From: Pricia mediterranea
Lineage (GTDB): Bacteria; Bacteroidota; Bacteroidia; Flavobacteriales; Flavobacteriaceae
Assembly (NCBI RefSeq): GCF_032248455.1
Contig: NZ_JAVTTP010000001.1
Location: 2,540,501-2,604,500, forward strand
DNA length: 64,000 bases
Direction of reading: 5' to 3'
Shown here: piece after piece, positions 1 through 64,000 of the stretch
Layout of the letters: every line of letters starts with the position of its first letter
Position numbering within the stretch: the stretch's first letter is position 1
Position numbers and translations under genes: made by a program
The notes under the pieces: model-generated
What the model was told of the DNA's origin: nothing
Database searches by the model: none
The model's input: only the letters and a program-made list of their open reading frames with translations

Positions 1-115
1 TTTCTCGGGTAACCCGTTGTATTTCCGGGGTGTCGTTCTGTATCTTGAGAACGAAAAACCCGTCTTCGATAAAGACTTCCTGAAATGAACCTTGAGCGAT
101 ATTTTTTTCCTCCAT
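1..115 (-). CDS. AraC-type transcriptional regulator, N-terminal fragment
   Basis: The first 38 codons of a gene that runs leftward out of the window. It begins with an ATG at 115-113 and reads MEEKNIAQGSFQEVFIEDGF and onward without a stop. The phrase FQEVFIEDGFFVLKIQND resembles the N-terminus of the AraC-family regulator that lies divergent from hemA in many flavobacteria; I recognise it from that family and position, not from a visible helix-turn-helix, which would be in the missing C-terminal part. It shares a 211-base control region with hemA, containing a perfect palindrome and a -7 element for each direction. The regulator assignment is likely but unproven because only the N-terminus is present. 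Confidence 0.6.
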   Translation of the reverse strand, partial: MEEKNIAQGSFQEVFIEDGFFVLKIQNDTPEIQRVTRE

Positions 116-138
116 AGCCTTTGCGATATTCCCTGTGG

Positions 139-161
139 TTATTTAGAAAGGTTCTAAATAA
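139..161. promoter_or_regulatory. Perfect palindromic operator candidate
   Basis: Ten-base arms TTATTTAGAA and TTCTAAATAA are perfect inverted repeats around a three-base spacer AGG. The site lies 24 bases upstream of the leftward AraC-type start and downstream of that gene's predicted -7 element, the position expected for a repressor operator. It is about 130 bases upstream of the hemA -7 element, so it more probably controls the regulator gene. The symmetry and AT-rich arms suit a dimeric metal- or iron-responsive repressor of the Fur or DtxR kind; that identity is inference. Confidence 0.55.
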
Positions 162-188
162 ATCCGCTGTAAAGCGTTGTATTTCCTA

Positions 189-196
189 CAAAAATA
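189..196 (-). promoter_or_regulatory. -7 element of the AraC-type gene
   Basis: CAAAAATA on the plus strand is TATTTTTG on the minus strand, an exact match to the Bacteroidota -7 consensus TAnnTTTG. A TTTG (CAAA at 220-223) lies 23 bases further upstream, slightly longer than the usual spacing. The transcript would cross the palindrome at 139-161 before reaching the start codon at 115. Confidence 0.4.
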
Positions 197-290
197 AGGA
201 TTTAGAGCGAATCACTATCCAAATTCAGCCAAAAATCGGGTATCGATACTAATTGTACCGCTAGCGTTACTTTTTACGGAGTACACCCTT

Positions 291-298
291 TATTTTTG
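291..298 (+). promoter_or_regulatory. -7 element of the hem operon
   Basis: TATTTTTG matches the Bacteroidota -7 consensus TAnnTTTG exactly and sits 28 bases before the hemA start. The -33 region is weak (GTTAC ending 20 bases upstream). It would drive hemA and the overlapping hemC-hemD gene. Confidence 0.45.
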
Positions 299-326
299 CC
301 CAGGTTCGTTATTTCCATTCCAATTA

Positions 327-1583
327 ATGAAAGACTACCATATTTCTCGACATAACTCGTTCTATAGCATTGGTCTCAATTACCAGAAAGCCGATGCCGA
401 GACCCGGGGCAATTTCAGTCTCGGAAAAGCCGCCAGTGAGAAATTGCTGATGCAGGCAAAGGCACAGGGCATCGACGGACTTTTGGCGACTTCGACCTGT
501 AATCGTACCGAGCTGTACGGGTTTGCCCAACATCCCTTTCAGCTAATCAAACTGCTTTGCGATAATACGACCGGTTCAATCGAGGAATTTCAGGATGTGG
601 CCTACGTTTATAAGAACAATGAGGCCATCGGACACCTTTTTCGGGTCGGAACTGGTCTGGACAGTCAGATTTTGGGCGATTTTGAGATTATCAGTCAATT
701 GAAACAGAGTTTCAACCGTTCCAAAAAATTTGAACTTGCCAATCCGTTTATAGAACGTCTTTGCAACTCTGTTATTCAGGCCAGTAAACGTATAAAGAAC
801 GAAACCGAGATATCGTCCGGGGCAACTTCGGTAGCTTTTGCCTCGGTTCGCTATATTTTGGAAAACGTTCCCGATGCTTCGGAGAAGAACATTTTGCTCT
901 TCGGAACCGGGAAGATCGGTCGCAACACTTGTGAAAACCTGATCAAGCATACCAAGAACAATCACATAACCCTTGTTAACCGTACGAAGGAAAAAGCAGA
1001 AAGAATTGCCGGGAAATTCCAGTTGACGGTAAGGGACTATGGCGACCTGCAGACCGAAATCCGGAATACCGACGTGCTAATCGTGGCCACAAGCGCCCAA
1101 TCGCCAACTGTATCCAAGGAATTGATCCACACAAAGAAGCCGCTGTTGATCTTGGATCTGTCCATTCCCAAAAATGTGTCCGATGAGGTGTCCCAATTAG
1201 AGAACGTTACCCTCATACACCTTGACCATCTCTCTCAAATGACCGATGAGGCTTTGGAACGACGAAAACAGTATGTGCCACATGCCGAAGAAATCATCGC
1301 CGAAGTGCGACACGATTTCGATCAATGGTTGGAAACCCGAAAATTCGCACCCGTAATCAAGGCGCTGAAAAAGAAACTAAAGACCATGAAAGAGGAGGAA
1401 ATGGACTACCAGTCCAAAAAACGCTCCGATTTCAATGAACAACAGGCCGATATCATTTCTAACCGCATCATTCAGAAAATCACCAAACAGTTCGCCAACC
1501 ACTTGAAAGGCGATGATGTTGATTCCGATACCAGCCTTCAACTTATTCAGAGCGTCTTTCAACTCGAAGTAGACACCCCATGA
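327..1583 (+). CDS. hemA: Glutamyl-tRNA reductase
   Basis: Reduces glutamyl-tRNA(Glu) to glutamate-1-semialdehyde with NADPH, the first committed step of the C5 route to tetrapyrroles. The 418-residue product has the expected length. The catalytic cysteine is C58 in the motif LLATSTCNRTELYG. A Rossmann domain with FGTGKIGRNTCENL and VNRTKEKAERIAG follows in the middle, and the C-terminal part is the helical dimerisation domain. The next gene starts inside its stop codon (ATGA overlap), so hemA and hemC-hemD are translationally coupled. The start is supported by the -7 element 28 bases upstream. Confidence 0.97.
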   Translation: MKDYHISRHNSFYSIGLNYQKADAETRGNFSLGKAASEKLLMQAKAQGIDGLLATSTCNRTELYGFAQHPFQLIKLLCDNTTGSIEEFQDVAYVYKNNEAIGHLFRVGTGLDSQILGDFEIISQLKQSFNRSKKFELANPFIERLCNSVIQASKRIKNETEISSGATSVAFASVRYILENVPDASEKNILLFGTGKIGRNTCENLIKHTKNNHITLVNRTKEKAERIAGKFQLTVRDYGDLQTEIRNTDVLIVATSAQSPTVSKELIHTKKPLLILDLSIPKNVSDEVSQLENVTLIHLDHLSQMTDEALERRKQYVPHAEEIIAEVRHDFDQWLETRKFAPVIKALKKKLKTMKEEEMDYQSKKRSDFNEQQADIISNRIIQKITKQFANHLKGDDVDSDTSLQLIQSVFQLEVDTP

Positions 1584-3166
1584 ACAAAATCATACGCATC
1601 GGTACCCGCGATAGCGAACTGGCGCTGTGGCAGGCGACCACCGTTAAGGATAAGTTAGAGGCTCTGGGCCATCGGGCCGAGATTGTTCCCGTTAAGTCCA
1701 CTGGGGATCTCGTACTCGACAAACCGCTTCACGAAATGGGGATTACCGGTATTTTTACGAAAACGCTGGATGTTGCGATGTTGCGCGGTGAAATCGATGT
1801 GGCCGTGCATAGCATGAAAGACGTGCCGACGAAACTTCCGGTAGGCATCGTTCAGGCGGCCGTACTCGAGCGCGGCAATTTTCTTGACATCCTTGCCTTT
1901 AAGAAAAATGAGGAGTTTTTGGCCGAAAGGGAGGCCGTTATCGCTACCGGAAGCCTACGGCGAAAGGCCCAATGGCTGAACCGTTACCCCACCCATACCG
2001 TGGTCGATCTGCGGGGGAACGTTCAAACACGTTACGAAAAATTGAAGAAAAATGATTGGAACGCCGCTATTTTCGCCGCGGCGGGGCTGGAGCGTACCGG
2101 TCTGGAGCCGGAGAACACTGTCGGTCTAACCTGGATGATGCCGGCCCCCGCCCAGGGTGCGATTATGGTGGTGGCCCTAGAAGACGACGCCGTCGTTCGG
2201 GAAGCCTGTGCCCAGCTCAACCACGAACCCACCGATATCTGCACCCGACTGGAACGGGAGTTTTTACGTATTCTCGAGGGGGGCTGTACGGCACCTATCG
2301 GGGCTTTGGCCACTATCGACGAAAACGAGGTCACTCTAAAGGGAGTGCTATTAACGGTCGACGGGAAGAAAAAACTGCAATCGGAGTTCAGTGCGCCTTT
2401 AGGCCGTCACGAATTCTTGGGGCGTGATTGCGCCAACAGCATTTTGAGCCGTGGGGGCAAACTCTTGATGAACGAAATTCAGGGCGCTATCTTGAAGACG
2501 AATATTTTCTCCACCAAAGATCTGAGTCAAAAGCAGCTAGCGCTGTTTGACAAGTCCGTCCGTGTAAAATCCAAAGACTTCATAAAGGTGAGTCCCAATC
2601 GCATTTCGGCCTATGAGCTTAAAAAGCCAAAGCACAATGTAATTGTAACAAGTCAAAACGCGGTAGAGGCACTGTTACAGAATGTAGACGCCGCCGACTT
2701 GAGGTTCGAAAACATCTATTGCGTCGGCAGAAAGACCAAGCGCCTGATCGAACGCCGTATCGGCCCCGTAAAACATCAGGAGAAATATGCCGAAAAACTG
2801 GCAGCTTATCTGGTGGAATATATGGAAGGCCTTGAGGTCACCTATTTTTGCAGCAGCCTACGGCTCGACACGATCCCGACGATTTTGGCGGAAAACAATA
2901 TCAAGGTCAACGAAATCGAGGCTTATGAAACAAAACACGTTTCCGAAAAAGTAGACGACGACATCGAGGGGGTCATGTTCTATAGTCCCTCTACGGTCGA
3001 GAGTTATCTGATAAAAAATGCACCTGATAAAATCGCATACTGTATTGGTGAGACCACGGCAGCGGAAGCACGAAAGCATTTTGCCGATGTGCGGGTGGCG
3101 AAAACGCCGATTGTAGAGAGCGTCATCGAACTGGTGAACGAGCAGTATGTTAAATTACACGAGTAA
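1580..3166 (+). CDS. hemC: Fused hydroxymethylbilane synthase and uroporphyrinogen-III synthase
   Basis: Residues 1 to about 305 are porphobilinogen deaminase: IRIGTRDSELALWQA at the N-terminus, HSMKDVPT, and C236 in EGGCTAPIGA, the cysteine that carries the dipyrromethane cofactor. The remaining 220 residues look like uroporphyrinogen-III synthase (HemD): VIVTSQNAVEALL, IYCVGRKTKRLIE, VMFYSPSTVESYL and YCIGETTAAEARK are the usual HemD segments. The 528-residue length is roughly the sum of the two enzymes. The protein would convert porphobilinogen to hydroxymethylbilane and then cyclise it to uroporphyrinogen III. It overlaps hemA by four bases. hemD activity is assigned from weakly conserved motifs and position. 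Confidence 0.93.
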   Translation: MNKIIRIGTRDSELALWQATTVKDKLEALGHRAEIVPVKSTGDLVLDKPLHEMGITGIFTKTLDVAMLRGEIDVAVHSMKDVPTKLPVGIVQAAVLERGNFLDILAFKKNEEFLAEREAVIATGSLRRKAQWLNRYPTHTVVDLRGNVQTRYEKLKKNDWNAAIFAAAGLERTGLEPENTVGLTWMMPAPAQGAIMVVALEDDAVVREACAQLNHEPTDICTRLEREFLRILEGGCTAPIGALATIDENEVTLKGVLLTVDGKKKLQSEFSAPLGRHEFLGRDCANSILSRGGKLLMNEIQGAILKTNIFSTKDLSQKQLALFDKSVRVKSKDFIKVSPNRISAYELKKPKHNVIVTSQNAVEALLQNVDAADLRFENIYCVGRKTKRLIERRIGPVKHQEKYAEKLAAYLVEYMEGLEVTYFCSSLRLDTIPTILAENNIKVNEIEAYETKHVSEKVDDDIEGVMFYSPSTVESYLIKNAPDKIAYCIGETTAAEARKHFADVRVAKTPIVESVIELVNEQYVKLHE

Positions 3167-3207
3167 TTGCCAGAGCCAACACAAGATTTACACTTTGGTA
3201 CTTTGAA

Positions 3208-3268
3208 CGGATTGCCGCGTCGCCAACACTTGATTGACACTAAATTAGTTTAATCGGATTGCCGCGTC
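3208..3268. repeat. Two copies of a short intergenic repeat
   Basis: CGGATTGCCGCGTC occurs at 3208-3221 and again at 3255-3268, between hemC-hemD and hemE. The second copy is followed by a tail with CGCTAACGTGCTCCTCGCAC. The pair resembles the GATTGCCGCGTC-type dispersed intergenic repeats seen in many bacterial genomes. No coding potential was seen here. Confidence 0.5.
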
Positions 3269-3321
3269 ACACGTTTTGCCTTCGCTAACGTGCTCCTCGC
3301 ACTTTAGAACAAAATGAAACT

Positions 3322-4356
3322 ATGATAAAAAACGACTTGTTCCTCCGTGCCCTTACAGGCGAGACCGTAGAGCGCCCGCCCGTGTGGATGATGCGCCAAG
3401 CCGGCCGTTACTTGCCGGAGTTCATGGAAATCAAAGAAAAATACGATTTCTTTACCCGTTGCCGTACCCCCGAACTGGCTTCCGAAATAACAGTACAGCC
3501 CATCCGCAGGTTCGGGATGGACGCGGCCATTCTATTTTGCGATATTTTGGTCATTCCACAAGCGATGGATATCGAGGTGCAGATGAAGCCCAATTTCGGA
3601 CCGTATCTGCCGAATCCCGTGCGTACCCAGAAAGACATAGACCGGGTCATCGTGCCCGATGTCGACGATGCGCTCGATTATGTGATGCAGGCCATCAAGG
3701 CTACCAAGGAAAAGCTGAACGACGAAGTGCCGCTGATCGGTTTTGCGGGATCACCTTGGACGATACTTTGTTATTGCGTACAAGGTCAGGGCAGCAAGAA
3801 CTTTGACAAGGCCAAGGAACTCTGCTTTACAGAACCCGCTGCGGCTCATGAAATGCTTCAAAAAATTACGGATACGACCATTGCCTATCTAAAGGCGAAA
3901 GTCAAGGCGGGCGTAAATGCGGTACAGGTCTTCGATTCCTGGGGCGGTATGCTTTCCCCTAGCGATTATCAAGAGTTTTCCTGGCAGTACATCCAACAAA
4001 TTATCGAAGCCCTCAAAGACGAAGCGCCCGTCATCGTGTTCGGCAAAGGATGCTGGTTCGCCTTGGGCGACATGGCGAAATCCGGAGCCGCCGCTCTCGG
4101 TGTAGATTGGACCTGCTCGCCCAAAAACGCACGCTATCTATCAGGCGGAAACATTACATTACAAGGTAACTTCGATCCTTCGCGCCTACTTTCCCCGCCC
4201 GCGGACATTAAAAGAATGGTGACCCAAATGATCGACGAATTTGGAAAGGATAAATACGTGGTGAATTTGGGACATGGTATTCTGCCGAATATCCCCGTCG
4301 AGAATGCGAAGGCATTTGTCGATGCGGTAAAGGAGTATAAAGTACAAAGCAATTAG
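3322..4356 (+). CDS. hemE: Uroporphyrinogen decarboxylase
   Basis: Decarboxylates the four acetate side chains of uroporphyrinogen III to give coproporphyrinogen III in the cytoplasm. The 344-residue product has the family length. Diagnostic segments are [16 protein letters not shown] near the N-terminus, [16 protein letters not shown] with the active-site aspartate region, [25 protein letters not shown], and the C-terminal [18 protein letters not shown]. It is separated from hemC-hemD by 155 bases containing dispersed repeats, so it may have its own promoter. Confidence 0.97.
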
Positions 4357-4631
4357 TATTAAGTACTGAGTAAACTTGATGGGTGGTTAACGAGACATCG
4401 GGTTTTATAACGTGGAAGCGGTTTTATAACTAAATTCTTATCTACCTAAAATTACCCAATCGTCAAATAAGACAGAATACAATGGAATTTAAGACGGTGG
4501 ACTTTTCTATAAATGGATAGTACTTTACTTTATATCAGTCCCCTTAACATTGGACTTACCGTCCTAGGTCAGGCTATGTTTTTTAAACGGATATACATGA
4601 TACTTAATACTTTGTACTAAATACTAAAAAT
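4357..4631. other. hemE-hemF gap with an imperfect inverted repeat pair
   Basis: The two ends of this gap carry related sequence in opposite orientation: AGTACAAAG followed by TATTAAGTACT at the left (about 4341-4368) and, on the other strand, TAGTACAAAGTATTAAGTAT at the right (about 4598-4617). No convincing gene lies between; a 35-codon reading frame at 4513-4620 overlaps the repeat and is not supported. Confidence 0.3.
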
Positions 4632-5534
4632 ATGAGGGATAAATTCCACTCCTACATAAAAGTCCTGCAAGACACGATTACCGCAAAGCTCGAAGAAGTT
4701 GATGGCACGGCCAGATTTCGCGAAGATTTGTGGGAGCGTCCGGAAGGAGGCGGGGGTCGTACGAGGGTTATCGAGAACGGAAATGTTTTTGAAAAGGGCG
4801 GGGTGAACATCTCATCGGTTCACGGTGAGCTTCCCAAGAGCATGCAGGCCTATTTCGGGGTGGAGGATGCCGACTTCTTCGCCTGTGGATTGAGTTTGGT
4901 ATTACATCCTAGAAGTCCCATGGTGCCGACCGTACACGCCAATTGGCGGTATTTCGAGATGTACGATAAAAGCGGGAGTATTGCAGATCAATGGTTCGGT
5001 GGGGGTCAGGATCTGACTCCCTATTACCTGTTCGAGGAAGATGCGGAACATTTTCATGCGGTCTGTAAGGCGGCCTGTGATAAACATGACCCGGAATTTT
5101 ATACCTTGTACAAAAAACGATGCGACGAATATTTTTGGAACGGACATCGGAACGAGGCGCGGGGGGTCGGCGGACTCTTCTTTGATTACTGTAAAGCAAC
5201 CGAGGAAATGGGAATGAACGATTGGTATAATTTCGTGACCGCGGTGGGCGACAGCTTCCTCGACAGCTATATACCGATTGTTTTAAAGCGGAAGGACATC
5301 GACTATACGGCCGATCAGCGCGAATGGCAGGAAATACGCCGTGGCCGTTACGTGGAGTTCAATCTAGTACACGATAAGGGCACTTTGTTCGGCCTGAAGA
5401 CCAATGGACGTATTGAAAGTATTCTGATGAGCCTGCCACCCTTCGTGCAATGGCGGTATGATCATCGAGAGCAGGCAGGCAGCGAGGAAGAAAGATTGTT
5501 AGATGTACTCAAAAACCCTAGGGAATGGGTTTGA
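4632..5534 (+). CDS. hemF: Oxygen-dependent coproporphyrinogen-III oxidase
   Basis: Oxidatively decarboxylates coproporphyrinogen III to protoporphyrinogen IX using O2. The 300-residue product has the usual HemF length. Family hallmarks include FREDLWERPEGGGGRTRVIE, GVNISSVHGELP, GLSLVLHPRSPMVPTVHANW, the glycine-rich WFGGGQDLTPYYLFEED, and RRGRYVEFNLVHDKGTLFGL followed by SLPPFVQWRYDH near the C-terminus. It indicates an aerobic heme route. The stop codon overlaps the longest reading of the next gene. Confidence 0.97.
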   Translation: MRDKFHSYIKVLQDTITAKLEEVDGTARFREDLWERPEGGGGRTRVIENGNVFEKGGVNISSVHGELPKSMQAYFGVEDADFFACGLSLVLHPRSPMVPTVHANWRYFEMYDKSGSIADQWFGGGQDLTPYYLFEEDAEHFHAVCKAACDKHDPEFYTLYKKRCDEYFWNGHRNEARGVGGLFFDYCKATEEMGMNDWYNFVTAVGDSFLDSYIPIVLKRKDIDYTADQREWQEIRRGRYVEFNLVHDKGTLFGLKTNGRIESILMSLPPFVQWRYDHREQAGSEEERLLDVLKNPREWV

Positions 5535-6271
5535 AGAACCGAAAATATGGGTCTGTTTCACACCTTGGCATTAATGCTAGGGCGCAGGCACAAAATAGAT
5601 CAGGTTCAAATAGGCGGGGTCCGAAATGCCCATTGCATAGTCTATGGGCCCCGATCCTGATGCTTCTGCTTTTGGTCGCGATTACCTCCTGCAAATTTGG
5701 CAAAAAGCGAAAAAGTGACCTTAATATCGAATTTATGCTCGACACTTTAGATGTTGGCTACACCTACTGGTGGCCGGAAGCCGGACCATTTGTCGGCAAT
5801 TGCGGAGACGAGCTGTCACTGGTATTTACGGGCGTAGTTAAGAATTTGGAAGCTCCCACCAACGAAGCCGGTCCTTTGTATATCCCGCAAAAAGGGACCA
5901 TAGCCATTGAAGAAGTCTTCAAAATCAAAGATTTGGGAGACAGTACCTATAAAAACCAAAGGTTTTTTACAACGGATTGCTTTTACGAATCCGGAATCGG
6001 TACGGGTGATACGGTACTGGTGGTCTGTTACGATTACGACGGGGCCTACACCATTCCCGGGAACGGCTCCCTCATGAAAATCGATGCCTTCGATGCCCCG
6101 GCCGTAGCGTCGATTAGAAACTATATCGACGCCGAGGAGAATCCCGAAAAAATCAAAAAGGATGTTGGGGTCTGGGCCAGTTATGGGCATGGTCGTGCCT
6201 TACAGCGGATAATCGAGTGTCGGGAAGAAACGGAGAATACCGATCAATCCATTTCTCATGATTCTAAATAG
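5525..6271 (+). CDS. Putative lipoprotein of unknown function
   Basis: I do not recognise a family. The clear feature is a lipoprotein signal, LLLLVAITSC, with the lipidated cysteine at about residue 56 of the longest reading. The start is uncertain: ATG 5525 gives a long basic leader, TTG 5633 gives MHSLWAPILMLLLLVAITSC, a typical 20-residue lipoprotein signal, and ATG 5660 is too short to be a good signal. The mature part is soluble, about 190 residues, with two cysteines (GNCGDEL and TTDCFYE) and segments such as GPLYIPQKGTIAIEEVFKI and GDTVLVVCYDYDG. It sits between hemF and hemB, 24 bases before hemB, so it is probably co-transcribed with the heme genes. Confidence 0.75.
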   Translation: MGLKNRKYGSVSHLGINARAQAQNRSGSNRRGPKCPLHSLWAPILMLLLLVAITSCKFGKKRKSDLNIEFMLDTLDVGYTYWWPEAGPFVGNCGDELSLVFTGVVKNLEAPTNEAGPLYIPQKGTIAIEEVFKIKDLGDSTYKNQRFFTTDCFYESGIGTGDTVLVVCYDYDGAYTIPGNGSLMKIDAFDAPAVASIRNYIDAEENPEKIKKDVGVWASYGHGRALQRIIECREETENTDQSISHDSK

Positions 6272-6295
6272 AATTTTGAATTAATTGTTATTACT

Positions 6296-7282
6296 ATGTA
6301 TCCTTTACGAAGAAATCGAAGACTGAGAACCAATCCTGCCATCCGCCATCTGGTGCGCGAGACCCTACTGACCCCGAGCGATTTTCTCGTGCCGCTTTTT
6401 GTGGTCGAGGGTAAAAGCACAAAGGAAGAAATTCCCTCCATGCCCGATTATTATCGGTTGAGTTTAGATTATCTTGAAAAAGAGGTCAAAGAACTGTGGG
6501 AACTAGGCCTCCGCGCCGTGCTTCTCTTCGTAAAGGTGTCCGACGACCTAAAGGATAACAAGGGTTCCGAGGCGGTGAACGATAAAGGCCTCATGCAATT
6601 GGCCATCAAGACGGTCAAAAATGCCTGTCCCCAAATGCTGGTTATGACCGACGTCGCCCTAGACCCTTATTCTTCTTTCGGGCATGACGGAATCGTGGAA
6701 GACGGACGGATTCTAAACGATGAATCCTCCGAAATATTGGCTGAAATGAGCCTCAGTCATGCCAATGCCGGAGCTGATTTTGTCGCCCCAAGTGATATGA
6801 TGGACGGTCGCATCCGTACCATCCGGGAGGCCCTCGAAGATGAAGGCCTAACCGATACAGGAATTATGGCCTATAGTGCCAAATACGCCAGTGCCTTTTA
6901 TGGCCCGTTCCGCGATGCCCTCGATTCCGCTCCTGTAGATCAAAAGGATGTGCCGGAGAATAAAAACACGTACCAAATGGATCCCGCGAACCGGATGGAA
7001 GCCCTAAAGGAAACCCGAATGGATGTCGAGGAAGGTGCCGATATCGTGATGATAAAACCAGGCCTCTGCTATTTGGATATCGTCCGTGAGATTCGTGATG
7101 CGGTCGAAGTCCCCGTCGCGGTCTATCAGGTCAGCGGGGAATACGCCATGCTTAAGGCCGCATCCGAAAAAGGATGGCTTGATCACGATGCCGTAATGAT
7201 GGAGCAGTTGACGGCCATAAAAAGGGCGGGCGCCAATTTTATTGCGAGCTATTTCGCGAAAGATGCCGTGCGATTGATGTAG
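6296..7282 (+). CDS. hemB: Porphobilinogen synthase (delta-aminolevulinate dehydratase)
   Basis: Condenses two 5-aminolevulinate molecules to porphobilinogen. The 328-residue product has the standard length. The Schiff-base lysines lie in MAYSAKYASAFYGPFRDA and DIVMIKPGLCYLDIVREI. The metal-site loop reads DVALDPYSSFGHDG: the three cysteines that bind active-site zinc in DVCLCxYTSHGHCG-type enzymes are replaced by Ala, Asp and Asp, which is the pattern of zinc-independent, magnesium-type enzymes. It follows the lipoprotein gene and is followed 18 bases later by a serine hydrolase gene. Confidence 0.97.
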   Translation: MYPLRRNRRLRTNPAIRHLVRETLLTPSDFLVPLFVVEGKSTKEEIPSMPDYYRLSLDYLEKEVKELWELGLRAVLLFVKVSDDLKDNKGSEAVNDKGLMQLAIKTVKNACPQMLVMTDVALDPYSSFGHDGIVEDGRILNDESSEILAEMSLSHANAGADFVAPSDMMDGRIRTIREALEDEGLTDTGIMAYSAKYASAFYGPFRDALDSAPVDQKDVPENKNTYQMDPANRMEALKETRMDVEEGADIVMIKPGLCYLDIVREIRDAVEVPVAVYQVSGEYAMLKAASEKGWLDHDAVMMEQLTAIKRAGANFIASYFAKDAVRLM

Positions 7283-7300
7283 CCGAAACGTTTTGAATCC

Positions 7301-8680
7301 ATGAAAACAGCAATTTATATACTACTCAGTTTATTCTTGGTCACCTTGCGGGGACAGGAAGATTCCTCGGTCGACACCATTCAAATCCCCGAAGACGCCT
7401 TGATTTCGGTTCACCCAGCCGACATGGGTCTGGACCCCTCCTCGCTGCACACCAAAGTCGATTCAATAATAACGAAAGGAATAAAAGAAGAAGCCTTTCC
7501 GGGAGCAGTGGTTCTCGTCGCGGTAAAAGGAAAAATTATTTTTGAGGAAGCCTACGGCTACCACACCTATGATAGCATCCAACGCACGGCTGCGGACGAT
7601 ATTTTCGACCTGGCGTCCGTCACCAAGATTGCGGGCCCGCTGCCCGCAATCATGAAATTGGTCGGTGAGGGTAAGCTGGATCTTGATGCCCCGTTCAGCA
7701 CCTATTGGAAACGCTGGCAAAATCGAAAGGACAAGAAGAACATCACGCTTCGGGAAATCCTGGCGCATCAAGCGGGACTTGAACCTTATATCATTTTTTT
7801 GAACGAGGTGCTCAAAAAGAACGGTAAGCCAAAACGTAGGTTCGTTAGGGCCGAACCGAATAACCGTTTCCAATATCGGGCGTATGACGGACTGTACGTT
7901 AAAGACCGATTTGACCGAAAGATGTACCGCATGATCGACCGCTCGAAGGTGGCCCAAGAAAAGAAGTACCGCTATTCCGGACTCACCTTTCTCGTCTTTC
8001 CCGAGCTTATCGAACAGATGACTGGAGATTCCTACGAATACTATCTGCAAAAGAATTTCTATCTGCCCATAGGTGCGCCGACCCTAGGGTTTCGGCCCAG
8101 TACCAAAGGCTTTTCCAATAAAATTGTGCCTACCGAGGAGGACAGTATTTTTCGGCATACCCTGACCCAGGGTTGGGTACATGATGAAAATGCTTCCCTA
8201 TTGGGCGGAGTATCCGGCAATGCGGGACTTTTCTCTACGGCGCGCGATCTAGCCAAAATGATGCAAATGTACCTACAGTACGGCATCTATAATGGCAAGC
8301 GCTATTTGTCGGGCGATACGGTCAGGGAATTTATCAAAGTACAGTATCCCGAAAACGACAACCGTCGGGGTTTGGGCTTTGACAAACCTTTGTTGGGGAA
8401 CGACACCCTGGCTCTCGAAGACGCCTACCCCGCGCCGGAGGTAAGTCCTAAAAGCTTTGGCCATAGCGGCTTTACAGGGACCTTCGTTTGGGCCGACCCT
8501 AAAAATCAAATGGTTTATATTTTTCTGTCCAATCGGGTCTATCCGTCCCGCGACCATCGAAATCTTTACGAACTCCATATCCGATCGGCGGTGCAGCAGG
8601 TGTTCTATCAAGCCCTCGAGAGGAAAATAACCCAAGCCCCCGCTTACGGTTCCGAAACGATAAGTCCGGGCCGACAATAG
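7301..8680 (+). CDS. Exported beta-lactamase-fold serine hydrolase
   Basis: A class C beta-lactamase/penicillin-binding-protein type hydrolase with an N-terminal signal peptide (MKTAIYILLSLFLVTLRGQ). The SxxK motif is S106-V-T-K109 in FDLASVTKIAGPLPAI, the YxN-like tyrosine lies in KYRYSGLTFLV, and the third motif is HSGFTGTF. The region around residues 165-215 is unusually basic. These serine hydrolases act on peptidoglycan peptides or esters; the substrate cannot be read from sequence. It lies 18 bases after hemB on the same strand and may be read from the hem transcript. Confidence 0.85.
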   Translation: MKTAIYILLSLFLVTLRGQEDSSVDTIQIPEDALISVHPADMGLDPSSLHTKVDSIITKGIKEEAFPGAVVLVAVKGKIIFEEAYGYHTYDSIQRTAADDIFDLASVTKIAGPLPAIMKLVGEGKLDLDAPFSTYWKRWQNRKDKKNITLREILAHQAGLEPYIIFLNEVLKKNGKPKRRFVRAEPNNRFQYRAYDGLYVKDRFDRKMYRMIDRSKVAQEKKYRYSGLTFLVFPELIEQMTGDSYEYYLQKNFYLPIGAPTLGFRPSTKGFSNKIVPTEEDSIFRHTLTQGWVHDENASLLGGVSGNAGLFSTARDLAKMMQMYLQYGIYNGKRYLSGDTVREFIKVQYPENDNRRGLGFDKPLLGNDTLALEDAYPAPEVSPKSFGHSGFTGTFVWADPKNQMVYIFLSNRVYPSRDHRNLYELHIRSAVQQVFYQALERKITQAPAYGSETISPGRQ

Positions 8681-8838
8681 TTAGTTGGTCGATAAGCATG
8701 GGAATCCCCGTCTTTTCAAAAAGATAGATTCACAGCATCCTTCAACTATAGCGTTCTAAAGAACAACTAGGCCTGATAATTTGACGTTTTGAATTCCAAG
8801 CCTGCCTACTTTTCATTATTTTAGCACAAAATCCGTCC

Positions 8839-10035
8839 ATGGGCCTACTCATTTTCTACGCGCTTATCTCCATCTTTTTTTCGTTCTTGTGTTCTGTGCT
8901 GGAGGCGGTGTTGCTAAGCATCAATCCAACCTTCATAAACGTAAAGAAAAAAGAGGGCAAGGCCTACGCTTTAATCTTGGAGGAGCTAAAACGAGATGTG
9001 GATAAGCCTTTGATCGCCATTCTTACCTTAAACACTATAGCACATACTGTAGGTGCTATATTGGTGGGCGTTCAGGCCAAAGTCGCTTATGCGGAACTGT
9101 ACGGTAGTACGCAACGGACTGCTTTCGGGGTAACATTTACCGAAGACCTGATGGTCGGGATTGTTTCGACCATTATGACGATTTTGATTTTGGTCGCATC
9201 CGAAATCATTCCCAAGACTATTGGGGCGACCTATTGGCGCAACCTGTCTAATTTTACCGCAAAAACCTTGAATATCATGGTGCTGGCGCTTAAATACACG
9301 GGATTGTTATGGTTTTTGCAGCTTTTCACCAAGTTGGTCGGTGGCAAGGCCCATGAGGGCAGTGTCTTTAGCCGGGAAGATTTTACGGCCATGACCGAGG
9401 TCGCCCAGGAAGAGGGCGTATTCGAAAAATCGGAATCCACGATAATCAAGAACCTGCTGCGCTTCGATGAGGTGTTGGTAAAAGATGTCATGACACCGAG
9501 GGCGGTGATGAAAATCGCCTCCGAAAAAACGACTATCGGTGAATTTTTTAAGGCCAATCCGAAAATGCGGTTTTCCCGTATCCCTGTCCATGGCGATAAG
9601 CTCGACCATATCGACGGCTTCGTCCTAAAGGATAATATCCTTGAGGAGATGGTCAAGGATAACGGTAATATACCTCTTTCTGAAATTAAACGGGAAATTT
9701 TGGTGACCGAACGAAATACCCCTATCCCCAAACTATTCGATACCCTGGTGAAAAAACGGGAACATGTCGCCCTTGTTGTGGACGAGTACGGCTCGGTAAG
9801 CGGTCTGGTCACCATGGAAGATGTTATCGAGACCCTACTCGGACTGGAAATCATGGACGAAAGTGATAGCGTGGCCGACCTTCAGGAACTAGCCCGAAAA
9901 AATTGGAAGACCCGAGCCCAGCGATCCGGCGTATTGGAATACAACTCCGGTCCCGGACCCATTGCCCCGACCGACGGATCAAATGAGGATGATGATGCCG
10001 ATACAAAAGACACAAAATCCACGAAGCACGATTAA
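8839..10035 (+). CDS. CNNM/CorB-like membrane protein with CBS pair
   Basis: The first 175 residues form a DUF21 transmembrane domain (hydrophobic segments at about 2-22, 58-75, 95-125 and 145-165, with SVLEAVLLSINPTF). A bateman module of two CBS domains follows at about residues 205-340 (VKDVMTPRAVMKIA, RFSRIPVHGD, VALVVDEYGSVSGLVTMEDVIETLLG). The family exports or regulates Mg2+ or other divalent cations. The C-terminal CorC/HlyC domain found in many relatives is absent; the protein ends in an acidic, low-complexity tail. At 398 residues it is shorter than the gliding-associated GldE, so I do not call it that. Confidence 0.85.
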   Translation: MGLLIFYALISIFFSFLCSVLEAVLLSINPTFINVKKKEGKAYALILEELKRDVDKPLIAILTLNTIAHTVGAILVGVQAKVAYAELYGSTQRTAFGVTFTEDLMVGIVSTIMTILILVASEIIPKTIGATYWRNLSNFTAKTLNIMVLALKYTGLLWFLQLFTKLVGGKAHEGSVFSREDFTAMTEVAQEEGVFEKSESTIIKNLLRFDEVLVKDVMTPRAVMKIASEKTTIGEFFKANPKMRFSRIPVHGDKLDHIDGFVLKDNILEEMVKDNGNIPLSEIKREILVTERNTPIPKLFDTLVKKREHVALVVDEYGSVSGLVTMEDVIETLLGLEIMDESDSVADLQELARKNWKTRAQRSGVLEYNSGPGPIAPTDGSNEDDDADTKDTKSTKHD

Positions 10036-10428
10036 TCCGTAACCCTGTCCTGAACCCGGTCGCTTTAAGGTTTTAAACTGTGCAGACAACTTTCAATATC
10101 TTATAATTTCATCTGCTTACCGATCGCTCGGTCTGTTTTTACGCCCCTACGTTCGTTCGCTGTTCTGAGATATCCCTTCATCGATAAATTCGGTGTTTAC
10201 CACTATTCAGCCCGTTCTCGATGGTAGTAGAATAAAAGACTGACCGACCGGAAGGTTGGTTTGGACGTATTGTAGCGATGGTGCCCCATGTTTGAGGATT
10301 GCAACCCCAAGTTTCCAGACCTATCCAAAAATTTTTGAATTTAACGCACAAGCCAATTTCGATTGGATTACTAAAAGTGCTAAAATAGCTTGGTCGTTAC
10401 TATATAAAGTTGCAATTTGTGACACGAT
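10036..10428. other. 393-base gap upstream of hflX
   Basis: No convincing gene. A short stem ACCGA-loop-TCGGT at 10119-10132 is followed by a T-run and could be a weak terminator for the CBS gene. The stretch ends in AT-rich sequence (ACTATATAAAG near 10398) that could include the hflX promoter, but no exact TAnnTTTG is present. Confidence 0.3.
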
Positions 10429-11640
10429 ATGCTTGAGAAACAGACCATAGAACACGAAAAGGCGGTTTTAATCGGAATTATGAACCGCGAACAGAACGAG
10501 GAAAAAGTGACCGAATATCTCGATGAACTCGAGTTCCTGACCTACACGGCTGGAGGTGAAGTCGAAAAACGTTTCGTTCAACGCATGGATCCGCCCGATC
10601 CCAAGACCTTTATCGGGAGCGGTAAAATGAAGGAAGTTGAGAAGTTCGTTAAGGAAAACGACATCGGTTCGGTTATTTTTGACGACGAGCTGAGTCCCGC
10701 CCAGCAACGCAATATCGAGAAGCAGTTGAAGTGCAAAATTTTAGATCGTACAACTCTGATCCTCGATATTTTCGCCCAACGTGCCAAGACCAGCTATGCC
10801 CGTACCCAGGTCGAACTGGCACAATATGAATATCTTTTGCCGAGGTTGACGGGACTTTGGACGCACTTGGAACGGCAGCGCGGAGGTATCGGAATGCGCG
10901 GTCCGGGGGAAACCGAGATCGAGACCGATAGACGTATCGTACGCGATAGGATTTCGTTGCTGAAAAAGAAACTGGCCAAGATAGATAAACAGATGGAGAC
11001 CCAACGCGGCAACCGCGGCAGTTTGGTGCGGGTGGCCTTGGTCGGTTATACGAACGTAGGGAAGTCTACCTTGATGAACGTCATCAGCAAGAGCGATGTC
11101 TTTGCCGAAAACAAGCTTTTTGCTACATTGGATACCACCGTGCGTAAAGTAGTTATCGGAAACCTGCCTTTTCTTTTGACTGATACCGTCGGCTTTATCC
11201 GCAAGCTGCCCACCCAGTTGGTCGAAAGTTTTAAAAGTACTTTAGATGAGGTACGGGAGGCGGACTTGTTGCTTCATGTCGTCGATATTTCGCATCCGCA
11301 GTTCGAGGAGCACATCGATTCCGTAAACAAAATTCTATGCGAAATAGACAGCGCGGATAAGAGTACCATCATGGTGTTCAATAAAATCGATCTTTACAAG
11401 CATGAAACGATAGCCGAGGATGACCTCGTTACCGAAAAGACCGAAAGGCATTTTACCATCGAAGAGTGGAAACGCACCTGGATGCAAAGGGTAGGCGATA
11501 GGGCATTATTTATTTCGGCATTGAATAAAGAGAACCTGGATGAGTTTAAAAAAAGAGTGTACGACGAAGTACGCGATATACATGTCACCCGCTTTCCGTA
11601 TAATGACTTTTTGTATCCGGAGCATCTAGACCAATATTAG
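10429..11640 (+). CDS. hflX: Ribosome-associated GTPase HflX
   Basis: A translation-factor-type GTPase that binds 50S or 70S ribosomes and splits stalled or hibernating ribosomes. The N-terminal HflX domain includes KTFIGSGKMKEVEKFV and DDELSPAQQRNIEKQL, followed by a coiled-coil linker carrying the glycine-rich RGGIGMRGPGETEIETDRR. The G domain has the Walker A GYTNVGKSTLMN, the switch-II DTVGFIRKLP, and NKID. The 403-residue length fits. No hfq is adjacent, unlike in gammaproteobacteria. Confidence 0.96.
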   Translation: MLEKQTIEHEKAVLIGIMNREQNEEKVTEYLDELEFLTYTAGGEVEKRFVQRMDPPDPKTFIGSGKMKEVEKFVKENDIGSVIFDDELSPAQQRNIEKQLKCKILDRTTLILDIFAQRAKTSYARTQVELAQYEYLLPRLTGLWTHLERQRGGIGMRGPGETEIETDRRIVRDRISLLKKKLAKIDKQMETQRGNRGSLVRVALVGYTNVGKSTLMNVISKSDVFAENKLFATLDTTVRKVVIGNLPFLLTDTVGFIRKLPTQLVESFKSTLDEVREADLLLHVVDISHPQFEEHIDSVNKILCEIDSADKSTIMVFNKIDLYKHETIAEDDLVTEKTERHFTIEEWKRTWMQRVGDRALFISALNKENLDEFKKRVYDEVRDIHVTRFPYNDFLYPEHLDQY

Positions 11641-11667
11641 TTTATAGGTTGGTGGGTTTCACCATTT

Positions 11668-11693
11668 ATACAGTAAACAACACCATCTATACA
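11668..11693 (+). promoter_or_regulatory. Direct-repeat regulatory element, copy 1
   Basis: ATACAG (11668-11673), 13 bases, CTATACA (11687-11693). Extended, this is ATTTATACA and ATCTATACA with a 21-base period, meaning 9-base direct repeats separated by 12. It lies 111 bases before the small secreted protein gene at 11805. Two further copies occur at 17578 and 19546, all three within 8 kb of the hybrid two-component regulator. A two-helical-turn spacing suits AraC- or LytTR-type regulators binding as tandem protomers. Confidence 0.6.
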
Positions 11694-11804
11694 AGGTCGT
11701 TTTTTCTAAGCCCGATGACCTGTTAATTTAGTTACAGGTTAGCGAACATTCTAGTGGTAGCCGCAGCAAGGGAATATACTCCAACTGACCAAAAAGCGTA
11801 AATC

Positions 11805-12017
11805 ATGAAAAAGTGTGTTTTGATGTTTACTTTGTGGGTTATGGTGTTGGTCCTTGCCGTCTTAAGCCAAGCGAAGAATACTGCGAAATTCGATCAGGGG
11901 CTAATTGTTAGGGAAGACGCGGCGGAAAATTCCTTGTTGGAGAAAGAAGTTGTGATCGGGGAAAACATGACCGAAAATGCTGTACTAGGGAAAAATCTAC
12001 AGGATAGTATTCGATAG
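11805..12017 (+). CDS. Small secreted protein of unknown function
   Basis: A 70-residue product with a clear signal peptide (MKKCVLMFTLWVMVLVLAVLSQA) and an acidic mature part of about 45 residues with related segments NSLLEKEVVIGENM and NAVLGKNLQD. I do not recognise it. It stands alone, 111 bases downstream of direct-repeat element copy 1 and about 500 bases upstream of the hybrid regulator, so it is a candidate target of that regulator. The C-terminus has no membrane anchor. Confidence 0.6.
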   Translation: MKKCVLMFTLWVMVLVLAVLSQAKNTAKFDQGLIVREDAAENSLLEKEVVIGENMTENAVLGKNLQDSIR

Positions 12018-12512
12018 TGCCAAAATAGTTTCTATGAGTGCCTTCCGATAAATGTTAATGATAGCACAAAATTTCTCATCCATGTATGGTGTTCATTGTG
12101 AATAAATTATGTAATTTTAGAACACTCAATTAACATTATCAAGCTGAGCGCTAGCCTTGAAGATGGAATTTTTGATTTTTGAATTTCTGTGACAGTCGCC
12201 CAGAAAGAGCAAAAAAGTTTTGATTACTATGAGACTGCCATTCCATAAGGTACGGTTCTAGGCATCGCGCTGTACAATTAAGCGTGGTTTTATGCCGCTT
12301 GATGGGACCATTATTGGAACACCTATCCAATTTTTTGGCATCCGGTGATGTGCTCGATTATAGGTTTCGGGGGAACTACCTGAATCAGCATCCTTTGTGG
12401 TAAATATCAATTCTGATACATCGTACGGACCGTACGGATTGGCGGTATCATAGTTTTTACATATACGACTTGGTTAGCGGAGGGAGTTGGAATTCATCCT
12501 ATCCATAAAACC
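12018..12512. other. 495-base gap upstream of the hybrid regulator
   Basis: No intact gene. Between about 12215 and 12390 one plus-strand frame reads as a Trp/Tyr-rich sequence (FDYYETAIP, WDHYWNTYPIFWHP) broken by several stop codons, which may be a decayed membrane protein or chance. At 12422-12439 a nine-base unit CGTACGGAY is tandemly repeated and contains the palindrome GTACGGACCGTAC (12423-12435), shortly before a possible -7 element TAGTTTTT at 12451-12458. Confidence 0.35.
12423..12435. promoter_or_regulatory. Palindrome upstream of the hybrid regulator
   Basis: GTACGGACCGTAC is a perfect 13-base palindrome lying 77 bases before the regulator start and 15 bases before TAGTTTTT, a near match to the -7 consensus. 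It could be an operator controlling the regulator gene. A chance origin cannot be excluded because it also arises from a simple nine-base tandem repeat. Confidence 0.3.
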
Positions 12513-15500
12513 ATGCACCCGACAACAGAGACAACAAAAGGAGTCGTTCTCGTTCTTTTAATGATAGCCTTGGGCGGGGCGCAATCCGTTTTCTCCCAAT
12601 CGCAGGTCAATTTCAGACAGTTATCGGTCAAGGAAGGGCTTTCACAGAATAGCGCCATATCCATAACCCAAGACAGCACCGGTTATCTCTGGATCGCAAC
12701 CCAAGACGGTCTGAACCGATACGACGGGAAAAAGTTCAAAGTCTATCCGTACCGGTTCGTGGACATCACGAAACGCGATTATAGCCATCTCGGAAAGGTC
12801 TATAACGATAGGCAGGGCGGGCTGTGGATAATCCCCATGGACAAAATTCCCCGCAAGTTCGATCCCCTGGGAGACAAGTTCGAGATCCTGCCCCATATTG
12901 ACAATGCCAGCGTAATCTACCAAGGACAAGACGATAACCTGTGGATCGGTACTTATTCCAAAGGACTTTACGTATTGCGGCCCGATGCGGCCCGACCGGA
13001 GAAGGTGCTGCCGTTTTCCGAGGTTGGGGGGACAATCTACAATATCGCCCAAAACAGTGATGCCGTTGTGACATTGGCCACCGACGGGCACCTTGTCGTA
13101 TATTCGCCCGAATCGGAAGAGGCGCTACGGATAGTTCCGAAGACCCGCCACGATACGGCGGAAATAAATTTTAGCGACATCGTTTATGATGCGGCGGGGC
13201 GGCAATGGATCGGGACTTTCGGCGATGGGCTTTATTTTAGGATAAAGAACGACGATAGTTTTTATCGTATCTCCGAACTGCCGTTTACGGATCCACTTAC
13301 CCAGGACCTCAACATTTTGGACTTGCATATCGATTCAAAGAAGCGATTGTGGGTCGCTACCTATGGTCGAGGACTGTACATGATCGATTTCGAAAAAAAC
13401 AGCATCGCACACTTCGGTGCCGAGAAACATAACCCGAAAGCCTTACATTATAACGACATCCTCTGTATTTATGAAGATTACACCGGTACCCTGTGGTTCG
13501 GTACTGATGGGGCGGGAGCAAGCTATTATGATGAATACCTTGAAAAGTTGAACTCCCTCACCAATTACGAAACCCCCGAGAACATCAATATCGACGTGGT
13601 ACGGTCCATTACAGTCGATAAACATGGAATCGTTTGGATTGGTACCTCGGGTAAGGGCCTTACCCGATACGAGCCGGCCACCAATAGTTGGCTCACTTAT
13701 AACGCGGCGTCCGGAAACCGGAATACGATATCCTCCGACCGGGTCATGAGCCTTTGGGCAGATGCAGACAATGATTTGTGGATCGGTACCCAAGGCGGCG
13801 GGCTCGACCTTCTGCTTGCCGATGGGAAGTTCCTGCATTATTCAATCGATACGGATGTTCCGTTGCGGGCCCAGACCATCTGGTGCATTTATAAGGATGA
13901 CGCCGACCGAATTTGGCTGGGTACACGGGAGCAGGGATTGATTCTATTCGATAAGGAAAAAGGAAAAATCGATCGTTTCGTACACCATCCCGATCAAGGG
14001 AATAGCCTTCCGAGCAACAACATACGCGTAATTACCTCAGATGCAAAAGGAAACTTGTGGATAGGCACCGAAACCGATGGAGTTGCCCATTTCGATGTCG
14101 GGAAAAGGACTTTTAAAACCTATAACCGGAAGGATGGCGATTCTCTATCCAGCGACAGGATCAAGTCTCTTTATCATGGGCCTAACGGAATTCTTTGGAT
14201 CGGCACCAATGGCGGCGGACTCGACGCCTTCGATATTAAAAATAAAAGATTCCGCACCTACACCGTCGACCAAGGCCTGGCCAATAACGTTATCTATTCC
14301 ATTTTACCGGACGCCACGGGAAACCTTTGGCTAAGCTCCAACAAGGGTATTACCAAATTCGCTCCCGGCGCAACTTTTGCGGGAGATCCCCAAATCACCA
14401 ACTACACGAATTATGCGGGTCTCGCCACGGAATTCAACACCGGGGCTTCTTATAAAGATCCGGACGGCACCCTTTATTTCGGTGGGTTGGACGGGTTTTA
14501 TTGGTTCAGGCCCGATGAAATTAAGGAAAACACCATGCCGCCCAAGACTACTATCACTGGATTCAGCGTACTCGACGCCCCCCGTTCCCTATCCCGTCGC
14601 CCCGAACTCGATCATGACCAAAACACGGTCTCATTTACCTTTTCGAGCATGCAGTATTCCCTTCCCGAGAAGAACCGGTATCGGTACAAACTGGACAATT
14701 ACGATGAGGATTGGGTGGAAGCGGGCAACGTCAATCTCGCTCGCTATACGCAACTACCGCCGGACGATTACCGATTTCAGGTCAGAAGTAGCAACTACGA
14801 TGGGGTGTGGAGCGAAAATTCCGCAACCTACTCGTTTTCCATTGCACCGCCCTGGTACGCCACCGCCGCTGCCAAATTCGTATACGTCCTGTTGTTGTTG
14901 GCTACCATACTGATGGTATATATGTACCTCAAGTGGCGTTGGCGAATGCAGCTCGATTTGCGGCTAAAGGAGGATGAGACACGGCGATTGCAGCAATTGC
15001 ACGATATGAAATCAAAACTGTATACCGATATATCCCACGAGTTCAGAACGCCGCTAACCTTGATTTCGGGGCCCATCGATGCCAAATTGGGCGAGGATGG
15101 ACTTACTGACACCGAGGTCTCGAATTTTTCGATGATCAAACGCAACACCGACCGCTTGATTGCCCTGGTAGACCAGCTCTTGCACTTGGCAAAGCTCGAA
15201 AGGGGCAAACTGAAACTGAAAATGATGGAAGGCGACCTCGGTCTCTTTTTGGGGATGCTTGCCAGCTCTTTCGAATACCGGGCCTCGCAAAAAAATATGG
15301 ATTACGACATCCAAATCGATCCTTTTGGAAGAGCGTATTACGATGGGGATGCCCTCGAGAAAATCGTGACGAACCTGCTATCAAATGCTTTTAAATATGG
15401 CCGTAACGGGGGAACGTGCCGGTTCGAGGCCTTGAAGAAGAGTGGGAAACTGCAAATAAGAATACGAAATACTGTAGAGGAACCATCTCAAATCGATGTC

Positions 15501-16634
15501 GAGAAGCTGTTCGCCCGTTTTTACCAAAAAGACGAACATGCCGAAGGTGCCGGGGTAGGCCTGTCTTTGGTCAAGGAGCTGGTACAGCTCTATCGAGGCG
15601 AAATCGGTGTTCGGATGGAAGCCGATGACACCATTTTTTTTCATGTTGAACTGCCTCTCGAAATTTCGATGCCCCAAACAAATAATCCAAAAGCTTCCAC
15701 GGACGAAATGGTTCAGGAATGGCCGGAGCGGGAATTTGCCGCTCCCAACGGTGCCTCAAAGAGTTCGAATAAGCCATTCAACGACACGAATAGGTACCCA
15801 GAAGCAGCATCGACGGAAGCCCACTATATTGAGTCCAATGTTGATGAGGTATTCCCACACGCAATTTCCGTAAATGCCGATTCTAACGAACTGCCCCTGA
15901 TTCTTATCGTCGAGGACCATAGCGAGGTTCGAAGCTTCCTAAAATCCGTATGGGCGGAACGATATGGCATTTTGGAAGCTGCGAACGGAGCTGAGGGTAT
16001 CGAAAAGGCCTTGGAAACCGTACCCGACCTGATTATTTCCGATGTACGTATGCCCGAAGCCGACGGCATCGAACTCTGTCGCACCTTAAAATCCGACGGG
16101 CGTACCAGCCACATCCCGATTATTTTGTTGACCGCCGGTACCGATGAAGAACAGGAGATACAGGGGTTGCGGTCAGGTGCCGATGATTTTGTCGTAAAAC
16201 CGTTTAAAATAAACGTTTTGCAAACCCGGGTCGAAAACTTGATAAGGGCCAGAAAGGCTTTGCGCGATCGCTATAGCCAAGAAGTGGTCTTGAAGAGCAA
16301 GGACCTCGCCATAACCCCCACTGATGAGAAATTATTGAACCGGCTTCAAAAGGTGCTTGACGAAAATCTGAACGACTCAGGTTTTAGCGCCAAATCATTC
16401 AGCCATAAAATGGGGATGAGCCGTATGCAGCTACATCGAAAATTGCAGGTTTATACGGGTTTAAGTACAACTGAGTTTATTCGCTCGCAACGTTTGAAAC
16501 AGGCGTTGCACATTCTCAAGACCAGCGATTCCTCGGTTAGCGAGGTAGCCTACACGGTCGGCTTCAATACTCCGTCGTATTTTATCAAATGTTTTAAGGA
16601 AACCTACAAAAAAACCCCGGCGGATTATCTATAA
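12513..16634 (+). CDS. Hybrid two-component system sensor kinase/AraC regulator
   Basis: A one-protein phosphorelay of 1373 residues. In order: signal/first membrane segment (about 10-30), a periplasmic two-bladed beta-propeller sensor with many WIGT/LWIGT repeats (about 40-690), a Y_Y_Y domain (about 700-775), a membrane helix (FVYVLLLLATILMVYMYL), a dimerisation/phosphoacceptor domain with H842 in DISHEFRTPLTLI, an ATPase domain (NLLSNAFKYG, GAGVGLSLVKELV), a linker, a receiver domain with phosphoacceptor D1177 in IISDVRMPEADG and K in VVKPF, and a C-terminal AraC-type helix-turn-helix. Such proteins normally sense glycan fragments and switch on an adjacent polysaccharide locus. Here no SusC/SusD or glycosidase genes adjoin it; the neighbours are small exported proteins and direct-repeat sites. 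Confidence 0.96.
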   Translation: MHPTTETTKGVVLVLLMIALGGAQSVFSQSQVNFRQLSVKEGLSQNSAISITQDSTGYLWIATQDGLNRYDGKKFKVYPYRFVDITKRDYSHLGKVYNDRQGGLWIIPMDKIPRKFDPLGDKFEILPHIDNASVIYQGQDDNLWIGTYSKGLYVLRPDAARPEKVLPFSEVGGTIYNIAQNSDAVVTLATDGHLVVYSPESEEALRIVPKTRHDTAEINFSDIVYDAAGRQWIGTFGDGLYFRIKNDDSFYRISELPFTDPLTQDLNILDLHIDSKKRLWVATYGRGLYMIDFEKNSIAHFGAEKHNPKALHYNDILCIYEDYTGTLWFGTDGAGASYYDEYLEKLNSLTNYETPENINIDVVRSITVDKHGIVWIGTSGKGLTRYEPATNSWLTYNAASGNRNTISSDRVMSLWADADNDLWIGTQGGGLDLLLADGKFLHYSIDTDVPLRAQTIWCIYKDDADRIWLGTREQGLILFDKEKGKIDRFVHHPDQGNSLPSNNIRVITSDAKGNLWIGTETDGVAHFDVGKRTFKTYNRKDGDSLSSDRIKSLYHGPNGILWIGTNGGGLDAFDIKNKRFRTYTVDQGLANNVIYSILPDATGNLWLSSNKGITKFAPGATFAGDPQITNYTNYAGLATEFNTGASYKDPDGTLYFGGLDGFYWFRPDEIKENTMPPKTTITGFSVLDAPRSLSRRPELDHDQNTVSFTFSSMQYSLPEKNRYRYKLDNYDEDWVEAGNVNLARYTQLPPDDYRFQVRSSNYDGVWSENSATYSFSIAPPWYATAAAKFVYVLLLLATILMVYMYLKWRWRMQLDLRLKEDETRRLQQLHDMKSKLYTDISHEFRTPLTLISGPIDAKLGEDGLTDTEVSNFSMIKRNTDRLIALVDQLLHLAKLERGKLKLKMMEGDLGLFLGMLASSFEYRASQKNMDYDIQIDPFGRAYYDGDALEKIVTNLLSNAFKYGRNGGTCRFEALKKSGKLQIRIRNTVEEPSQIDVEKLFARFYQKDEHAEGAGVGLSLVKELVQLYRGEIGVRMEADDTIFFHVELPLEISMPQTNNPKASTDEMVQEWPEREFAAPNGASKSSNKPFNDTNRYPEAASTEAHYIESNVDEVFPHAISVNADSNELPLILIVEDHSEVRSFLKSVWAERYGILEAANGAEGIEKALETVPDLIISDVRMPEADGIELCRTLKSDGRTSHIPIILLTAGTDEEQEIQGLRSGADDFVVKPFKINVLQTRVENLIRARKALRDRYSQEVVLKSKDLAITPTDEKLLNRLQKVLDENLNDSGFSAKSFSHKMGMSRMQLHRKLQVYTGLSTTEFIRSQRLKQALHILKTSDSSVSEVAYTVGFNTPSYFIKCFKETYKKTPADYL

Positions 16635-17134
16635 AGTGCTCCATAGCTGGCGGTAGGGTAGATTTTCAAGTTCACGTTACATCTGTTGCATATATTGGTA
16701 CATATGTGGTATCCGCTATTGCGATTGCTATGTAAATTGTACCTGAAACCTTCTAAAGTCCGGCTTCCCAATCAAATAAGTAGGCGGATAATCCTAAAAT
16801 CCAAACTCCGAACCCAAAACCCGAGAACATGACCACCTTAAAAAAAATCGACCCCGCAACATGGGTGCTTTTCGCAATCTTGATACTGGCGGCCTGGATG
16901 GTAGTGGCCGCTTTGACTTCTCTAGAATTCGCATAAAATCCGCGATGGGTAGTAGATGACATAATATACATTTTAGCAAGACCGATTATACAGCTTGGAG
17001 CTTAAGCTGTTTGCCAAAACTCTCAAAGTTCCGATTAAAAATTGTTTCTACCTGTCGAACAGACCTGAGAATGTGAATTCTGACAGAAGGCCTTATGTTT
17101 ACTTTTTGATGAACGGAACACCTATAGGTAGGAA
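16635..17134. other. Gene-poor segment downstream of the hybrid regulator
   Basis: Contains only one microprotein candidate (16829-16936). A palindrome AGCTTAAGCT within the hairpin ACAGCTT-7-AAGCTGT (16988-17010 region) follows that candidate but lacks a T-run. The rest shows no recognisable gene or repeat. Confidence 0.3.
16829..16936 (+). CDS. Single-helix microprotein candidate (35 residues)
   Basis: ATG to TAA encodes 35 residues: a short basic start (MTTLKKIDPATW) followed by one hydrophobic helix (VLFAILILAAWMVVAALTS) and LEFA. The hydrophobicity pattern is that of a small inner-membrane protein, and the frame begins just after a purine/AAAACCC-rich leader. There is no homology that I recognise and no visible ribosome binding site, so it could be a chance frame. 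It sits in the gene-sparse zone around the hybrid regulator. Confidence 0.35.
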   Translation: MTTLKKIDPATWVLFAILILAAWMVVAALTSLEFA

Positions 17135-17502
17135 ATGAAAAATCTTAAAACGATCATGAAGTCAAAATTCCTGCTTGTCTTGGCCACCTCGCCATTTCTG
17201 TTGACCGGCAGCGCCTGTACTACCGATTCGGAAGCTTGAGACGAAGATTCCGAAGTACGCCCCTGGACCGTGACTATTTGATGAACTCGAACAACCAGTA
17301 TTATGACCTAAAAGTATATCTGTGCAATATGCTTTGTTCGGATACCTTGGTTGCCCAAAACCGGGATATCAATGCGTAGGCAATAAATCCATATTTTAAG
17401 GTCAACCTGCTGTTCGAGGAGGGAAATCGTTAATACAAGTTGGAGAAGTGTGGCACTGCGCAGAACTATTTTCTAAGGTACTGCGAAACGCTAACAACAT
17501 AA
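17135..17502 (+). pseudogene. Decayed lipoprotein gene
   Basis: It begins with an intact lipoprotein signal, MKNLKTIMKSKFLLVLATSP and then FLLTGSACTTDSEA, ending at TGA 17237-17239. Reading on in the same frame gives DEDSEVRPWTVTI before two more stops. A shifted frame from 17281 continues with protein-like sequence (SNNQYYDLKVYLCNMLCSDT, INPYFKVNLLFEEGN, YKLEKCGTAQNYFLRYCETL) interrupted by TAG at 17377 and TAA at 17431, ending at TAA 17500. Stops plus a frameshift within coherent, cysteine-containing sequence indicate an inactivated gene for an exported protein of about 120 residues. The parent family is not recognised. Confidence 0.5.
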
Positions 17503-17940
17503 TCGGAGCAGGAGTTGACCGCATTCGAGATTGGTATTTCGACTAGTACCTAATTAATGTCCTTTCTCGTGCGATCTATACAGGAAAACACGTCATCTAT
17601 ACATTTTTGGTTGAGTGGTCTGTTACAATTATTAATATTTCGAACTTTAGAATATTAAGCAATGATACATCGCATCGACAAAGTCCTTATAAATCCTTGA
17701 GCTACGGTGCGAATCACCAAATCGTTTTACGAGACCATCTAAAGCCATCTCCTATCGAACGATTAAAATCTGTGGGCACCTTTTAACACACCATTTCGAT
17801 TGGCATAAAACCTTACGATCAACTATGATAAATACCTGACCAGATGTATTCCTTGAACAAATAGTCAAATTATCAAGGTCGCTTTCATCGGATTAGGGCT
17901 ATCTTAGGTAAATATTAAGCTAAACCTTTAAAATCAGGAA
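17503..17940. other. Leader region of the DUF4412-like gene
   Basis: No gene longer than a dozen codons. It contains direct-repeat element copy 2 (17578-17603), followed by AT-rich sequence with CTGTTAC and AATATTTCGAACTTTAG that may include a promoter. The element lies 337 bases before the gene at 17941. Confidence 0.35.
17578..17603 (+). promoter_or_regulatory. Direct-repeat regulatory element, copy 2
   Basis: The best copy: ATCTATACA at 17574-17582 and an identical ATCTATACA at 17595-17603, a perfect nine-base direct repeat with a 21-base period. In the common notation it is ATACAG-N13-CTATACA. It lies just downstream of the decayed lipoprotein gene and upstream of the 279-residue exported protein. 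Confidence 0.6.
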
Positions 17941-18780
17941 ATGAAAATCAGAACAAAAACATTCACATTCATCGTATTGCTGCTAATCGGGACCACGGTG
18001 CAGGGTCAGTTTCTCAAAAAACTGGGCAAACGTGCCGAAAAAGCGGCAGAACGCACCGTATTGAACAGGGCGGATGAAGAAGCAGCAAAAAAAACCGACC
18101 AGGCCTTGGACGAGGTTTTGACCATGGAGATGGGAACTATGGGCGGCTCCCAGGTCGACCCCGATGTACTGCCAGGTTCGTACGAGTTCGATTGGCGCTA
18201 CACGTTGCGCATGTCGCACGAAAAGGGAGACATCGATTTGAACTATTTTTTATCTGAAGATGGCGGGGCTTTCGGTAGTAGACCAGAGCTGAACCAAGGC
18301 ACAGGCTCTATGGGCAATATGTTGATGGTAATCGATCCAGGGCTTGAGACTACCACGATTCTGATGGACAATGGGGGACAGAAAACCGGTATGGTCATGT
18401 CGAATCCGGATTTGTCAGAAGCCGTCGCCCAAGAATCCGATATGGATGAATATGAATTGAAGGAAATCGGCACCAAGGAAATCCTGGGCTATACCTGCCA
18501 AGGCTTTCAGATGGAGAACGAAGATACAAAAATGACCATGTACATAGCTTTCGATACCCCTGTCAGTTTCAGTGATATGTACTCGGGTAGCAATGCCAAA
18601 CAGCTACCTAAAGGATTTGATCCCAAATGGTTGGATAAAATCGGCGAGAACAGCCTGATGATGGAAATGGATTTTGTCAATAAAAAGAAGAAAAAGCAAA
18701 GTGCAAAAATGACCTGTGTCGCCTTGGAGAAAGACCCGATGACCATTGACCTCGGCGAATATAATTTTAGTAGCTTTTAG
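17941..18780 (+). CDS. Exported DUF4412-like protein
   Basis: A 279-residue product with a signal peptide (MKIRTKTFTFIVLLLIGTTVQGQ) and a basic, alanine-rich stretch after it (FLKKLGKRAEKAAERTVLNR). The mature domain resembles DUF4412-type periplasmic proteins: GSYEFDWRYTLRM, DNGGQKTGMVM, a cysteine in LGYTCQGFQMENED, then MTMYIAFDTPVSFSDMYS. Such proteins are usually predicted to be periplasmic with a beta-rich fold; the function is unknown. No signal of an operon with the next gene is seen. It is the gene nearest downstream of direct-repeat element copy 2. Confidence 0.75.
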   Translation: MKIRTKTFTFIVLLLIGTTVQGQFLKKLGKRAEKAAERTVLNRADEEAAKKTDQALDEVLTMEMGTMGGSQVDPDVLPGSYEFDWRYTLRMSHEKGDIDLNYFLSEDGGAFGSRPELNQGTGSMGNMLMVIDPGLETTTILMDNGGQKTGMVMSNPDLSEAVAQESDMDEYELKEIGTKEILGYTCQGFQMENEDTKMTMYIAFDTPVSFSDMYSGSNAKQLPKGFDPKWLDKIGENSLMMEMDFVNKKKKKQSAKMTCVALEKDPMTIDLGEYNFSSF

Positions 18781-18966
18781 ATTGGGACTTCAAACATTGA
18801 AGCCATTTCTTTCATGAAAGCAGAATAGGTGGGGATCAAAGTTTTTTTTGGGATATTCAATCCGGCAACCAAGATGTCAACGCTACATAAGTGTGAATAA
18901 CGAATATCGTGAATTTCGAAGTAAACAACGGGTAAATACATTAGTTAACTATTAATAATCTTAAAT

Positions 18967-19320
18967 ATGAAAATTTTGAAGACAATGAAGGGAAATTTTT
19001 TTTTGATCGGCTGTGGCGCCGCAATGATTGCAATGACCGCAGGATGCAGTGAAGACGACCCCTTGAACCCGGCGGGCAACTGTTTCGACGGAAATTGGGC
19101 CCAAGAATATAGTGGTGAGTTGGAAAGATATTCCAACGCGGCTACAGCGTACAGCCAAGATCCGACCGAGAGCAATTGCAACGATTATAAAAATGCCGCA
19201 AAAGCCTATTTGGATGCCTTGGAATCCGTTTATAAGTGTGTACCCACGGCCAGTAGATCAGAAATAAAACAAAGTATCGACGAGGCCAAGGCGGACATCG
19301 ACCGCGAAGGCTGCGATTAA
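18967..19320 (+). CDS. Small cysteine-containing lipoprotein
   Basis: A 117-residue product with a lipoprotein signal ending in MTAGC (lipidated cysteine at about residue 27). The mature domain is helical and has four further cysteines, in GNCFDGNW, SNCNDYKNA, YKCVPT and EGCD, spaced as if to form two disulfides. The fold looks like a two-helix bundle exposed on the membrane. No named family is recognised. It lies downstream of the DUF4412-like gene with a 186-base gap. Confidence 0.75.
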   Translation: MKILKTMKGNFFLIGCGAAMIAMTAGCSEDDPLNPAGNCFDGNWAQEYSGELERYSNAATAYSQDPTESNCNDYKNAAKAYLDALESVYKCVPTASRSEIKQSIDEAKADIDREGCD

Positions 19321-19545
19321 GGTTTAGATCGATAATTCCGAATAACACGGACAGTTGGTAAAAGACCGAATCTGGAATTAAAGATCATGTTGCGCCAGAC
19401 GTTGAATTTTGGTTTGGCTATTTGCTTCAACTCGGATGCGGGTACAATAGCCCCTAGGCAATTTCGAGGATAAAAAATGTTCGAGGGAATGATTGCCAGT
19501 AGCCCTAAGGCCTTTGCGGAATAATTTGGAATACCTCTGTCAACC

Positions 19546-19571
19546 ATACAGGTTTTGCGACTAACTATACA
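19546..19571 (+). promoter_or_regulatory. Direct-repeat regulatory element, copy 3
   Basis: ATACAG (19546-19551), 13 bases, CTATACA (19565-19571). Extended repeats are AACCATACA and AACTATACA with the same 21-base period as copies 1 and 2. It lies 55 bases before the 40-residue membrane microprotein candidate at 19627. Confidence 0.55.
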
Positions 19572-19626
19572 AATCCGATTTACAGCTCGGTAATAGGTAG
19601 TAACTTCGAAAACATAACTTCCACTG

Positions 19627-19749
19627 ATGAACTCAATATATCCCCAGAATTCCAAAAATCGGACGACCAAAGCGATTATCGTTTACGTCCTTCTTTTTGC
19701 CATTGCCGGTCTGAGCTTAGTCACCTGTTTTACGCTACTATTTCGGTAA
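19627..19749 (+). CDS. Single-helix microprotein candidate (40 residues)
   Basis: Encodes 40 residues with a basic N-terminus (MNSIYPQNSKNRTTK) and one strong hydrophobic helix (AIIVYVLLFAIAGLSLVTCF) ending TLLFR. The arrangement predicts a bitopic inner-membrane peptide. Placement 55 bases after direct-repeat element copy 3 supports expression. There is no recognised homologue, so the call rests on composition and context. Confidence 0.4.
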   Translation: MNSIYPQNSKNRTTKAIIVYVLLFAIAGLSLVTCFTLLFR

Positions 19750-19770
19750 GACTTACATTGTCCAAGATAC

Positions 19771-19854
19771 CTATTTTTCTATATACGGACGAGCCACCAC
19801 GGCGCTGACGTAGGCCACGATGTAGATAAACAATACAAGAATGTACTTGTCCAT
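19771..19854 (-). CDS. Single-helix microprotein candidate (27 residues)
   Basis: A minus-strand frame of 27 residues, MDKYILVLFIYIVAYVSAVV followed by ARPYIEK. It has the hydrophobic helix and polar ends of a very small membrane protein, but the frame is short enough to occur by chance and lacks an identifiable promoter. Confidence 0.22.
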   Translation of the reverse strand: MDKYILVLFIYIVAYVSAVVARPYIEK

Positions 19855-19968
19855 GGACAAAAGGGATAGGACTTCGCTACTTGATATACGTTGGAAAGCT
19901 ATCAAAAGGATTATTCCCCTTATTCCAAATTAAGCTTGTACCATTAAACTCTTGGTAATATCCAACAA

Positions 19969-20886
19969 TCAAAGAAAGTCGTCAACTTGCTTGTACGCAT
20001 CGATTACGGCTTGTTCGCCGGCCTTGCCCTCTTTGGAATTTCCGTGTTCCATGCCAAGCACCCCGTCATATCCCTTTTCGGAAATCCACTTAAAAATGTT
20101 CTTGTAATTAAGTTCACCGGTGGTAGGTTCTTTTCTTCCAGGGTTGTCCCCGATTTGGATGTAGGCGATTTCGTCCCAAGTGAGATCCATGTTGCGGATT
20201 ATATGTCCCTCCGTTTTCTGTAGGTGGTATATATCGTATAATATTTTACAGGAAGGGCTATTGACCGCCTTGCAAATCATGTAGGTCTGATCGGAGTTCT
20301 GCAAATATAGGTCGGGAGAGTCGGACAGCGGCTCAAGTACCATGACCAGGCCATGCGGCTCAAAAATTTCGGCACCGCGTCTTAGGGCTTCAATAACATG
20401 GGCGTCCTGTACTCCGATAGGCAGGTTTCTTTCGTAGCCGCCCGGTACTACTGTCATCCATTTTGCGTTGCACCTTTTGGCGGTCTCGACGGCCCTGTTA
20501 CATCCGTCCAAAAATATATCGATGTATTCTTGCTTGCCTGCAGCCAAGGTGTTCGCCATATTACCTCCTTTATCGACTACGAAAACACCCATGGTCATAC
20601 CGCGCTTGGCCAGGGTCTCGCCCATTTTGGTCTGGAGGGCGGTGTCGCGCTTCATCATGCCGTTGTCTTCAAAGGCGGTAAAACCTTGATCGGCCATAAA
20701 ATTGATTTGATCGATCGGGTCTTTGCCCGCAAGTTCTTCGAACATTCCCAAATGGGGGGCATAGTTAAGGTTAAATTTATGGGGTTCGGCGGAGGTATTC
20801 GGGATAGCGGCATAGGTGAGTGCCCCGCCCATGGATAGTGCCCCTCCGGTCAGAGCTGTTTTTTGTAGAAAGTTTCTTCGCTTCAT
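19969..20886 (-). CDS. Tat-exported hydroxypyruvate isomerase-like TIM-barrel protein
   Basis: A 305-residue AP-endonuclease-2/xylose-isomerase-like TIM barrel. The N-terminus carries a twin-arginine type signal, MKRRNFLQKTALTGGALSMG. Barrel motifs include GFTAFEDNGMMKRD, GVFVVDKGGNMANT, LVMVLEPLSDSPDLYL (metal-ligand glutamate), CKILYDIYHLQKTEGH and GVLGMEHGNSKEG, which follow the hydroxypyruvate isomerase family. Export suggests action on sugars or keto-sugars in the periplasm. It is read on the same strand as, and 159 bases after, the GMC oxidoreductase pair and is probably part of the same sugar-oxidation locus. Confidence 0.88.
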   Translation of the reverse strand: MKRRNFLQKTALTGGALSMGGALTYAAIPNTSAEPHKFNLNYAPHLGMFEELAGKDPIDQINFMADQGFTAFEDNGMMKRDTALQTKMGETLAKRGMTMGVFVVDKGGNMANTLAAGKQEYIDIFLDGCNRAVETAKRCNAKWMTVVPGGYERNLPIGVQDAHVIEALRRGAEIFEPHGLVMVLEPLSDSPDLYLQNSDQTYMICKAVNSPSCKILYDIYHLQKTEGHIIRNMDLTWDEIAYIQIGDNPGRKEPTTGELNYKNIFKWISEKGYDGVLGMEHGNSKEGKAGEQAVIDAYKQVDDFL

Positions 20887-20976
20887 GTTTATTTGAGTTT
20901 AATTTGGTATAATTATTCTTCGGATTTTCTTCTTTAAATGATATGAAGAAGGTGTTGGAATTTAACATATGCCCAA

Positions 20977-21030
20977 AAAGATCAAAGAGTTAAAGGCCAT
21001 TGTGTTCGCCCCTAACTCTTGCTCTTTCGG
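20977..21030 (-). terminator. Possible terminator or leader hairpin
   Basis: On the minus strand AAGAGTTA and TAACTCTT form a stem around a GC-rich loop, and the 3' side runs into ATCTTTTT. It lies after the oxidoreductase small-subunit gene and before the TIM-barrel gene on the same strand, so it may attenuate transcription between them. The long loop makes the call uncertain. Confidence 0.35.
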
Positions 21031-21045
21031 TTCAAGTTATGAATC

Positions 21046-21693
21046 CTATATGGACCACGCTTTGCCGCCCGTCAGCTCCTGCAAATCATCGCAGGGAATA
21101 TATTCACCGGGAACGGGAAGATACTCCAGTATTTCTTCCCCAACGTACTCCGAGGTTTTATAGCCCATTATGGTCAGGCCCCTTAGATTGTTGGCAAAGG
21201 CGAAACGGAAGATATCTTCGGCAAGGATGGCTTCTTTGCCATCCGTCAGCGCCTCGTGATACTGTTTTATGGCCTCAAAATTTTTGATTTGATCTTCAGG
21301 GGTCGTTTTTAGCGCGGTGGCGAGTACGGGCTCCAGTTCCTCTGGGGTCAGGTCCCCGGCCTTCTCCTTTTCCGAATCCTTAAGGGCCTTCTCCATAAAA
21401 CGGCCGATCGACATCTTGACGAATTCTTGCTGTTGGGGTTCCATTACCTGATCCGTAAACCTGTCGATAAAGAGGTGAACCTGGGTTTCGGAAGCCGAGG
21501 GGGTGTCGGTCTTTGGGATGATGATATCCACCAGCTTTGTAAGGGCCGCTCCTTCATCCTTACTAAAAAAGTCGGGCGTCCATTCCAGTTCCGTCTCGTT
21601 TTTACAGCTTTGAACGATGCTTATCAAAGTAGGGGCGGTCACGGTGTAACCGAGTGCCAACCCCATATTTCTGAGTGCTTTTCTTCTGTCCAT
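21046..21693 (-). CDS. Gluconate 2-dehydrogenase subunit 3 family protein
   Basis: A 215-residue protein with a Tat-like start (MDRRKALRNMGLALGYTVTA) and a cysteine in SIVQSCKNE. The family motif FSKDEGAALTKLVDIIIPKTDTPSA is the subunit-3 signature, normally preceding DFIDRFT-like sequence, here HLFIDRFTDQVM. It is the small partner of periplasmic FAD-dependent sugar dehydrogenases, needed for export or stability of the GMC catalytic subunit. Its start codon overlaps the stop of the GMC gene (TAATG), so the two are translationally coupled and very likely form one complex. Confidence 0.92.
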   Translation of the reverse strand: MDRRKALRNMGLALGYTVTAPTLISIVQSCKNETELEWTPDFFSKDEGAALTKLVDIIIPKTDTPSASETQVHLFIDRFTDQVMEPQQQEFVKMSIGRFMEKALKDSEKEKAGDLTPEELEPVLATALKTTPEDQIKNFEAIKQYHEALTDGKEAILAEDIFRFAFANNLRGLTIMGYKTSEYVGEEILEYLPVPGEYIPCDDLQELTGGKAWSI

Positions 21694-23411
21694 TATATGG
21701 TTCCTTTTTTAAGTTGCTCCGCCGCATGGTTCGCGGCCCTGGCGGTAAAGGCCATGTAGGTCAACGATGGGTTGACGCAACTGGCGGAGGTCATGAAGGC
21801 CCCGTCGGTCACATATACGTTGGGCACATCATGTACCTGATTATAGGCGTTCAGTACCGAGGTGCGTCGGCTTCTTCCCATTCTTGCCGTACCCATTTCG
21901 TGGATTCCAAGACCAGGTGCCCCTGGATTATCGTAGGGCTGTACGTCTTTAAGTCCCGCTTTTTCCAGCATTTCCACGGCGGAGTCTTTCATGTCTTTCC
22001 GCATGGTCCATTCATTCTCTTTGAACTCCGCGTCGAAAGTAACTGTAGGCAGTCCCCATCCGTCCAATTTTTCGTAGTCAAGGGTCATACGGTTTTCTTC
22101 GTAGGGCAGCATTTCCCCGAAACCGGTCATCCCGAACCTCCAGCCTCCAGGTTTGAGAATGGTCTCCTTCAGCTCTTTTCCGTAAGACAGTTCCGCGACC
22201 GAGTCTTCCCAGTTGCCCCGCGAGGCCCCGCCTTGGTAGCCGAAACCACGAATATAGTCCGTACGGTTCGAATCGCCGCCCAGGTTCCTGAAACGCGGCA
22301 GATAGATACCGTTGGGCTTTCGTCCCTTATAATATTTGTCCTCAAAACCATCAAACTTGCCGGAAGCACCGACGCCCAGATGATGGTCCATGATATTTCG
22401 GCCCAACTGGTCGGAATCGTTCCCCATACCATCGGGAAAGCGGTCGGATTTCGATTGCATCAAGATAGCGGTGGAGGCAATGGCCGATGCACATAGAAAA
22501 ATGACCTTGGCTTTGAATTCATGGGTCTCTTTGGTTACGCGGTCAATGACCTTGACCCCGGTCGCCTTTTTGGTGTCGGGGTCGTAAATGATCTCGTGTA
22601 CGATGGAATCCGGCCGAAGGGTCATATTGCCGGTGGCCTCTGCGGCGGGCAGGGTAGATGAGTTACTGCTGAAGTAGGCGCCGAAAGGGCACCCACGGAT
22701 ACAACGGTTTCGATATTGGCAGCGCTGGCGTCGGTCGCCCTCGAATTTTTTATCACTATTGATGTGGGCGACCCGCCCTGCCGTTACGACCCGACCATCA
22801 AAATTTTCGGCTACCTTCTCCCTAAAATGGTCTTCGAGGCAATTGAGCGGCATCATGGGCTCGAAAATCCCGTCGGGCAGCTGTTCAAGGCCCAACGGTT
22901 CCCCAGTGACCCCGATATAGGCTTCCACCTTGTCGTACCACGGGGCGATATCGCGATACCGTACCGGCCAATCTATCGATATCCCGTCCTTTTGGTTGGC
23001 GGCAAAGTCGAAATCGCTCCAACGATAGCTATGCCGGCCCCATTGCAGCGAACGGCCGCCGACGTGATAGCCGCGCATCCAATCGAAGCGCTTGATCTCG
23101 TTGTACGGATGCACGAGGTCGTTGACGAACCACATGTGGCTCGGTGCCTTCGTGGTGTAACCGGTACGGGCCTGTTTGAGCTGCTTTTTCTGTTCCTCCA
23201 ACGGAAGTTCGCCACGGAGGGGGAAGTCCCAATCGTCCATATTCGCGGTCTCGTAGTCCTCTATATGCTTGACCATCCGACCGCGTTCGAGTACCAATGT
23301 CTTGAGCCCGTTCTCACAGAGCTCCTTTGCGGCCCATCCTCCACTGATACCCGTACCCACCACGATGGCATCGTACGATTCCTGTTGTTGGTTGTAATAA
23401 AATTTATCCAT
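21693..23411 (-). CDS. GMC-family FAD-dependent sugar dehydrogenase
   Basis: A 572-residue glucose-methanol-choline oxidoreductase. The FAD-binding motif is at the N-terminus (IVVGTGISGGWAAKELCENG, then VLERG). The cysteine cluster CQYRNRCIRGCPFGAYFS, HEMGTARMG near the C-terminus and ASCVNPSLTYMAFTARAANH complete the family pattern. It has no signal peptide of its own, consistent with co-export with the Tat-bearing subunit 3 encoded by the coupled next gene. With DUF1080 hydrolases nearby, the likely reaction is oxidation of a glycoside or sugar, plausibly at C3 as in glucoside 3-dehydrogenases; the position of oxidation is inference. No cytochrome c gene is adjacent. Confidence 0.92.
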   Translation of the reverse strand: MDKFYYNQQQESYDAIVVGTGISGGWAAKELCENGLKTLVLERGRMVKHIEDYETANMDDWDFPLRGELPLEEQKKQLKQARTGYTTKAPSHMWFVNDLVHPYNEIKRFDWMRGYHVGGRSLQWGRHSYRWSDFDFAANQKDGISIDWPVRYRDIAPWYDKVEAYIGVTGEPLGLEQLPDGIFEPMMPLNCLEDHFREKVAENFDGRVVTAGRVAHINSDKKFEGDRRQRCQYRNRCIRGCPFGAYFSSNSSTLPAAEATGNMTLRPDSIVHEIIYDPDTKKATGVKVIDRVTKETHEFKAKVIFLCASAIASTAILMQSKSDRFPDGMGNDSDQLGRNIMDHHLGVGASGKFDGFEDKYYKGRKPNGIYLPRFRNLGGDSNRTDYIRGFGYQGGASRGNWEDSVAELSYGKELKETILKPGGWRFGMTGFGEMLPYEENRMTLDYEKLDGWGLPTVTFDAEFKENEWTMRKDMKDSAVEMLEKAGLKDVQPYDNPGAPGLGIHEMGTARMGRSRRTSVLNAYNQVHDVPNVYVTDGAFMTSASCVNPSLTYMAFTARAANHAAEQLKKGTI

Positions 23412-23567
23412 CTAACCGAATTGTTTAGATGCTAAATTTATTAAATATTAAATTAATTTTCTACATTTAGTCGCTATTCTTCTTGATATCGTAGTATTTT
23501 CGAGTGATATTTGAATTAATATTCTCAGAATCCAGTAATTAGCAAACCATTAATTAATCCACAATCA

Positions 23568-24557
23568 ATGAAACGAAGAAAATTTATCAGAAATAGCTCA
23601 CAAGCTGGACTGGCATTGTCCTTTTTAGGAATGTATGCCTGTAAGGAGACCAAAAAGAAAGAGGAGGAAAACTTGGAAGATGCCGATTTGACCGTAGAGG
23701 AGGTCGATCCGTTTTTCAAGCTTTCGCTGGCGCAGTGGAGCATCCATAAAATGATAAACAACGATGGGGTCGACCCGTACAGCTTTGCCGAAAAAGCCAA
23801 AGATTGGGGCTTTTCGGGCTTGGAGTATGTAAGTCAACTGTATCCTGCGGATTTGGATAACAATGAATATTCCGAGGAAGCGATGGCCAATTTCATTGAA
23901 AAATCGAATGCCGAAGCGGAAAGGCACGGAATGCAGAACGTTTTGATTATGATCGACGGGCAGGGCAATCTTGCAGTTAGCGACGACAAAGAAAGAAAGG
24001 AGGCCGTGGAGCGTCACCACAAATGGGTCGATGCGGCCAAGGATATGGGATGCCAATCCATAAGGGTCAACCTGGCAGGAAGCGACGAGCCCGAAGAATG
24101 GAAAGCCAACTCCGTTGATGGGCTGACCCAGTTGGGCGGATATGCCAAGGAGAAAGGCATCAATATTCTTGTAGAAAATCACGGTGGACTCTCATCGAAC
24201 GGAGAAATGCTGGCCGATGTAATGGCTACGGTCGATATGGATAACGTCGGTACCCTGCCCGATTTCGGGAACTTCTGTATTGAACGCTCCAGTGATGGCT
24301 GTGCCGAGGATTATGATAAGTATAAAGGGGTCGAGGAATTGATGCCCTACGCCAAAGCAGTCAGTGCCAAGAGCAATGTGTTCGACGAGGCCGGAAATGA
24401 GCGGGCAATCGACTATAAAAAAATGCTGCAAATCGTCAAAGACCACGGGTATACCGGTTACATCGGGGTAGAATTTGAAGGTAGCGAACTCAGCGAGGAG
24501 GAGGGCATCATTGCCACCAAGGAGCTGTTGCTCAGGGCAGCCCAGGAAATGGCCTAA
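23568..24557 (+). CDS. Sugar phosphate isomerase/epimerase-like lipoprotein
   Basis: A 329-residue TIM-barrel protein of the xylose-isomerase-like superfamily. It starts MKRRKFIRNSSQAGLALSFL and then GMYACKE: a Tat-type motif plus a lipobox-like cysteine, so it is exported and probably lipidated. Barrel elements are LSLAQWSIHKM, GFSGLEYVSQLY, INILVENHGGLSSN, GTLPDFGNFCIE and YTGYIGVEFEGSELSEEEG, with the acidic metal ligands. It is divergent from the GMC gene across an AT-rich 156-base region and is followed by a terminator hairpin. Exact substrate unknown. Confidence 0.88.
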   Translation: MKRRKFIRNSSQAGLALSFLGMYACKETKKKEEENLEDADLTVEEVDPFFKLSLAQWSIHKMINNDGVDPYSFAEKAKDWGFSGLEYVSQLYPADLDNNEYSEEAMANFIEKSNAEAERHGMQNVLIMIDGQGNLAVSDDKERKEAVERHHKWVDAAKDMGCQSIRVNLAGSDEPEEWKANSVDGLTQLGGYAKEKGINILVENHGGLSSNGEMLADVMATVDMDNVGTLPDFGNFCIERSSDGCAEDYDKYKGVEELMPYAKAVSAKSNVFDEAGNERAIDYKKMLQIVKDHGYTGYIGVEFEGSELSEEEGIIATKELLLRAAQEMA

Positions 24558-24567
24558 TAACGGAACG

Positions 24568-24602
24568 GCATCCCCACGTTTAAAGGTATGGGGGTGCTTT
24601 TT
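24568..24602 (+). terminator. Intrinsic terminator after the isomerase-like gene
   Basis: GCATCCCCA pairs with TGGGGGTGC (one G-T wobble) across a 12-base loop and runs directly into TTTTTC. It lies 10 bases after the stop codon at 24557. Confidence 0.7.
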
Positions 24603-24629
24603 CTTTGATATACACCTATAACTAGCTAC

Positions 24630-25073
24630 GTGAAATCATATTTCAACTCAATTTTCGATTATAACTTTCATTGCAACAAAGAATTGATAGCTATTTTGAC
24701 GACCAACGATGCAGTGTCCGAAAAAAGTCTACGGCTGTTCAGCCATATCCTGAACGCGCACCATATATGGAACGCCCGCATTCTGGGTCGAAAGTCGGAG
24801 TACGAAGTTTGGCAGTCGCATGACATCAAGGCCTTGGGCGACATCCATTACGAAAACCAACGGGACTCTTTCGGTATTACCTCGAACACCGAGGATTTTG
24901 AAAAAACAATCGATTACGAAAATACGGAAGGTAAGTCGTTTGCCCACACCCTGCAGGACATGCTGTTTCACATCATCAATCATTCGACGTACCACCGTGG
25001 GCAGATTGCCATGGATTTCAGGGCTAACGGAATAGAGCCCTTGGTCTCCGATTATATATACTCCAAAAGATAA
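24630..25073 (+). CDS. DinB-family protein
   Basis: A 147-residue four-helix protein of the DinB/YfiT-like superfamily. The metal-binding histidines lie in LFSHILNAHHIWNARI (first helices) and HIINHSTYHRGQIAM (third helix), the usual HxxxH arrangement. Members are often metal-dependent thiol transferases or hydrolases of unknown substrate. It is nine bases upstream of the MFS transporter start, so the two form an operon. Confidence 0.85.
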   Translation: MKSYFNSIFDYNFHCNKELIAILTTNDAVSEKSLRLFSHILNAHHIWNARILGRKSEYEVWQSHDIKALGDIHYENQRDSFGITSNTEDFEKTIDYENTEGKSFAHTLQDMLFHIINHSTYHRGQIAMDFRANGIEPLVSDYIYSKR

Positions 25074-25082
25074 TCCTCTTCT

Positions 25083-26309
25083 ATGACCGGTACGATACGC
25101 ACCCAACTTTCTATAATGATGTTCCTCGAATTTTTCGTTTGGGGAGGTTGGTACGTGACCATGGGAATCTATCTTCCGAATACGTTGGGTTCCGACGGCA
25201 GCGAGACGGCAATGGCCTACTCCACGCAGTCGTATGGTGCTATTCTGGCGCCCTTCGTCATAGGGTTGATCGCCGATCGCTATTTTAACGCCGAGCGGAT
25301 ACTTGGAATTCTGCATCTCTTGGGAGCCGTACTGATGTATTTGCTCTATCAAACTTCCGATTTCACCCTGTTTTTTCCATATCTGCTGGCTTATATGATT
25401 ATGTATATGAGCACCTTGGCCTTGGTCAACTCGGTATCGTTCAACCAGATGAAAGACCCCGGCAAGGAGTTCGGTTTCGTACGTGTTTTCGGGACCGTGG
25501 GATGGATTGCATCGGGAATGCTGATCAGTTATTTGAATTGGGACTCACAACAGGGAATTTCCGAGGGTCTTCTTCGAAATACGTTTTTGATGTCCGCTAT
25601 CGCTTCGGCTGTACTGGGCCTATTTAGCTTTACGTTGCCGAAAACGCCGCCCCGGGTCGATAAATCGAAAAAAATAAGTCTTTCGGATGTTTTGGGGCTG
25701 GACGCCCTTTCCCTTTTAAAAGATCGGAATTTTCTGGTTTTCTTCTTGGCCTCGGTACTTATATCAATTCCTTTGGCCTTTTATTATCAGCATGCCGGAC
25801 AGTTCTTGGGGGAAATCGGGGTGGCCAATCCCGCTTTTAAGATGAGTTTCGGCCAGGTCTCGGAATTGGTTTTTATGCTTTTGCTCCCTTTTTTCTTTAA
25901 GCGTTTTGGGTTTAAGATGACCATGTTGGTGGCCATGTTCGCTTGGGGCCTACGGTACCTTTTGTTTGCGTACGGGGATACTGGCGAATTTGTGGCCTTG
26001 ATCGTTGTCGGTATCGCGTTGCACGGCGTCTGTTATGATTTTTTCTTTGTCAGTGGACAGATTTATACGGATAGCAAGGCTGGTAAGGAATATAAAAGCG
26101 CTGCTCAGGGTTTGATTACCTTGGCGACCTATGGCGTAGGTATGCTGATCGGCTTTTGGGCCGCTGGAGAGATTACCGATGCCTATCTGCTCTCCGACGG
26201 CGTTCACGATTGGCGTACGATATGGTTATTTCCTGCAGGATTTGCGTTTTTGGTGCTGCTGCTCTTCGGGACACTGTTCAAAGATGTGAAAATCAGCTAT
26301 AAGACGTAG
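25083..26309 (+). CDS. MFS permease of the nucleoside:H+ symporter type
   Basis: A 408-residue inner-membrane protein with about 12 hydrophobic segments. MMFLEFFVWGGWYVTMGIYL at the start and IGLIADRYFNAERILGILHL (the loop between helices 2 and 3) are typical of the NupG/XapB-like family, as are LALVNSVSFNQMKDPGKEFG and VRVFGTVGWIASGMLISY. In Bacteroidota such proteins are commonly encoded in sugar utilisation loci next to isomerase and Gfo/Idh/MocA genes, so the cargo may be a sugar rather than a nucleoside. It lies nine bases after the DinB gene. Confidence 0.88.
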   Translation: MTGTIRTQLSIMMFLEFFVWGGWYVTMGIYLPNTLGSDGSETAMAYSTQSYGAILAPFVIGLIADRYFNAERILGILHLLGAVLMYLLYQTSDFTLFFPYLLAYMIMYMSTLALVNSVSFNQMKDPGKEFGFVRVFGTVGWIASGMLISYLNWDSQQGISEGLLRNTFLMSAIASAVLGLFSFTLPKTPPRVDKSKKISLSDVLGLDALSLLKDRNFLVFFLASVLISIPLAFYYQHAGQFLGEIGVANPAFKMSFGQVSELVFMLLLPFFFKRFGFKMTMLVAMFAWGLRYLLFAYGDTGEFVALIVVGIALHGVCYDFFFVSGQIYTDSKAGKEYKSAAQGLITLATYGVGMLIGFWAAGEITDAYLLSDGVHDWRTIWLFPAGFAFLVLLLFGTLFKDVKISYKT

Positions 26310-26356
26310 ATCGTGGAGATCGTTTTTTAGTATCTTGCCTTTTGGATACGGGATAG

Positions 26357-26397
26357 AAAGTCTTTCGCCTTCCTTTTGCGTAGCGGTCTTTCTTCTT
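26357..26397 (-). repeat. Dispersed AAAGACCGCT repeat, partial copy
   Basis: On the minus strand this reads AAAGACCGCTACGC, a short spacer, then GGCGAAAGAC. It resembles the tandem units at 53228-53297 in an unrelated intergenic region and belongs to the same family of short intergenic repeats. Confidence 0.4.
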
Positions 26398-26473
26398 TTT
26401 TCCATTTACTTATTCTTCATCAAGGGAAGGATATTATTATTTTCGGTACAATTTAACATTTAAAAACAATTAC

Positions 26474-27613
26474 ATGCCAAAGAAAATCAGATTAGGAATT
26501 TTGGGCGGCGGGGGAGATTCCCTCATCGGTGTATTGCACCGGGTAGCCTCACAAATCAACGATAATTACGAAATCGTCGGGGCGGTTTTCAATCCTCATA
26601 TAAAGGATAGTATCGCCTTCGCCGAGGAAATCGACGTACCCACAGATCGAATTTACAAAGACTTCGACACCTTGGTGGAAGAGGAATTAAAATTGCCCGA
26701 AGATGAGCGTATTCAGGTCTGCTCGATACTAACGCCCAATTTTCTCCATTTTCCCATGGCGTTGAAATTAATTGAAAACGGATTTCATGTCATCTGCGAA
26801 AAACCGATGACCACGACCTTAGAAGAGGCCAAGACGTTGCAGAAGGCCCATGAAAAAGCGGGCACCGTATTCGCCCTGACCCACACCTATACGGGCTACC
26901 CGATGGTACGTCAAATGCGCGAAATGATCAAGGAGGGTGTGTTGGGCAAAATCCACAAGGTCGATGCCGTGTATTATCAAGGGTGGATCAACGAAATTAT
27001 CCACGATGAGGAAAAGCGAAAGAGCGTATGGCGTCTGGATCCCGAGAAAGCGGGTATAAGTTCGTGTATGGGGGATATCGGTACCCATGCCTTCAATATG
27101 GTGGAATATGCCACAGGACTTAATATCAATTCCATACTTTGCGATTTCAACTATTTGTACAAGGATAATAAAATGGACATTGACGGTACGGTGCTCATCA
27201 GAATGGACGACCACGTGAAGGGTGTGATTCGGGCCAGTCAGGTCGCTACGGGTGAAGAAAATGCTTTGGGTATTTCCATTTACGGTCAAAAAGGCGGTTT
27301 ACGCTGGAAGCAGGAAGATCCGAATTTTTTATACCTTCTCAGCGACACCGACCCAACTCAAATTTACAAGCCTGGGCACGCTTACAACAGTGAGCTTTCA
27401 TTGGCCGGAACAAAACTGCCACCTGGACATCCCGAAGGCATCTTCGATTCCATGGCGAACATCTACCTCGGTGCCGCCAAGGCCATCCGTGGGGAAGAAT
27501 ACGACCAGGGTGAATTTCCAACGATGGTCGACGGCGTCCGCGGTATGAACTTTGTCGAGGCTACGGTCGAATCGCACAAAGAAGGTAACGTTTGGGTCGA
27601 GCTGGAGAAGTGA
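26474..27613 (+). CDS. Gfo/Idh/MocA family oxidoreductase
   Basis: A 379-residue NAD(P)-dependent sugar oxidoreductase. The Rossmann fold opens with RLGILGGGGDSLIGVLHR; the dinucleotide/active-site motif is HVICEKPMTTTLEEA, and the catalytic region includes GDIGTHAFNMVEYATG. No signal peptide is present, so it acts in the cytoplasm on imported sugars or keto-sugars, for example reducing or epimerising at a keto carbon. It lies 164 bases after the MFS permease, and a terminator follows it. Confidence 0.93.
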   Translation: MPKKIRLGILGGGGDSLIGVLHRVASQINDNYEIVGAVFNPHIKDSIAFAEEIDVPTDRIYKDFDTLVEEELKLPEDERIQVCSILTPNFLHFPMALKLIENGFHVICEKPMTTTLEEAKTLQKAHEKAGTVFALTHTYTGYPMVRQMREMIKEGVLGKIHKVDAVYYQGWINEIIHDEEKRKSVWRLDPEKAGISSCMGDIGTHAFNMVEYATGLNINSILCDFNYLYKDNKMDIDGTVLIRMDDHVKGVIRASQVATGEENALGISIYGQKGGLRWKQEDPNFLYLLSDTDPTQIYKPGHAYNSELSLAGTKLPPGHPEGIFDSMANIYLGAAKAIRGEEYDQGEFPTMVDGVRGMNFVEATVESHKEGNVWVELEK

Positions 27614-27703
27614 TTTTGACCGTGCCGATGTCCGCCGGTTTGTCGAGCTGAGCAAATAGCCGATTTTTCGCGGGTCGATATAGAAACGATTTGCTGTAAA
27701 AAT

Positions 27704-27737
27704 GACCTGGAACATTCAATGTCCCAGGTCTTTTTTT
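27704..27737 (+). terminator. Strong intrinsic terminator
   Basis: GACCTGGAACAT pairs with ATGTCCCAGGTC (one mismatch) around a three-base loop TCA and is followed by TTTTTTT. It separates the Gfo/Idh/MocA gene from the convergent ASCH gene. Confidence 0.85.
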
Positions 27738-27780
27738 GTGCAAAGAATACCAGTGGATCTTACGAAAACCTGTTTTGATC

Positions 27781-28239
27781 TTAAGATACCTTTTCGAACT
27801 CCTGACAGACTACGATCATGCTTTCCCTGGGTTCACGGCCGAAGCGCTGCAGCTCGTCAGCAAAAAAATCCCAGTGTACCTTTTTCCAATGGGCAAGGCT
27901 TTTGTCCCCAATACCTTCCTTAAGGGCATAGGTCACATCGATTGCAAAGAAAGGTTTCAGGGTGACCTTGGTGGTGCGCACTAAACATTGCGCTCGGCCC
28001 TCCCAATCCGTTACGACCAAAAAGTCCCCGATTTTAGGCAAAGGTTCACCGCGGTGCTGCAATCCCAAAAGAGACATGGATGTCGCTTTTTTTATGCCCT
28101 TTTTGACCAACACGGCATAATCGTTGGCATCCTTTTCGTTGTTGGAGAAGTGAATCGTTCTGGGGGCATTGACAAAGACATGTTCTAAATGTTTGTCCAA
28201 ATAATCGCCCCAAAGGGCGCGGGCAGATTTATTTTCCAT
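27781..28239 (-). CDS. ASCH-domain protein
   Basis: A 152-residue cytoplasmic protein. The ASCH fold signature is the segment VLVKKGIKKATSMSLLGLQH followed by GDFLVVTDWEGRAQCLVRTTKVTLKPF, and the C-terminal HWKKVHWDFFADEL. The family shares the PUA-like RNA-binding fold and includes a few amidohydrolases acting on modified nucleosides; the role here is unknown. It lies on the opposite strand from its sugar-locus neighbours. Confidence 0.85.
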   Translation of the reverse strand: MENKSARALWGDYLDKHLEHVFVNAPRTIHFSNNEKDANDYAVLVKKGIKKATSMSLLGLQHRGEPLPKIGDFLVVTDWEGRAQCLVRTTKVTLKPFFAIDVTYALKEGIGDKSLAHWKKVHWDFFADELQRFGREPRESMIVVCQEFEKVS

Positions 28240-28678
28240 ACTACTAATTGCCGATTTAAATTAAGACTGTTCATATTGTGGTGCCCCGATTGTTTTGGCA
28301 TAAAATATACGAAGGCGTCGGTTGTGAGTGCCATTTTATGGAACAAAGACAAAGTATTCCGTTAAACCGGTATAACCGTTCGATTTTAATTCGAAACCTC
28401 CAGGATTGTATCGAATAAACTTTTTCGCGTACCCGGAGTCTATTGTCGGCCCAGCTCCTGCTATACCGCGGGCTAACTACCAGGGTGCCGTATCCCTCTT
28501 TGTATTCGTACCGTAATTTTTCTTTTTATCCTGATGGATTTCCTATATTTATGACTTGCAAAAAAAAATTGGCAGGGAATATCTTTTTGAATTGAATTTT
28601 AGCATTTAAATATAGGGCTAATTCCAATAGTAAAGGGAAAACAAACGAAGTACAACCGTAAAAATTTCAGTCGAGAGC
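28240..28678. other. 439-base gap between the ASCH and isomerase genes
   Basis: No gene. It serves both divergent neighbours. TATATTTA at about 28549, a one-base mismatch to the -7 consensus, could belong to the rightward gene. A GC-rich patch with CGCGGGCTAACTACCAGGGTG is unexplained. Confidence 0.3.
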
Positions 28679-29737
28679 ATGAAGACAATTAAAGGACCCG
28701 CCGTATTTCTGGCGCAATTCGTAGATGACAAGGCGCCGTTCAATTCTTTGGACGGGATGTGTAAATGGGCGTCGGATTTAGGGTACAAAGGTATTCAAAT
28801 ACCCACATGGGAAAATTTCCTCATCGATATCGATAAGGCCGCCGAAAGCCAAGACTATTGTGATGAACTGAAAGGGAAGGTAAATTCATACGGACTCGAG
28901 ATTGCCGAACTCTCTACCCACCTACAGGGACAATTGGTGGCCGTGCATCCGGCCTATGACCTGATGTTCGACAATTTTGCTCCCGATAAGGTCAAAAACA
29001 ATCCCACGGCGCGCACCGAATGGGCCGTCGATGTCGTCAAAAAAGCGGCGACCGCCAGCCGTCGATTAGGCCTTAAGACATCCGCTACTTTCTCCGGGGC
29101 CTTACTTTGGCATACCTGGCACCCCTGGCCGCAGCGACCGCCCGGACTTGTGGAAATGGGCTTCGAGGAGCTGGCCAAGCGTTGGATGCCGATCCTGGAC
29201 CACTATGACGGGGAAGGGGTCGATGTCTGTTATGAGATCCATCCCGGCGAAGATCTGCACGACGGCGATACCTTCGAGCGTTTTCTGGAAGCTACCGGAA
29301 ACCATAAGCGCGTCAATATTCTCTATGATCCCAGCCATTTTGTACTGCAGCAGCTCGATTATATTGCATACATCGACCATTACCATGAATTCATCAAGTC
29401 TTTTCACGTAAAGGATTCGGAATTCAATCCCACGGGGAAAAAGGGCGCTTTCGGGGGCTATAACAACTGGGGTGACCGTGCCGGACGTTACCGCTCTCTT
29501 GGCGACGGTCAAATTGACTTCAAAACGATCTTTTCCAAGCTTACCCAATATGGGTGCGACGTTTGGGCGGTAATGGAATGGGAGTGCTGTATCAAGAGTC
29601 CCGAGCAGGGAGCGCGGGAAGGCGCCGTCTTTATTCAGGACCATATCATCGAGGCGACGGAAAAAGCCTTTGACGATTTCGCGGGCGCCGATATCGATGA
29701 GGATAGGTTAAGAAGGATATTGGGGATTACAAAGTAA
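28679..29737 (+). CDS. Sugar phosphate isomerase/epimerase (cytoplasmic)
   Basis: A 352-residue xylose-isomerase-like TIM barrel without a signal peptide. Metal-ligand and barrel motifs are GYKGIQIPTWENFL, GLEIAELSTHLQGQLVAVHP, VDVCYEIHPGEDLHDGD, VNILYDPSHFVLQQLDY and SFHVKDSEFNPTGKKGAFGG with the conserved WAVMEWECC near the C-terminus. It is the third protein of this superfamily in 10 kb and is distinct from the two exported ones. It heads a rightward group with the DUF1080 lipoproteins and likely handles the released keto-sugar or its epimer. Confidence 0.92.
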   Translation: MKTIKGPAVFLAQFVDDKAPFNSLDGMCKWASDLGYKGIQIPTWENFLIDIDKAAESQDYCDELKGKVNSYGLEIAELSTHLQGQLVAVHPAYDLMFDNFAPDKVKNNPTARTEWAVDVVKKAATASRRLGLKTSATFSGALLWHTWHPWPQRPPGLVEMGFEELAKRWMPILDHYDGEGVDVCYEIHPGEDLHDGDTFERFLEATGNHKRVNILYDPSHFVLQQLDYIAYIDHYHEFIKSFHVKDSEFNPTGKKGAFGGYNNWGDRAGRYRSLGDGQIDFKTIFSKLTQYGCDVWAVMEWECCIKSPEQGAREGAVFIQDHIIEATEKAFDDFAGADIDEDRLRRILGITK

Positions 29738-29841
29738 GCGCTCGACGTTGCGATGAACGCTTTCCTGTGCCTCTGCAATCCATCCCCGAGACAAAGGCAA
29801 ATTTCAGGATGCATCAAATCATTTACTCAAATTCTAAAATT

Positions 29842-30597
29842 ATGAGAAATTTAATCCTATTTCTGTTCGCGGCAACCTTGACGATCGGTTGTAAGGACAA
29901 ATCGGAAAAATCACAGGAAAAAATGGAATCCGAACGTATTGCGGAAGCGCAAACAGAAAAACCTCCCCAAGAGTGGACGGTACTTTTCGACGGCACTTCT
30001 TTTGACGGTTGGAAAGAGTTTCAAAAAGACGGCGTATCCGACCATTGGAAAATCGAAGATGACGCTATGGTTTTTCATCCTCCCGAAAATCGCAAGGATG
30101 GCGAGATACATGATTTGGTTACCGAAAGGAAATTTACTGATTTCGTACTGTCGCTGGACTGGAAAATCTCCGAAGGCGGCAACAGTGGTATCATGTGGGG
30201 CGTAAAGGAGGACGGCGATTTCGACAGGCCCTATCATACAGGACCTGAAATTCAAGTGCTGGATAATGAAAGACACCCTGATGCCAAAGCGGGCACCACC
30301 CATCAGGCGGGAGCGCTTTACGATATGATAGCCCCGTCGAAAGATGCGACCAAACCCGTCGGAGAATGGAATACCATGGTCATTACGGTCGACAACGGCG
30401 AAAAGCGGGGCAGTGTTGAACTCAATGGGGAAGAAATTACAACTTTTCCGGTAGGCGGTGAAATGTGGGATACCATGGTCTCTAAATCCAAATTTGCCGG
30501 TTGGGACGGATTCGGAAAGTTCGTAGAAGGGAAAATTGTCCTTCAAGACCACGGGGACAAGGTCTCATATAGGAATATAAAAATTAAGGAACTTTGA
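29842..30597 (+). CDS. DUF1080 (3-keto-disaccharide hydrolase-type) lipoprotein
   Basis: Starting at the ATG at 29842 gives a proper lipoprotein signal (MRNLILFLFAATLTIGC, cysteine at 17); an upstream in-frame ATG at 29767 would bury it. The mature domain is a concanavalin-like DUF1080 jelly roll: WTVLFDGTSFDGWKEF, DFVLSLDWKISEGGNSGIMWG, PEIQVLDNERHP, GALYDMIAPSKD, EWNTMVITV and the C-terminal LQDHGDKVSYRNIKIKEL. Characterised members cleave 3-keto-glycosides, which links it to the GMC dehydrogenase in this locus. Mature length is about 235 residues. Confidence 0.92.
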   Translation: MRNLILFLFAATLTIGCKDKSEKSQEKMESERIAEAQTEKPPQEWTVLFDGTSFDGWKEFQKDGVSDHWKIEDDAMVFHPPENRKDGEIHDLVTERKFTDFVLSLDWKISEGGNSGIMWGVKEDGDFDRPYHTGPEIQVLDNERHPDAKAGTTHQAGALYDMIAPSKDATKPVGEWNTMVITVDNGEKRGSVELNGEEITTFPVGGEMWDTMVSKSKFAGWDGFGKFVEGKIVLQDHGDKVSYRNIKIKEL

Positions 30598-30735
30598 AAA
30601 AGTAGGCAGTTGCAGTAGCGGTGTGGAGTTCTAAAAAAACATTTTCAAATTTAACAAACTACGCTGTTCGGTCGCGGACGGCGAGAGCGTGCCGTTCAGC
30701 TAACGACCGACGTTTAATCAAGCCAAATTAACTTT

Positions 30736-31560
30736 ATGAACAAGTTTTATATAATGGGAGTGTTTACATCGGCACTCATGCTTTCCTGCCAAGAGAAGGT
30801 TGAAGTCGATCCCATGGAAAAGACCGGGAACAACGAAGATTCCGTTATTACTTATGAGGAGTATTCGGGTCCGGAACCCACAGAACCTGAAGGTACCGAA
30901 TATTACGAGCCAAAAGTTCCCAAAGTACAACCCGGGGAAGAATATGGTGATCCGCCGAGTGACGCCATTGTCCTTTTTGACGGTACAGACCTTGACAAAT
31001 GGATCAGTACAAAAGACAGCACCGCCGCCAAATGGCACTTGAACAATGACGGTAGTATGACCGTGTCCGATAAGACCGGCGACATTCAGACCAAGCAGGA
31101 ATTCGGTGACATGCAACTCCATATCGAATGGAAATCGCCTCTGCCGGTGCAGCGCGAGGGACAGAACCGGGGCAACAGCGGTATTTTTCTCAACGGAATC
31201 TATGAAATCCAAATTTTAGACCAAAATGACAATCCTACCTACGTTAACGGACAGGTCGGGTCGATATACAAACAAGGTGCGCCCCTTGCCATGGCGTCAC
31301 GGCCGACGGGAGAATGGAACAGCTACGACATCATCTACCACGCGCCGGAATTCAACTCAGATGGCGGTAAAATTAAATCGGGTACGGTGACGGTCATTCA
31401 AAACGGCATCGTAATCCAAGACCATACTGAAATTAAAGGCACCACCCCGTATATCGGATGGCCAAAAAATCCGGCACACGGCAAAGGGCCTTTAAGACTC
31501 CAAGATCACGGCGACGACAGCCGGGTCAGTTTTCGAAATATTTGGGTACGGGAGCTTTGA
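30736..31560 (+). CDS. Second DUF1080 lipoprotein
   Basis: A 274-residue paralogue of the preceding gene. The lipoprotein signal is MNKFYIMGVFTSALMLSC; then comes an acidic, proline-rich linker of about 55 residues (EPTEPEGTEYYEPKVPKVQP) that would hold the domain away from the membrane. The DUF1080 domain contains AIVLFDGTDLDKWIS, DMQLHIEWKSP, NRGNSGIFLNGIYEIQILD, GSIYKQGAPLAMASRPTGEW and LQDHGDDSRVSFRNIWVREL. It probably has a different keto-glycoside preference from its neighbour. The gap to the first copy is 138 bases. Confidence 0.92.
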   Translation: MNKFYIMGVFTSALMLSCQEKVEVDPMEKTGNNEDSVITYEEYSGPEPTEPEGTEYYEPKVPKVQPGEEYGDPPSDAIVLFDGTDLDKWISTKDSTAAKWHLNNDGSMTVSDKTGDIQTKQEFGDMQLHIEWKSPLPVQREGQNRGNSGIFLNGIYEIQILDQNDNPTYVNGQVGSIYKQGAPLAMASRPTGEWNSYDIIYHAPEFNSDGGKIKSGTVTVIQNGIVIQDHTEIKGTTPYIGWPKNPAHGKGPLRLQDHGDDSRVSFRNIWVREL

Positions 31561-31655
31561 AAAAAGCAGGGGCATCCTCAGCTCGGGTTGGCTCTGACCA
31601 TGCGGGCTTCACCTGAATTTTGTGAGAGGGTCCGAACTACTTTCCTTAACTTCAT

Positions 31656-31663
31656 TATATTTG
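31656..31663 (+). promoter_or_regulatory. -7 element of the yicC-gmk-nadD group
   Basis: TATATTTG matches TAnnTTTG exactly and ends 20 bases before the ATG at 31684. This supports 31684 rather than the in-frame ATG at 31588 as the start of yicC. Confidence 0.45.
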
Positions 31664-31683
31664 TCAGAACCCAACAAAATCCT

Positions 31684-32541
31684 ATGATTCAATCCATGAC
31701 CGGATTTGGGAAGCACGTGATACAGCTTCCCTCAAAAAAAATTAGCGTAGAGCTCAAATCCCTGAACAGTAAAAGTCTGGACCTGAATGCACGGATGCCC
31801 TCGTCCTATCGCGAAAAGGAACTGGAACTGAGAAAGACGATCGCCGGCGCCCTTAAAAGGGGTAAGGTTGATTTCAGTCTCTACATAGAGTTTACAGGAG
31901 ACGAAACTTCAGCCGAAGTAAACGAGGCCGCAGTCAAAAATTACATGAATCAGTTACGCTCGATTGCCGATGGCGACGATATTCAACTGATGGAAATGGC
32001 CTTACGCATGCCTGATTCCCTCAAAACGGAGCGTGAGGATATAGAACCTGGAGAATACGAGGCCATTCAACGTGCCGTTCAGGAGGCACTCAAAGAAATC
32101 GCCGATTTTCGATCGGATGAGGGAAGCATTCTAGAAAAGGATTTTTTACTGCGCATCCAAAACCTTCAAATCCTCTTGGGCCAAGTCGAGCAAATGGATC
32201 CCGACCGTCAGATCGAGGTTCGAAAGCGCTTAGAAAAAGCGGTGGCGGACATACAGGCCGACCTTGATGAAAACCGGTTCGAACAGGAATTGGTCTACTA
32301 TTTGGAGAAATACGATATCACCGAAGAAAAGGTAAGATTGGACAATCATTTGAACTATTTCGCGACTTCCCTGAATTCCAAAGAATCGAACGGGAAAAAA
32401 CTGGGATTCATTGCCCAAGAGATCGGTCGTGAAATCAATACCATTGGCTCAAAGGCCAATTATGCCCCAATGCAGCAACTGGTAGTGCAAATGAAGGATG
32501 AACTGGAGAAGATCAAGGAACAGATGTTGAACGTGCTCTGA
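31684..32541 (+). CDS. yicC: YicC-family endoribonuclease
   Basis: A 285-residue protein with the YicC N-terminus MIQSMTGFGKHVIQLPSKKI and the DUF1732 C-terminus (HLNYFATSLNSKESNGKKLGFIAQEIGREINTIGSKANYAPMQQ, ending in IKEQMLNVL). Homologues are hexameric RNases involved in RNA turnover. The start at 31684 is preferred because the upstream extension carries no conserved sequence and would contain the predicted -7 element. It lies upstream of gmk, the common arrangement in bacteria. Confidence 0.92.
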   Translation: MIQSMTGFGKHVIQLPSKKISVELKSLNSKSLDLNARMPSSYREKELELRKTIAGALKRGKVDFSLYIEFTGDETSAEVNEAAVKNYMNQLRSIADGDDIQLMEMALRMPDSLKTEREDIEPGEYEAIQRAVQEALKEIADFRSDEGSILEKDFLLRIQNLQILLGQVEQMDPDRQIEVRKRLEKAVADIQADLDENRFEQELVYYLEKYDITEEKVRLDNHLNYFATSLNSKESNGKKLGFIAQEIGREINTIGSKANYAPMQQLVVQMKDELEKIKEQMLNVL

Positions 32542-32727
32542 AAAAGGACTACGAACCAGGAATCAAGACCTTTGCCCGATCCGCTGGCCCGTGGTGACGT
32601 ATTTTGACTGGGAATTTACCAGTTTACGAGGCGTGGGTCGACACGAGCTTGAGCTTGATTCTTGGTCCACCCGGACGTTTGGCGCAAACTTGAGTTTGAA
32701 ACTCGAATTAAAACTTGAACCTATACA

Positions 32728-33309
32728 ATGAAAGGCGGCAAACTTATTATATTTTCGGCACCATCCGGTAGCGGAAAGACAACTATCGTACGGCATCTCT
32801 TGGAGCAGCCTGATCTTAACCTCGCTTTTTCAATCTCTGCAACTTCGCGGCCTCGTAGGATAAAGGAGAAAAATGGGGAGCATTACTACTTTATGTCCAT
32901 ATCCGAATTTAAGAACAACATAAAGAACGACAAGTTTTTAGAATGGGAAGAGGTGTACCGCGATAATTTCTACGGCACCTTGAAAAGCGAAGTCGAAAGA
33001 TTATGGGCCGAAGGCAAGAATGTGATTTTCGATATCGATGTAGCGGGAGGATTGCGTATCAAGCGAAAATTTCCAAAAGAGACCTTGGCGGTTTTCGTAA
33101 AGCCCCCCAGTGTAGACGAACTCAAGATTAGACTTAAGAAGCGGAGTACCGAAAGCGATGATAAAATCAATATGCGTATCGCAAAGGCCTCCGTAGAGCT
33201 GGCCACCGCCCCGCAGTTCGATAAGATCATCAAAAATTACGATCTGGACACCGCGCTGCAGGAAGCCCATGATCTGGTTGCCGAGTTTATTGCCGAGGAA
33301 GCTGACTAA
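32728..33309 (+). CDS. gmk: Guanylate kinase
   Basis: Phosphorylates GMP to GDP with ATP. The P-loop is FSAPSGSGKTT at the N-terminus; the GMP-binding region includes SISATSRPRRIKEKNGEHYYF and EWEEVYRDNFYGTLKSEVE; FDIDVAGGLRIKRKFP is the usual DVxG segment. The 193-residue length is standard. It is followed closely by nadD, whose proper start lies 82 bases downstream. Confidence 0.97.
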   Translation: MKGGKLIIFSAPSGSGKTTIVRHLLEQPDLNLAFSISATSRPRRIKEKNGEHYYFMSISEFKNNIKNDKFLEWEEVYRDNFYGTLKSEVERLWAEGKNVIFDIDVAGGLRIKRKFPKETLAVFVKPPSVDELKIRLKKRSTESDDKINMRIAKASVELATAPQFDKIIKNYDLDTALQEAHDLVAEFIAEEAD

Positions 33310-33391
33310 ACGGTATTCAACAGCCAAAAACGACCGGATTTTTTCAATTGCGGCAGCACCGTCCAAGCAGGTTACAAATACTTTTCAGAAT

Positions 33392-33976
33392 ATGATAAAA
33401 ACGGGACTTTATTTTGGAACCTTTAACCCGATCCACATCGGGCACATGGTCATCGCCAACCATATGGTCGAGTTCTCCGATTTGGATGAGGTCTGGTTCG
33501 TTATCACCCCACAGAGTCCGTTTAAGAAAAAGAAATCCCTGCTCGATAATAATCACAGATATCAGATGGTCTATGAGGCCGTAGAGGATTATCCAAAGCT
33601 GAAACCCAGCAAAATCGAGTTTGATTTGTCGCAACCCAATTATACGGTGGATACCTTAGTGCATTTAAACGAAAAATACGGTGATGGGCATCGCTTTTCG
33701 CTGATTATGGGCGAAGACAACCTAAAGGGATTCCACAAATGGAAGAATTACGAAGTTATTTTAGAACACCATGATATTTATGTATATCCGAGAATCTCTC
33801 GGGAGCGCCGCGCAAACCTGTTTGATCGTCATCCTAAGATTCAGATGGTCGAGGCACCGATAATGGAAATTTCATCCACCTTTATCCGAAAACATTATAA
33901 GATGGGCAAAAATGTGCGGCCGTTGCTTCCCGGAAAAGTCTGGAAATATATGGATGAGATGAATTTTTACAAGTGA
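33392..33976 (+). CDS. nadD: Nicotinate-nucleotide adenylyltransferase
   Basis: Converts nicotinate mononucleotide and ATP to deamido-NAD. The start at 33392 (MIKTGLYFGTFNPIHIGHM) puts the nucleotidyltransferase GTFNPIHxGH motif at residue 9, as in the family; an in-frame extension to 33269 overlaps gmk and is not conserved-looking. Other motifs are VWFVITPQSPFKKK, FSLIMGEDNLKGFHKW and the C-terminal MEISSTFIRKHYKMG (ISSTxxR). Length is 194 residues, as expected. Confidence 0.96.
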   Translation: MIKTGLYFGTFNPIHIGHMVIANHMVEFSDLDEVWFVITPQSPFKKKKSLLDNNHRYQMVYEAVEDYPKLKPSKIEFDLSQPNYTVDTLVHLNEKYGDGHRFSLIMGEDNLKGFHKWKNYEVILEHHDIYVYPRISRERRANLFDRHPKIQMVEAPIMEISSTFIRKHYKMGKNVRPLLPGKVWKYMDEMNFYK

Positions 33977-34096
33977 TGTTTTGATACAAAGCGTCTAGAG
34001 GTACGAAATGCTGTTTCAAAACATCGAAAAAGGGACATTCAGAAGTTAAATAACCTATTGATTATCAGCGTAATAATCCGTATCTTAGAGTAAACA

Positions 34097-34137
34097 AAAC
34101 CCCGAGAATGAGTCGTTAGCTCGAAAAACGGGGTTTT
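34097..34137 (+). terminator. Hairpin inside the IS upstream of the transposase
   Basis: ACAAAACCCCG and CGGGGTTTTT form a stem with a T-run, and an outer pair ATCTTAGA (34081-34088 region) and TCTAAGAT (34138-34146) extends it. Position 5-14 bases before the transposase start suggests a barrier that stops outside transcripts from reading into the transposase. Confidence 0.65.
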
Positions 34138-34150
34138 TATCTAAGATGTT

Positions 34151-35509
34151 ATGTCCAAGATACGAAGAATCCGCGATTTCCAGCACACTTTTTCATTTTC
34201 CTCCCAACAGGAACAGTTGGGAGTTTTCTTTGACCGTTTTTTGGAATCCGATCTGGGCAAGATCTACCGGGCGGTGCCCTGGGACGACATGGTGGCGGCC
34301 CTCGGTGTGAAGGAGGCGAAAAAAGGCCCGAAGGCGATCTTCTCCCCCCGGGGCAAGGTCGCCCTGATGTTCCTCAAGCACTATGCGGATTGCTCCGACA
34401 GAAAACTTGTCGAAGGGCTCAACGGCAACCTGGACTGGCAGTTCTTCTGCGGCATCTATATCGGTGCCGATCGTCTGGAAAACTTCAAGATCGTGAGCGA
34501 GATACGGTCGGAACTGGGGGGAAAGCTCGACATCGACGCCCTGCAGAAGGCCCTCTACGGACACTGGTCCCCGCACATGGGGGACAAGGGCTCCGTCACG
34601 ATGGACGCCACCTGCTACGAGAGCAACATGCGGTACCCTACAAATGTAAAACTGCTCTGGGAATGTACCGACTGGCTGCACCGGCTGCTCAAAAAGGTAT
34701 GCGGGGAAAAAAAGGTCGCCATGCCGCGCAGCAAGTACCTGAAATGGAAAAAGCGGTACGTGTCCTACAGCAAGATGAAGAGGAAGACCAAGAAGAAGCG
34801 GGATGCGCTGACCAGGGCCCTGCTCCTGCTGACCGAAAAGTTCTCGGCGGAACTGGACCGTATGGAAGGGGAGCACGGCCTGGCGTTCACCGTGGACCAG
34901 TACGTGCGCAGGGCCGCGGCCAGGAAGGTACGGGAACAACAGTACGCCCTGTTCCACCACGGCGTGCGGCCCGAGGGCCGCATCGTCAGCCTTGACAGGC
35001 CCTATGTCAGGCCGATCGTCAGGGGCAAGGAGAAAAAGCCGGTGGAGTTCGGTGCCAAGGTGCACAAGTTCCAGGTGGGCGGCATCGGCTTTATCGAGCA
35101 CCTATCCTTCGACGCCTTCCACGAGGGGATACGCTTCCGCAAGACCGTCCTGGACGCGCAGGGCCTGACCCGTACCAAGGTCAAGATCGTAGGGGCCGAT
35201 GCCATCTACGCGACCAACAAAAATCGGAAGTTCGCCACCGGGAACGGTATCCGTACCGACTTCAAGCGCAAGGGAAGGGCCGGCAAACACGAGGGGCACC
35301 GTAAGAAACTGGCGGCGGCCATCACCAAGGAAAGGGCCGCCCGCCTGGAGGGCAGCTTCGGCAACGACAAGGAACACTACGGCCTCAAAAGAATAAGGGC
35401 CCGCACCAAGGCTACGGAGATCCTCTGGATATTTTTCGGCATCCACACCGCCAACGCCCTTGAGATCGGCAGGCGCATGGCCTCGGCCCGCCTGGCAAAA
35501 GCAGCCTGA
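34151..35509 (+). CDS. DDE transposase, IS5/IS1182-like
   Basis: A 452-residue transposase. The N-terminal domain resembles DUF772 (KVALMFLKHYADCSDRKLVE, LDWQFFCGIYIG). The catalytic residues fit an IS4/IS5-superfamily DDE core: first aspartate in VTMDATCYESNMRYPT, second in KIVGADAIYATNKN, glutamate in RLEGSFGNDKEHYGLKRIRA. A basic, lysine/arginine-rich coiled region (KKRYVSYSKMKRKTKKKRD) lies between. The gene is clearly more GC-rich than all its neighbours. The frame is intact, so the element may still be active. Family assignment beyond IS5/IS1182-like is uncertain. Confidence 0.9.
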   Translation: MSKIRRIRDFQHTFSFSSQQEQLGVFFDRFLESDLGKIYRAVPWDDMVAALGVKEAKKGPKAIFSPRGKVALMFLKHYADCSDRKLVEGLNGNLDWQFFCGIYIGADRLENFKIVSEIRSELGGKLDIDALQKALYGHWSPHMGDKGSVTMDATCYESNMRYPTNVKLLWECTDWLHRLLKKVCGEKKVAMPRSKYLKWKKRYVSYSKMKRKTKKKRDALTRALLLLTEKFSAELDRMEGEHGLAFTVDQYVRRAAARKVREQQYALFHHGVRPEGRIVSLDRPYVRPIVRGKEKKPVEFGAKVHKFQVGGIGFIEHLSFDAFHEGIRFRKTVLDAQGLTRTKVKIVGADAIYATNKNRKFATGNGIRTDFKRKGRAGKHEGHRKKLAAAITKERAARLEGSFGNDKEHYGLKRIRARTKATEILWIFFGIHTANALEIGRRMASARLAKAA

Positions 35510-35760
35510 GCCTCCAGCAGCCAGGAGGCCCGAGGGAGACCTATGTCCCGACGGGACCGGAAGGGCCCGAAATCCGTCCTCCCGAACCGAAAAGACCTCA
35601 AAGGCGACACCGGAAATCGAAAATGCCGCCCGACCTCTACGGTCGAACGGCACCGACTTTAAATTTTACCGAAAAAAGGGCTTACTCCTGAATATCCCGA
35701 AAAAATGCAAGTCTGAAATGAAGGGTTCTATTGTTTTGGATTAGACATCTACTTTCCCGT

Positions 35761-36738
35761 TTATTTTGTGGAATCAAAAAGCACCGTTTTATACGCAAAA
35801 TCCCTCATTTCCCCGGCTATGCCGACATTGGTGACCCGCACCATGAAGGTAGTGTCCTCGCTGAATGTACTGGTGTTTATCTCAGGTTTCCAAACGATAG
35901 TATTGTCCCCGTAAATGCCGGTCAGCTCTTCGGTTTCCATGGCTATATTTTCTCCTGTATCCGTTGTCATAGTAATTTCCGTCCTCTCAAAATCTGCCTT
36001 AGCAATAGAAAAAGACCAGCGAGCGTAGGCGAGTTGTTTTGGCAGGTAGCCAGGTGGGGGCCAAGCTATAAATTCCGGGGCATCGGAGGGAGGTTCCCCC
36101 GAATTGCCCAAGACCCATATTGCATTGTAGCTGCTAGTATTTCCCACCCCAATTTCCTGAAGCTTTGGCCATAGCAACCACCTGCGGTGCCCGACCGGAT
36201 AATTCTCGTTACCCCGGTCCCGGATGTAGGTGTCTATGGCATCTGCGTTTCTGGTAGAGGCCAAAAGCGAATTGCCCGCGCCCTCGTGCCCAGCTTGGGA
36301 ATAACATTTCCAATCGGTCGGGGGGTCGTGGTCGAGGGCGCCGTTCGCGTGCATCATCAAGGCTGCCCTTTGTGCCTTTTCGCTTTTCGAGCTATCTTCG
36401 GCGATATTGTTGTGAAGTCCCGCTGCTTTTCTAAAATACAACAACCGCATAAAAATCTTGTCCATGGTTTCTTGGGGCACCTCCCCGGGTTGGCAATCGG
36501 GCTCGCTACCGGTCCATGATACATCAGATGCAGACGCGCTCGAGGATACATAGTAATCCTCATACAACTGTATTGCGGCCGAGCGGGAAGCTTCATCGAC
36601 GGTTTTGTCCGTAGTATTATCGGTATCCGGCGACTGGGAGTCATCGTTGTCGATCGAATTTTCTTTGCTGCAGGAAAATGTCAGCAAAATTACGGCCATG
36701 AAAAGCCATGGAAATTTACATATACGCATCGAAGACAA
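35761..36738 (-). CDS. CAP/SCP-domain lipoprotein
   Basis: A 325-residue exported protein with a lipoprotein signal (MRICKFPWLFMAVILLTFSC) and an Asp/Ser/Thr-rich linker. The cysteine-rich secretory protein (CAP) domain is marked by KAQRAALMMHANGALDHDPP, the glutamate in HEGAGNSLLAS and GHRRWLLWPKLQEIGVGN. CAP proteins bind small molecules or act in cell-surface interaction; the role here is unknown. Residues after about 220 form a beta-rich C-terminal domain. The insertion sequence stands just downstream of its stop codon. Confidence 0.85.
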   Translation of the reverse strand: MSSMRICKFPWLFMAVILLTFSCSKENSIDNDDSQSPDTDNTTDKTVDEASRSAAIQLYEDYYVSSSASASDVSWTGSEPDCQPGEVPQETMDKIFMRLLYFRKAAGLHNNIAEDSSKSEKAQRAALMMHANGALDHDPPTDWKCYSQAGHEGAGNSLLASTRNADAIDTYIRDRGNENYPVGHRRWLLWPKLQEIGVGNTSSYNAIWVLGNSGEPPSDAPEFIAWPPPGYLPKQLAYARWSFSIAKADFERTEITMTTDTGENIAMETEELTGIYGDNTIVWKPEINTSTFSEDTTFMVRVTNVGIAGEMRDFAYKTVLFDSTK

Positions 36739-36851
36739 GATAAGAATGCTCTCTTTCTCTTAACGTATGGAACACGACCAACGTATATTATTTTCGATGA
36801 ACGGAACTAATTTTCTTATCCCACACTAAAGACATGACGCATTTCCAGCTT

Positions 36852-39143
36852 CTACTCCATAACCTTGGCCGGAATAATAGAGTCATCATATTCCAGATAG
36901 TACATTTCCAGGAGTTCGATGACCGCGTTCATCAGATCCTTGGTCTCCAACAGCAGCGAAAAGTAAAGTGTCGTATTTTTAGGGCTTGACTCCTCGGTAC
37001 GGGTCCGGGCTACCTGTTTTTCGATTTTTTGCGAAACTAGGTCGAAAAGTTCCTGTTTGCGCTCCAGAATATTCCCGATTTGCTCAAATGAGCGCTCGTC
37101 AAAGGCCTGTTTGGTGTTGTTGAAGATTTCTGCCAGCTTATTGTCGATTTCTTTCAGCTCCTTAATTTGGTTGTATTTTAATTTTTTGTGATTGTTATGC
37201 ACGTGCTTGTGGCTGACCTTGCCGATGTATTCCAGTGACTGTGCGATATCGGTCAAATGGCCTAAAACGTTGATATAGAAATTACTCGCACCTACACTGG
37301 CCTCGTCTAGATTTTTGATGAAATAGAAAATATGATCGCGGAGCTCATCGATTTCAGAGGATAGTTTGGCACCTTGTTTCTTATTTTTTTTCAGTTGGTC
37401 GAGGTTGTGTTTCGCCAGGCCGTTGATAGAATTGGCATATATTTTTTTGCTACGCTTCATAACGTTCGAGATGTTCTTGGCACTTTCTTCGATCACGCCC
37501 TGAATCGAACTGCTCTCGGCCTTGTGCAGGCTGTCTTCAGCTTGAATTTCTTTGGATTTTTTACTGTACGAAATATAATTTCTAGCTAGGATCAAGACCG
37601 CTGCGAACAAGAGAATGGCCAGTGCGGCACCCTTGCCAAAACTGATGAGGGTCAATATGATGCCGGATGCAATAAAAGCGATGATGGCCGTTCCGAACCA
37701 ACCGCCGATGACGTTCAGTACGCCGGCGACCCTGTAAACGGCACTTTCGGCGCCCCAGGCCTTGTCCGCCAATGAGGTGCCCATAGCGACCATAAAAGTG
37801 ACGTAGGTAGTGGAGAGGGGTAATTTATATGATGTTGCGATCGAAATTAATATGCCCGCTACCATGAGATTGACGGCGGCCCTGACCATATCGAAGGCGG
37901 GTCGCTCGTAAGTTTTGTCCCGTGCGAGCGTGATAACCGGCTTTTCAAAGCGATGGGCCAATTTTTGGTTTATTCGGGTCGGTAAGACGGTCCGGGCGGC
38001 TTCGGACATGCCCATCGATATGCGAACGATGCTTCTGGATAAAAAATTGGGTTGAAAGCGTTCTTTTGACTCGCCTTCCCGCGCTAGGTTTATTTCGGTT
38101 TCGGAGACGTACCTGGCTTTTTTGGACAGCCATAAGGTCGTTACCATAACCATACCCGAGGCGAAGAGTAGGAAAGTGGGGGTAGGTACCTTTGAAGCCA
38201 ATACCCCCATGCTGAATTCGGTGGCCAAGGCCCCGGAGGCCTGCCAAGCTTCGTAAGACTGCCACGCGGCAATCGGAACCCCGATAAAATTGACCAGGTC
38301 GTTCCCGGCAAAAGCCAAAGCCAAAGCGAAAGTGCCCACCCCGATAACCAATTTATAGATGTTGGTCCGGGCGAAACGGATCAGGAAAAAAGATACGACG
38401 GACCACAATATGAAGTTTGTCGCAATCAATAGCATCCATTGGGTCTCCAGAAAAGCGTCAATGGTCATATTGCCGATCAGGGCGATGCTTTCATCGGCGA
38501 AAGCCGTGCCTTTTATGCCTTTTATCAATATAAAATAGGTCATTGCCGAGAGGGCGGCCCCACCGAAAAGGGCGCTTATCCAATTGGCCTTTTTCTCGTA
38601 ATCATAAGAAAGTAGCAACCGTGATACCCACTGTACCAAGGCTCCGACAGTGAAAGCTATGATAACGGATAGCAGTATGCCCAAGATGATCTCGGTGGCT
38701 TTCGAGGTGTTGATGTACTCTACCACGTCGCTAAAGGAGCCGTTGTCGACGCCTATTTTAATCAATGCCATGGCAACGGATGCGCCCAACAGCTCGAAGA
38801 CGATGGAAACTGTAGTAGAGGTGGGCATACCCAGGGTATTGAAGAAATCCAACAGCAGGATATCGGTAATCATCACGGCCATAAAAATGAACATGATCTC
38901 GTTGAAATAGAACTCCCCCGGGTTAAAAATTCCCTTCCTAGCTACCTCCATCATACCACTGGAAAAAATGGCCCCTAAGGCGATGCCCACACTGGCAACG
39001 ATCATTATGGTCCTAAACGAAATGGCCTTTGAGCCGATAGCAGAGTTCAGAAAGTTGACCGCATCGTTGCTGACGCCTACCACAAGGTCCGCTACCGCAA
39101 GAAAGGCCAGCGCGACGATCATTATCAAGTAAATGTTATCCAT
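36852..39143 (-). CDS. PiT-family inorganic phosphate transporter with PhoU-like tail
   Basis: A 763-residue inner-membrane phosphate transporter. The two family signatures are GVSNDAVNFLNSAIGSKA (about residue 23) and FAGNDLVNFIGVPIAAW (about residue 278), with ten or more hydrophobic helices; a third repeat-like segment is LPLSTTYVTFMVAMGTSLAD. Residues from about 540 on are soluble and helical, resembling PhoU, with coiled-coil heptads (LNQLKKNKKQGAKLSSEIDE-like). Ordinary PiT proteins are 400-530 residues, so the tail is a fusion of transporter and regulator. It lies 87 bases after the porin gene on the same strand. Confidence 0.93.
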   Translation of the reverse strand: MDNIYLIMIVALAFLAVADLVVGVSNDAVNFLNSAIGSKAISFRTIMIVASVGIALGAIFSSGMMEVARKGIFNPGEFYFNEIMFIFMAVMITDILLLDFFNTLGMPTSTTVSIVFELLGASVAMALIKIGVDNGSFSDVVEYINTSKATEIILGILLSVIIAFTVGALVQWVSRLLLSYDYEKKANWISALFGGAALSAMTYFILIKGIKGTAFADESIALIGNMTIDAFLETQWMLLIATNFILWSVVSFFLIRFARTNIYKLVIGVGTFALALAFAGNDLVNFIGVPIAAWQSYEAWQASGALATEFSMGVLASKVPTPTFLLFASGMVMVTTLWLSKKARYVSETEINLAREGESKERFQPNFLSRSIVRISMGMSEAARTVLPTRINQKLAHRFEKPVITLARDKTYERPAFDMVRAAVNLMVAGILISIATSYKLPLSTTYVTFMVAMGTSLADKAWGAESAVYRVAGVLNVIGGWFGTAIIAFIASGIILTLISFGKGAALAILLFAAVLILARNYISYSKKSKEIQAEDSLHKAESSSIQGVIEESAKNISNVMKRSKKIYANSINGLAKHNLDQLKKNKKQGAKLSSEIDELRDHIFYFIKNLDEASVGASNFYINVLGHLTDIAQSLEYIGKVSHKHVHNNHKKLKYNQIKELKEIDNKLAEIFNNTKQAFDERSFEQIGNILERKQELFDLVSQKIEKQVARTRTEESSPKNTTLYFSLLLETKDLMNAVIELLEMYYLEYDDSIIPAKVME

Positions 39144-39195
39144 GGTTGTCGGAAATATTACGTTTGCAAATATCTATCGTAACGCTAAGTGCTAA

Positions 39196-39213
39196 GTTAC
39201 CAAAAGGTTATAT
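39196..39213 (-). promoter_or_regulatory. Pho-box-like site upstream of the PiT gene
   Basis: GTTA recurs at 39196 and 39207, an 11-base period, ending in AAGGTTATAT (39204-39213). A candidate -7 (CAAATATC on the plus strand, 39167-39174) lies 29 bases away from that decamer. The same decamer at the same distance occurs upstream of the porin gene, so both probably bind the same activator, plausibly PhoB. Identity of the activator is inference. Confidence 0.5.
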
Positions 39214-39230
39214 TTTAGCCCTAGTTAATC

Positions 39231-40433
39231 TCAGAAATGCAGCTCGAGCTGTAGACGGGCCATAAGCTCGTCTATTCCCGTGTCCGCAGAAAGATAGCTT
39301 ACGTCGGTCTGAACCTTTAATTTATGCCCGACAATATACTTAGAGAGTCCCATGGTATACTGTTTTTGGCGATTTAAGGCAGCTAAGTCTTTATCCATAT
39401 CAATGTTTGTAAACCTTCCCGAGATTTCCCAGTTTGATTTGAAAAGGTAGCCTGTCTGAAGGTTCAATCCTTCCCCGACCTGTACGATATCCCCAGTGGG
39501 GGAGCCATCGGAATTCTTGGCGACCGGGTCGTCGGCGGTTCGTTGCGCATACTCCGCCATAAACGAAAACCCTTGGTATTTAAACATGGCATCGATAAAA
39601 AGGGTGTTGATATCTGTTTCAAAGAATCCGACATCGCTCCTCATGTATGCCCCCTGATTGCTTCTGCTCTTCACGGCGTTTTGGTTGGTGTCGTAGGTAG
39701 CGGCCAACATCAACTTGGGTTTTTCTTCGCGTTTGAGGGCACTTCCGCTGTATTCGGATTCGTCGGTGAAGCTTCCGAACGGCAACAGCTCGAGCCGTGC
39801 CGTATACTGATGACCACCAAGGTTACCGCTGACTACGTTTCTCCCCTCCCCTTGGGAAAAGGCCAATTTTTCGCGTATCAAAAATTTTTCGGTCAACTCG
39901 AAATGATGTCGCAGCTGAAAGCCGAGGTCACGGTCGATGTTAAAGCGACTGTTCAAAAGCGAACGGTCGACCTGTTGTAAGTTTCCAGAAGAGATGACTC
40001 TTTCTATGTTGCCCGGTAATTTAGTCTGGCCGAACCACAGCTCGAAGTTGTCGTAGAAATTCCACATGACCACGGCATCGTAGATATACCGGGGTGCGTT
40101 AGCTGTGAATTCAGTGGCCCCGGAGATATCGCGGTTCGAGAGTCCCAATTCGATCTTGTACCTTAATTTGGGCGAATACGCAAATCCGTCGAACTTCAAC
40201 CGCGCCCGCCGCACTAAAAAGTTCTGTTCGGGATTTGTGAGTCCCCCGTCCTCGGCTTTGTCCCATTGGGCGATGGACAACAACTGCATACGGGCGCCGA
40301 TTTCCATGCCCCAAGTGCTGTCCTTCCCTACGCGATCAAAGATGCCCTGTCCGAAAGTTGGGCCCTTGCTATCTTGGGCATTGGTCGTGAAAGGTAGCAG
40401 CAGAACGGCAAGGACTAAAAATAGATTTTTCAT
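39231..40433 (-). CDS. Phosphate-selective porin (OprO/OprP type)
   Basis: A 400-residue outer-membrane protein with a signal peptide (MKNLFLVLAVLLLPFTTNAQ). The 16-strand OprO/OprP-like pattern shows as alternating hydrophobic strands: NFLVRRARLKFDGFAYSPKL, YKIELGLSNRDIS, ELWFGQTKLPGNIERVISSGNLQ, ending in the C-terminal LMARLQLELHF with a terminal phenylalanine for outer-membrane insertion. It supplies phosphate to the PiT transporter encoded 87 bases downstream, and their promoters share sequence, so the two form a phosphate uptake unit. Confidence 0.93.
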   Translation of the reverse strand: MKNLFLVLAVLLLPFTTNAQDSKGPTFGQGIFDRVGKDSTWGMEIGARMQLLSIAQWDKAEDGGLTNPEQNFLVRRARLKFDGFAYSPKLRYKIELGLSNRDISGATEFTANAPRYIYDAVVMWNFYDNFELWFGQTKLPGNIERVISSGNLQQVDRSLLNSRFNIDRDLGFQLRHHFELTEKFLIREKLAFSQGEGRNVVSGNLGGHQYTARLELLPFGSFTDESEYSGSALKREEKPKLMLAATYDTNQNAVKSRSNQGAYMRSDVGFFETDINTLFIDAMFKYQGFSFMAEYAQRTADDPVAKNSDGSPTGDIVQVGEGLNLQTGYLFKSNWEISGRFTNIDMDKDLAALNRQKQYTMGLSKYIVGHKLKVQTDVSYLSADTGIDELMARLQLELHF

Positions 40434-40763
40434 TCAGGCATCGATTTTAGGGCTACAAATAACTTCTACTTATGTTAATTTAATGTTTCGTTAAGGTTAT
40501 ATCTTCCAAAAATACAAACAAATGTCAGTTTACCCTGAACGTAATCCCTTGTAATATCTGAATGATTCCACAACAGGAGGCGGTTCGAAACTGCCTATTA
40601 TTCCCAAACCGCTGCAATACTTGCGAACGGTTGCCGATCTGTGAACGGTTGCGTATTTCAGAAACAGGTCTCAGTACGGACTCGATCTCTTAATGGGGCA
40701 AAGCAAAAGTCGGTGCGCCGAAAAAAGATGTGAAAAGGCTATCTTGCGGCATTCGTAAAAATC
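40434..40763. other. Divergent control region of the porin and dgt genes
   Basis: No gene. It contains the porin regulatory site (40474-40502). The dgt side carries repeated GCGAACGGTTGC/GTGAACGGTTGC (about 40623-40648), a direct repeat of unknown role. Confidence 0.35.
40474..40502 (-). promoter_or_regulatory. Pho-box-like site upstream of the porin gene
   Basis: On the plus strand TTTAA (40479) and GTTAA (40490) recur with an 11-base period, and the site ends with AAGGTTATAT (40493-40502). A -7 candidate CAAATAAC lies at 40456-40463. Distance from the start of the CAAATA element to the decamer is 37 bases, identical to the PiT promoter. Confidence 0.5.
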
Positions 40764-42110
40764 ATGGTTATGGACTGGTCGACACTACTTTCCCTAAAAC
40801 GCCACGGCGACACCCACATACGCTTGCGAAAGGAGCAGGATGATACCCGGTTGGGATTCGAGGTCGATTACGACCGTATTATTTTTTCGGCCGCGTTTCG
40901 CAGTTTGCAGGACAAGACTCAAGTAATTCCTCTTTCCAAAACGGATTTCGTACATACTAGGCTCACCCACAGTCTAGAGGTCTCCGTGGTTGGTCGCAGC
41001 CTGGGCCGGGTTGCCGGGAAACAAATATTGGAGAAACACCCGCAACTAAAGGAACTGGGATATCGCTTCAATGATTTTGGAGCCATAACGGCAGCCGCCG
41101 CTTTGGCCCACGATATTGGAAACCCGCCTTTCGGCCATAGCGGAGAAAAGGCCATTGGGGAGTTTTTTGTAAACGGAAAAGGAAAAAAATACCGGTCGGC
41201 GCTTTCAGATGTACAGTACCAAGATCTGATCGATTTTGAAGGCAATGCCAATGGTTTCCGACTCTTGACCCAATCGCGAAAAGGGGTCGAGGGCGGATTG
41301 CGATTGAGTTACGCTACGCTGGGGGCTTTCATGAAGTACCCGAAGGCATCGCTTCCGAAAAGGCCGAGTTCGCACGTTGCCGATAAAAAGTTCGGATTTT
41401 TTCAATCCGGACAAGAAGCTTTCGTAGAAATTGCCGGTGAATTGGAACTGCTGACTCGAAACAAGGTGGAAGAGACGTCATACGCCCGGCATCCTTTGAC
41501 CTATCTGGTAGAGGCGGCCGATGACATATGCTATACCATTATCGATTTCGAGGACGGCATCAACCTCGGACTGATTTCAGAGGATTACGCTTTGGAATAT
41601 CTCATCAAATTGGTACAGAACAATATTAATACCAAAAAGTATAATTTACTGCATTTGCAGGAAGACCGGCTGAGTTACCTTCGAGCATTAGCTATAAGCA
41701 CCTTGATTTCCGACGCGATTTCGGTTTTTGATACCAACGAAGAAAAAATACTCAACGGTACTTTTAATACGTCACTGTTGGAGCAAAGCAAGTATCAAGC
41801 CCAGATCAAGGATATCATAGCGCTTAGTGTCAACAAGATATATCGGTCGTCCGAAGTCATCGAGAAAGAAATAGCGGGGTACCGTATTATCTCCGATATA
41901 CTTGAGGTCTATACTGACGCCCTGATTCGGAAGAGAGCGCACAAAGCTTCGAACTACGACGCCTTGATGCTGAAGACATTGCCGGAATCTTACAGGAATA
42001 CCGAGACTTCGATCTACGACATTCTATTGAATGCCTGTTGCTATGTTGCCAGCCTTTCGGACAGTGCCGCGGTACATATTCACAATAAGATTATGGGCAG
42101 GCAGTTATAG
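40764..42110 (+). CDS. dgt: Deoxyguanosinetriphosphate triphosphohydrolase
   Basis: Hydrolyses dGTP to deoxyguanosine and tripolyphosphate. The 448-residue HD-domain protein shows the dGTPase motifs DRIIFSAAFRSLQDKTQV, HTRLTHSLEVSVVGRSLG (first metal ligands), ALAHDIGNPPFGHSGEKAI (HD pair) and YLVEAADDICYTIIDFEDG (last ligand), plus DALMLKTLP and YDILLNACCYVASLSD near the C-terminus. The start is MVMDW or MDW two codons later. It is convergent with the DUF3078 gene, only 22 bases apart. Confidence 0.96.
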   Translation: MVMDWSTLLSLKRHGDTHIRLRKEQDDTRLGFEVDYDRIIFSAAFRSLQDKTQVIPLSKTDFVHTRLTHSLEVSVVGRSLGRVAGKQILEKHPQLKELGYRFNDFGAITAAAALAHDIGNPPFGHSGEKAIGEFFVNGKGKKYRSALSDVQYQDLIDFEGNANGFRLLTQSRKGVEGGLRLSYATLGAFMKYPKASLPKRPSSHVADKKFGFFQSGQEAFVEIAGELELLTRNKVEETSYARHPLTYLVEAADDICYTIIDFEDGINLGLISEDYALEYLIKLVQNNINTKKYNLLHLQEDRLSYLRALAISTLISDAISVFDTNEEKILNGTFNTSLLEQSKYQAQIKDIIALSVNKIYRSSEVIEKEIAGYRIISDILEVYTDALIRKRAHKASNYDALMLKTLPESYRNTETSIYDILLNACCYVASLSDSAAVHIHNKIMGRQL

Positions 42111-42132
42111 GCCCCACGGGGCGTACTGGACG

Positions 42133-43308
42133 CTAGAAGGCGTACGAAATTCCGACCCCCAGCTGCTGTTTGAACTGTATGCGGCTCTCTCCGGGTTTTA
42201 CCACTATTCCCTGTTCGTTGATTTCTTCACCAAAGAGCACGTTGTCATCGAAGATGATATGCGATCCGATTTTAGTCAAGATAAAATCGTTGACCTTAAA
42301 TCCGATATTAAGTTCCCAATCGACATCGATATTTCCGAAATCCTGGAGGTAATCCGTGTACAGACTTAGTCGGTGTTCGAGTGCAACATTCTTGTACACC
42401 TCGGTCTCCCAACTATTGGTGACCAAAAAACCGAATTCGAGAAATACGTTGTTGCCCGGTTTTACCACATTGCCCTCGGCATCTAAAATGGCCCTTTGCA
42501 CCCCGAACCGACCTTTGTTGGCAAGTTCCTGATTGAGCACAAAGGTCGATTTTTGGGTTATGGGGGAAATATAGAGATTGAATTTTTGATCTTTAGTTAT
42601 ATAAGAGGTTCCCGCCCCTAAAAAGGTATAACCTGGGGCCATGAATGCTGAAACCGGGGTTTCCCTATCCGGATATTTATAGCCGTTCGAGAATTGCGTG
42701 TTGAGGTTCGCCTTGGCCGAGTAGTACCAATTACTGATTGTGTCTCTTTGAAAACCAAGAGTGGAGCTCAGACGAATGGCGTCGTCGGTCTTCCGGAGTT
42801 TTTGGCCCTCCTGTAGGTTCAACCCATAACGTAACTCCATATAGTTGTCCCATCTTGTGTAGCGGAATTTGTAATTGCGTTCGAAACGTGCGTTGCCCAG
42901 GGCAGCGATGGAATTGTTTCCTCCTGCGTTCCAATTGACGAAAGCAACTTCGTTAAAGTTGATGCCTAGCCTGTTCACATTAGTCCAAAATGAGGGTATG
43001 CGGAACCGGTTTGGCTCTTCCGTCAAAGCCTTGGTCTGCCTGAAAGATATCACGGGGTTGGTCAGATTGACACTCCGGGGAACCACTTCCATTTTATTCT
43101 GTATCCTTCGGATGACCACAGTATCGACCACCACCGTATCGACCACTATGGCTTCGACCATACGATCTATGGCCGCTGTGTCGATGGCAACCGTGTCCAC
43201 TTCCCGCCCCGGGGGGAGGGAGTCGTTTTTTTGGGCCGATAAAAAATTAAGGCAAAATAGAAACAGGACGGTAAGAGCCGTTCTGGCCGACCTCCAAACG
43301 CGTATCAT
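42133..43308 (-). CDS. DUF3078 outer-membrane protein
   Basis: A 391-residue exported protein. The signal peptide MIRVWRSARTALTVLFLFCL is followed by a low-complexity stretch (residues about 35-70) built from repeated VDTV/AID units. The DUF3078 domain, a predicted outer-membrane barrel typical of Bacteroidota, starts near FWTNVNRLGINFNEVAFVNWNAGGNNSIAAL and continues with alternating strands; the C-terminus IQFKQQLGVGISYAF ends in phenylalanine. It lies 51 bases after dxs on the same strand and may be co-transcribed. Function unknown. Confidence 0.9.
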   Translation of the reverse strand: MIRVWRSARTALTVLFLFCLNFLSAQKNDSLPPGREVDTVAIDTAAIDRMVEAIVVDTVVVDTVVIRRIQNKMEVVPRSVNLTNPVISFRQTKALTEEPNRFRIPSFWTNVNRLGINFNEVAFVNWNAGGNNSIAALGNARFERNYKFRYTRWDNYMELRYGLNLQEGQKLRKTDDAIRLSSTLGFQRDTISNWYYSAKANLNTQFSNGYKYPDRETPVSAFMAPGYTFLGAGTSYITKDQKFNLYISPITQKSTFVLNQELANKGRFGVQRAILDAEGNVVKPGNNVFLEFGFLVTNSWETEVYKNVALEHRLSLYTDYLQDFGNIDVDWELNIGFKVNDFILTKIGSHIIFDDNVLFGEEINEQGIVVKPGESRIQFKQQLGVGISYAF

Positions 43309-43359
43309 AGTTTTTGGAATTTGAAATTTTGAATGTATGGTTGGAATTCTGCAATCGGG

Positions 43360-45165
43360 TTATTCATCGAGAAGGATTTTGATACGATTTTTCAATGCTT
43401 CGGCATCGATTTTGGCCAAATGTCGTACCTCCCCCGCAGTACCGTGTTCCAAAAATAAATCATCGATGCCCATAATAATCAGTTTGTTCGCGTGCCCCAT
43501 TTCGTTCGCAATCTCTAGAACGGCGCTTCCGAAACCCCCAGCCTTGCATCCATCTTCGATACTGATCACAAAATCATAATGTTCGAAGATAGTGTATAAG
43601 CGTTTTTTGTCCAAAGGTTTAACAAAACGCATGTCGTAATGTCCTATTTGCCCGGCTTCAAAGGCTTCGATGGCCTCGGCGATGCTATTCCCGATATGGC
43701 CTATGGATAGGATAGCAATCTTTGAACCTTTACGGAGCTCCCTTGAGCTTCCTATTTCGATGGTCTCAAATGTGGTTCTCCATTCTTGCTGAACTCCCCG
43801 TCCCCTAGGATACCGAATGGCAATAGGATGCGGCAGTCCCAATTGTGCCGTAAACATTCCGTTGCGAAGTTCCGTCTCGTTCATCGGCGCGAATAGGACC
43901 AAATTGGGAATGCACCGCAGATAGGCCATGTCATAGATCCCGTTGTGCGTGGCCCCGTCCTGTCCGACGATACCGGCCCGGTCGATACAGAAAATAACCG
44001 GTAGGTTTTGAAGGGCGACATCGTGAATGACCTGATCGTAGGCACGTTGGAGAAAGGTGGAGTAAATAACGCAAAAAGGCATCAAGCCTTGGGTCGCCAT
44101 GCCCGCGGCCAAGGTTACGGCATGCTGCTCGGCGATACCCACGTCGAAGGCCCGCTTTGGGAATTCGGCCATCATGTATTTCAGGGAGCTTCCGGTGGGC
44201 ATGGCGGGTGTGATGCCCGTTATTTTAGGATTGTTTTCGGCCAGTTCGACCAAGGTATGGCCGAAAACATCTTGATATTTCAACGGCAGCTCGTTATCGG
44301 TGCTCGGCTCTCTTTCGCCCGAAAACCGATCGAACCTGCCCGGGGCGTGATAGGTAACTTGGTCGATTTCCGCTTTTTCAAGTCCCTTCCCCTTGGTAGT
44401 GATCACGTGCAACAGTCGTGGACCTCTAACCGATTTGAGACGTTCCAGTTCCGGAAGTAATTGAGAGATGTCGTGCCCGTCTATGGGACCGGTGTAGGCG
44501 AGATTGAGACATTCAAAGATATTCTCTTCCTTCGCGGTGCCTTTTTTAACGTTGGTCAGGTATTTTTTCAATGCCCCCACACTCGGATCTATCCCAATAG
44601 CATTGTCGTTGAGTATCACCAACACGTTGGCATCGGTAGAACCGAGGTGATTCAGTGCCTCGAACGCCATCCCGCTCGCGATAGAGGCATCTCCGATGAC
44701 CGCGATATGTTGTCTTTCGGTATTTTCCTGCAAGCGCGATGCGATGGCCATCCCCAAAATCGCCGAAATCGAGGTGGAACTGTGTCCCGTGCCAAAGGCA
44801 TCGTATTCACTTTCCGTACGACGGGGAAATCCACTGATGCCGCCCAGTTGGCGATTGGTATCGAAAATAGATTTTCTACCGGTTAGTATCTTGTGTCCGT
44901 AGGCCTGGTGCCCGACGTCCCAAATGAGTTTGTCGTCGGGGGTGTCAAAAACGTAATGCAGGGCAATGGTCAGTTCGACAGTGCCCAGGCTGGCGCCCAG
45001 GTGCCCCTCTTTGGTAGCGACGATATCGATGATAAATCCTCGGGTTTCCTTGGCGAGCCTGGGCAGGTCGTCGGGGTCTAGGCGACGAAGCTCATCGGGG
45101 GAGGAAATATGTTCCAATAGGTTTTTCAATGGATAAAATTGAATTCGGTCGGAAAAGTGGCTCAT
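43360..45165 (-). CDS. dxs: 1-deoxy-D-xylulose-5-phosphate synthase
   Basis: Joins pyruvate and glyceraldehyde-3-phosphate to 1-deoxyxylulose 5-phosphate, entry to the MEP isoprenoid route, using thiamine diphosphate. The preferred start is the ATG at 45165 (MSHFSDRIQFYPLKNLLEHI), giving 601 residues; a longer frame to 45321 would overlap the promoter. Motifs are WDVGHQAYGHKILTGR, the thiamine-binding IGDASIASGMAFEALNHLGS with LNDNAIGI, the transketolase segments FDVGIAEQHAVTLAAGMA and GQDGATHNGIYDMAYLRCIP, and FVKPLDKKRL in the C-terminal domain. DUF3078 follows on the same strand. Confidence 0.96.
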   Translation of the reverse strand: MSHFSDRIQFYPLKNLLEHISSPDELRRLDPDDLPRLAKETRGFIIDIVATKEGHLGASLGTVELTIALHYVFDTPDDKLIWDVGHQAYGHKILTGRKSIFDTNRQLGGISGFPRRTESEYDAFGTGHSSTSISAILGMAIASRLQENTERQHIAVIGDASIASGMAFEALNHLGSTDANVLVILNDNAIGIDPSVGALKKYLTNVKKGTAKEENIFECLNLAYTGPIDGHDISQLLPELERLKSVRGPRLLHVITTKGKGLEKAEIDQVTYHAPGRFDRFSGEREPSTDNELPLKYQDVFGHTLVELAENNPKITGITPAMPTGSSLKYMMAEFPKRAFDVGIAEQHAVTLAAGMATQGLMPFCVIYSTFLQRAYDQVIHDVALQNLPVIFCIDRAGIVGQDGATHNGIYDMAYLRCIPNLVLFAPMNETELRNGMFTAQLGLPHPIAIRYPRGRGVQQEWRTTFETIEIGSSRELRKGSKIAILSIGHIGNSIAEAIEAFEAGQIGHYDMRFVKPLDKKRLYTIFEHYDFVISIEDGCKAGGFGSAVLEIANEMGHANKLIIMGIDDLFLEHGTAGEVRHLAKIDAEALKNRIKILLDE

Positions 45166-45256
45166 CTCTTTAACTCTCCCAAACCCGTTTGAGTTCACAT
45201 GAACTCCATCCGCCAGGCAATCGTCCGAAGGAGTCTTTTGGGCATTCGCCCCCCCG

Positions 45257-45287
45257 CAAAAGTAGCTTTTTAAACAGGGGAGGGCAA
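45257..45287 (-). promoter_or_regulatory. dxs promoter
   Basis: On the minus strand TTG (45287-45285), 20 bases, TACTTTTG (45264-45257): a full match to the Bacteroidota TTG-N20-TAnnTTTG pattern. It lies 92 bases upstream of the ATG at 45165 and inside the longer reading of the gene, so it decides the start. Confidence 0.6.
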
Positions 45288-45335
45288 CTCTTTCTGGCGC
45301 GGAGGTGAAAGTTTGTTGCAACTCACGTTATATGT

Positions 45336-45358
45336 AATGTCGTTCACGACATTTTTTT
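45336..45358 (+). terminator. Orphan intrinsic terminator
   Basis: AATGTCG and CGACATT form a perfect seven-base stem with a TTCA loop, followed by a further TTTTT. The T-run is on the plus strand, but no plus-strand gene lies just upstream (dxs is read the other way). It faces into, and stands 73 bases before, the metalloprotease gene. Confidence 0.75.
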
Positions 45359-45430
45359 GGACAATAGATTGGTTTCCAGATACTTTTATCAAAGTTTATT
45401 ACATGTTCAACAAATCAAAACGTTATTATT

Positions 45431-46273
45431 ATGGCATTTACAATTAACGGAAAGTCGTTCGAAAGTCAAGAAGAGTTTACGAGGTTTGGAAGAGGTTGTG
45501 CTACCAAAACCCCAGCACCAATTGAAATTCTAAGGGTAGATCAGGAAATTGAAAGAAACAAATCACAGAGATTTTTGTTCCAGAAATTAACAATCCCTTT
45601 AAAGTTTGTCCATTTTACTTATGGGTCTAAAGGGCTCATCATTCCGGAACAGAGAGAAAAGCAGGTTCATTTACTGAACAAGGCTTTTCAAAACGCGGGA
45701 ATTGAATTTGTTTATGACGAATCGGAGGTCGTATTTGTCGATAATTACAATTGGTATAAAATGGGCTATCGAAGCTATTCTGAACGTGAGGCAAAATCTA
45801 ACTTATCGACCGACACTTCAAAGTATCTTAACTTTTATACTGGAGGACTTCAAAAAGGGCTGCTTGGCTGGGCTACTTTTCCTTTCGACCTAGCGGGCGA
45901 CCCAATAATGGATGGGGTGGTGGTTTTAGATGAATCCTTACCTAACGGAAATGCGGCACCTTTCAATTTGGGCATGACGGGCATACATGAAGTAGGTCAT
46001 TGGCTTGGTCTTTATCATACCTTTCAAGGTGGTTGTGATGGCATAGGTGATCATGTGCACGATACCCATGCCCATTCTAAGGCAAATTACGGTAAACCGG
46101 AGAAGAACAAAAGGCATAATGCTTGTAAACAGGGAGAATTTGCTCCGATTCATAATTATATGAACTATGTAGACGATGAATGGATGAGCGAGTTGTCCGA
46201 TGCCCAAGCTGGGAGGATAAAAGAGCAGATATTAATGTACAGAACCGGGTTGACGTCAAACCATCCCATTTAA
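45431..46273 (+). CDS. M43 (pappalysin)-like zinc metalloprotease without signal peptide
   Basis: A 280-residue protein with the extended zinc motif HEVGHWLGLYHTF (three zinc ligands and catalytic glutamate) at about residue 180 and a Met-turn region NYMNYVDDEWM about 60 residues later, the metzincin M43 pattern. The N-terminal FGRGCATKTPAP resembles the conserved Arg-Cys-Gly-Thr segment of that family. Four or more cysteines (GGCDG, NACKQGEF) match the family. Unlike usual M43 proteins it begins MAFTINGKSFESQ with no signal peptide. The DNA is visibly more AT-rich than neighbours, and the next gene starts 18 bases after its stop. Confidence 0.88.
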   Translation: MAFTINGKSFESQEEFTRFGRGCATKTPAPIEILRVDQEIERNKSQRFLFQKLTIPLKFVHFTYGSKGLIIPEQREKQVHLLNKAFQNAGIEFVYDESEVVFVDNYNWYKMGYRSYSEREAKSNLSTDTSKYLNFYTGGLQKGLLGWATFPFDLAGDPIMDGVVVLDESLPNGNAAPFNLGMTGIHEVGHWLGLYHTFQGGCDGIGDHVHDTHAHSKANYGKPEKNKRHNACKQGEFAPIHNYMNYVDDEWMSELSDAQAGRIKEQILMYRTGLTSNHPI

Positions 46274-46291
46274 ACTATAAAAATTAATAAG

Positions 46292-46771
46292 ATGAAAATA
46301 ACACAAAAAATACTGTGGCTGACCTTAGTGATTTTACCATGGATAGTAAGGGGACAACCAGAATTAAATTCAGATGCCGGGGAGTCATTTACTTGGAATT
46401 GGAGTCTATACGCATTTTGTTTGATGGGCTGTATTTTACAGGAAGTTATTTATTGGTACGAACTTAGACATGACATCGCAAAGAGTGATCTTCCGATTAA
46501 ACTATTTTCAAAAACATATTGGACCATTACTATTATTGCAGTGCTATTCTTTTCAATTGCATCCTATTTTTACTTCGCGGAGTATGCAGGTTTAACGTTC
46601 CAAAACCTGACAAAAGAGTTCTTTACGGTTATAGTGTTCTCAGCGGGTTTTCCAAGACTGTTCAAGAGTGCAGTTACCGCAGTAAAGTCCCCCAGGCTTG
46701 CAACTAGGGCAGTCCGTCAAACTCCAAAAAAATTCACTTGGAGAACTTATTTTATGGTAAACGATAACTAA
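46292..46771 (+). CDS. Small membrane protein of unknown function
   Basis: A 159-residue product with hydrophobic segments at about 4-20 (signal-like, ending RGQ), 38-56 (SLYAFCLMGCILQEVIYWY), 76-97 (WTITIIAVLFFSIASYFYF) and 107-123, and a basic C-terminus (PRLATRAVRQTPKKFTWR). No family is recognised. It starts 18 bases after the metalloprotease stop, in the same AT-rich segment, so the two are one operon. It could be a partner, inhibitor or membrane anchor of the protease; that is inference from position only. Confidence 0.75.
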   Translation: MKITQKILWLTLVILPWIVRGQPELNSDAGESFTWNWSLYAFCLMGCILQEVIYWYELRHDIAKSDLPIKLFSKTYWTITIIAVLFFSIASYFYFAEYAGLTFQNLTKEFFTVIVFSAGFPRLFKSAVTAVKSPRLATRAVRQTPKKFTWRTYFMVNDN

Positions 46772-47063
46772 TTCAATGGATTACATCATGCTAAAAACTA
46801 AAACAGCCATACCGTGACACTTAAACCACGGGTCAGGGACCAATATTTCTATGATCTGGCTCGAAGGTCCTGCAAAAACGGACTCCCATCTATAAAAAAT
46901 GAGTAAGAATTAGACAGATATTCAATCTTATATAAAGCAATAATTAATTATTTTAAGATAAAACCTACATATAAACAAGTTATATCGACATATATGTGTT
47001 CTTTTTTCATTCCAACAATGAATAATTTATTATACCTTGTACGAACCGATTAAACCGAAAACC

Positions 47064-48467
47064 ATGAAAAATACCTCACCGTTCAGCTTCATCCATCCCT
47101 TGGCCAATGATCACAATAATTGGGGTCGTGGTAACAGCATCGGGCCAAACACCATCTTCCTATTTGTAGTCGTCCTTTTACTTTATGCTCTACCGGTAAG
47201 CGGACAGGATACCATCAAATCCAAATTTACCGGTAAAACAATCGATTTCAAAAAGAAGGGTATCGATAAAGACGAGGCTTTTCGGGTACAGGTCAAGGGT
47301 GTCAATTCCGTTTTGCATCATACCGCCTTCAAGTTCAAGGATTTTCAATGGGTATCGAAACTTCCGGAGGGACTTAAAATTTTGGTGCCCGGGATGGACA
47401 GCAATCAAAGAACGAATGGGTACAAGATTATGGCGACAACAGAGTCGATAAAGACATCCGACTTCCCGATAATCGCCAAACTGTTTATCGAGGGGTATGA
47501 TGACCTACTTGAAACAGGAAAGGAAATCGACACGGTTTGGCAAAATCCTAAATTGGATATCCCGAAAAAAAAAGATTTAATAATCCTAAAGAGTAAAACC
47601 CGAATCAACGATTGGATTAGCATGCTTAATAAAAATGTCATAAAAGAATATGGCGATGTCGACCGCAGCAATTTTTTCTTTTTTACACTCGAAAAGACGG
47701 GGCATGTGCTGAATTACTATGAAAACCTGAAGGAGCAGAACCAAGGGGTTTCAGGGATCAATCGAGTGGCCGCCGACGAATTGGCCAGGTTGGAGCCCTT
47801 CTATACCTCGCTCAAGACAGTCAGACCAAAAATCATGTCGGCGCTTGCGGCACTCATCGAAGGAGCCGGAGGAACGATCGAGAGCAAGGCCATATCCGAG
47901 CCGCATTTTCCCAAGAAGGACCTGACCAATGTCGAAATTTATTTGGTCAATAGGTTCAATCCTGCAGACACCTTGACCCGGGCCACGGCGGACCTCTTCG
48001 TACGAAATAGGTTCAGAATCGACTTTTCCACCGGCCTTTCGGCAAACACCTTGGTACAGCGGGAGTTCTTTTTTACCAAGTCCGCCGATGTGGTGACCGA
48101 TATCGATAGCGAACAAAGTGCCGGGTTGGATCTAGGGATAGCGGCCTTGGTGCATCTGGATTGGAAAGTGCGTACCTGGTTGGCTATCGGGCCTGCCTTG
48201 GGTGCCTCTTTTTCCCTGATTGACGAGAAACCCCGGTATATCTTGGGCCTGTCCGGAAGCTTTGGGAAGGAGCGGAGTATTTCCCTCACGCTCGGCGCCA
48301 ATTTGGGAAAGCAACAGGTACTTTCAAACCAGGTCTCTAGCGATGGCGAAAACTACGACGGCACCTCCGAATTGTCCCCGTTTGAAAGCCCCCCTTTGAC
48401 ATCAAAGATCAAAACTGGGTTCTTTATCGGGATTACCTATAACGTGACCAGATCCAGAAAAGAATAA
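47064..48467 (+). CDS. Exported protein of unknown function with beta-rich C-terminus
   Basis: From ATG 47064 it encodes 467 residues (an in-frame ATG nine codons earlier is possible). A long N-terminal leader precedes a hydrophobic export signal, IFLFVVVLLLYALPVSGQ. The middle is polar and probably helical; the last 150 residues show alternating beta strands (SLTLGANLGKQQ, KTGFFIGITYNV), as in a small outer-membrane barrel or periplasmic beta domain. No family recognised. The next gene starts 38 bases later on the same strand, and this gene heads the LytTR locus. Confidence 0.75.
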   Translation: MKNTSPFSFIHPLANDHNNWGRGNSIGPNTIFLFVVVLLLYALPVSGQDTIKSKFTGKTIDFKKKGIDKDEAFRVQVKGVNSVLHHTAFKFKDFQWVSKLPEGLKILVPGMDSNQRTNGYKIMATTESIKTSDFPIIAKLFIEGYDDLLETGKEIDTVWQNPKLDIPKKKDLIILKSKTRINDWISMLNKNVIKEYGDVDRSNFFFFTLEKTGHVLNYYENLKEQNQGVSGINRVAADELARLEPFYTSLKTVRPKIMSALAALIEGAGGTIESKAISEPHFPKKDLTNVEIYLVNRFNPADTLTRATADLFVRNRFRIDFSTGLSANTLVQREFFFTKSADVVTDIDSEQSAGLDLGIAALVHLDWKVRTWLAIGPALGASFSLIDEKPRYILGLSGSFGKERSISLTLGANLGKQQVLSNQVSSDGENYDGTSELSPFESPPLTSKIKTGFFIGITYNVTRSRKE

Positions 48468-48505
48468 AAAACTGAGAACCATAATATAGATTAAAACCGA
48501 CAATT

Positions 48506-48991
48506 ATGAAAAACCGAGATGAGTGCGGAATACCCGAAGACCCCAAAGATATCAATGCATGTATCTATACCTTTTTGCATTTGGAAGAAGAGGATATTTT
48601 TCAATTACTACATAACGAATCCACCCAAGGAATAAACTTTTTCCAGACCTATGGAAGGGTCAGGGGCGAAAAATTATCCACGACCGACGGAACCGTCAAA
48701 TTTTTAATCAAGGAAGTGGATTTCAAGCTGGTAAATCTAGGGAGGGACGAAGATCCGAAGTACACCATTGTAGAGACAGACCTTAGGGATAGCGATGGGG
48801 ATATTGTTTGTGATATTGTTATTGACAGGGTAGAGCGGCAGAAGGTCGGGGTGGACTTTACCCTGAAAAAATTGTTTTTGGTGGAGAACGGAAAGATGAT
48901 CGACTTCCACTTAATGCCGGCAGCAGGCGATGAAAATCGTCTGACAAGAAATGGGATACCTTGCAACACAAGGGCCTTTGTAAGCAAATGA
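48506..48991 (+). CDS. Cytoplasmic protein of unknown function, coupled to the LytTR gene
   Basis: A 161-residue soluble protein with no signal peptide or membrane helix (starts MKNRDECGIPEDPKDINACI). The central region, KFLIKEVDFKLVNLGR and YTIVETDLRDSDGDIVCDIV, suggests an alpha/beta domain. It has no recognised family. Its stop codon TGA shares bases with the ATG of the downstream LytTR regulator (ATGA at 48988-48991), so the two proteins are made in a fixed ratio and may interact. Confidence 0.7.
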   Translation: MKNRDECGIPEDPKDINACIYTFLHLEEEDIFQLLHNESTQGINFFQTYGRVRGEKLSTTDGTVKFLIKEVDFKLVNLGRDEDPKYTIVETDLRDSDGDIVCDIVIDRVERQKVGVDFTLKKLFLVENGKMIDFHLMPAAGDENRLTRNGIPCNTRAFVSK

Positions 48992-50529
48992 GCATGAACT
49001 CGGGCGTTACTCTTTTTATGATTCTCTGCCTTCTGCCATTGGCACAGTTAGCGGCACAACAGGAGCAGTCGGTGCGATCACAGATCAAGTCGCTAAAACG
49101 GTTCGATCTAGATGCCCTAGAGCTTGTCGACCGTAACGACGACCTATCCGTTGCCGGGTCCGCGCTGCAAAAAAGGCTGGCTTACCTGAAAAATGGAGAT
49201 TTGACGCAGATCGAACCGACTGCCGACCAAATGGCCAGGATGAACCATACCGATAAGGTGCTGTACAACATCCATCAAGGAGACTACTTTTTTAACAAGG
49301 TAAGCCCGATCGATTCCCTTGCGTACAAACACTACCTGAACGCCTTGGACTTATCGAAAAAAAGAAATGACACGCTTTTAATCAACAAGGCCTTGCAGCG
49401 TATCAACAGCTATTTTTTGAAGAACTTTAATGACAAAAAGCTCTATACCAAATATGTCTCGGAACTCTCAAAGTATGCACAGGATTCCATCGATGAATTT
49501 TGGAAAAGATACTATCGTTTGGTGTACGATATGTCGTATTCCGGCTTTTCCGAATCGGAATTCAGGGATTTGGAAGACCGGTTTTTGGGACTGGTCGTCG
49601 ACACCCCGGCGCATTCTTATTTTAGAAGTGTCATGTATCACATGACCGGCATTTTCTACACCTACCCGGGCGGCGATAGTGCAAAATCCCGTAAATATTT
49701 CGAGCTAGCCCTCCAAAGCTATAACGATCATGAATATTATTCCTTTAAAAGAAAAATTAGGACCGCAATTGCGCTGTCTATTATGGATTATAACGATGGC
49801 AATTACAAGGAAGCAATCGAAAAACTCGAGCAGACCCTTAAGAACGACAATGTAAAGACTGATTATGAGTTGAAATACCTAATCTATGATTGGCTTTCAA
49901 AGGCCCATGAAAAAATGGGTAAGCCGACCGAGAGCAATGCGTATTTAAAACTAAAGATCAGTGCCTTGGACAGTGTCAAATACTATGCGTTCGCTGAAAA
50001 AATACGGGATATCGATGTCAAATATGATGTTAAGAACAAGGAAATCGCCATCCAAGAACTGGAAGACAAAAACTCGGAGCTTCAAAATAATATCCTGACA
50101 TTGCTGCCTTTTCTAGGAATTGCAGCCGTGATTTTAGTCCTGTTGTTTTTCTTGTACCGTCGCTATCGGAAGAAAAGCACGGTACTGGAATCCGAAAAAT
50201 CGGAAACCCTGCAAAAACTCGACGAACTGAAGAATATCGTCATCAAAAACCACATCGTTCTAAAGGATAAAACCAAGGTCTATATCTCCGACCTGATGTA
50301 TATCAAATCGGACGACCATTATCTGAACATCCATACCTCCGATGATAAAAGCCATTTTGTAAGGGGCAAACTGAAGAAGATTCGCGAAGAGCTGCCCCCT
50401 AATTTTATCCAGTGCCACCGCTCCTATATAGTCAACCGCAATTTCGTAAAGCGTATTAACAACAAGTCGTTAACGCTTCTCGATAAGTCCGAGATACCGC
50501 TATCGCGATCTTACCGCGACGAATTTTAA
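48988..50529 (+). CDS. Membrane-bound TPR-LytTR transcription regulator
   Basis: A 513-residue protein starting at the coupled ATG 48988 (a longer frame to 48961 lacks a signal). Order: signal peptide (MSMNSGVTLFMILCLLPLAQ), a periplasmic region of about 340 residues with tetratricopeptide-like helices (YKHYLNALDLSKKRNDTLL, YNDGNYKEAIEKLEQTLK), a coiled coil, a membrane helix (TLLPFLGIAAVILVLLFFLY), a second coiled coil and a C-terminal LytTR DNA-binding domain (KVYISDLMYIKSDDHYLNIH, FIQCHRSYIVNRNFVKRI). It senses something outside the inner membrane and regulates DNA directly, with no kinase. The outer-membrane DUF5723 gene downstream is a likely target. Confidence 0.92.
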   Translation: MSMNSGVTLFMILCLLPLAQLAAQQEQSVRSQIKSLKRFDLDALELVDRNDDLSVAGSALQKRLAYLKNGDLTQIEPTADQMARMNHTDKVLYNIHQGDYFFNKVSPIDSLAYKHYLNALDLSKKRNDTLLINKALQRINSYFLKNFNDKKLYTKYVSELSKYAQDSIDEFWKRYYRLVYDMSYSGFSESEFRDLEDRFLGLVVDTPAHSYFRSVMYHMTGIFYTYPGGDSAKSRKYFELALQSYNDHEYYSFKRKIRTAIALSIMDYNDGNYKEAIEKLEQTLKNDNVKTDYELKYLIYDWLSKAHEKMGKPTESNAYLKLKISALDSVKYYAFAEKIRDIDVKYDVKNKEIAIQELEDKNSELQNNILTLLPFLGIAAVILVLLFFLYRRYRKKSTVLESEKSETLQKLDELKNIVIKNHIVLKDKTKVYISDLMYIKSDDHYLNIHTSDDKSHFVRGKLKKIREELPPNFIQCHRSYIVNRNFVKRINNKSLTLLDKSEIPLSRSYRDEF

Positions 50530-50681
50530 ATCCAAAGCCAATGGGATTTATTTGCGCCTTCACATCGCATATTTGTCCGTTCACAACATTGTTGCCCCCT
50601 ATATGTACTGTGGGTGGCCGTAAAACGTTCAATCCTTTCATACTTTGATCAATCCGAACCAAACCAAAACAAACGAAAACA

Positions 50682-52046
50682 ATGTTCGCAAAATTTAATT
50701 TTAAGACCCCCTGTTCCAAGTTGGCACTTTCAATGATTTTTGTCATGTGCCACCTCGCACTGTTCGCCCAAAGCTATATCGGGCATACGATGGACAACTA
50801 CGCCGGGGTGCATGCCGTGGCCTACAATCCGGCCAACGTGTTCGATACCCCTTTTCGTTCCGACATCAACCTGGTCTCGGCCAGCGGATATTTGGGAAGT
50901 GATTTTATCGGGCTTTCCTTTTCCGAGTTTTTGTCTTCGGGCGGTGAATTCGATTTTGATAGCGACGCGGAGCGCTTCCCGTCTGAAACCAATCATTTCT
51001 TTACTACTATCGACGCCCTGGGCCCTTCGTTCTTGATCAACCTGGGTGACCAACAGAGCATTGCCCTTACCACTAGGGTTAGGGGACTATTTAATTTGAA
51101 CAATATCGACGGGAACCTATACGAAAGGATTTCCGATGGCTTCGATATCGGGAACGATTTCGAGTTCGATTCGAAAAACCTGAACGCTACGGCCCACGTA
51201 TTTTCCGAGATCGGGTTCACCTATGGCCGGGAGCTACTACGAACCCAAGACCAGTTTCTGAAAGGGGGGATTACCCTAAAGTTCCTGATGGGCGCAGGAG
51301 GCCTGTTCGCCAGCTCGCCTGAACTGAGCGGAAACTTTAACGGGGTGACCAATCAGCTTGTTACGCAAGGTTCCCTATCGTACGGCTCGACCCCCGGATT
51401 TGAGTCCGACTCCCCCGAATTCAATGAGCTTCAGGGAGGCTTCGGTGCCGATATCGGGGTCGTTTACGAATACAGAAAACGGATTATGGACGGGCGGATC
51501 CAAGGCCAACGGGTCCAACAGTATAAGTTCAAGATGGCACTTTCGCTGACCGATATCGGCAGTATCAACTATAAAAATAGCGAGAATACACTTTATGACG
51601 CCAATGGTGACGTAAATGCCCTGGAATTCGAGACCAAGGACCTGGAAGAGGTCTTGGAGGATAACTATCCCGGTACGACCGTTACTGGAGATCAAAAGAT
51701 CGCCTTGCCTACCGCCCTACAGATTATGGCGGACTACTACATCGGATCTCGATTTTACGTCGGGTTGCATACCGGCCTATCGATGCGGGGTTCGGGCAAC
51801 TCCCACACCAATAATCTTGTCAATACGACTACGGTAGCCCCTCGGTTCGAGAGCAAATGGTTCAGTATGTATTCCCCGATCGGACTGCGGCAGTACGGCG
51901 ACTTCGCTTGGGGGCTCGGATTTAGGATGGGACCCCTGACCGTGGGTTCTGGTTCGATATTGACCAATCTATTTTCCGATAACAGTAAAAACGCCGATGT
52001 GTACTTGGGACTTAAGATTCCGTTGTATAAGAATATCGAGTATTAA
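50682..52046 (+). CDS. DUF5723-type outer-membrane protein
   Basis: A 454-residue exported protein. After the signal peptide (MIFVMCHLALFAQ) comes SYIGHTMDNYAGVHAVAYNPANVFDTPFRSDINLVS, the conserved opening of the DUF5723 family, followed by many alternating beta strands (TARVRGLFN-like, FKMALSLTDIGSI, FYVGLHTGLSMRGSG) typical of an FadL-like or other outer-membrane barrel. The C-terminus DVYLGLKIPLYKNIEY is unlike the usual terminal phenylalanine. The 152-base gap after the LytTR gene has room for its own promoter; position makes it a candidate LytTR target. Confidence 0.85.
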   Translation: MFAKFNFKTPCSKLALSMIFVMCHLALFAQSYIGHTMDNYAGVHAVAYNPANVFDTPFRSDINLVSASGYLGSDFIGLSFSEFLSSGGEFDFDSDAERFPSETNHFFTTIDALGPSFLINLGDQQSIALTTRVRGLFNLNNIDGNLYERISDGFDIGNDFEFDSKNLNATAHVFSEIGFTYGRELLRTQDQFLKGGITLKFLMGAGGLFASSPELSGNFNGVTNQLVTQGSLSYGSTPGFESDSPEFNELQGGFGADIGVVYEYRKRIMDGRIQGQRVQQYKFKMALSLTDIGSINYKNSENTLYDANGDVNALEFETKDLEEVLEDNYPGTTVTGDQKIALPTALQIMADYYIGSRFYVGLHTGLSMRGSGNSHTNNLVNTTTVAPRFESKWFSMYSPIGLRQYGDFAWGLGFRMGPLTVGSGSILTNLFSDNSKNADVYLGLKIPLYKNIEY

Positions 52047-52295
52047 TTTTTGGTTTTATTCTTGTGCAAATCGTTCTACTGCTAGTTTGTGGTGTGAACT
52101 CGATTGGAAAAAAGCTCTTTCCTTTGAGAGTACGGAGAAGCCGTTTCAATATCCTAAAAGAATTCTTTATTCGATGGCACGTCTCCTCCGTATAATGACT
52201 AAAAAGCACAAAATTGAACAGAGTTATGATTTAAAAACGGTTTCTTTTTTGTGTCCAACGCAATAATCGGTATCATTGCTTCCAAAAAATTCTCG

Positions 52296-52745
52296 ATGAT
52301 TCTTCCATACGACGACACCTATTTTATGAAAAGGGCCATGCAAGAAGCTGAAGTCGCCTTTGAAAAGGGCGAGGTGCCCATCGGTGCAGTTATTGTCGTG
52401 CAGGACAGAATCATTGCCCGCGCCCACAACCTGACCGAACAGCTGAACGACGTGACTGCCCACGCCGAGATGCAGGCCATCACCGCTGCGGCAAATTTTT
52501 TGGGAGGCAAATACCTGCGGGACTGTACCCTCTACGTTACCCTCGAACCCTGTCAAATGTGCGCCGGAGCCCTTTATTGGAGCCAGATACCAAAAATCGT
52601 GTTTGCGACGGCGGATCCACAACGGGGCTGTGGTGTTATGGGCACGAAACTGCATCCTAAGACCGAAATGGTAGGAGGAATAATGGAAAACGAGGCCAGT
52701 GCACTATTAAAGCGGTTCTTTATCCAAAGGCGGAGTTTAAATTGA
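52296..52745 (+). CDS. tadA: tRNA adenosine deaminase (wobble A34 to I)
   Basis: A 149-residue cytidine-deaminase-fold protein starting at the ATG 52296 (MILPYDDTYFMKRAMQEAEV); a longer in-frame start at 52251 is not supported by sequence. Zinc and catalytic residues lie in VTAHAEMQAITAAA (HAE) and TLEPCQMCAGAL (PCxxC). Length and the C-terminal GIMENEASALLKRFF match TadA, which makes inosine 34 in tRNA-Arg. Confidence 0.95.
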   Translation: MILPYDDTYFMKRAMQEAEVAFEKGEVPIGAVIVVQDRIIARAHNLTEQLNDVTAHAEMQAITAAANFLGGKYLRDCTLYVTLEPCQMCAGALYWSQIPKIVFATADPQRGCGVMGTKLHPKTEMVGGIMENEASALLKRFFIQRRSLN

Positions 52746-52771
52746 AAGGGGCTAAGTCCGGAAAACTTTCC

Positions 52772-52798
52772 AACTACAGGTAAGGAAGTAGTTTTTTT
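52772..52798 (+). terminator. Possible terminator after tadA
   Basis: AACTAC and GTAGTT form a six-base stem with a 10-base loop leading into a run of Ts. The stem is short, so the call is moderate. Confidence 0.45.
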
Positions 52799-52865
52799 GG
52801 TGTGAAAATGGGGGAGGGGCAATGAGAACAGCGTTAGAAGCTCGGCAAGTCCATTCACGGGTCCG

Positions 52866-53126
52866 TTACTGTTTTTCGTCCTTTTTTTTCTTCTCTTTCC
52901 CTTGCATTTTGAGGATGTTTTCCTCGTTGAGCATGTAGTCTTTCATGTTTTTTCCCTTGGAATACTTAATAAGGAAAAGCGGCATGGCCACCAGAAAAAG
53001 TCCCACCGTTCCAAAACCGATATACTTGTTCGCCAGCATCAACTGCTCTTCCTGAATGTTGAAGCCGTAGATGATCGAGGCAAAAGAAGCTAGCACAATA
53101 AGGATGATAAGGTATTTCATCTGCAT
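52866..53126 (-). CDS. Small two-helix membrane protein
   Basis: An 86-residue protein (or 84 from the third codon, MKYLIILIVL) with two hydrophobic helices, LIILIVLASFASIIYGF and YIGFGTVGLFLVAMPLFLI, and a charged, lysine-rich cytoplasmic tail (MQGKEKKKKDEKQ). The segment YSKGKNMKDYMLNEENI between helix 2 and the tail is the only distinct motif. It looks like a conserved flavobacterial inner-membrane protein of unknown function. Confidence 0.75.
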   Translation of the reverse strand: MQMKYLIILIVLASFASIIYGFNIQEEQLMLANKYIGFGTVGLFLVAMPLFLIKYSKGKNMKDYMLNEENILKMQGKEKKKKDEKQ

Positions 53127-53227
53127 ATTTTAATTTTTTTTTACTAGGTCAGATGTAATTCACCACTAATTACCACGAACAGAATCGATTATGTTCATGG
53201 CTCATTTCCTAGGATGCAAAGATATGG

Positions 53228-53297
53228 AAAAAGACCGCTGCGCTAAAGGAGGAAGGACCGCTTCTAAAGGTAGAAAGACCGTTACGCTGAGTAAGGG
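53228..53297 (+). repeat. Degenerate tandem AAAGACCGCT repeat
   Basis: About three units of 21-24 bases, beginning AAAGACCGCTGCGCTAAAGG, AAGGACCGCTTCTAAAGG and AAAGACCGTTACGCTGAG. They lie in the intergenic gap between the small membrane protein and the ClC gene. A partial copy on the other strand is at 26357-26397. Confidence 0.6.
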
Positions 53298-53405
53298 AAA
53301 CCTACTTCCACAAGACTGAAGTGACTATGTTTGGAACAGGGAAGCCCTCAACAACAGTTTTTACATCCTTTCTCATTGCGTCTTTGCTCTTTTCGTCTAT
53401 CCCCC

Positions 53406-55190
53406 TCACCGTGTAAAGTTGATCAGCTCTCGGCGGTAGGCGGTCAATAATTTCGATTTTGATACAAACCCGACGTACTCGCCATTTTTGATGACCGGTA
53501 AGTTCCAGGCGCCACTGGTCTGGAATTTTTGCATGACTTGCCGCATGTTGTCCTTCCCATAAAAAATATGTTCAGGCGGAGTATGCATATAGGTCGCTAC
53601 AGTGGTCGAGGAGTATTTAGTGGTGTCAAACATGAACTCTCTTATATCATCCAACAGCACAATGCCTACCAAAGCCTTGTTTTCGTCCACAACGGGAAAA
53701 ATGTTCCTGGTCGATTTCGAGACGGATTCGTGCAGCATTTCCCCTAAGGTCATATCGGGGCGCACGGGCTTGAAATTCTTTTCGATCACCTCGTCCAAAT
53801 CCATAAAATTGAGCACGGTCCGGTCTTTGTCATGGGTCAACAGACTGTCGCTCTCGGCCAGTTCACGGGTATAGATGGTGTAATCGATAACGTTCTTGGT
53901 AATCAGATACGATATTGCCGACGTGATCATCAGGGGTACAAAAAGGGCATAGCCGCCCGTAATTTCGGCAATCAAGAAAATAGCGGTCAACGGGGCGTGC
54001 AACACCCCTGAAATTAGGCCTGCCATTCCGATCAGCGTGAAATTAGCTTCGGATACGTCGAAGCCCAGTCCCGCATTATTGATGATCTTTGCCATCAGGT
54101 TGCCCAAGGCACTGCCCATGACCATGGTGGGGATAAAAGTACCGCCTGCCCCGCCCGCAGCCAAGGTAGCGGTCATGGCCACGGCCTTGAAAACGGTAAT
54201 GCCCGCCAATAGCGCAACAACGACCCAGATATTGTCGATGTAGGTGTCGAAAGGGGTGTGGCCCAGGGCCGCAATGTGATCGTCGCGCAATAAGTCGTTG
54301 ATGAATCCGAAACCTTCGCCGTAAAGTGGCGGAATAAAATAGAGCATCGTACCGATGGCCAATCCGCCGACCAGCAACTTGTAAATCGGACTCCCCAGCG
54401 GCTCAAAAAGCTTGATGATACCGAAATACATTTTTGTAAAGTAGATAGAGGCAAATGCCGTGCCTATTCCCAAGACAATGTAGAACAGGGTATCTTCGAT
54501 TTCAAAGGACTTCTGGACGGTAAAACTGAAGAGTATTTCGTTGCCTAGAAAGAAGTAGGAAGTCAATACTCCTGATATAGAAGCCAATAACAACGGAAGC
54601 ATCGAAAGCATGGTGAGATCGAGACTGAATACTTCTACCGCAAAAATAATGGCGGCGATCGGAGACTGAAAGATGGAGGCAATGGCCCCGGCGGAGGCAC
54701 AGGCGATGAGCAAGGATCGGGTCTTGGCATTGATGCGCAGCGAACTGCCCAAGACCGAACTGATCGCAGCGCCAGAGGCAACGGCGGGGCCCAATAATCC
54801 TGTCGACCCCCCGAAACCGACGGTCAACGGGGCGGTAATCAAACGGCTATAGATTTGCTTAGGCGAAATAATGCCTTTTTCCTTAGAGAGCGAGAACAAG
54901 ATGGACGAAACGGCAAGCTTAAGTTTTTCTTTATGGATGAACTTCACATAGATAAAGACCAAGGTGAGGCCTATAATGGGAAGCACAAAGTACAGGCTAT
55001 TATCAGAAATGAGGATGCCTCTCTCGAGCGAGGCCTCGATGAAATAGGTCAGGTTTTTGAGTACCACGGCGGCCAGTCCCGCCAAAAGGCCGACTACCAC
55101 ACTCATGATATAAATAAAGGTCCTGTGGTTGAGGTTCTTGTAGCGCCATTTGAAAAATCGCGAAATCCATGATTTTTTTCGGTGCGGCAC
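53406..55190 (-). CDS. ClC-family chloride channel/transporter with CBS domains
   Basis: A 594-residue membrane protein. The ClC core has 10 or more hydrophobic segments and the filter motifs GFGGSTGLLGPAVASGAAI (GxxGP) and GAGGTFIPTMVMGSALGNL (GxFxP). The proton/gating region includes AIIFAVEVFSLDLTMLSMLP, where a glutamate is present. Two CBS domains follow from about residue 465 (PDMTLGEMLHESVSKS, NIFPVVDENKALVGIVLLDD and GAWNLPVIKNGEYVGFVSK). Role: chloride or fluoride exchange and pH or osmotic balance. The -7 element CAAAGGTA lies 51 bases upstream. Confidence 0.95.
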   Translation of the reverse strand: MPHRKKSWISRFFKWRYKNLNHRTFIYIMSVVVGLLAGLAAVVLKNLTYFIEASLERGILISDNSLYFVLPIIGLTLVFIYVKFIHKEKLKLAVSSILFSLSKEKGIISPKQIYSRLITAPLTVGFGGSTGLLGPAVASGAAISSVLGSSLRINAKTRSLLIACASAGAIASIFQSPIAAIIFAVEVFSLDLTMLSMLPLLLASISGVLTSYFFLGNEILFSFTVQKSFEIEDTLFYIVLGIGTAFASIYFTKMYFGIIKLFEPLGSPIYKLLVGGLAIGTMLYFIPPLYGEGFGFINDLLRDDHIAALGHTPFDTYIDNIWVVVALLAGITVFKAVAMTATLAAGGAGGTFIPTMVMGSALGNLMAKIINNAGLGFDVSEANFTLIGMAGLISGVLHAPLTAIFLIAEITGGYALFVPLMITSAISYLITKNVIDYTIYTRELAESDSLLTHDKDRTVLNFMDLDEVIEKNFKPVRPDMTLGEMLHESVSKSTRNIFPVVDENKALVGIVLLDDIREFMFDTTKYSSTTVATYMHTPPEHIFYGKDNMRQVMQKFQTSGAWNLPVIKNGEYVGFVSKSKLLTAYRRELINFTR

Positions 55191-55240
55191 TGAGTGAATT
55201 TTTTGAAAAATCCTTCCATTCTCGGAAAGGTGTCGGTCCC

Positions 55241-55248
55241 CAAAGGTA
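55241..55248 (-). promoter_or_regulatory. -7 element of the ClC gene
   Basis: CAAAGGTA on the plus strand is TACCTTTG on the minus strand, an exact TAnnTTTG. It lies 51 bases upstream of the start at 55190; no clear -33 was found. Confidence 0.4.
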
Positions 55249-55409
55249 TTTAATTCTCCCGAAAGTGACGTTCTTTGAGTTCATGCAAACCCTCCAAACA
55301 AATTTGGCGCTTGGCTCAACACAAGGCGGGTTTTTCTGTTTTGCGTTGGTCGTGTTCGTGAATCAACCCCTACTCCTTCAACTTCTCCCTATCGACGGGC
55401 GCGGAGGAC

Positions 55410-57167
55410 TTAGACTTTTTTCACCTCCAACTTGAGCCCCAGTTCCTCTAATTGTTCTTTGTCGATAGGCGCCGGGGCATCGATCATTACGTCGCGGCCG
55501 TTGTTGTTCTTGGGGAAGGCAATAAAGTCGCGGATGGTTTCTTGGCCGCCAAGGATGGCAACGAGGCGGTCGAGTCCGAATGCGATGCCACCGTGGGGCG
55601 GGGCCCCGTACTCAAAAGCATCCATCAGAAATCCGAACTGTGCCCTGGCTTCCTCGGGCGTAAAACCTAAATGGCGCAACATCGTGCTTTGCACTTCCCG
55701 GTCGTGTATCCGTATCGAACCTCCGCCTATCTCGTTTCCGTTCAATACCAAGTCGTAGGCGTTCGCCCTGACTGCGCCGGGGTCGGTTTCCAGAAGTTCG
55801 AGCTGACCCGGTTTGGGCGAGGTGAACGGGTGGTGCATGGCGTGGTAACGGCCTGTTTCCTCGTCCAGTTCGAGCAAGGGGAAGTCGGTGACCCAAAGTG
55901 GGGCGAACTCGTCAGGTTTCCGCAGTTCGAGACGCCGGGCCATCTCCATCCGCAGGGCGCTGAGTTGGGTGCGGGTTTCGCCAGCCGAGCCTGAAAGCAC
56001 AAGGATCAAATCGCCATTTTTAGCCCCGGTCGCTTCGGCCCATTTTGCCAGGTCGTTCTGATCATAAAATTTGTCGACGGAGGATTTATAGCTTCCATCC
56101 TCGTTGCACTTCACGTAGACCATTCCCTTGGCCCCGACCTGCGGCCGTTTGACCCAATCGACGAGGGCATCGATTTCTTTTCGGGAATAGCTGGCGGCAC
56201 CGGGCACGGCAATACCCACGACGAGCTCGGCGGTGTTGAAGACGTTAAAGTTTTTATGTTGGGCGACTGCGTTCAGTTCCCCGAACTCCATCCCAAAGCG
56301 GATGTCGGGCTTGTCGCTGCCGTATCGACCCATCGCCTCATCGTAGGTCATCCTCGGGAATTTTTCCACCTCGATTCCGTTGATTTCCTTTAAAAGATGC
56401 CGGGTCAGCCCCTCAAAGGCATCTAAAACATCCTCTTGCTCTACAAAGGCCATCTCACAGTCGATCTGGGTGAATTCCGGCTGGCGGTCAGCCCGCAGAT
56501 CCTCATCTCTAAAACATTTTACGATTTGGAAATACTTGTCCAATCCCCCGACCATCAATAGTTGTTTAAAGGTCTGCGGGGATTGCGGAAGCGCGTAAAA
56601 CTGACCTTCGTTCATCCGGCTTGGCACTACGAAATCGCGGGCGCCCTCGGGAGTCGATTTGATTAGATAGGGCGTTTCGACCTCGATAAATTCCTGGTCC
56701 GAGAGGTATTTACGGACCTCCATTGTCACCTTACTACGAAAAATGAGCTTGTTCTTAACAGGATTTCTTCGGATGTCCAGATAGCGGTATCTCATCCGTA
56801 AGTCTCCGCCTCCATCGGTTTCGTTTTCAATGGTGAACGGGGGGGTCTTGGACGGATTGAGTACCGTAAGTTCTTCCACCAAGACCTCGATGTTCCCAGT
56901 GGGGATGTTGGGGTTCCTAGAAGCACGTTCTATCACCTTTCCCTCGATCTGTACCACAAATTCCCGGCCTAGTTCCCGGGCGCGCGCCAAAAGTTCGGAG
57001 GATGTTCTGTCCTCATCAAAAACCAGTTGGGTAATCCCGTAGCGGTCCCGGAGATCGACCCAAACGACAAAGCCCTTGTCCCGGGTTTTTTGCACCCATC
57101 CCGACAGGATGACCTTTTTGTCGATATCCGATTCGCTTAGCTGTCCGCAGTTGTGGGTCCTATACAT
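55410..57167 (-). CDS. aspS: Aspartyl-tRNA synthetase
   Basis: A 585-residue class II aminoacyl-tRNA synthetase of the bacterial AspRS type. Start at 57167 ([20 protein letters not shown]) is supported by a -7 element 20 bases upstream; a longer frame to 57206 would include it. The N-terminal anticodon-binding OB fold ([26 protein letters not shown]) is followed by class II motifs [35 protein letters not shown]-like (motif 2) and [15 protein letters not shown] (motif 3), with a GAD insertion in between (residues about 290-420). Confidence 0.97.
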
Positions 57168-57186
57168 GTAAAATGGTTTTAAAGCG

Positions 57187-57194
57187 CAAATGTA
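57187..57194 (-). promoter_or_regulatory. -7 element of aspS
   Basis: CAAATGTA on the plus strand is TACATTTG on the minus strand, an exact TAnnTTTG, 20 bases upstream of the ATG at 57167. No clear -33 element. Confidence 0.4.
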
Positions 57195-57299
57195 AGAAGT
57201 TATCATGGTATCGGGGAAAAAATCGGGGCTTCCAACAGATCAGAAGTTCCTTATAGGACGGAAGCTGCGGATTGAGTCCCAAACAATTCAAATTAAATG

Positions 57300-57322
57300 C
57301 TAAAATTTAACAATAATTTTAG
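57300..57322. promoter_or_regulatory. Inverted repeat upstream of susC
   Basis: CTAAAATT and AATTTTAG are perfect inverted repeats around TAACAAT, 54 bases before the susC-like start. It could be an operator or the -33 region; AT-richness makes chance possible. Confidence 0.3.
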
Positions 57323-57375
57323 GTTTACCGTATTTCTTGCGTAAATTGGCTGTTGAAACAGCTAATCTAAATCGT

Positions 57376-60300
57376 ATGAAAATGAGACCAACTTTGTTCA
57401 AAAGTGTGCTTTCGGCGTTGTTCCTTATGTTGCCAATTTTAATTGCGGCACAGGGTACGATAACCGGAAAAGTAACCGCAACGGCTGATGGCCTGCCCTT
57501 ACCTGCGGTCAATGTGGTAGTAAAAGGTACCACTGTCGGCACCACCACCGATTTTGACGGCAATTATGAGATTACAGTGGACGATTTCCCCGCTATCCTT
57601 GTATTTTCCTCTTTGGGATACGCCAATCAAGAAGTCGAGGTCAACTCGGCTAGAGAAGTAAACGTGGCCCTGGACGAGTCGGCCACGGGTCTCGACGAGG
57701 TCGTGGTTACAGGGCTGGCAACTTCGGTGAAAAGATCGAACTCGGCCAATGCCGTTGCCTCGGTTTCCGCGGAAGAACTAACGGGCAGAACGCCACCCTC
57801 CACTATAGACGGGGCTCTGTACGGTAAATTTCCCGGAGCCATCGTCAATTCCAATTCCGGGGCTCCCGGAGGCGGTATCTCGGTCAAACTGCGGGGTGCG
57901 ACGTCCATAACAGGCAATACGCAGCCCCTTTATATAGTGGACGGGGTATATATCGACAACTCGTCCATTCCTGGCGGACTCAATGTGGTTTCCGAAGCAG
58001 CTGGACAGGGAAGCGATTCGAATCAGGACAATCCGTCGAACCGGATTGCCGACATCAATCCCGAAGACATCGCCAACATTGAGATATTGAAAGGAGCCTC
58101 TGCCGCGGCGATATATGGGTCGAGAGCTGCTGCAGGGGTGGTCATTATCACGACGAAAAAAGGGAAAGCGGGCGAAACACAGTTCAAGTTTTCGCAATCG
58201 ACCGGATTTTCCCAAGCTATCAATCTGTACGGATTGAGGAACTATACGGAAGATCGGGTCTTCGATTTTTTTTATTCCCCGAGCGACAACCCCGCTGACG
58301 ACCAAGCCTCACGCGAGGCGGCGAATGCCCAAGTGGACCTGTTTACACAAGCGAGAAGTTCAGGAAACCTGATCGATTACGAAAAGGAAATTTTCGGCGA
58401 GAAAGGTCTGATCAGCATTACCAATTTCAGCATGAGCGGCGGTGGGGAGAAAACTAGATTTTTTTCAGGAATAACCTACAACAACGAAAACGGCATCGTT
58501 AAAAATACGGGATACGAAAAAACCTCGTTACGGCTAAACCTGGAACATCGGGCCACAGACTACCTGAAACTATCTTTGAGTTCCAATTACATCTATTCCT
58601 CCTCGGATAGGGGATTTTACAATAACGACAATACAGGTACGACCATTGGGGTTGCCCTGGTATCAACCTATCCGTGGTACGACTTGTTCCCAAATGCGGA
58701 TGGCGTCTATCCCGATTATGACCTAGGGGCCTCCAATATCCTTCAGACCCGTGACCTGGTGACCAACAATGAAAAGATAAACCGGGTCATTATGGGGGGT
58801 ACCGCTAATCTCGACATCTATAAGGCCGAAAAATCCACTTTAGAGCTGATATTACGGGGCGGACTTGATTTTTACCAACTGCAGACCCGGGCGATATTTC
58901 CCAAGGAGCTTCAGTTTCAAAAACCTTCCAACGGGGGGCGTAACGGGGTATCCGTACAGGGCGAGACCATCAACAAAAACTATAACCTTTCCGGTTTTCT
59001 TGTACATAATTTTTTTACCGAAAACAATATCAATTTTAGGACCCAGGCGGGCCTGACCAACGAATTCTTCGACCGGAATACCGATTTGATTACGGCTACC
59101 GGACTAGTAGCTTCCGAAACCAACGTAGATCAAGCGGCCAATACGGGAGTTGACCAGACCCGTGTAAGACAAGAGGATGCAGGGTTTTTTGTTCAGGAGG
59201 AAGTCAATTTTCAGGATAAGGTTATCGCTACCGTGGGTCTTCGGGGCGATAAATCATCGAACAACGGCAATGCCAACAAGCTCGCCTACTATCCAAAGGC
59301 ATCCTTGGCGGTAAGTCTTAACGAGTTCGGGTTTTGGAATGAAAATTCAGTATGGAACCAGTTCAAGCTAAGGGTCGCTTATGGTGAGGCGGGCAACTTT
59401 CCACCCTCGGGGGCCTTATTTACTTCCTATAACGCTTTTTCGACGGACGGAATTCTGGGAATAAGCTTGCGGGGAATTCGCGGTGATAGCGATTTGAAAT
59501 CCGAACGTCAAAAAGAACTTGAATTCGGAACCGACCTAAGCTTTTTTGGCGGGCGGTTAGGACTTACGGGCACCTACTATATCAAAAGCGTTGATGACTT
59601 GGTCTTATTGGCATCCTTGGAGCCATCCACCGGATACACCCAACAATATGTCAATGCGGGAAGCCTTCAGAACAAAGGGGTGGAGATTTCCCTGAATGCC
59701 GTTCCCTTTACAACAGAAAATTTTCATTGGGATTTTGGAATCAATTTCTTTAAAAACAATTCGGAAATTACGGAGCTAAACGTTCCCGCCTATAATACGG
59801 GTGCCTTCGGTGCTGGTTTAGGAAGCTATAGACTGGAAGAGGGTAAAAGTGCTACCCAAATCGTGGGTTCTTATCCTGACGGGCTTAGGGTAATTGGAGA
59901 TGGGGAACCGGATTTTCAGATGGGATTTAACAATAACCTAAACTATAAAAATCTTCAATTGACCTTTTTATGGCAATGGAAACAAGGCGGTGACAACATC
60001 AACCTGACCAATCTGTTGTCGGACCTGAACGGAACCAGCGCCGATTACGATGATATTACCTTGGACCCTGCCGGAGAAACCGTCAATGGAAAATTTAGAC
60101 CGAACGCGAATGCCGAGGTTTTTGTCCAGGATGCTTCCTACGTACGTTTACGGGAAATCGGACTGTATTACATCATGGATAGTAAAATGATGCCGAATGC
60201 ATTCGGTGATACTATCGAGAGCATTAAGTTCGGACTTTCGGGGTCTAATCTGATCAATATTTTCGATTACAATGGGTACGACCCCGAAGTATCGAATTTT

Positions 60301-60387
60301 GGCGGGGGAACCATATTTACCGGGGTAGATGTGACCCCGTTCCCTTCCTCGAAAAAATATATGTTCAACGTTGCTATTAACTTTTAA
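57376..60387 (+). CDS. SusC/RagA-family TonB-dependent outer-membrane transporter
   Basis: A 1003-residue transporter from the ATG at 57376 (MKMRPTLFKSVLSALFLMLP signal peptide); the in-frame ATG at 57337 would displace the signal. A carboxypeptidase-regulatory-like domain opens the mature part (GTITGKVTATADGLPLPAVN, STDFDGNYEI-like), then the TonB-box-like DEVVVTG, the plug with SITGNTQPLYIVDGVYIDN and NPEDIANIEILKGASAAAIYGSRAA, and a 22-strand barrel ending in YMFNVAINF. It forms a lidded complex with the SusD protein encoded 11 bases downstream. No glycoside hydrolase gene is nearby, so the ligand is not deducible. Confidence 0.95.
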   Translation: MKMRPTLFKSVLSALFLMLPILIAAQGTITGKVTATADGLPLPAVNVVVKGTTVGTTTDFDGNYEITVDDFPAILVFSSLGYANQEVEVNSAREVNVALDESATGLDEVVVTGLATSVKRSNSANAVASVSAEELTGRTPPSTIDGALYGKFPGAIVNSNSGAPGGGISVKLRGATSITGNTQPLYIVDGVYIDNSSIPGGLNVVSEAAGQGSDSNQDNPSNRIADINPEDIANIEILKGASAAAIYGSRAAAGVVIITTKKGKAGETQFKFSQSTGFSQAINLYGLRNYTEDRVFDFFYSPSDNPADDQASREAANAQVDLFTQARSSGNLIDYEKEIFGEKGLISITNFSMSGGGEKTRFFSGITYNNENGIVKNTGYEKTSLRLNLEHRATDYLKLSLSSNYIYSSSDRGFYNNDNTGTTIGVALVSTYPWYDLFPNADGVYPDYDLGASNILQTRDLVTNNEKINRVIMGGTANLDIYKAEKSTLELILRGGLDFYQLQTRAIFPKELQFQKPSNGGRNGVSVQGETINKNYNLSGFLVHNFFTENNINFRTQAGLTNEFFDRNTDLITATGLVASETNVDQAANTGVDQTRVRQEDAGFFVQEEVNFQDKVIATVGLRGDKSSNNGNANKLAYYPKASLAVSLNEFGFWNENSVWNQFKLRVAYGEAGNFPPSGALFTSYNAFSTDGILGISLRGIRGDSDLKSERQKELEFGTDLSFFGGRLGLTGTYYIKSVDDLVLLASLEPSTGYTQQYVNAGSLQNKGVEISLNAVPFTTENFHWDFGINFFKNNSEITELNVPAYNTGAFGAGLGSYRLEEGKSATQIVGSYPDGLRVIGDGEPDFQMGFNNNLNYKNLQLTFLWQWKQGGDNINLTNLLSDLNGTSADYDDITLDPAGETVNGKFRPNANAEVFVQDASYVRLREIGLYYIMDSKMMPNAFGDTIESIKFGLSGSNLINIFDYNGYDPEVSNFGGGTIFTGVDVTPFPSSKKYMFNVAINF

Positions 60388-60398
60388 TATAAAAAGCC

Positions 60399-61724
60399 AT
60401 GAAATTATATACACATAAGATTATTAGCTGTATCCTCATAATTTTAGGCCTTGCCTCCTGCGAGGTCGAAGAGTTTTCCGACTTGAACGGACCCGAAGTC
60501 AATGCTTTTCAAGAAAACATTACGAGAGGGGACCTGCCCGACCTTGTGGGTGGAATATTGTATAGCTCTAGAGTGAATCTCGGGGGCTATTTTGACGATA
60601 TCGGGGTAATCGGAAGGGAATATTATCGATTTTCTGCCTCCGACCCTCGATTTACCGGCGATTTGTTGGGAGGGGGAACCAACATTCTCGACAACAATAC
60701 CTTTTACATCACTAATCCGTGGTCCGCCAGGTACAGAACGGTCAAAAACGCCAATTTAATTCTAGGTTTTCTAGAAGGACAAGATCTGTCGGATCAGTTC
60801 TCGAATCAGGAAATAAACGCTACCAGGGGTTTCCTCAAAACGTTTATAGCCCATGACTTATTATTGAATTTAAACTTGACCTATGAAAACGGCATTCGGC
60901 TAGACGTGGCCGATGAGGATAATCTGGGGCCGTTGGTGTCAAAATCAGAAGCTCTGAGCGGTATTAGAACCCTATTGGAAGAAGCGGCCGTTGACTTGGG
61001 CAGTGGCGGGGGTGCTTTTCCTTTTTTCTTGCCTTCGGGGTTTACCGGCTTTGATACACCCGCTTCTTTTTTGCAGGCAAATCAGGCCATTGCCGCCAGA
61101 GTGGCCACCTATCAAGGGGATGCCCAGGCCACTTTATCGTTTTTAGACAATTCGTTTCTGGATTTGAACGCTACGGATTTAGATACCGGAATTTATTACA
61201 ATTTTTCCGAGGATCAGACGGATATGTTAAACCCTATGTTCTTTCCTGTTGAAGCCACGGCTGCGGGGGCCAGAATTGTACAGCCCAGTTTTTTGTCGGA
61301 TGCAGAGACCGGCGATAACCGACTGAACAAGGTGGCCGAGCGTAGCGAACCTCTGACCCAAGATGGACTGACCGGCGCATATGCGGTATTTAGATACGAA
61401 ACGGATACGGATCCCATTCCTATGATTCGCAATGAAGAGTTGATTTTGTTATATGCCGAAGCAAATATTACCGTGAACCCCATTGAGGCCGTCTCCGCCC
61501 TGAACACCATTCGTGAAGCTGCCGGTTTGCCGGCTTACGCAGGTCCGACCGATACCGTTTCGTTGGTGGATGAGATGTTGAACCAAAGAAGATATTCCCT
61601 ATTCGCGGAGGGGCATCGCTGGATCGATGTAAGAAGGTACGATAGGTTAGATGAGCTACCTATTGATAGGCCGGACGACAACGTTTGGATGATGTTTCCG
61701 ATTCCGTTGACCGAAAATCAGTAG
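60399..61724 (+). CDS. SusD/RagB-family surface lipoprotein
   Basis: A 441-residue substrate-binding lipoprotein with the lipobox LGLASC (cysteine at about 21). TPR-like helices are spread along the sequence, including FLKTFIAHDLLLNLNLTYE and SKSEALSGIRTLLEEAAVDL, and the usual C-terminal pattern MIRNEELILLYAEANI, LNTIREAAGLPAY, EMLNQRRYSLFAEGHRWIDVRRYDRLDEL and MMFPIPLTENQ confirms the family. It closes the SusC pore from the cell surface. A terminator follows, so the pair is a two-gene unit. Confidence 0.95.
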   Translation: MKLYTHKIISCILIILGLASCEVEEFSDLNGPEVNAFQENITRGDLPDLVGGILYSSRVNLGGYFDDIGVIGREYYRFSASDPRFTGDLLGGGTNILDNNTFYITNPWSARYRTVKNANLILGFLEGQDLSDQFSNQEINATRGFLKTFIAHDLLLNLNLTYENGIRLDVADEDNLGPLVSKSEALSGIRTLLEEAAVDLGSGGGAFPFFLPSGFTGFDTPASFLQANQAIAARVATYQGDAQATLSFLDNSFLDLNATDLDTGIYYNFSEDQTDMLNPMFFPVEATAAGARIVQPSFLSDAETGDNRLNKVAERSEPLTQDGLTGAYAVFRYETDTDPIPMIRNEELILLYAEANITVNPIEAVSALNTIREAAGLPAYAGPTDTVSLVDEMLNQRRYSLFAEGHRWIDVRRYDRLDELPIDRPDDNVWMMFPIPLTENQ

Positions 61725-61750
61725 GTCGTTTAGGAAGATTTAGAGAGGGA

Positions 61751-61776
61751 CCTCGATAGCGATTATCGAGGTTTTT
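61751..61776 (+). terminator. Intrinsic terminator of the susCD unit
   Basis: CCTCGATA and TATCGAGG form a perfect eight-base stem with a five-base loop GCGAT, followed by TTTTT. It lies 27 bases after the SusD stop codon and between convergent genes. Confidence 0.8.
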
Positions 61777-61798
61777 CTGTTCTTTATGTGAATATCCT

Positions 61799-64000
61799 TT
61801 ATGCTGCTGTTTCCAACGCCTTTCCTTTTTTCGCCGTCTGCTTCTTTTTCTTGTTGCTACGGCTTCGAACCTTAATCTTTATCCGATACACTATATTAAA
61901 AAGTACTGGGACAATAATCAGGGTCAAAAAGGTCGCCACCAGCAATCCAAAGATGACGGTCCAAGCTAAGGGGCCCCAAAAGATGACGTTGTCGCCTCCG
62001 ATATAGATTTTCGGATCGAAGTTCGAGAATAGTGAGAAGAAGTCGATGTTCAGGCCAATGGCTAAGGGAATCAGTCCCAGAACCGTAGTGATAGCGGTCA
62101 AGATTACGGGGCGCAGTCTTGCCTTACCCCCGACTACGATGGCATCCGTCGCGTCGTCGATTTTTAAAAGGTCCCGATCATCCAAATCAAGCTTCACCTT
62201 TTTACGATCGATCAGAATCTGGGTATAATCCAACAGCACAACGCCATTGTTCACCACAATACCGGCCAGGGAAATGATACCCATCATGGTCATCATGATC
62301 ACAAACGGCCATCCGGTGAGCATCAGTCCTCCGAAAACCCCGATAAAACTCAGAAAAATGGCCAACATAATGATAATAGGTTTAGAGATGCCCCCAAACT
62401 GAAAGATTAAAATCAGTAAGATTAACCCCAGGCCCGAAAAGAAGGCGCCTACCAAAAACTGCATCTGTTTGTTCTGTTCCTCGATCTGCCCGGTGTAATC
62501 GATTTTTACATCATTGGGAAGTCCTTCGAAGTTTTTCATTTCCTCCTGGATCTGGCTAACGATTGCTGCTGCGTTGCCTCCAGGTTTAAGACCTGAATAT
62601 ACGGTAACCACCCGGTTCCCGTTACGGTGTTTTATAGCACTAAACCCGGAAGTGTTCTTTTCAGATGCCACGGCCGAAATAGGAATTTCCTTAATCTGTC
62701 CGGTAGCGGCGTCCCTAAAGATAATGTTCTGGTTGAAGAGGGCACTCTTGTCATATCGAAGGTCTTTGTTAAAACGAACGTTGATATCGTAGTCGTCACC
62801 GTCCTCCTTGTAGACGCCCGCTTTTTCACCGAACAGCGACCGTCTCAATTGGTTGCCCACTTGTCCGGCGGCCACACCCAATTCTCCTGCCTTTTCACGA
62901 TCGACGCTTACTCGCATCGATGGTTTGTTCTTGTTCACGTCTATTTTAAGTTCTTCTATGCCTCCGATGTTTCTTGAATTGATGAAATTCACGATATCCT
63001 CGCCGACATCTATCAGTTCCCCATAATCTTTTCCTTCGAGTTCTATATTGATCGGGGAACCTGCTGGTGGGCCGCTGGGCTGTTTCTCCACCGATATGGC
63101 GAGGCCGGGGTAGATGCCATCGAGGGCATCCTGAACTTTCTGGCGGATGATCTCGGTATCTTTTCCTTGACGGAACTTGAACTCGCTAAAGTTGACCGTA
63201 ATTTTTCCCCTATGTGGCATTTCGGCATTGGAACCTCCGTCGGTATAAGGATTGCCAGCCCCTTCGCCTACCTGCGATATCCTTGAGGTTACCATATAAT
63301 TTTCTCCATCTTCCATATACTCGTCCTGATTGAGAACGGTTTGAACCCGGTCTTCGATTTCTTTGGTAACGGCATTGGTTTTTTCAATACTGGTACCTTC
63401 GGGATATTCTAAATACACGAAGATTTCGTTGGGGGTGTTATCGGGAAAAAACTCGATTTTAGTCCTACCGGCGCCGATGGAGGCCCCGAACAGAATGAAT
63501 ACGGCAATCAATAAAAGAAATGTAAGTCCGAAGTACCAGTACACGTTTCCGCCCCGCAGCGCGTGTTTTAACCTTGTTTCATACCAGTTTTCAAATCGGA
63601 CCATGCTATGCCGCTGAAAATTTACGGCCCATCCCTTTAGGAAATACTTATAGACCCAGAACATAAGTGCGGTGACCAATAAGACAGTGCCCAGCCCGCG
63701 TAGGGCCCCGCCGAACGCAAGAATAATGGCGCCTAGCCCCCCCAATATGATACTGAGACGTATCAATTGCCTTAATTTGAGTTCCTTTTCCCCAGTTTCC
63801 ATAAAGTTCGAAACCAGCATCGAGTTCATAAAGATGGCGACAAAAAGCGACGACCCGAGTACCACCGACAGGGTAATCGGGAAATATTTCATGAACTGGC
63901 CGAAAATTCCCGGCCAGAGCCCAAGCGGAACAAAAGCCGCTACGGTGGTAAGGGTCGAAATAATAATGGGTACGGCAATTTCACCAATGCCTTTTTTGGC
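61799..64000 (-). CDS. RND-family efflux permease, C-terminal part
   Basis: The frame is open to the right edge, reading AKKGIGEIAVPIIISTLTTV before the internal methionine at 63892, so the gene is cut by the window and the N-terminal half is missing. Present are transmembrane helices 4-6 (PIIISTLTTVAAFVPLGL is the helix 4 region), a second periplasmic porter domain (FFPDNTPNEIFVYLEYPEGT, ISVEKQPSGPPAGSPINIEL), and the last helices (GIISLAGIVVNNGVVLLDYT, RLRPVILTAITTVLGLIPLA), typical of HAE1-type drug or heavy-metal permeases. It needs membrane-fusion and outer-membrane partners outside this window. Confidence 0.95.
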   Translation of the reverse strand, partial: AKKGIGEIAVPIIISTLTTVAAFVPLGLWPGIFGQFMKYFPITLSVVLGSSLFVAIFMNSMLVSNFMETGEKELKLRQLIRLSIILGGLGAIILAFGGALRGLGTVLLVTALMFWVYKYFLKGWAVNFQRHSMVRFENWYETRLKHALRGGNVYWYFGLTFLLLIAVFILFGASIGAGRTKIEFFPDNTPNEIFVYLEYPEGTSIEKTNAVTKEIEDRVQTVLNQDEYMEDGENYMVTSRISQVGEGAGNPYTDGGSNAEMPHRGKITVNFSEFKFRQGKDTEIIRQKVQDALDGIYPGLAISVEKQPSGPPAGSPINIELEGKDYGELIDVGEDIVNFINSRNIGGIEELKIDVNKNKPSMRVSVDREKAGELGVAAGQVGNQLRRSLFGEKAGVYKEDGDDYDINVRFNKDLRYDKSALFNQNIIFRDAATGQIKEIPISAVASEKNTSGFSAIKHRNGNRVVTVYSGLKPGGNAAAIVSQIQEEMKNFEGLPNDVKIDYTGQIEEQNKQMQFLVGAFFSGLGLILLILIFQFGGISKPIIIMLAIFLSFIGVFGGLMLTGWPFVIMMTMMGIISLAGIVVNNGVVLLDYTQILIDRKKVKLDLDDRDLLKIDDATDAIVVGGKARLRPVILTAITTVLGLIPLAIGLNIDFFSLFSNFDPKIYIGGDNVIFWGPLAWTVIFGLLVATFLTLIIVPVLFNIVYRIKIKVRSRSNKKKKQTAKKGKALETAA

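What the first reader, a model, noticed from the sequence alone, without database searches (positions are those of the whole stretch)
11668..19571. A 21-base-period direct-repeat element occurs three times around an orphan hybrid regulator
ATACAG-N13-CTATACA is present at 11668, 17578 and 19546, all on the plus strand, all between genes. The extended half-sites are nine-base direct repeats with a 21-base period, and copy 2 is a perfect repeat (ATCTATACA twice). By eye I found no other copy in the window. The 1373-residue hybrid kinase/AraC regulator sits in the middle. Spacing of two helical turns fits tandem AraC- or LytTR-type protomers. Downstream genes encode small exported or membrane proteins, so this may define a small regulon of unknown purpose rather than the usual polysaccharide locus.
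Basis: partly seen in the sequence, partly recalled or inferred. Interest (0 to 1): 0.75.

Follow-up and report, generated by a model that had tools for sequence, protein, structure and literature searches.

The report
LytTR-controlled promoters with a structured RNA
The three repeats look like switches for a different regulator than the one beside them, and the first of them heads a stretch that carries a tiny membrane peptide and a large folded RNA with no match in the RNA library, a layout reminiscent of the RNA used by staphylococcal quorum sensing.

Summary
In detail: three 21-base-period direct repeats, no others in the window. They belong to a Flavobacteriaceae-wide operator, TnCCRnTATACA-N9-ACCATYTATACA. 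A matrix trained without the window's genus ranks them 1-3 (32.2, 25.1, 21.0; next 2.9). A Bacteroidetes -10 box lies 26-29 bases behind 68 of 78 operators with at most one mismatch. The LytTR regulator lies elsewhere in this genome, intact. Operator 1 leads a conserved unit: operator, MKKC micropeptide, ~229-nt structured RNA at 12225-12453, no Rfam match. The RNA was found in 62 of 397 genomes, in 57 divergent from the LytTR gene at 0.3-1.4 kb, with covariation. Operator 3 precedes a second conserved micropeptide. The layout resembles agr P2/P3-RNAIII but membership in agr is not claimed. Expression, binding and RNA function are untested.

The parts
11660..11695 (+). Operator 1 (36-mer): CACCATTTATACA-N10-CCATCTATACA
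   Evidence: Matrix score 32.2, rank 1 in window; sites behind hflX also in G001, G003 and G002
11724..11731 (+). -10-like box TAATTTAG, offset 28 behind operator 1 (one mismatch to TAnnTTTR)
11805..12017 (+). MKKC-type membrane micropeptide, 70 aa
   Evidence: 53 of 58 operator-RNA units match a regex for it, one of them (L266) spurious; no Pfam match
12225..12453 (+). Structured noncoding RNA, about 229 nt, with near-invariant hairpin AGGTTTC-GGGG-GAACTACCT
   Evidence: Covariance-model hit 227.9 bits (the window sequence is in the model); fold z -4.6 on + strand, -2.5 on - strand; covariation; no Rfam match
12513..16634 (+). Hybrid two-component regulator (Reg_prop, Y_Y_Y, HisKA, HATPase, REC, AraC HTH), 1373 aa; probable downstream target or neighbour, not the binder
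   Evidence: Pfam; next gene behind the RNA in 9 of 55 units, the window included
17570..17605 (+). Operator 2
   Evidence: Matrix score 25.1; -10 box weak, two mismatches
17941..18780 (+). DUF4412 protein, 279 aa, first credible gene behind operator 2 (about 335 bases away)
   Evidence: PF14371; a G002 gene similar over 60 residues has an operator scoring 27.8
18967..19320 (+). Small lipoprotein-like gene, 117 aa
   Evidence: 70% identical ortholog in G001, behind an operator scoring 20.9; similar protein is the next gene behind the RNA in 5 of 55 units
19538..19573 (+). Operator 3
   Evidence: Matrix score 21.0; counterparts in G001 (22.5) and G002 (23.3)
19601..19608 (+). -10-like box TAACTTCG, offset 27 behind operator 3 (one mismatch)
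19627..19749 (+). Second membrane micropeptide, 40 aa (core KAIIVYVLLFAIAGLSLVTC)
   Evidence: translation; homologs MKAIFVYIVLFAIAGLSL (G001) and MKALIIYIVLLAIAGLSL (G002), each behind an operator

Best explanation
The three repeats are operators of a LytTR-type response regulator encoded elsewhere in the genome (G000:C1:2060114-2060845, next to a TPR/His_kinase sensor). It binds two direct repeats of about 11 bases whose centre lies about 58 bases in front of the start site and activates promoters that have a -10 box. Operator 1 drives a transcript with a membrane micropeptide and a conserved structured RNA, and possibly reads on into the hybrid regulator. Operator 2 drives DUF4412 and a small lipoprotein, operator 3 a second membrane micropeptide. 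In related genera the operator-micropeptide-RNA unit sits divergently beside the LytTR gene; in this genus it lies behind hflX, most simply because it moved. Shown by computation: operator family, -10 spacing, association with the LytTR gene, RNA conservation and covariation. Inferred: binding, activation, start sites, transcript ends, and any effector role of the RNA.
For: Operator by LytTR gene over 397 genomes: 41 of 48 against 82 of 349, p=7e-17; within the 123 LytTR-positive genomes no association with the hybrid regulator, p=0.43; 31 of 57 operator matches lie within 600 bp of the LytTR gene. Operators score 14-41 near 11 of 12 LytTR orthologs of at least 62% identity (the 12th is the own genome's); none reaches 11 near 18 homologs below 50%. 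-10 box at offsets 26-29: 30 of 78 exact, 68 of 78 with at most one mismatch; control windows 0-1 and 4-10. RNA in 62 of 397 genomes; 57 of 62 lie 325-1400 bp from the LytTR start, all 57 divergent. In a named set of 80 LytTR loci, which overlaps the first set: divergent operator 73, RNA core 73, both 70; the three Pricia loci lack both. Sensor and regulator domains are present in the own genome.
Against: No binding or expression data. In the own genome the LytTR gene has no clear operator in its own promoter (best 4.6). Operator 2 has only a poor -10 match; operator 3 is E=0.83 in the genome-wide profile scan. 82 of the 123 LytTR-positive genomes lack the strict pattern, and only 61 of the 123 have a detectable RNA. 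The genomes are related, so p-values are not corrected for descent. Eight of 60 consensus pairs break in 2 or 3 of 9 sequences. In 3 of the 80 named loci (L335, L344, L367) the divergent operator is weak (8.0-8.7) though an RNA is there.
Confidence: 0.87

Rival explanations
1. The hybrid AraC regulator at 12513-16634 binds the three sites.
For: It lies between sites 1 and 2; orthologs of about 60-74% identity in G001, G003 and G014 have operators close by; an overall association of p=0.005.
Against: The association vanishes among LytTR-positive genomes, p=0.43; sites persist in G002 without a close ortholog; no matrix score above 8.8 at 8 distant orthologs L041-L048.
Confidence: 0.05
2. The RNA is a cis-acting leader that controls the gene behind it (ribonucleotide reductase nrdB or the hybrid regulator) rather than a free effector RNA.
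For: The next gene is nrdB-like in 27 and the hybrid regulator in 9 of 55 units, all in the same direction as the RNA. In the window the gap to the hybrid regulator is about 60 bases and no terminator was found.
Against: The next genes fall into 10 clusters; an intrinsic terminator follows the RNA in 21 of 58 units against 1 of 58 shuffled; the nrdB gaps shown are 296-752 bases in eight of the 27.
Confidence: 0.25
3. The RNA is a structured 3' region that stabilises or localises the micropeptide mRNA, with no pairing partner.
For: A micropeptide precedes it in about 52 of 58 units, on the same strand.
Against: The hairpin around GGGGGAACTACC is nearly invariant, which suggests a binding partner.
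Confidence: 0.25

Closest known systems
Staphylococcal agr P2/P3 with AgrA and RNAIII
   Same: LytTR regulator; direct-repeat operators in a divergent intergenic region; centre of the proximal repeats near -60 for AgrA (PMC4227749, passages seen), here about -58 by arithmetic and the -12 to -5 box position in PMC9723704 (passages seen); one arm leads to the regulator, the other to a stretch with a small peptide and a structured RNA (that RNAIII encodes delta-haemolysin is recalled).
   Different: The sensor is TPR plus His_kinase. The RNA has no Rfam match and the micropeptides tested have no Pfam match. AgrB and AgrD were not searched for.
Bacteroidetes hybrid two-component systems (HTCS) of polysaccharide loci
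   Same: The 1373-aa protein has the HTCS domain order (domains; the family name is recalled).
   Different: Eight distant orthologs do not carry these operators. Among the ten window proteins given to Pfam, from 7301 to 23411, none is SusC- or SusD-like; the other ORFs there were not tested.
E. coli YpdB and BtsR LytTR operators (recalled)
   Same: Direct repeats about two helical turns apart (recalled).
   Different: Different half-site and targets (recalled); no comparison was run.

Membership tests
LytTR response regulator and its operators | Regulator with receiver plus LytTR domain | tested here: met
   Own-genome protein L134:7114-7845: Response_reg E=1.3e-24, LytTR E=1.3e-20
LytTR response regulator and its operators | Two direct repeats in front of a promoter | tested here: met
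   Period 21 and a fixed -10 at offset 26-29 in 68 of 78 sites with at most one mismatch; the 3 window sites fit the operator, 2 of 3 the -10
LytTR response regulator and its operators | Regulator binds these sites | not testable with these tools
   No binding data
HTCS operator | Sites co-occur with the hybrid regulator across genomes | tested here: not met
   p=0.43 among LytTR-positive genomes; none above 8.8 at L041-L048
agr quorum sensing | AgrB and AgrD genes | not tested
   Not searched for
agr quorum sensing | AgrC-type sensor | tested here: not met
   Sensor is TPR repeats plus His_kinase and HATPase_c
agr quorum sensing | Divergent promoters, one giving a regulatory RNA with a small peptide | tested here: inconclusive
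   Layout met: 57 of 57 divergent, micropeptide in about 52 of 58; regulatory action untested
Known Rfam families | Covariance-model match | tested here: not met
   No match in the window; in 7 relatives one sub-threshold NsiR4 hit outside the RNA; a sub-cut-off 6S candidate lies elsewhere, C1:3591251

The most novel reading that the evidence does not exclude
A LytTR two-component system in marine Flavobacteriaceae (Zobellia, Maribacter, Eudoraea, Pricia and others) uses an RNAIII-like effector RNA. Its near-invariant GGGGGAAC hairpin pairs with GUUCCCCC-like stretches in the 5' leaders of its own transcript and of other regulon mRNAs, so that one regulator acts both on promoters and on translation, and the micropeptides feed back on the membrane sensor.
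Probability: 0.3. Interest if true: 0.88.

Novelty: new variant of a known kind. Interest (0 to 1): 0.76.

Why it matters
My five searches for LytTR regulons or structured RNAs in Bacteroidetes and flavobacteria listed nothing of this kind (listings only). The finding gives a precise operator, a promoter geometry, a regulator-sensor pair, two micropeptide families and a large RNA family with covariation, in genera that include named culture-collection strains. It makes a parallel to agr-RNAIII in a distant phylum directly testable, and it shows an easy mistake: assigning an operator to the nearest regulator gene.

Tried and rejected
AraC/HTCS as binder: rejected. Chance origin of the motif: rejected (family scan 57 matches against 6 reversed-control matches by my count of the printed rows). 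RNA as a coding region: rejected by eye, because gaps are not multiples of three and the short ATG frame at its start is not kept in every genome. RNA as 6S: the 6S candidate, itself under the cut-off, is at another place. RNA as a known Rfam family: no match.

C-rich leader idea: TTCCCC occurs within 160 bases behind 24 of 104 RNA-unit operators (shuffled mean 1.1, max 5; upstream 0 of 104), at offsets 46-68; for other operators 8 of 74 (shuffled mean 1.2, upstream 2 of 74). The rows include close relatives and were drawn from two overlapping collections, and most units lack the exact stretch, the window's three operators included. It is kept only as a hypothesis.

Not followed: function of DUF4412, CHAT-TPR and the Bor-like lipoprotein; no structure prediction or fold search was run.

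Full report
Observation. The first hint of what they are came from orthologous loci: two same-genus genomes and one other genus (G014) have similar sites around the hybrid regulator, and there the unit reads about CCATYTATACA, not nine bases.

The operator is family-wide. The pattern YATACA-N11-CATYYATACA matched 57 times in 48 of 397 Flavobacteriaceae genomes, against 6 for the reversed pattern by my count of the printed rows. I looked at 51 loci (30 of the 57 family matches, 21 of the genus scan). Among those outside coding sequence an ORF of about 244-260 aa recurs beside the site, often with one of about 190 aa on the other side. In three of three tested (L053, L057, L058) its product is a receiver-LytTR response regulator. 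Positions that the pattern left free are conserved too: C at -5 in 26 of 27 and C at -4 in 23 of 27 sites.

Matrix test. A matrix from 21 sites, none from the window's genus, puts the window's three sites at ranks 1 to 3 (32.2, 25.1, 21.0; next 2.9; 1.5 Mb Markov maximum 8.1). The working matrix used elsewhere in this report held 23 sites, two of them from same-genus lipoprotein promoters. In the profile scan of 12 genomes the own genome has 12 hits at E<=5; window sites 1, 2 and 3 have E=5e-6, 0.03 and 0.83, so site 3 would not stand by itself. It is supported by counterparts in G001 and G002 and by its -10 box.

Which regulator. LytTR orthologs of at least 62% identity to the query (12 loci, L104-L115) have an operator of 14-41 in 11; the exception is the own genome's. 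The 18 fetched homologs below 50% (L116-L133) have none above 10.3. Loci of hybrid-regulator orthologs at 43-48% (L041-L048) have none above 8.8, though a looser scan for two TATACA boxes shows single-mismatch pairs in L041 and L042. In 397 genomes the operator goes with the LytTR gene (41 of 48 against 82 of 349) and, within the 123 LytTR-positive genomes, not with the hybrid regulator (16 of 42 with it, 25 of 81 without it; p=0.43). Seven operator genomes lack the LytTR ortholog. For five of them the match is inside a coding sequence (L060, L063, L065, L069, L072), one (G006, L064) is between genes, and one (G312) was not looked at. In G002, without a close hybrid regulator, there is a site behind hflX (32.0), one further on (23.3), and one in front of a gene similar to the window's DUF4412 gene over 60 residues (27.8). 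The hybrid regulator lies within 10 kb of the LytTR gene in 9 genomes, so it is best read as an old neighbour and possible target.

Promoter. Behind 78 operators scoring at least 20, TAnnTTTR occurs at offsets 26-29 exactly in 30 and with at most one mismatch in 68; five control windows gave 0-1 and 4-10. The flavobacterial sigma-A box is TAnnTTTG at -12 to -5 (PMC9723704, passages). From this the operator centre lies near -58, close to the -60 given for AgrA (PMC4227749, passages). Window sites 1 and 3 fit with one mismatch; site 2 has two.

The RNA. A block at 12228-12452 is 78-80% identical in three same-genus relatives, one of them without a close hybrid regulator. A DNA search found it in 9 of 60 genomes, the own one included, in five of them on the contig and within about 2 kb of the LytTR gene. 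It folds well (z=-4.6; other strand -2.5). Nine sequences gave 60 consensus pairs, 16 with a double change and 8 broken in 2 or 3 sequences. A covariance model found it in 62 of 397 genomes: 57 divergent from the LytTR gene at 325-1400 bp, three in the window's genus (away from the LytTR gene), one at a contig end on another contig (G329) and one weak, without a LytTR ortholog (G407). That is 61 of the 123 LytTR-positive genomes. In a sequence-only alignment of 58 homologs, 9 of the 40 most covarying column pairs are consensus pairs against 0.07 expected; the tree was not modelled. Of the 62 matches I left out two opposite-strand echoes, one match cut by a contig end and one short match.

The unit. 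Of 58 RNA units, 56 have an operator of score at least 12 upstream and 21 an intrinsic terminator behind the RNA (shuffled: 1). 53 match a regex for an MKKC micropeptide, one of these (L266) spurious, and 29 have an ORF of at least 150 aa. The next gene behind the RNA, seen in 55 units, is nrdB-like in 27, the hybrid regulator in 9 and like the window's 117-aa gene in 5. Of the ten without both, three are Pricia, four are shortened by contig ends, and three have the RNA but a weak divergent operator. Two same-genus genomes have contigs of the same lengths as Pricia antarctica records (G001:C27 212361 bases, G002:C81 142269 bases), so the window is probably from a Pricia species.

Other targets. 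Operators stand in front of a small lipoprotein in four of four genus members (16.4, 32.1, 32.3, 29.7; its likeness to phage Bor is recalled). In G014 an operator stands before a small gene followed by a CHAT-TPR protein; in G004 a weaker one (13.6) stands before their relatives.

Novelty. Searches for LytTR with Bacteroidetes, Flavobacterium, Zobellia and noncoding RNA listed nothing that describes this unit. I saw only listings with abstract beginnings there, apart from passages of PMC9723704, whose main text has no LytTR mention. The claim covers that library only.

Noticed in passing
window 16829-16936: A 35-aa membrane ORF (MTTLKKIDPATWVLFAILILAAWMVVAALTSLEFA) in a stretch 72% identical in G003; a possible third micropeptide.
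   Followed up: no
window 17135-17400: Short broken frames that look by eye like the remains of a small lipoprotein gene similar to the one at 18967.
   Followed up: no
L134:7845-8694 (own LytTR promoter): The own genome's LytTR gene has only a degraded operator (score 4.6) though a TATATTTG box remains; G001, G002 and G003 score 16-18.
   Followed up: partly
L143:8971-9954 and 27 of 55 RNA units: An nrdB-like ribonucleotide reductase gene is the next gene behind the RNA in many other genera.
   Followed up: partly
L040:15268-18168, L138:1175-4150: A CHAT-TPR protein (Pfam in G014; 54% identical relative in G004) with a small upstream gene lies behind an operator or operator-like site.
   Followed up: partly
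operator leaders: GTT(T)CCCC stretches lie 46-68 bases behind some RNA-unit operators and are complementary to the near-invariant GGGGGAAC of the RNA.
   Followed up: partly
window 55117-55203: tRNA-Phe gene (gaa), overlapping the start of a long minus-strand ORF.
   Followed up: no
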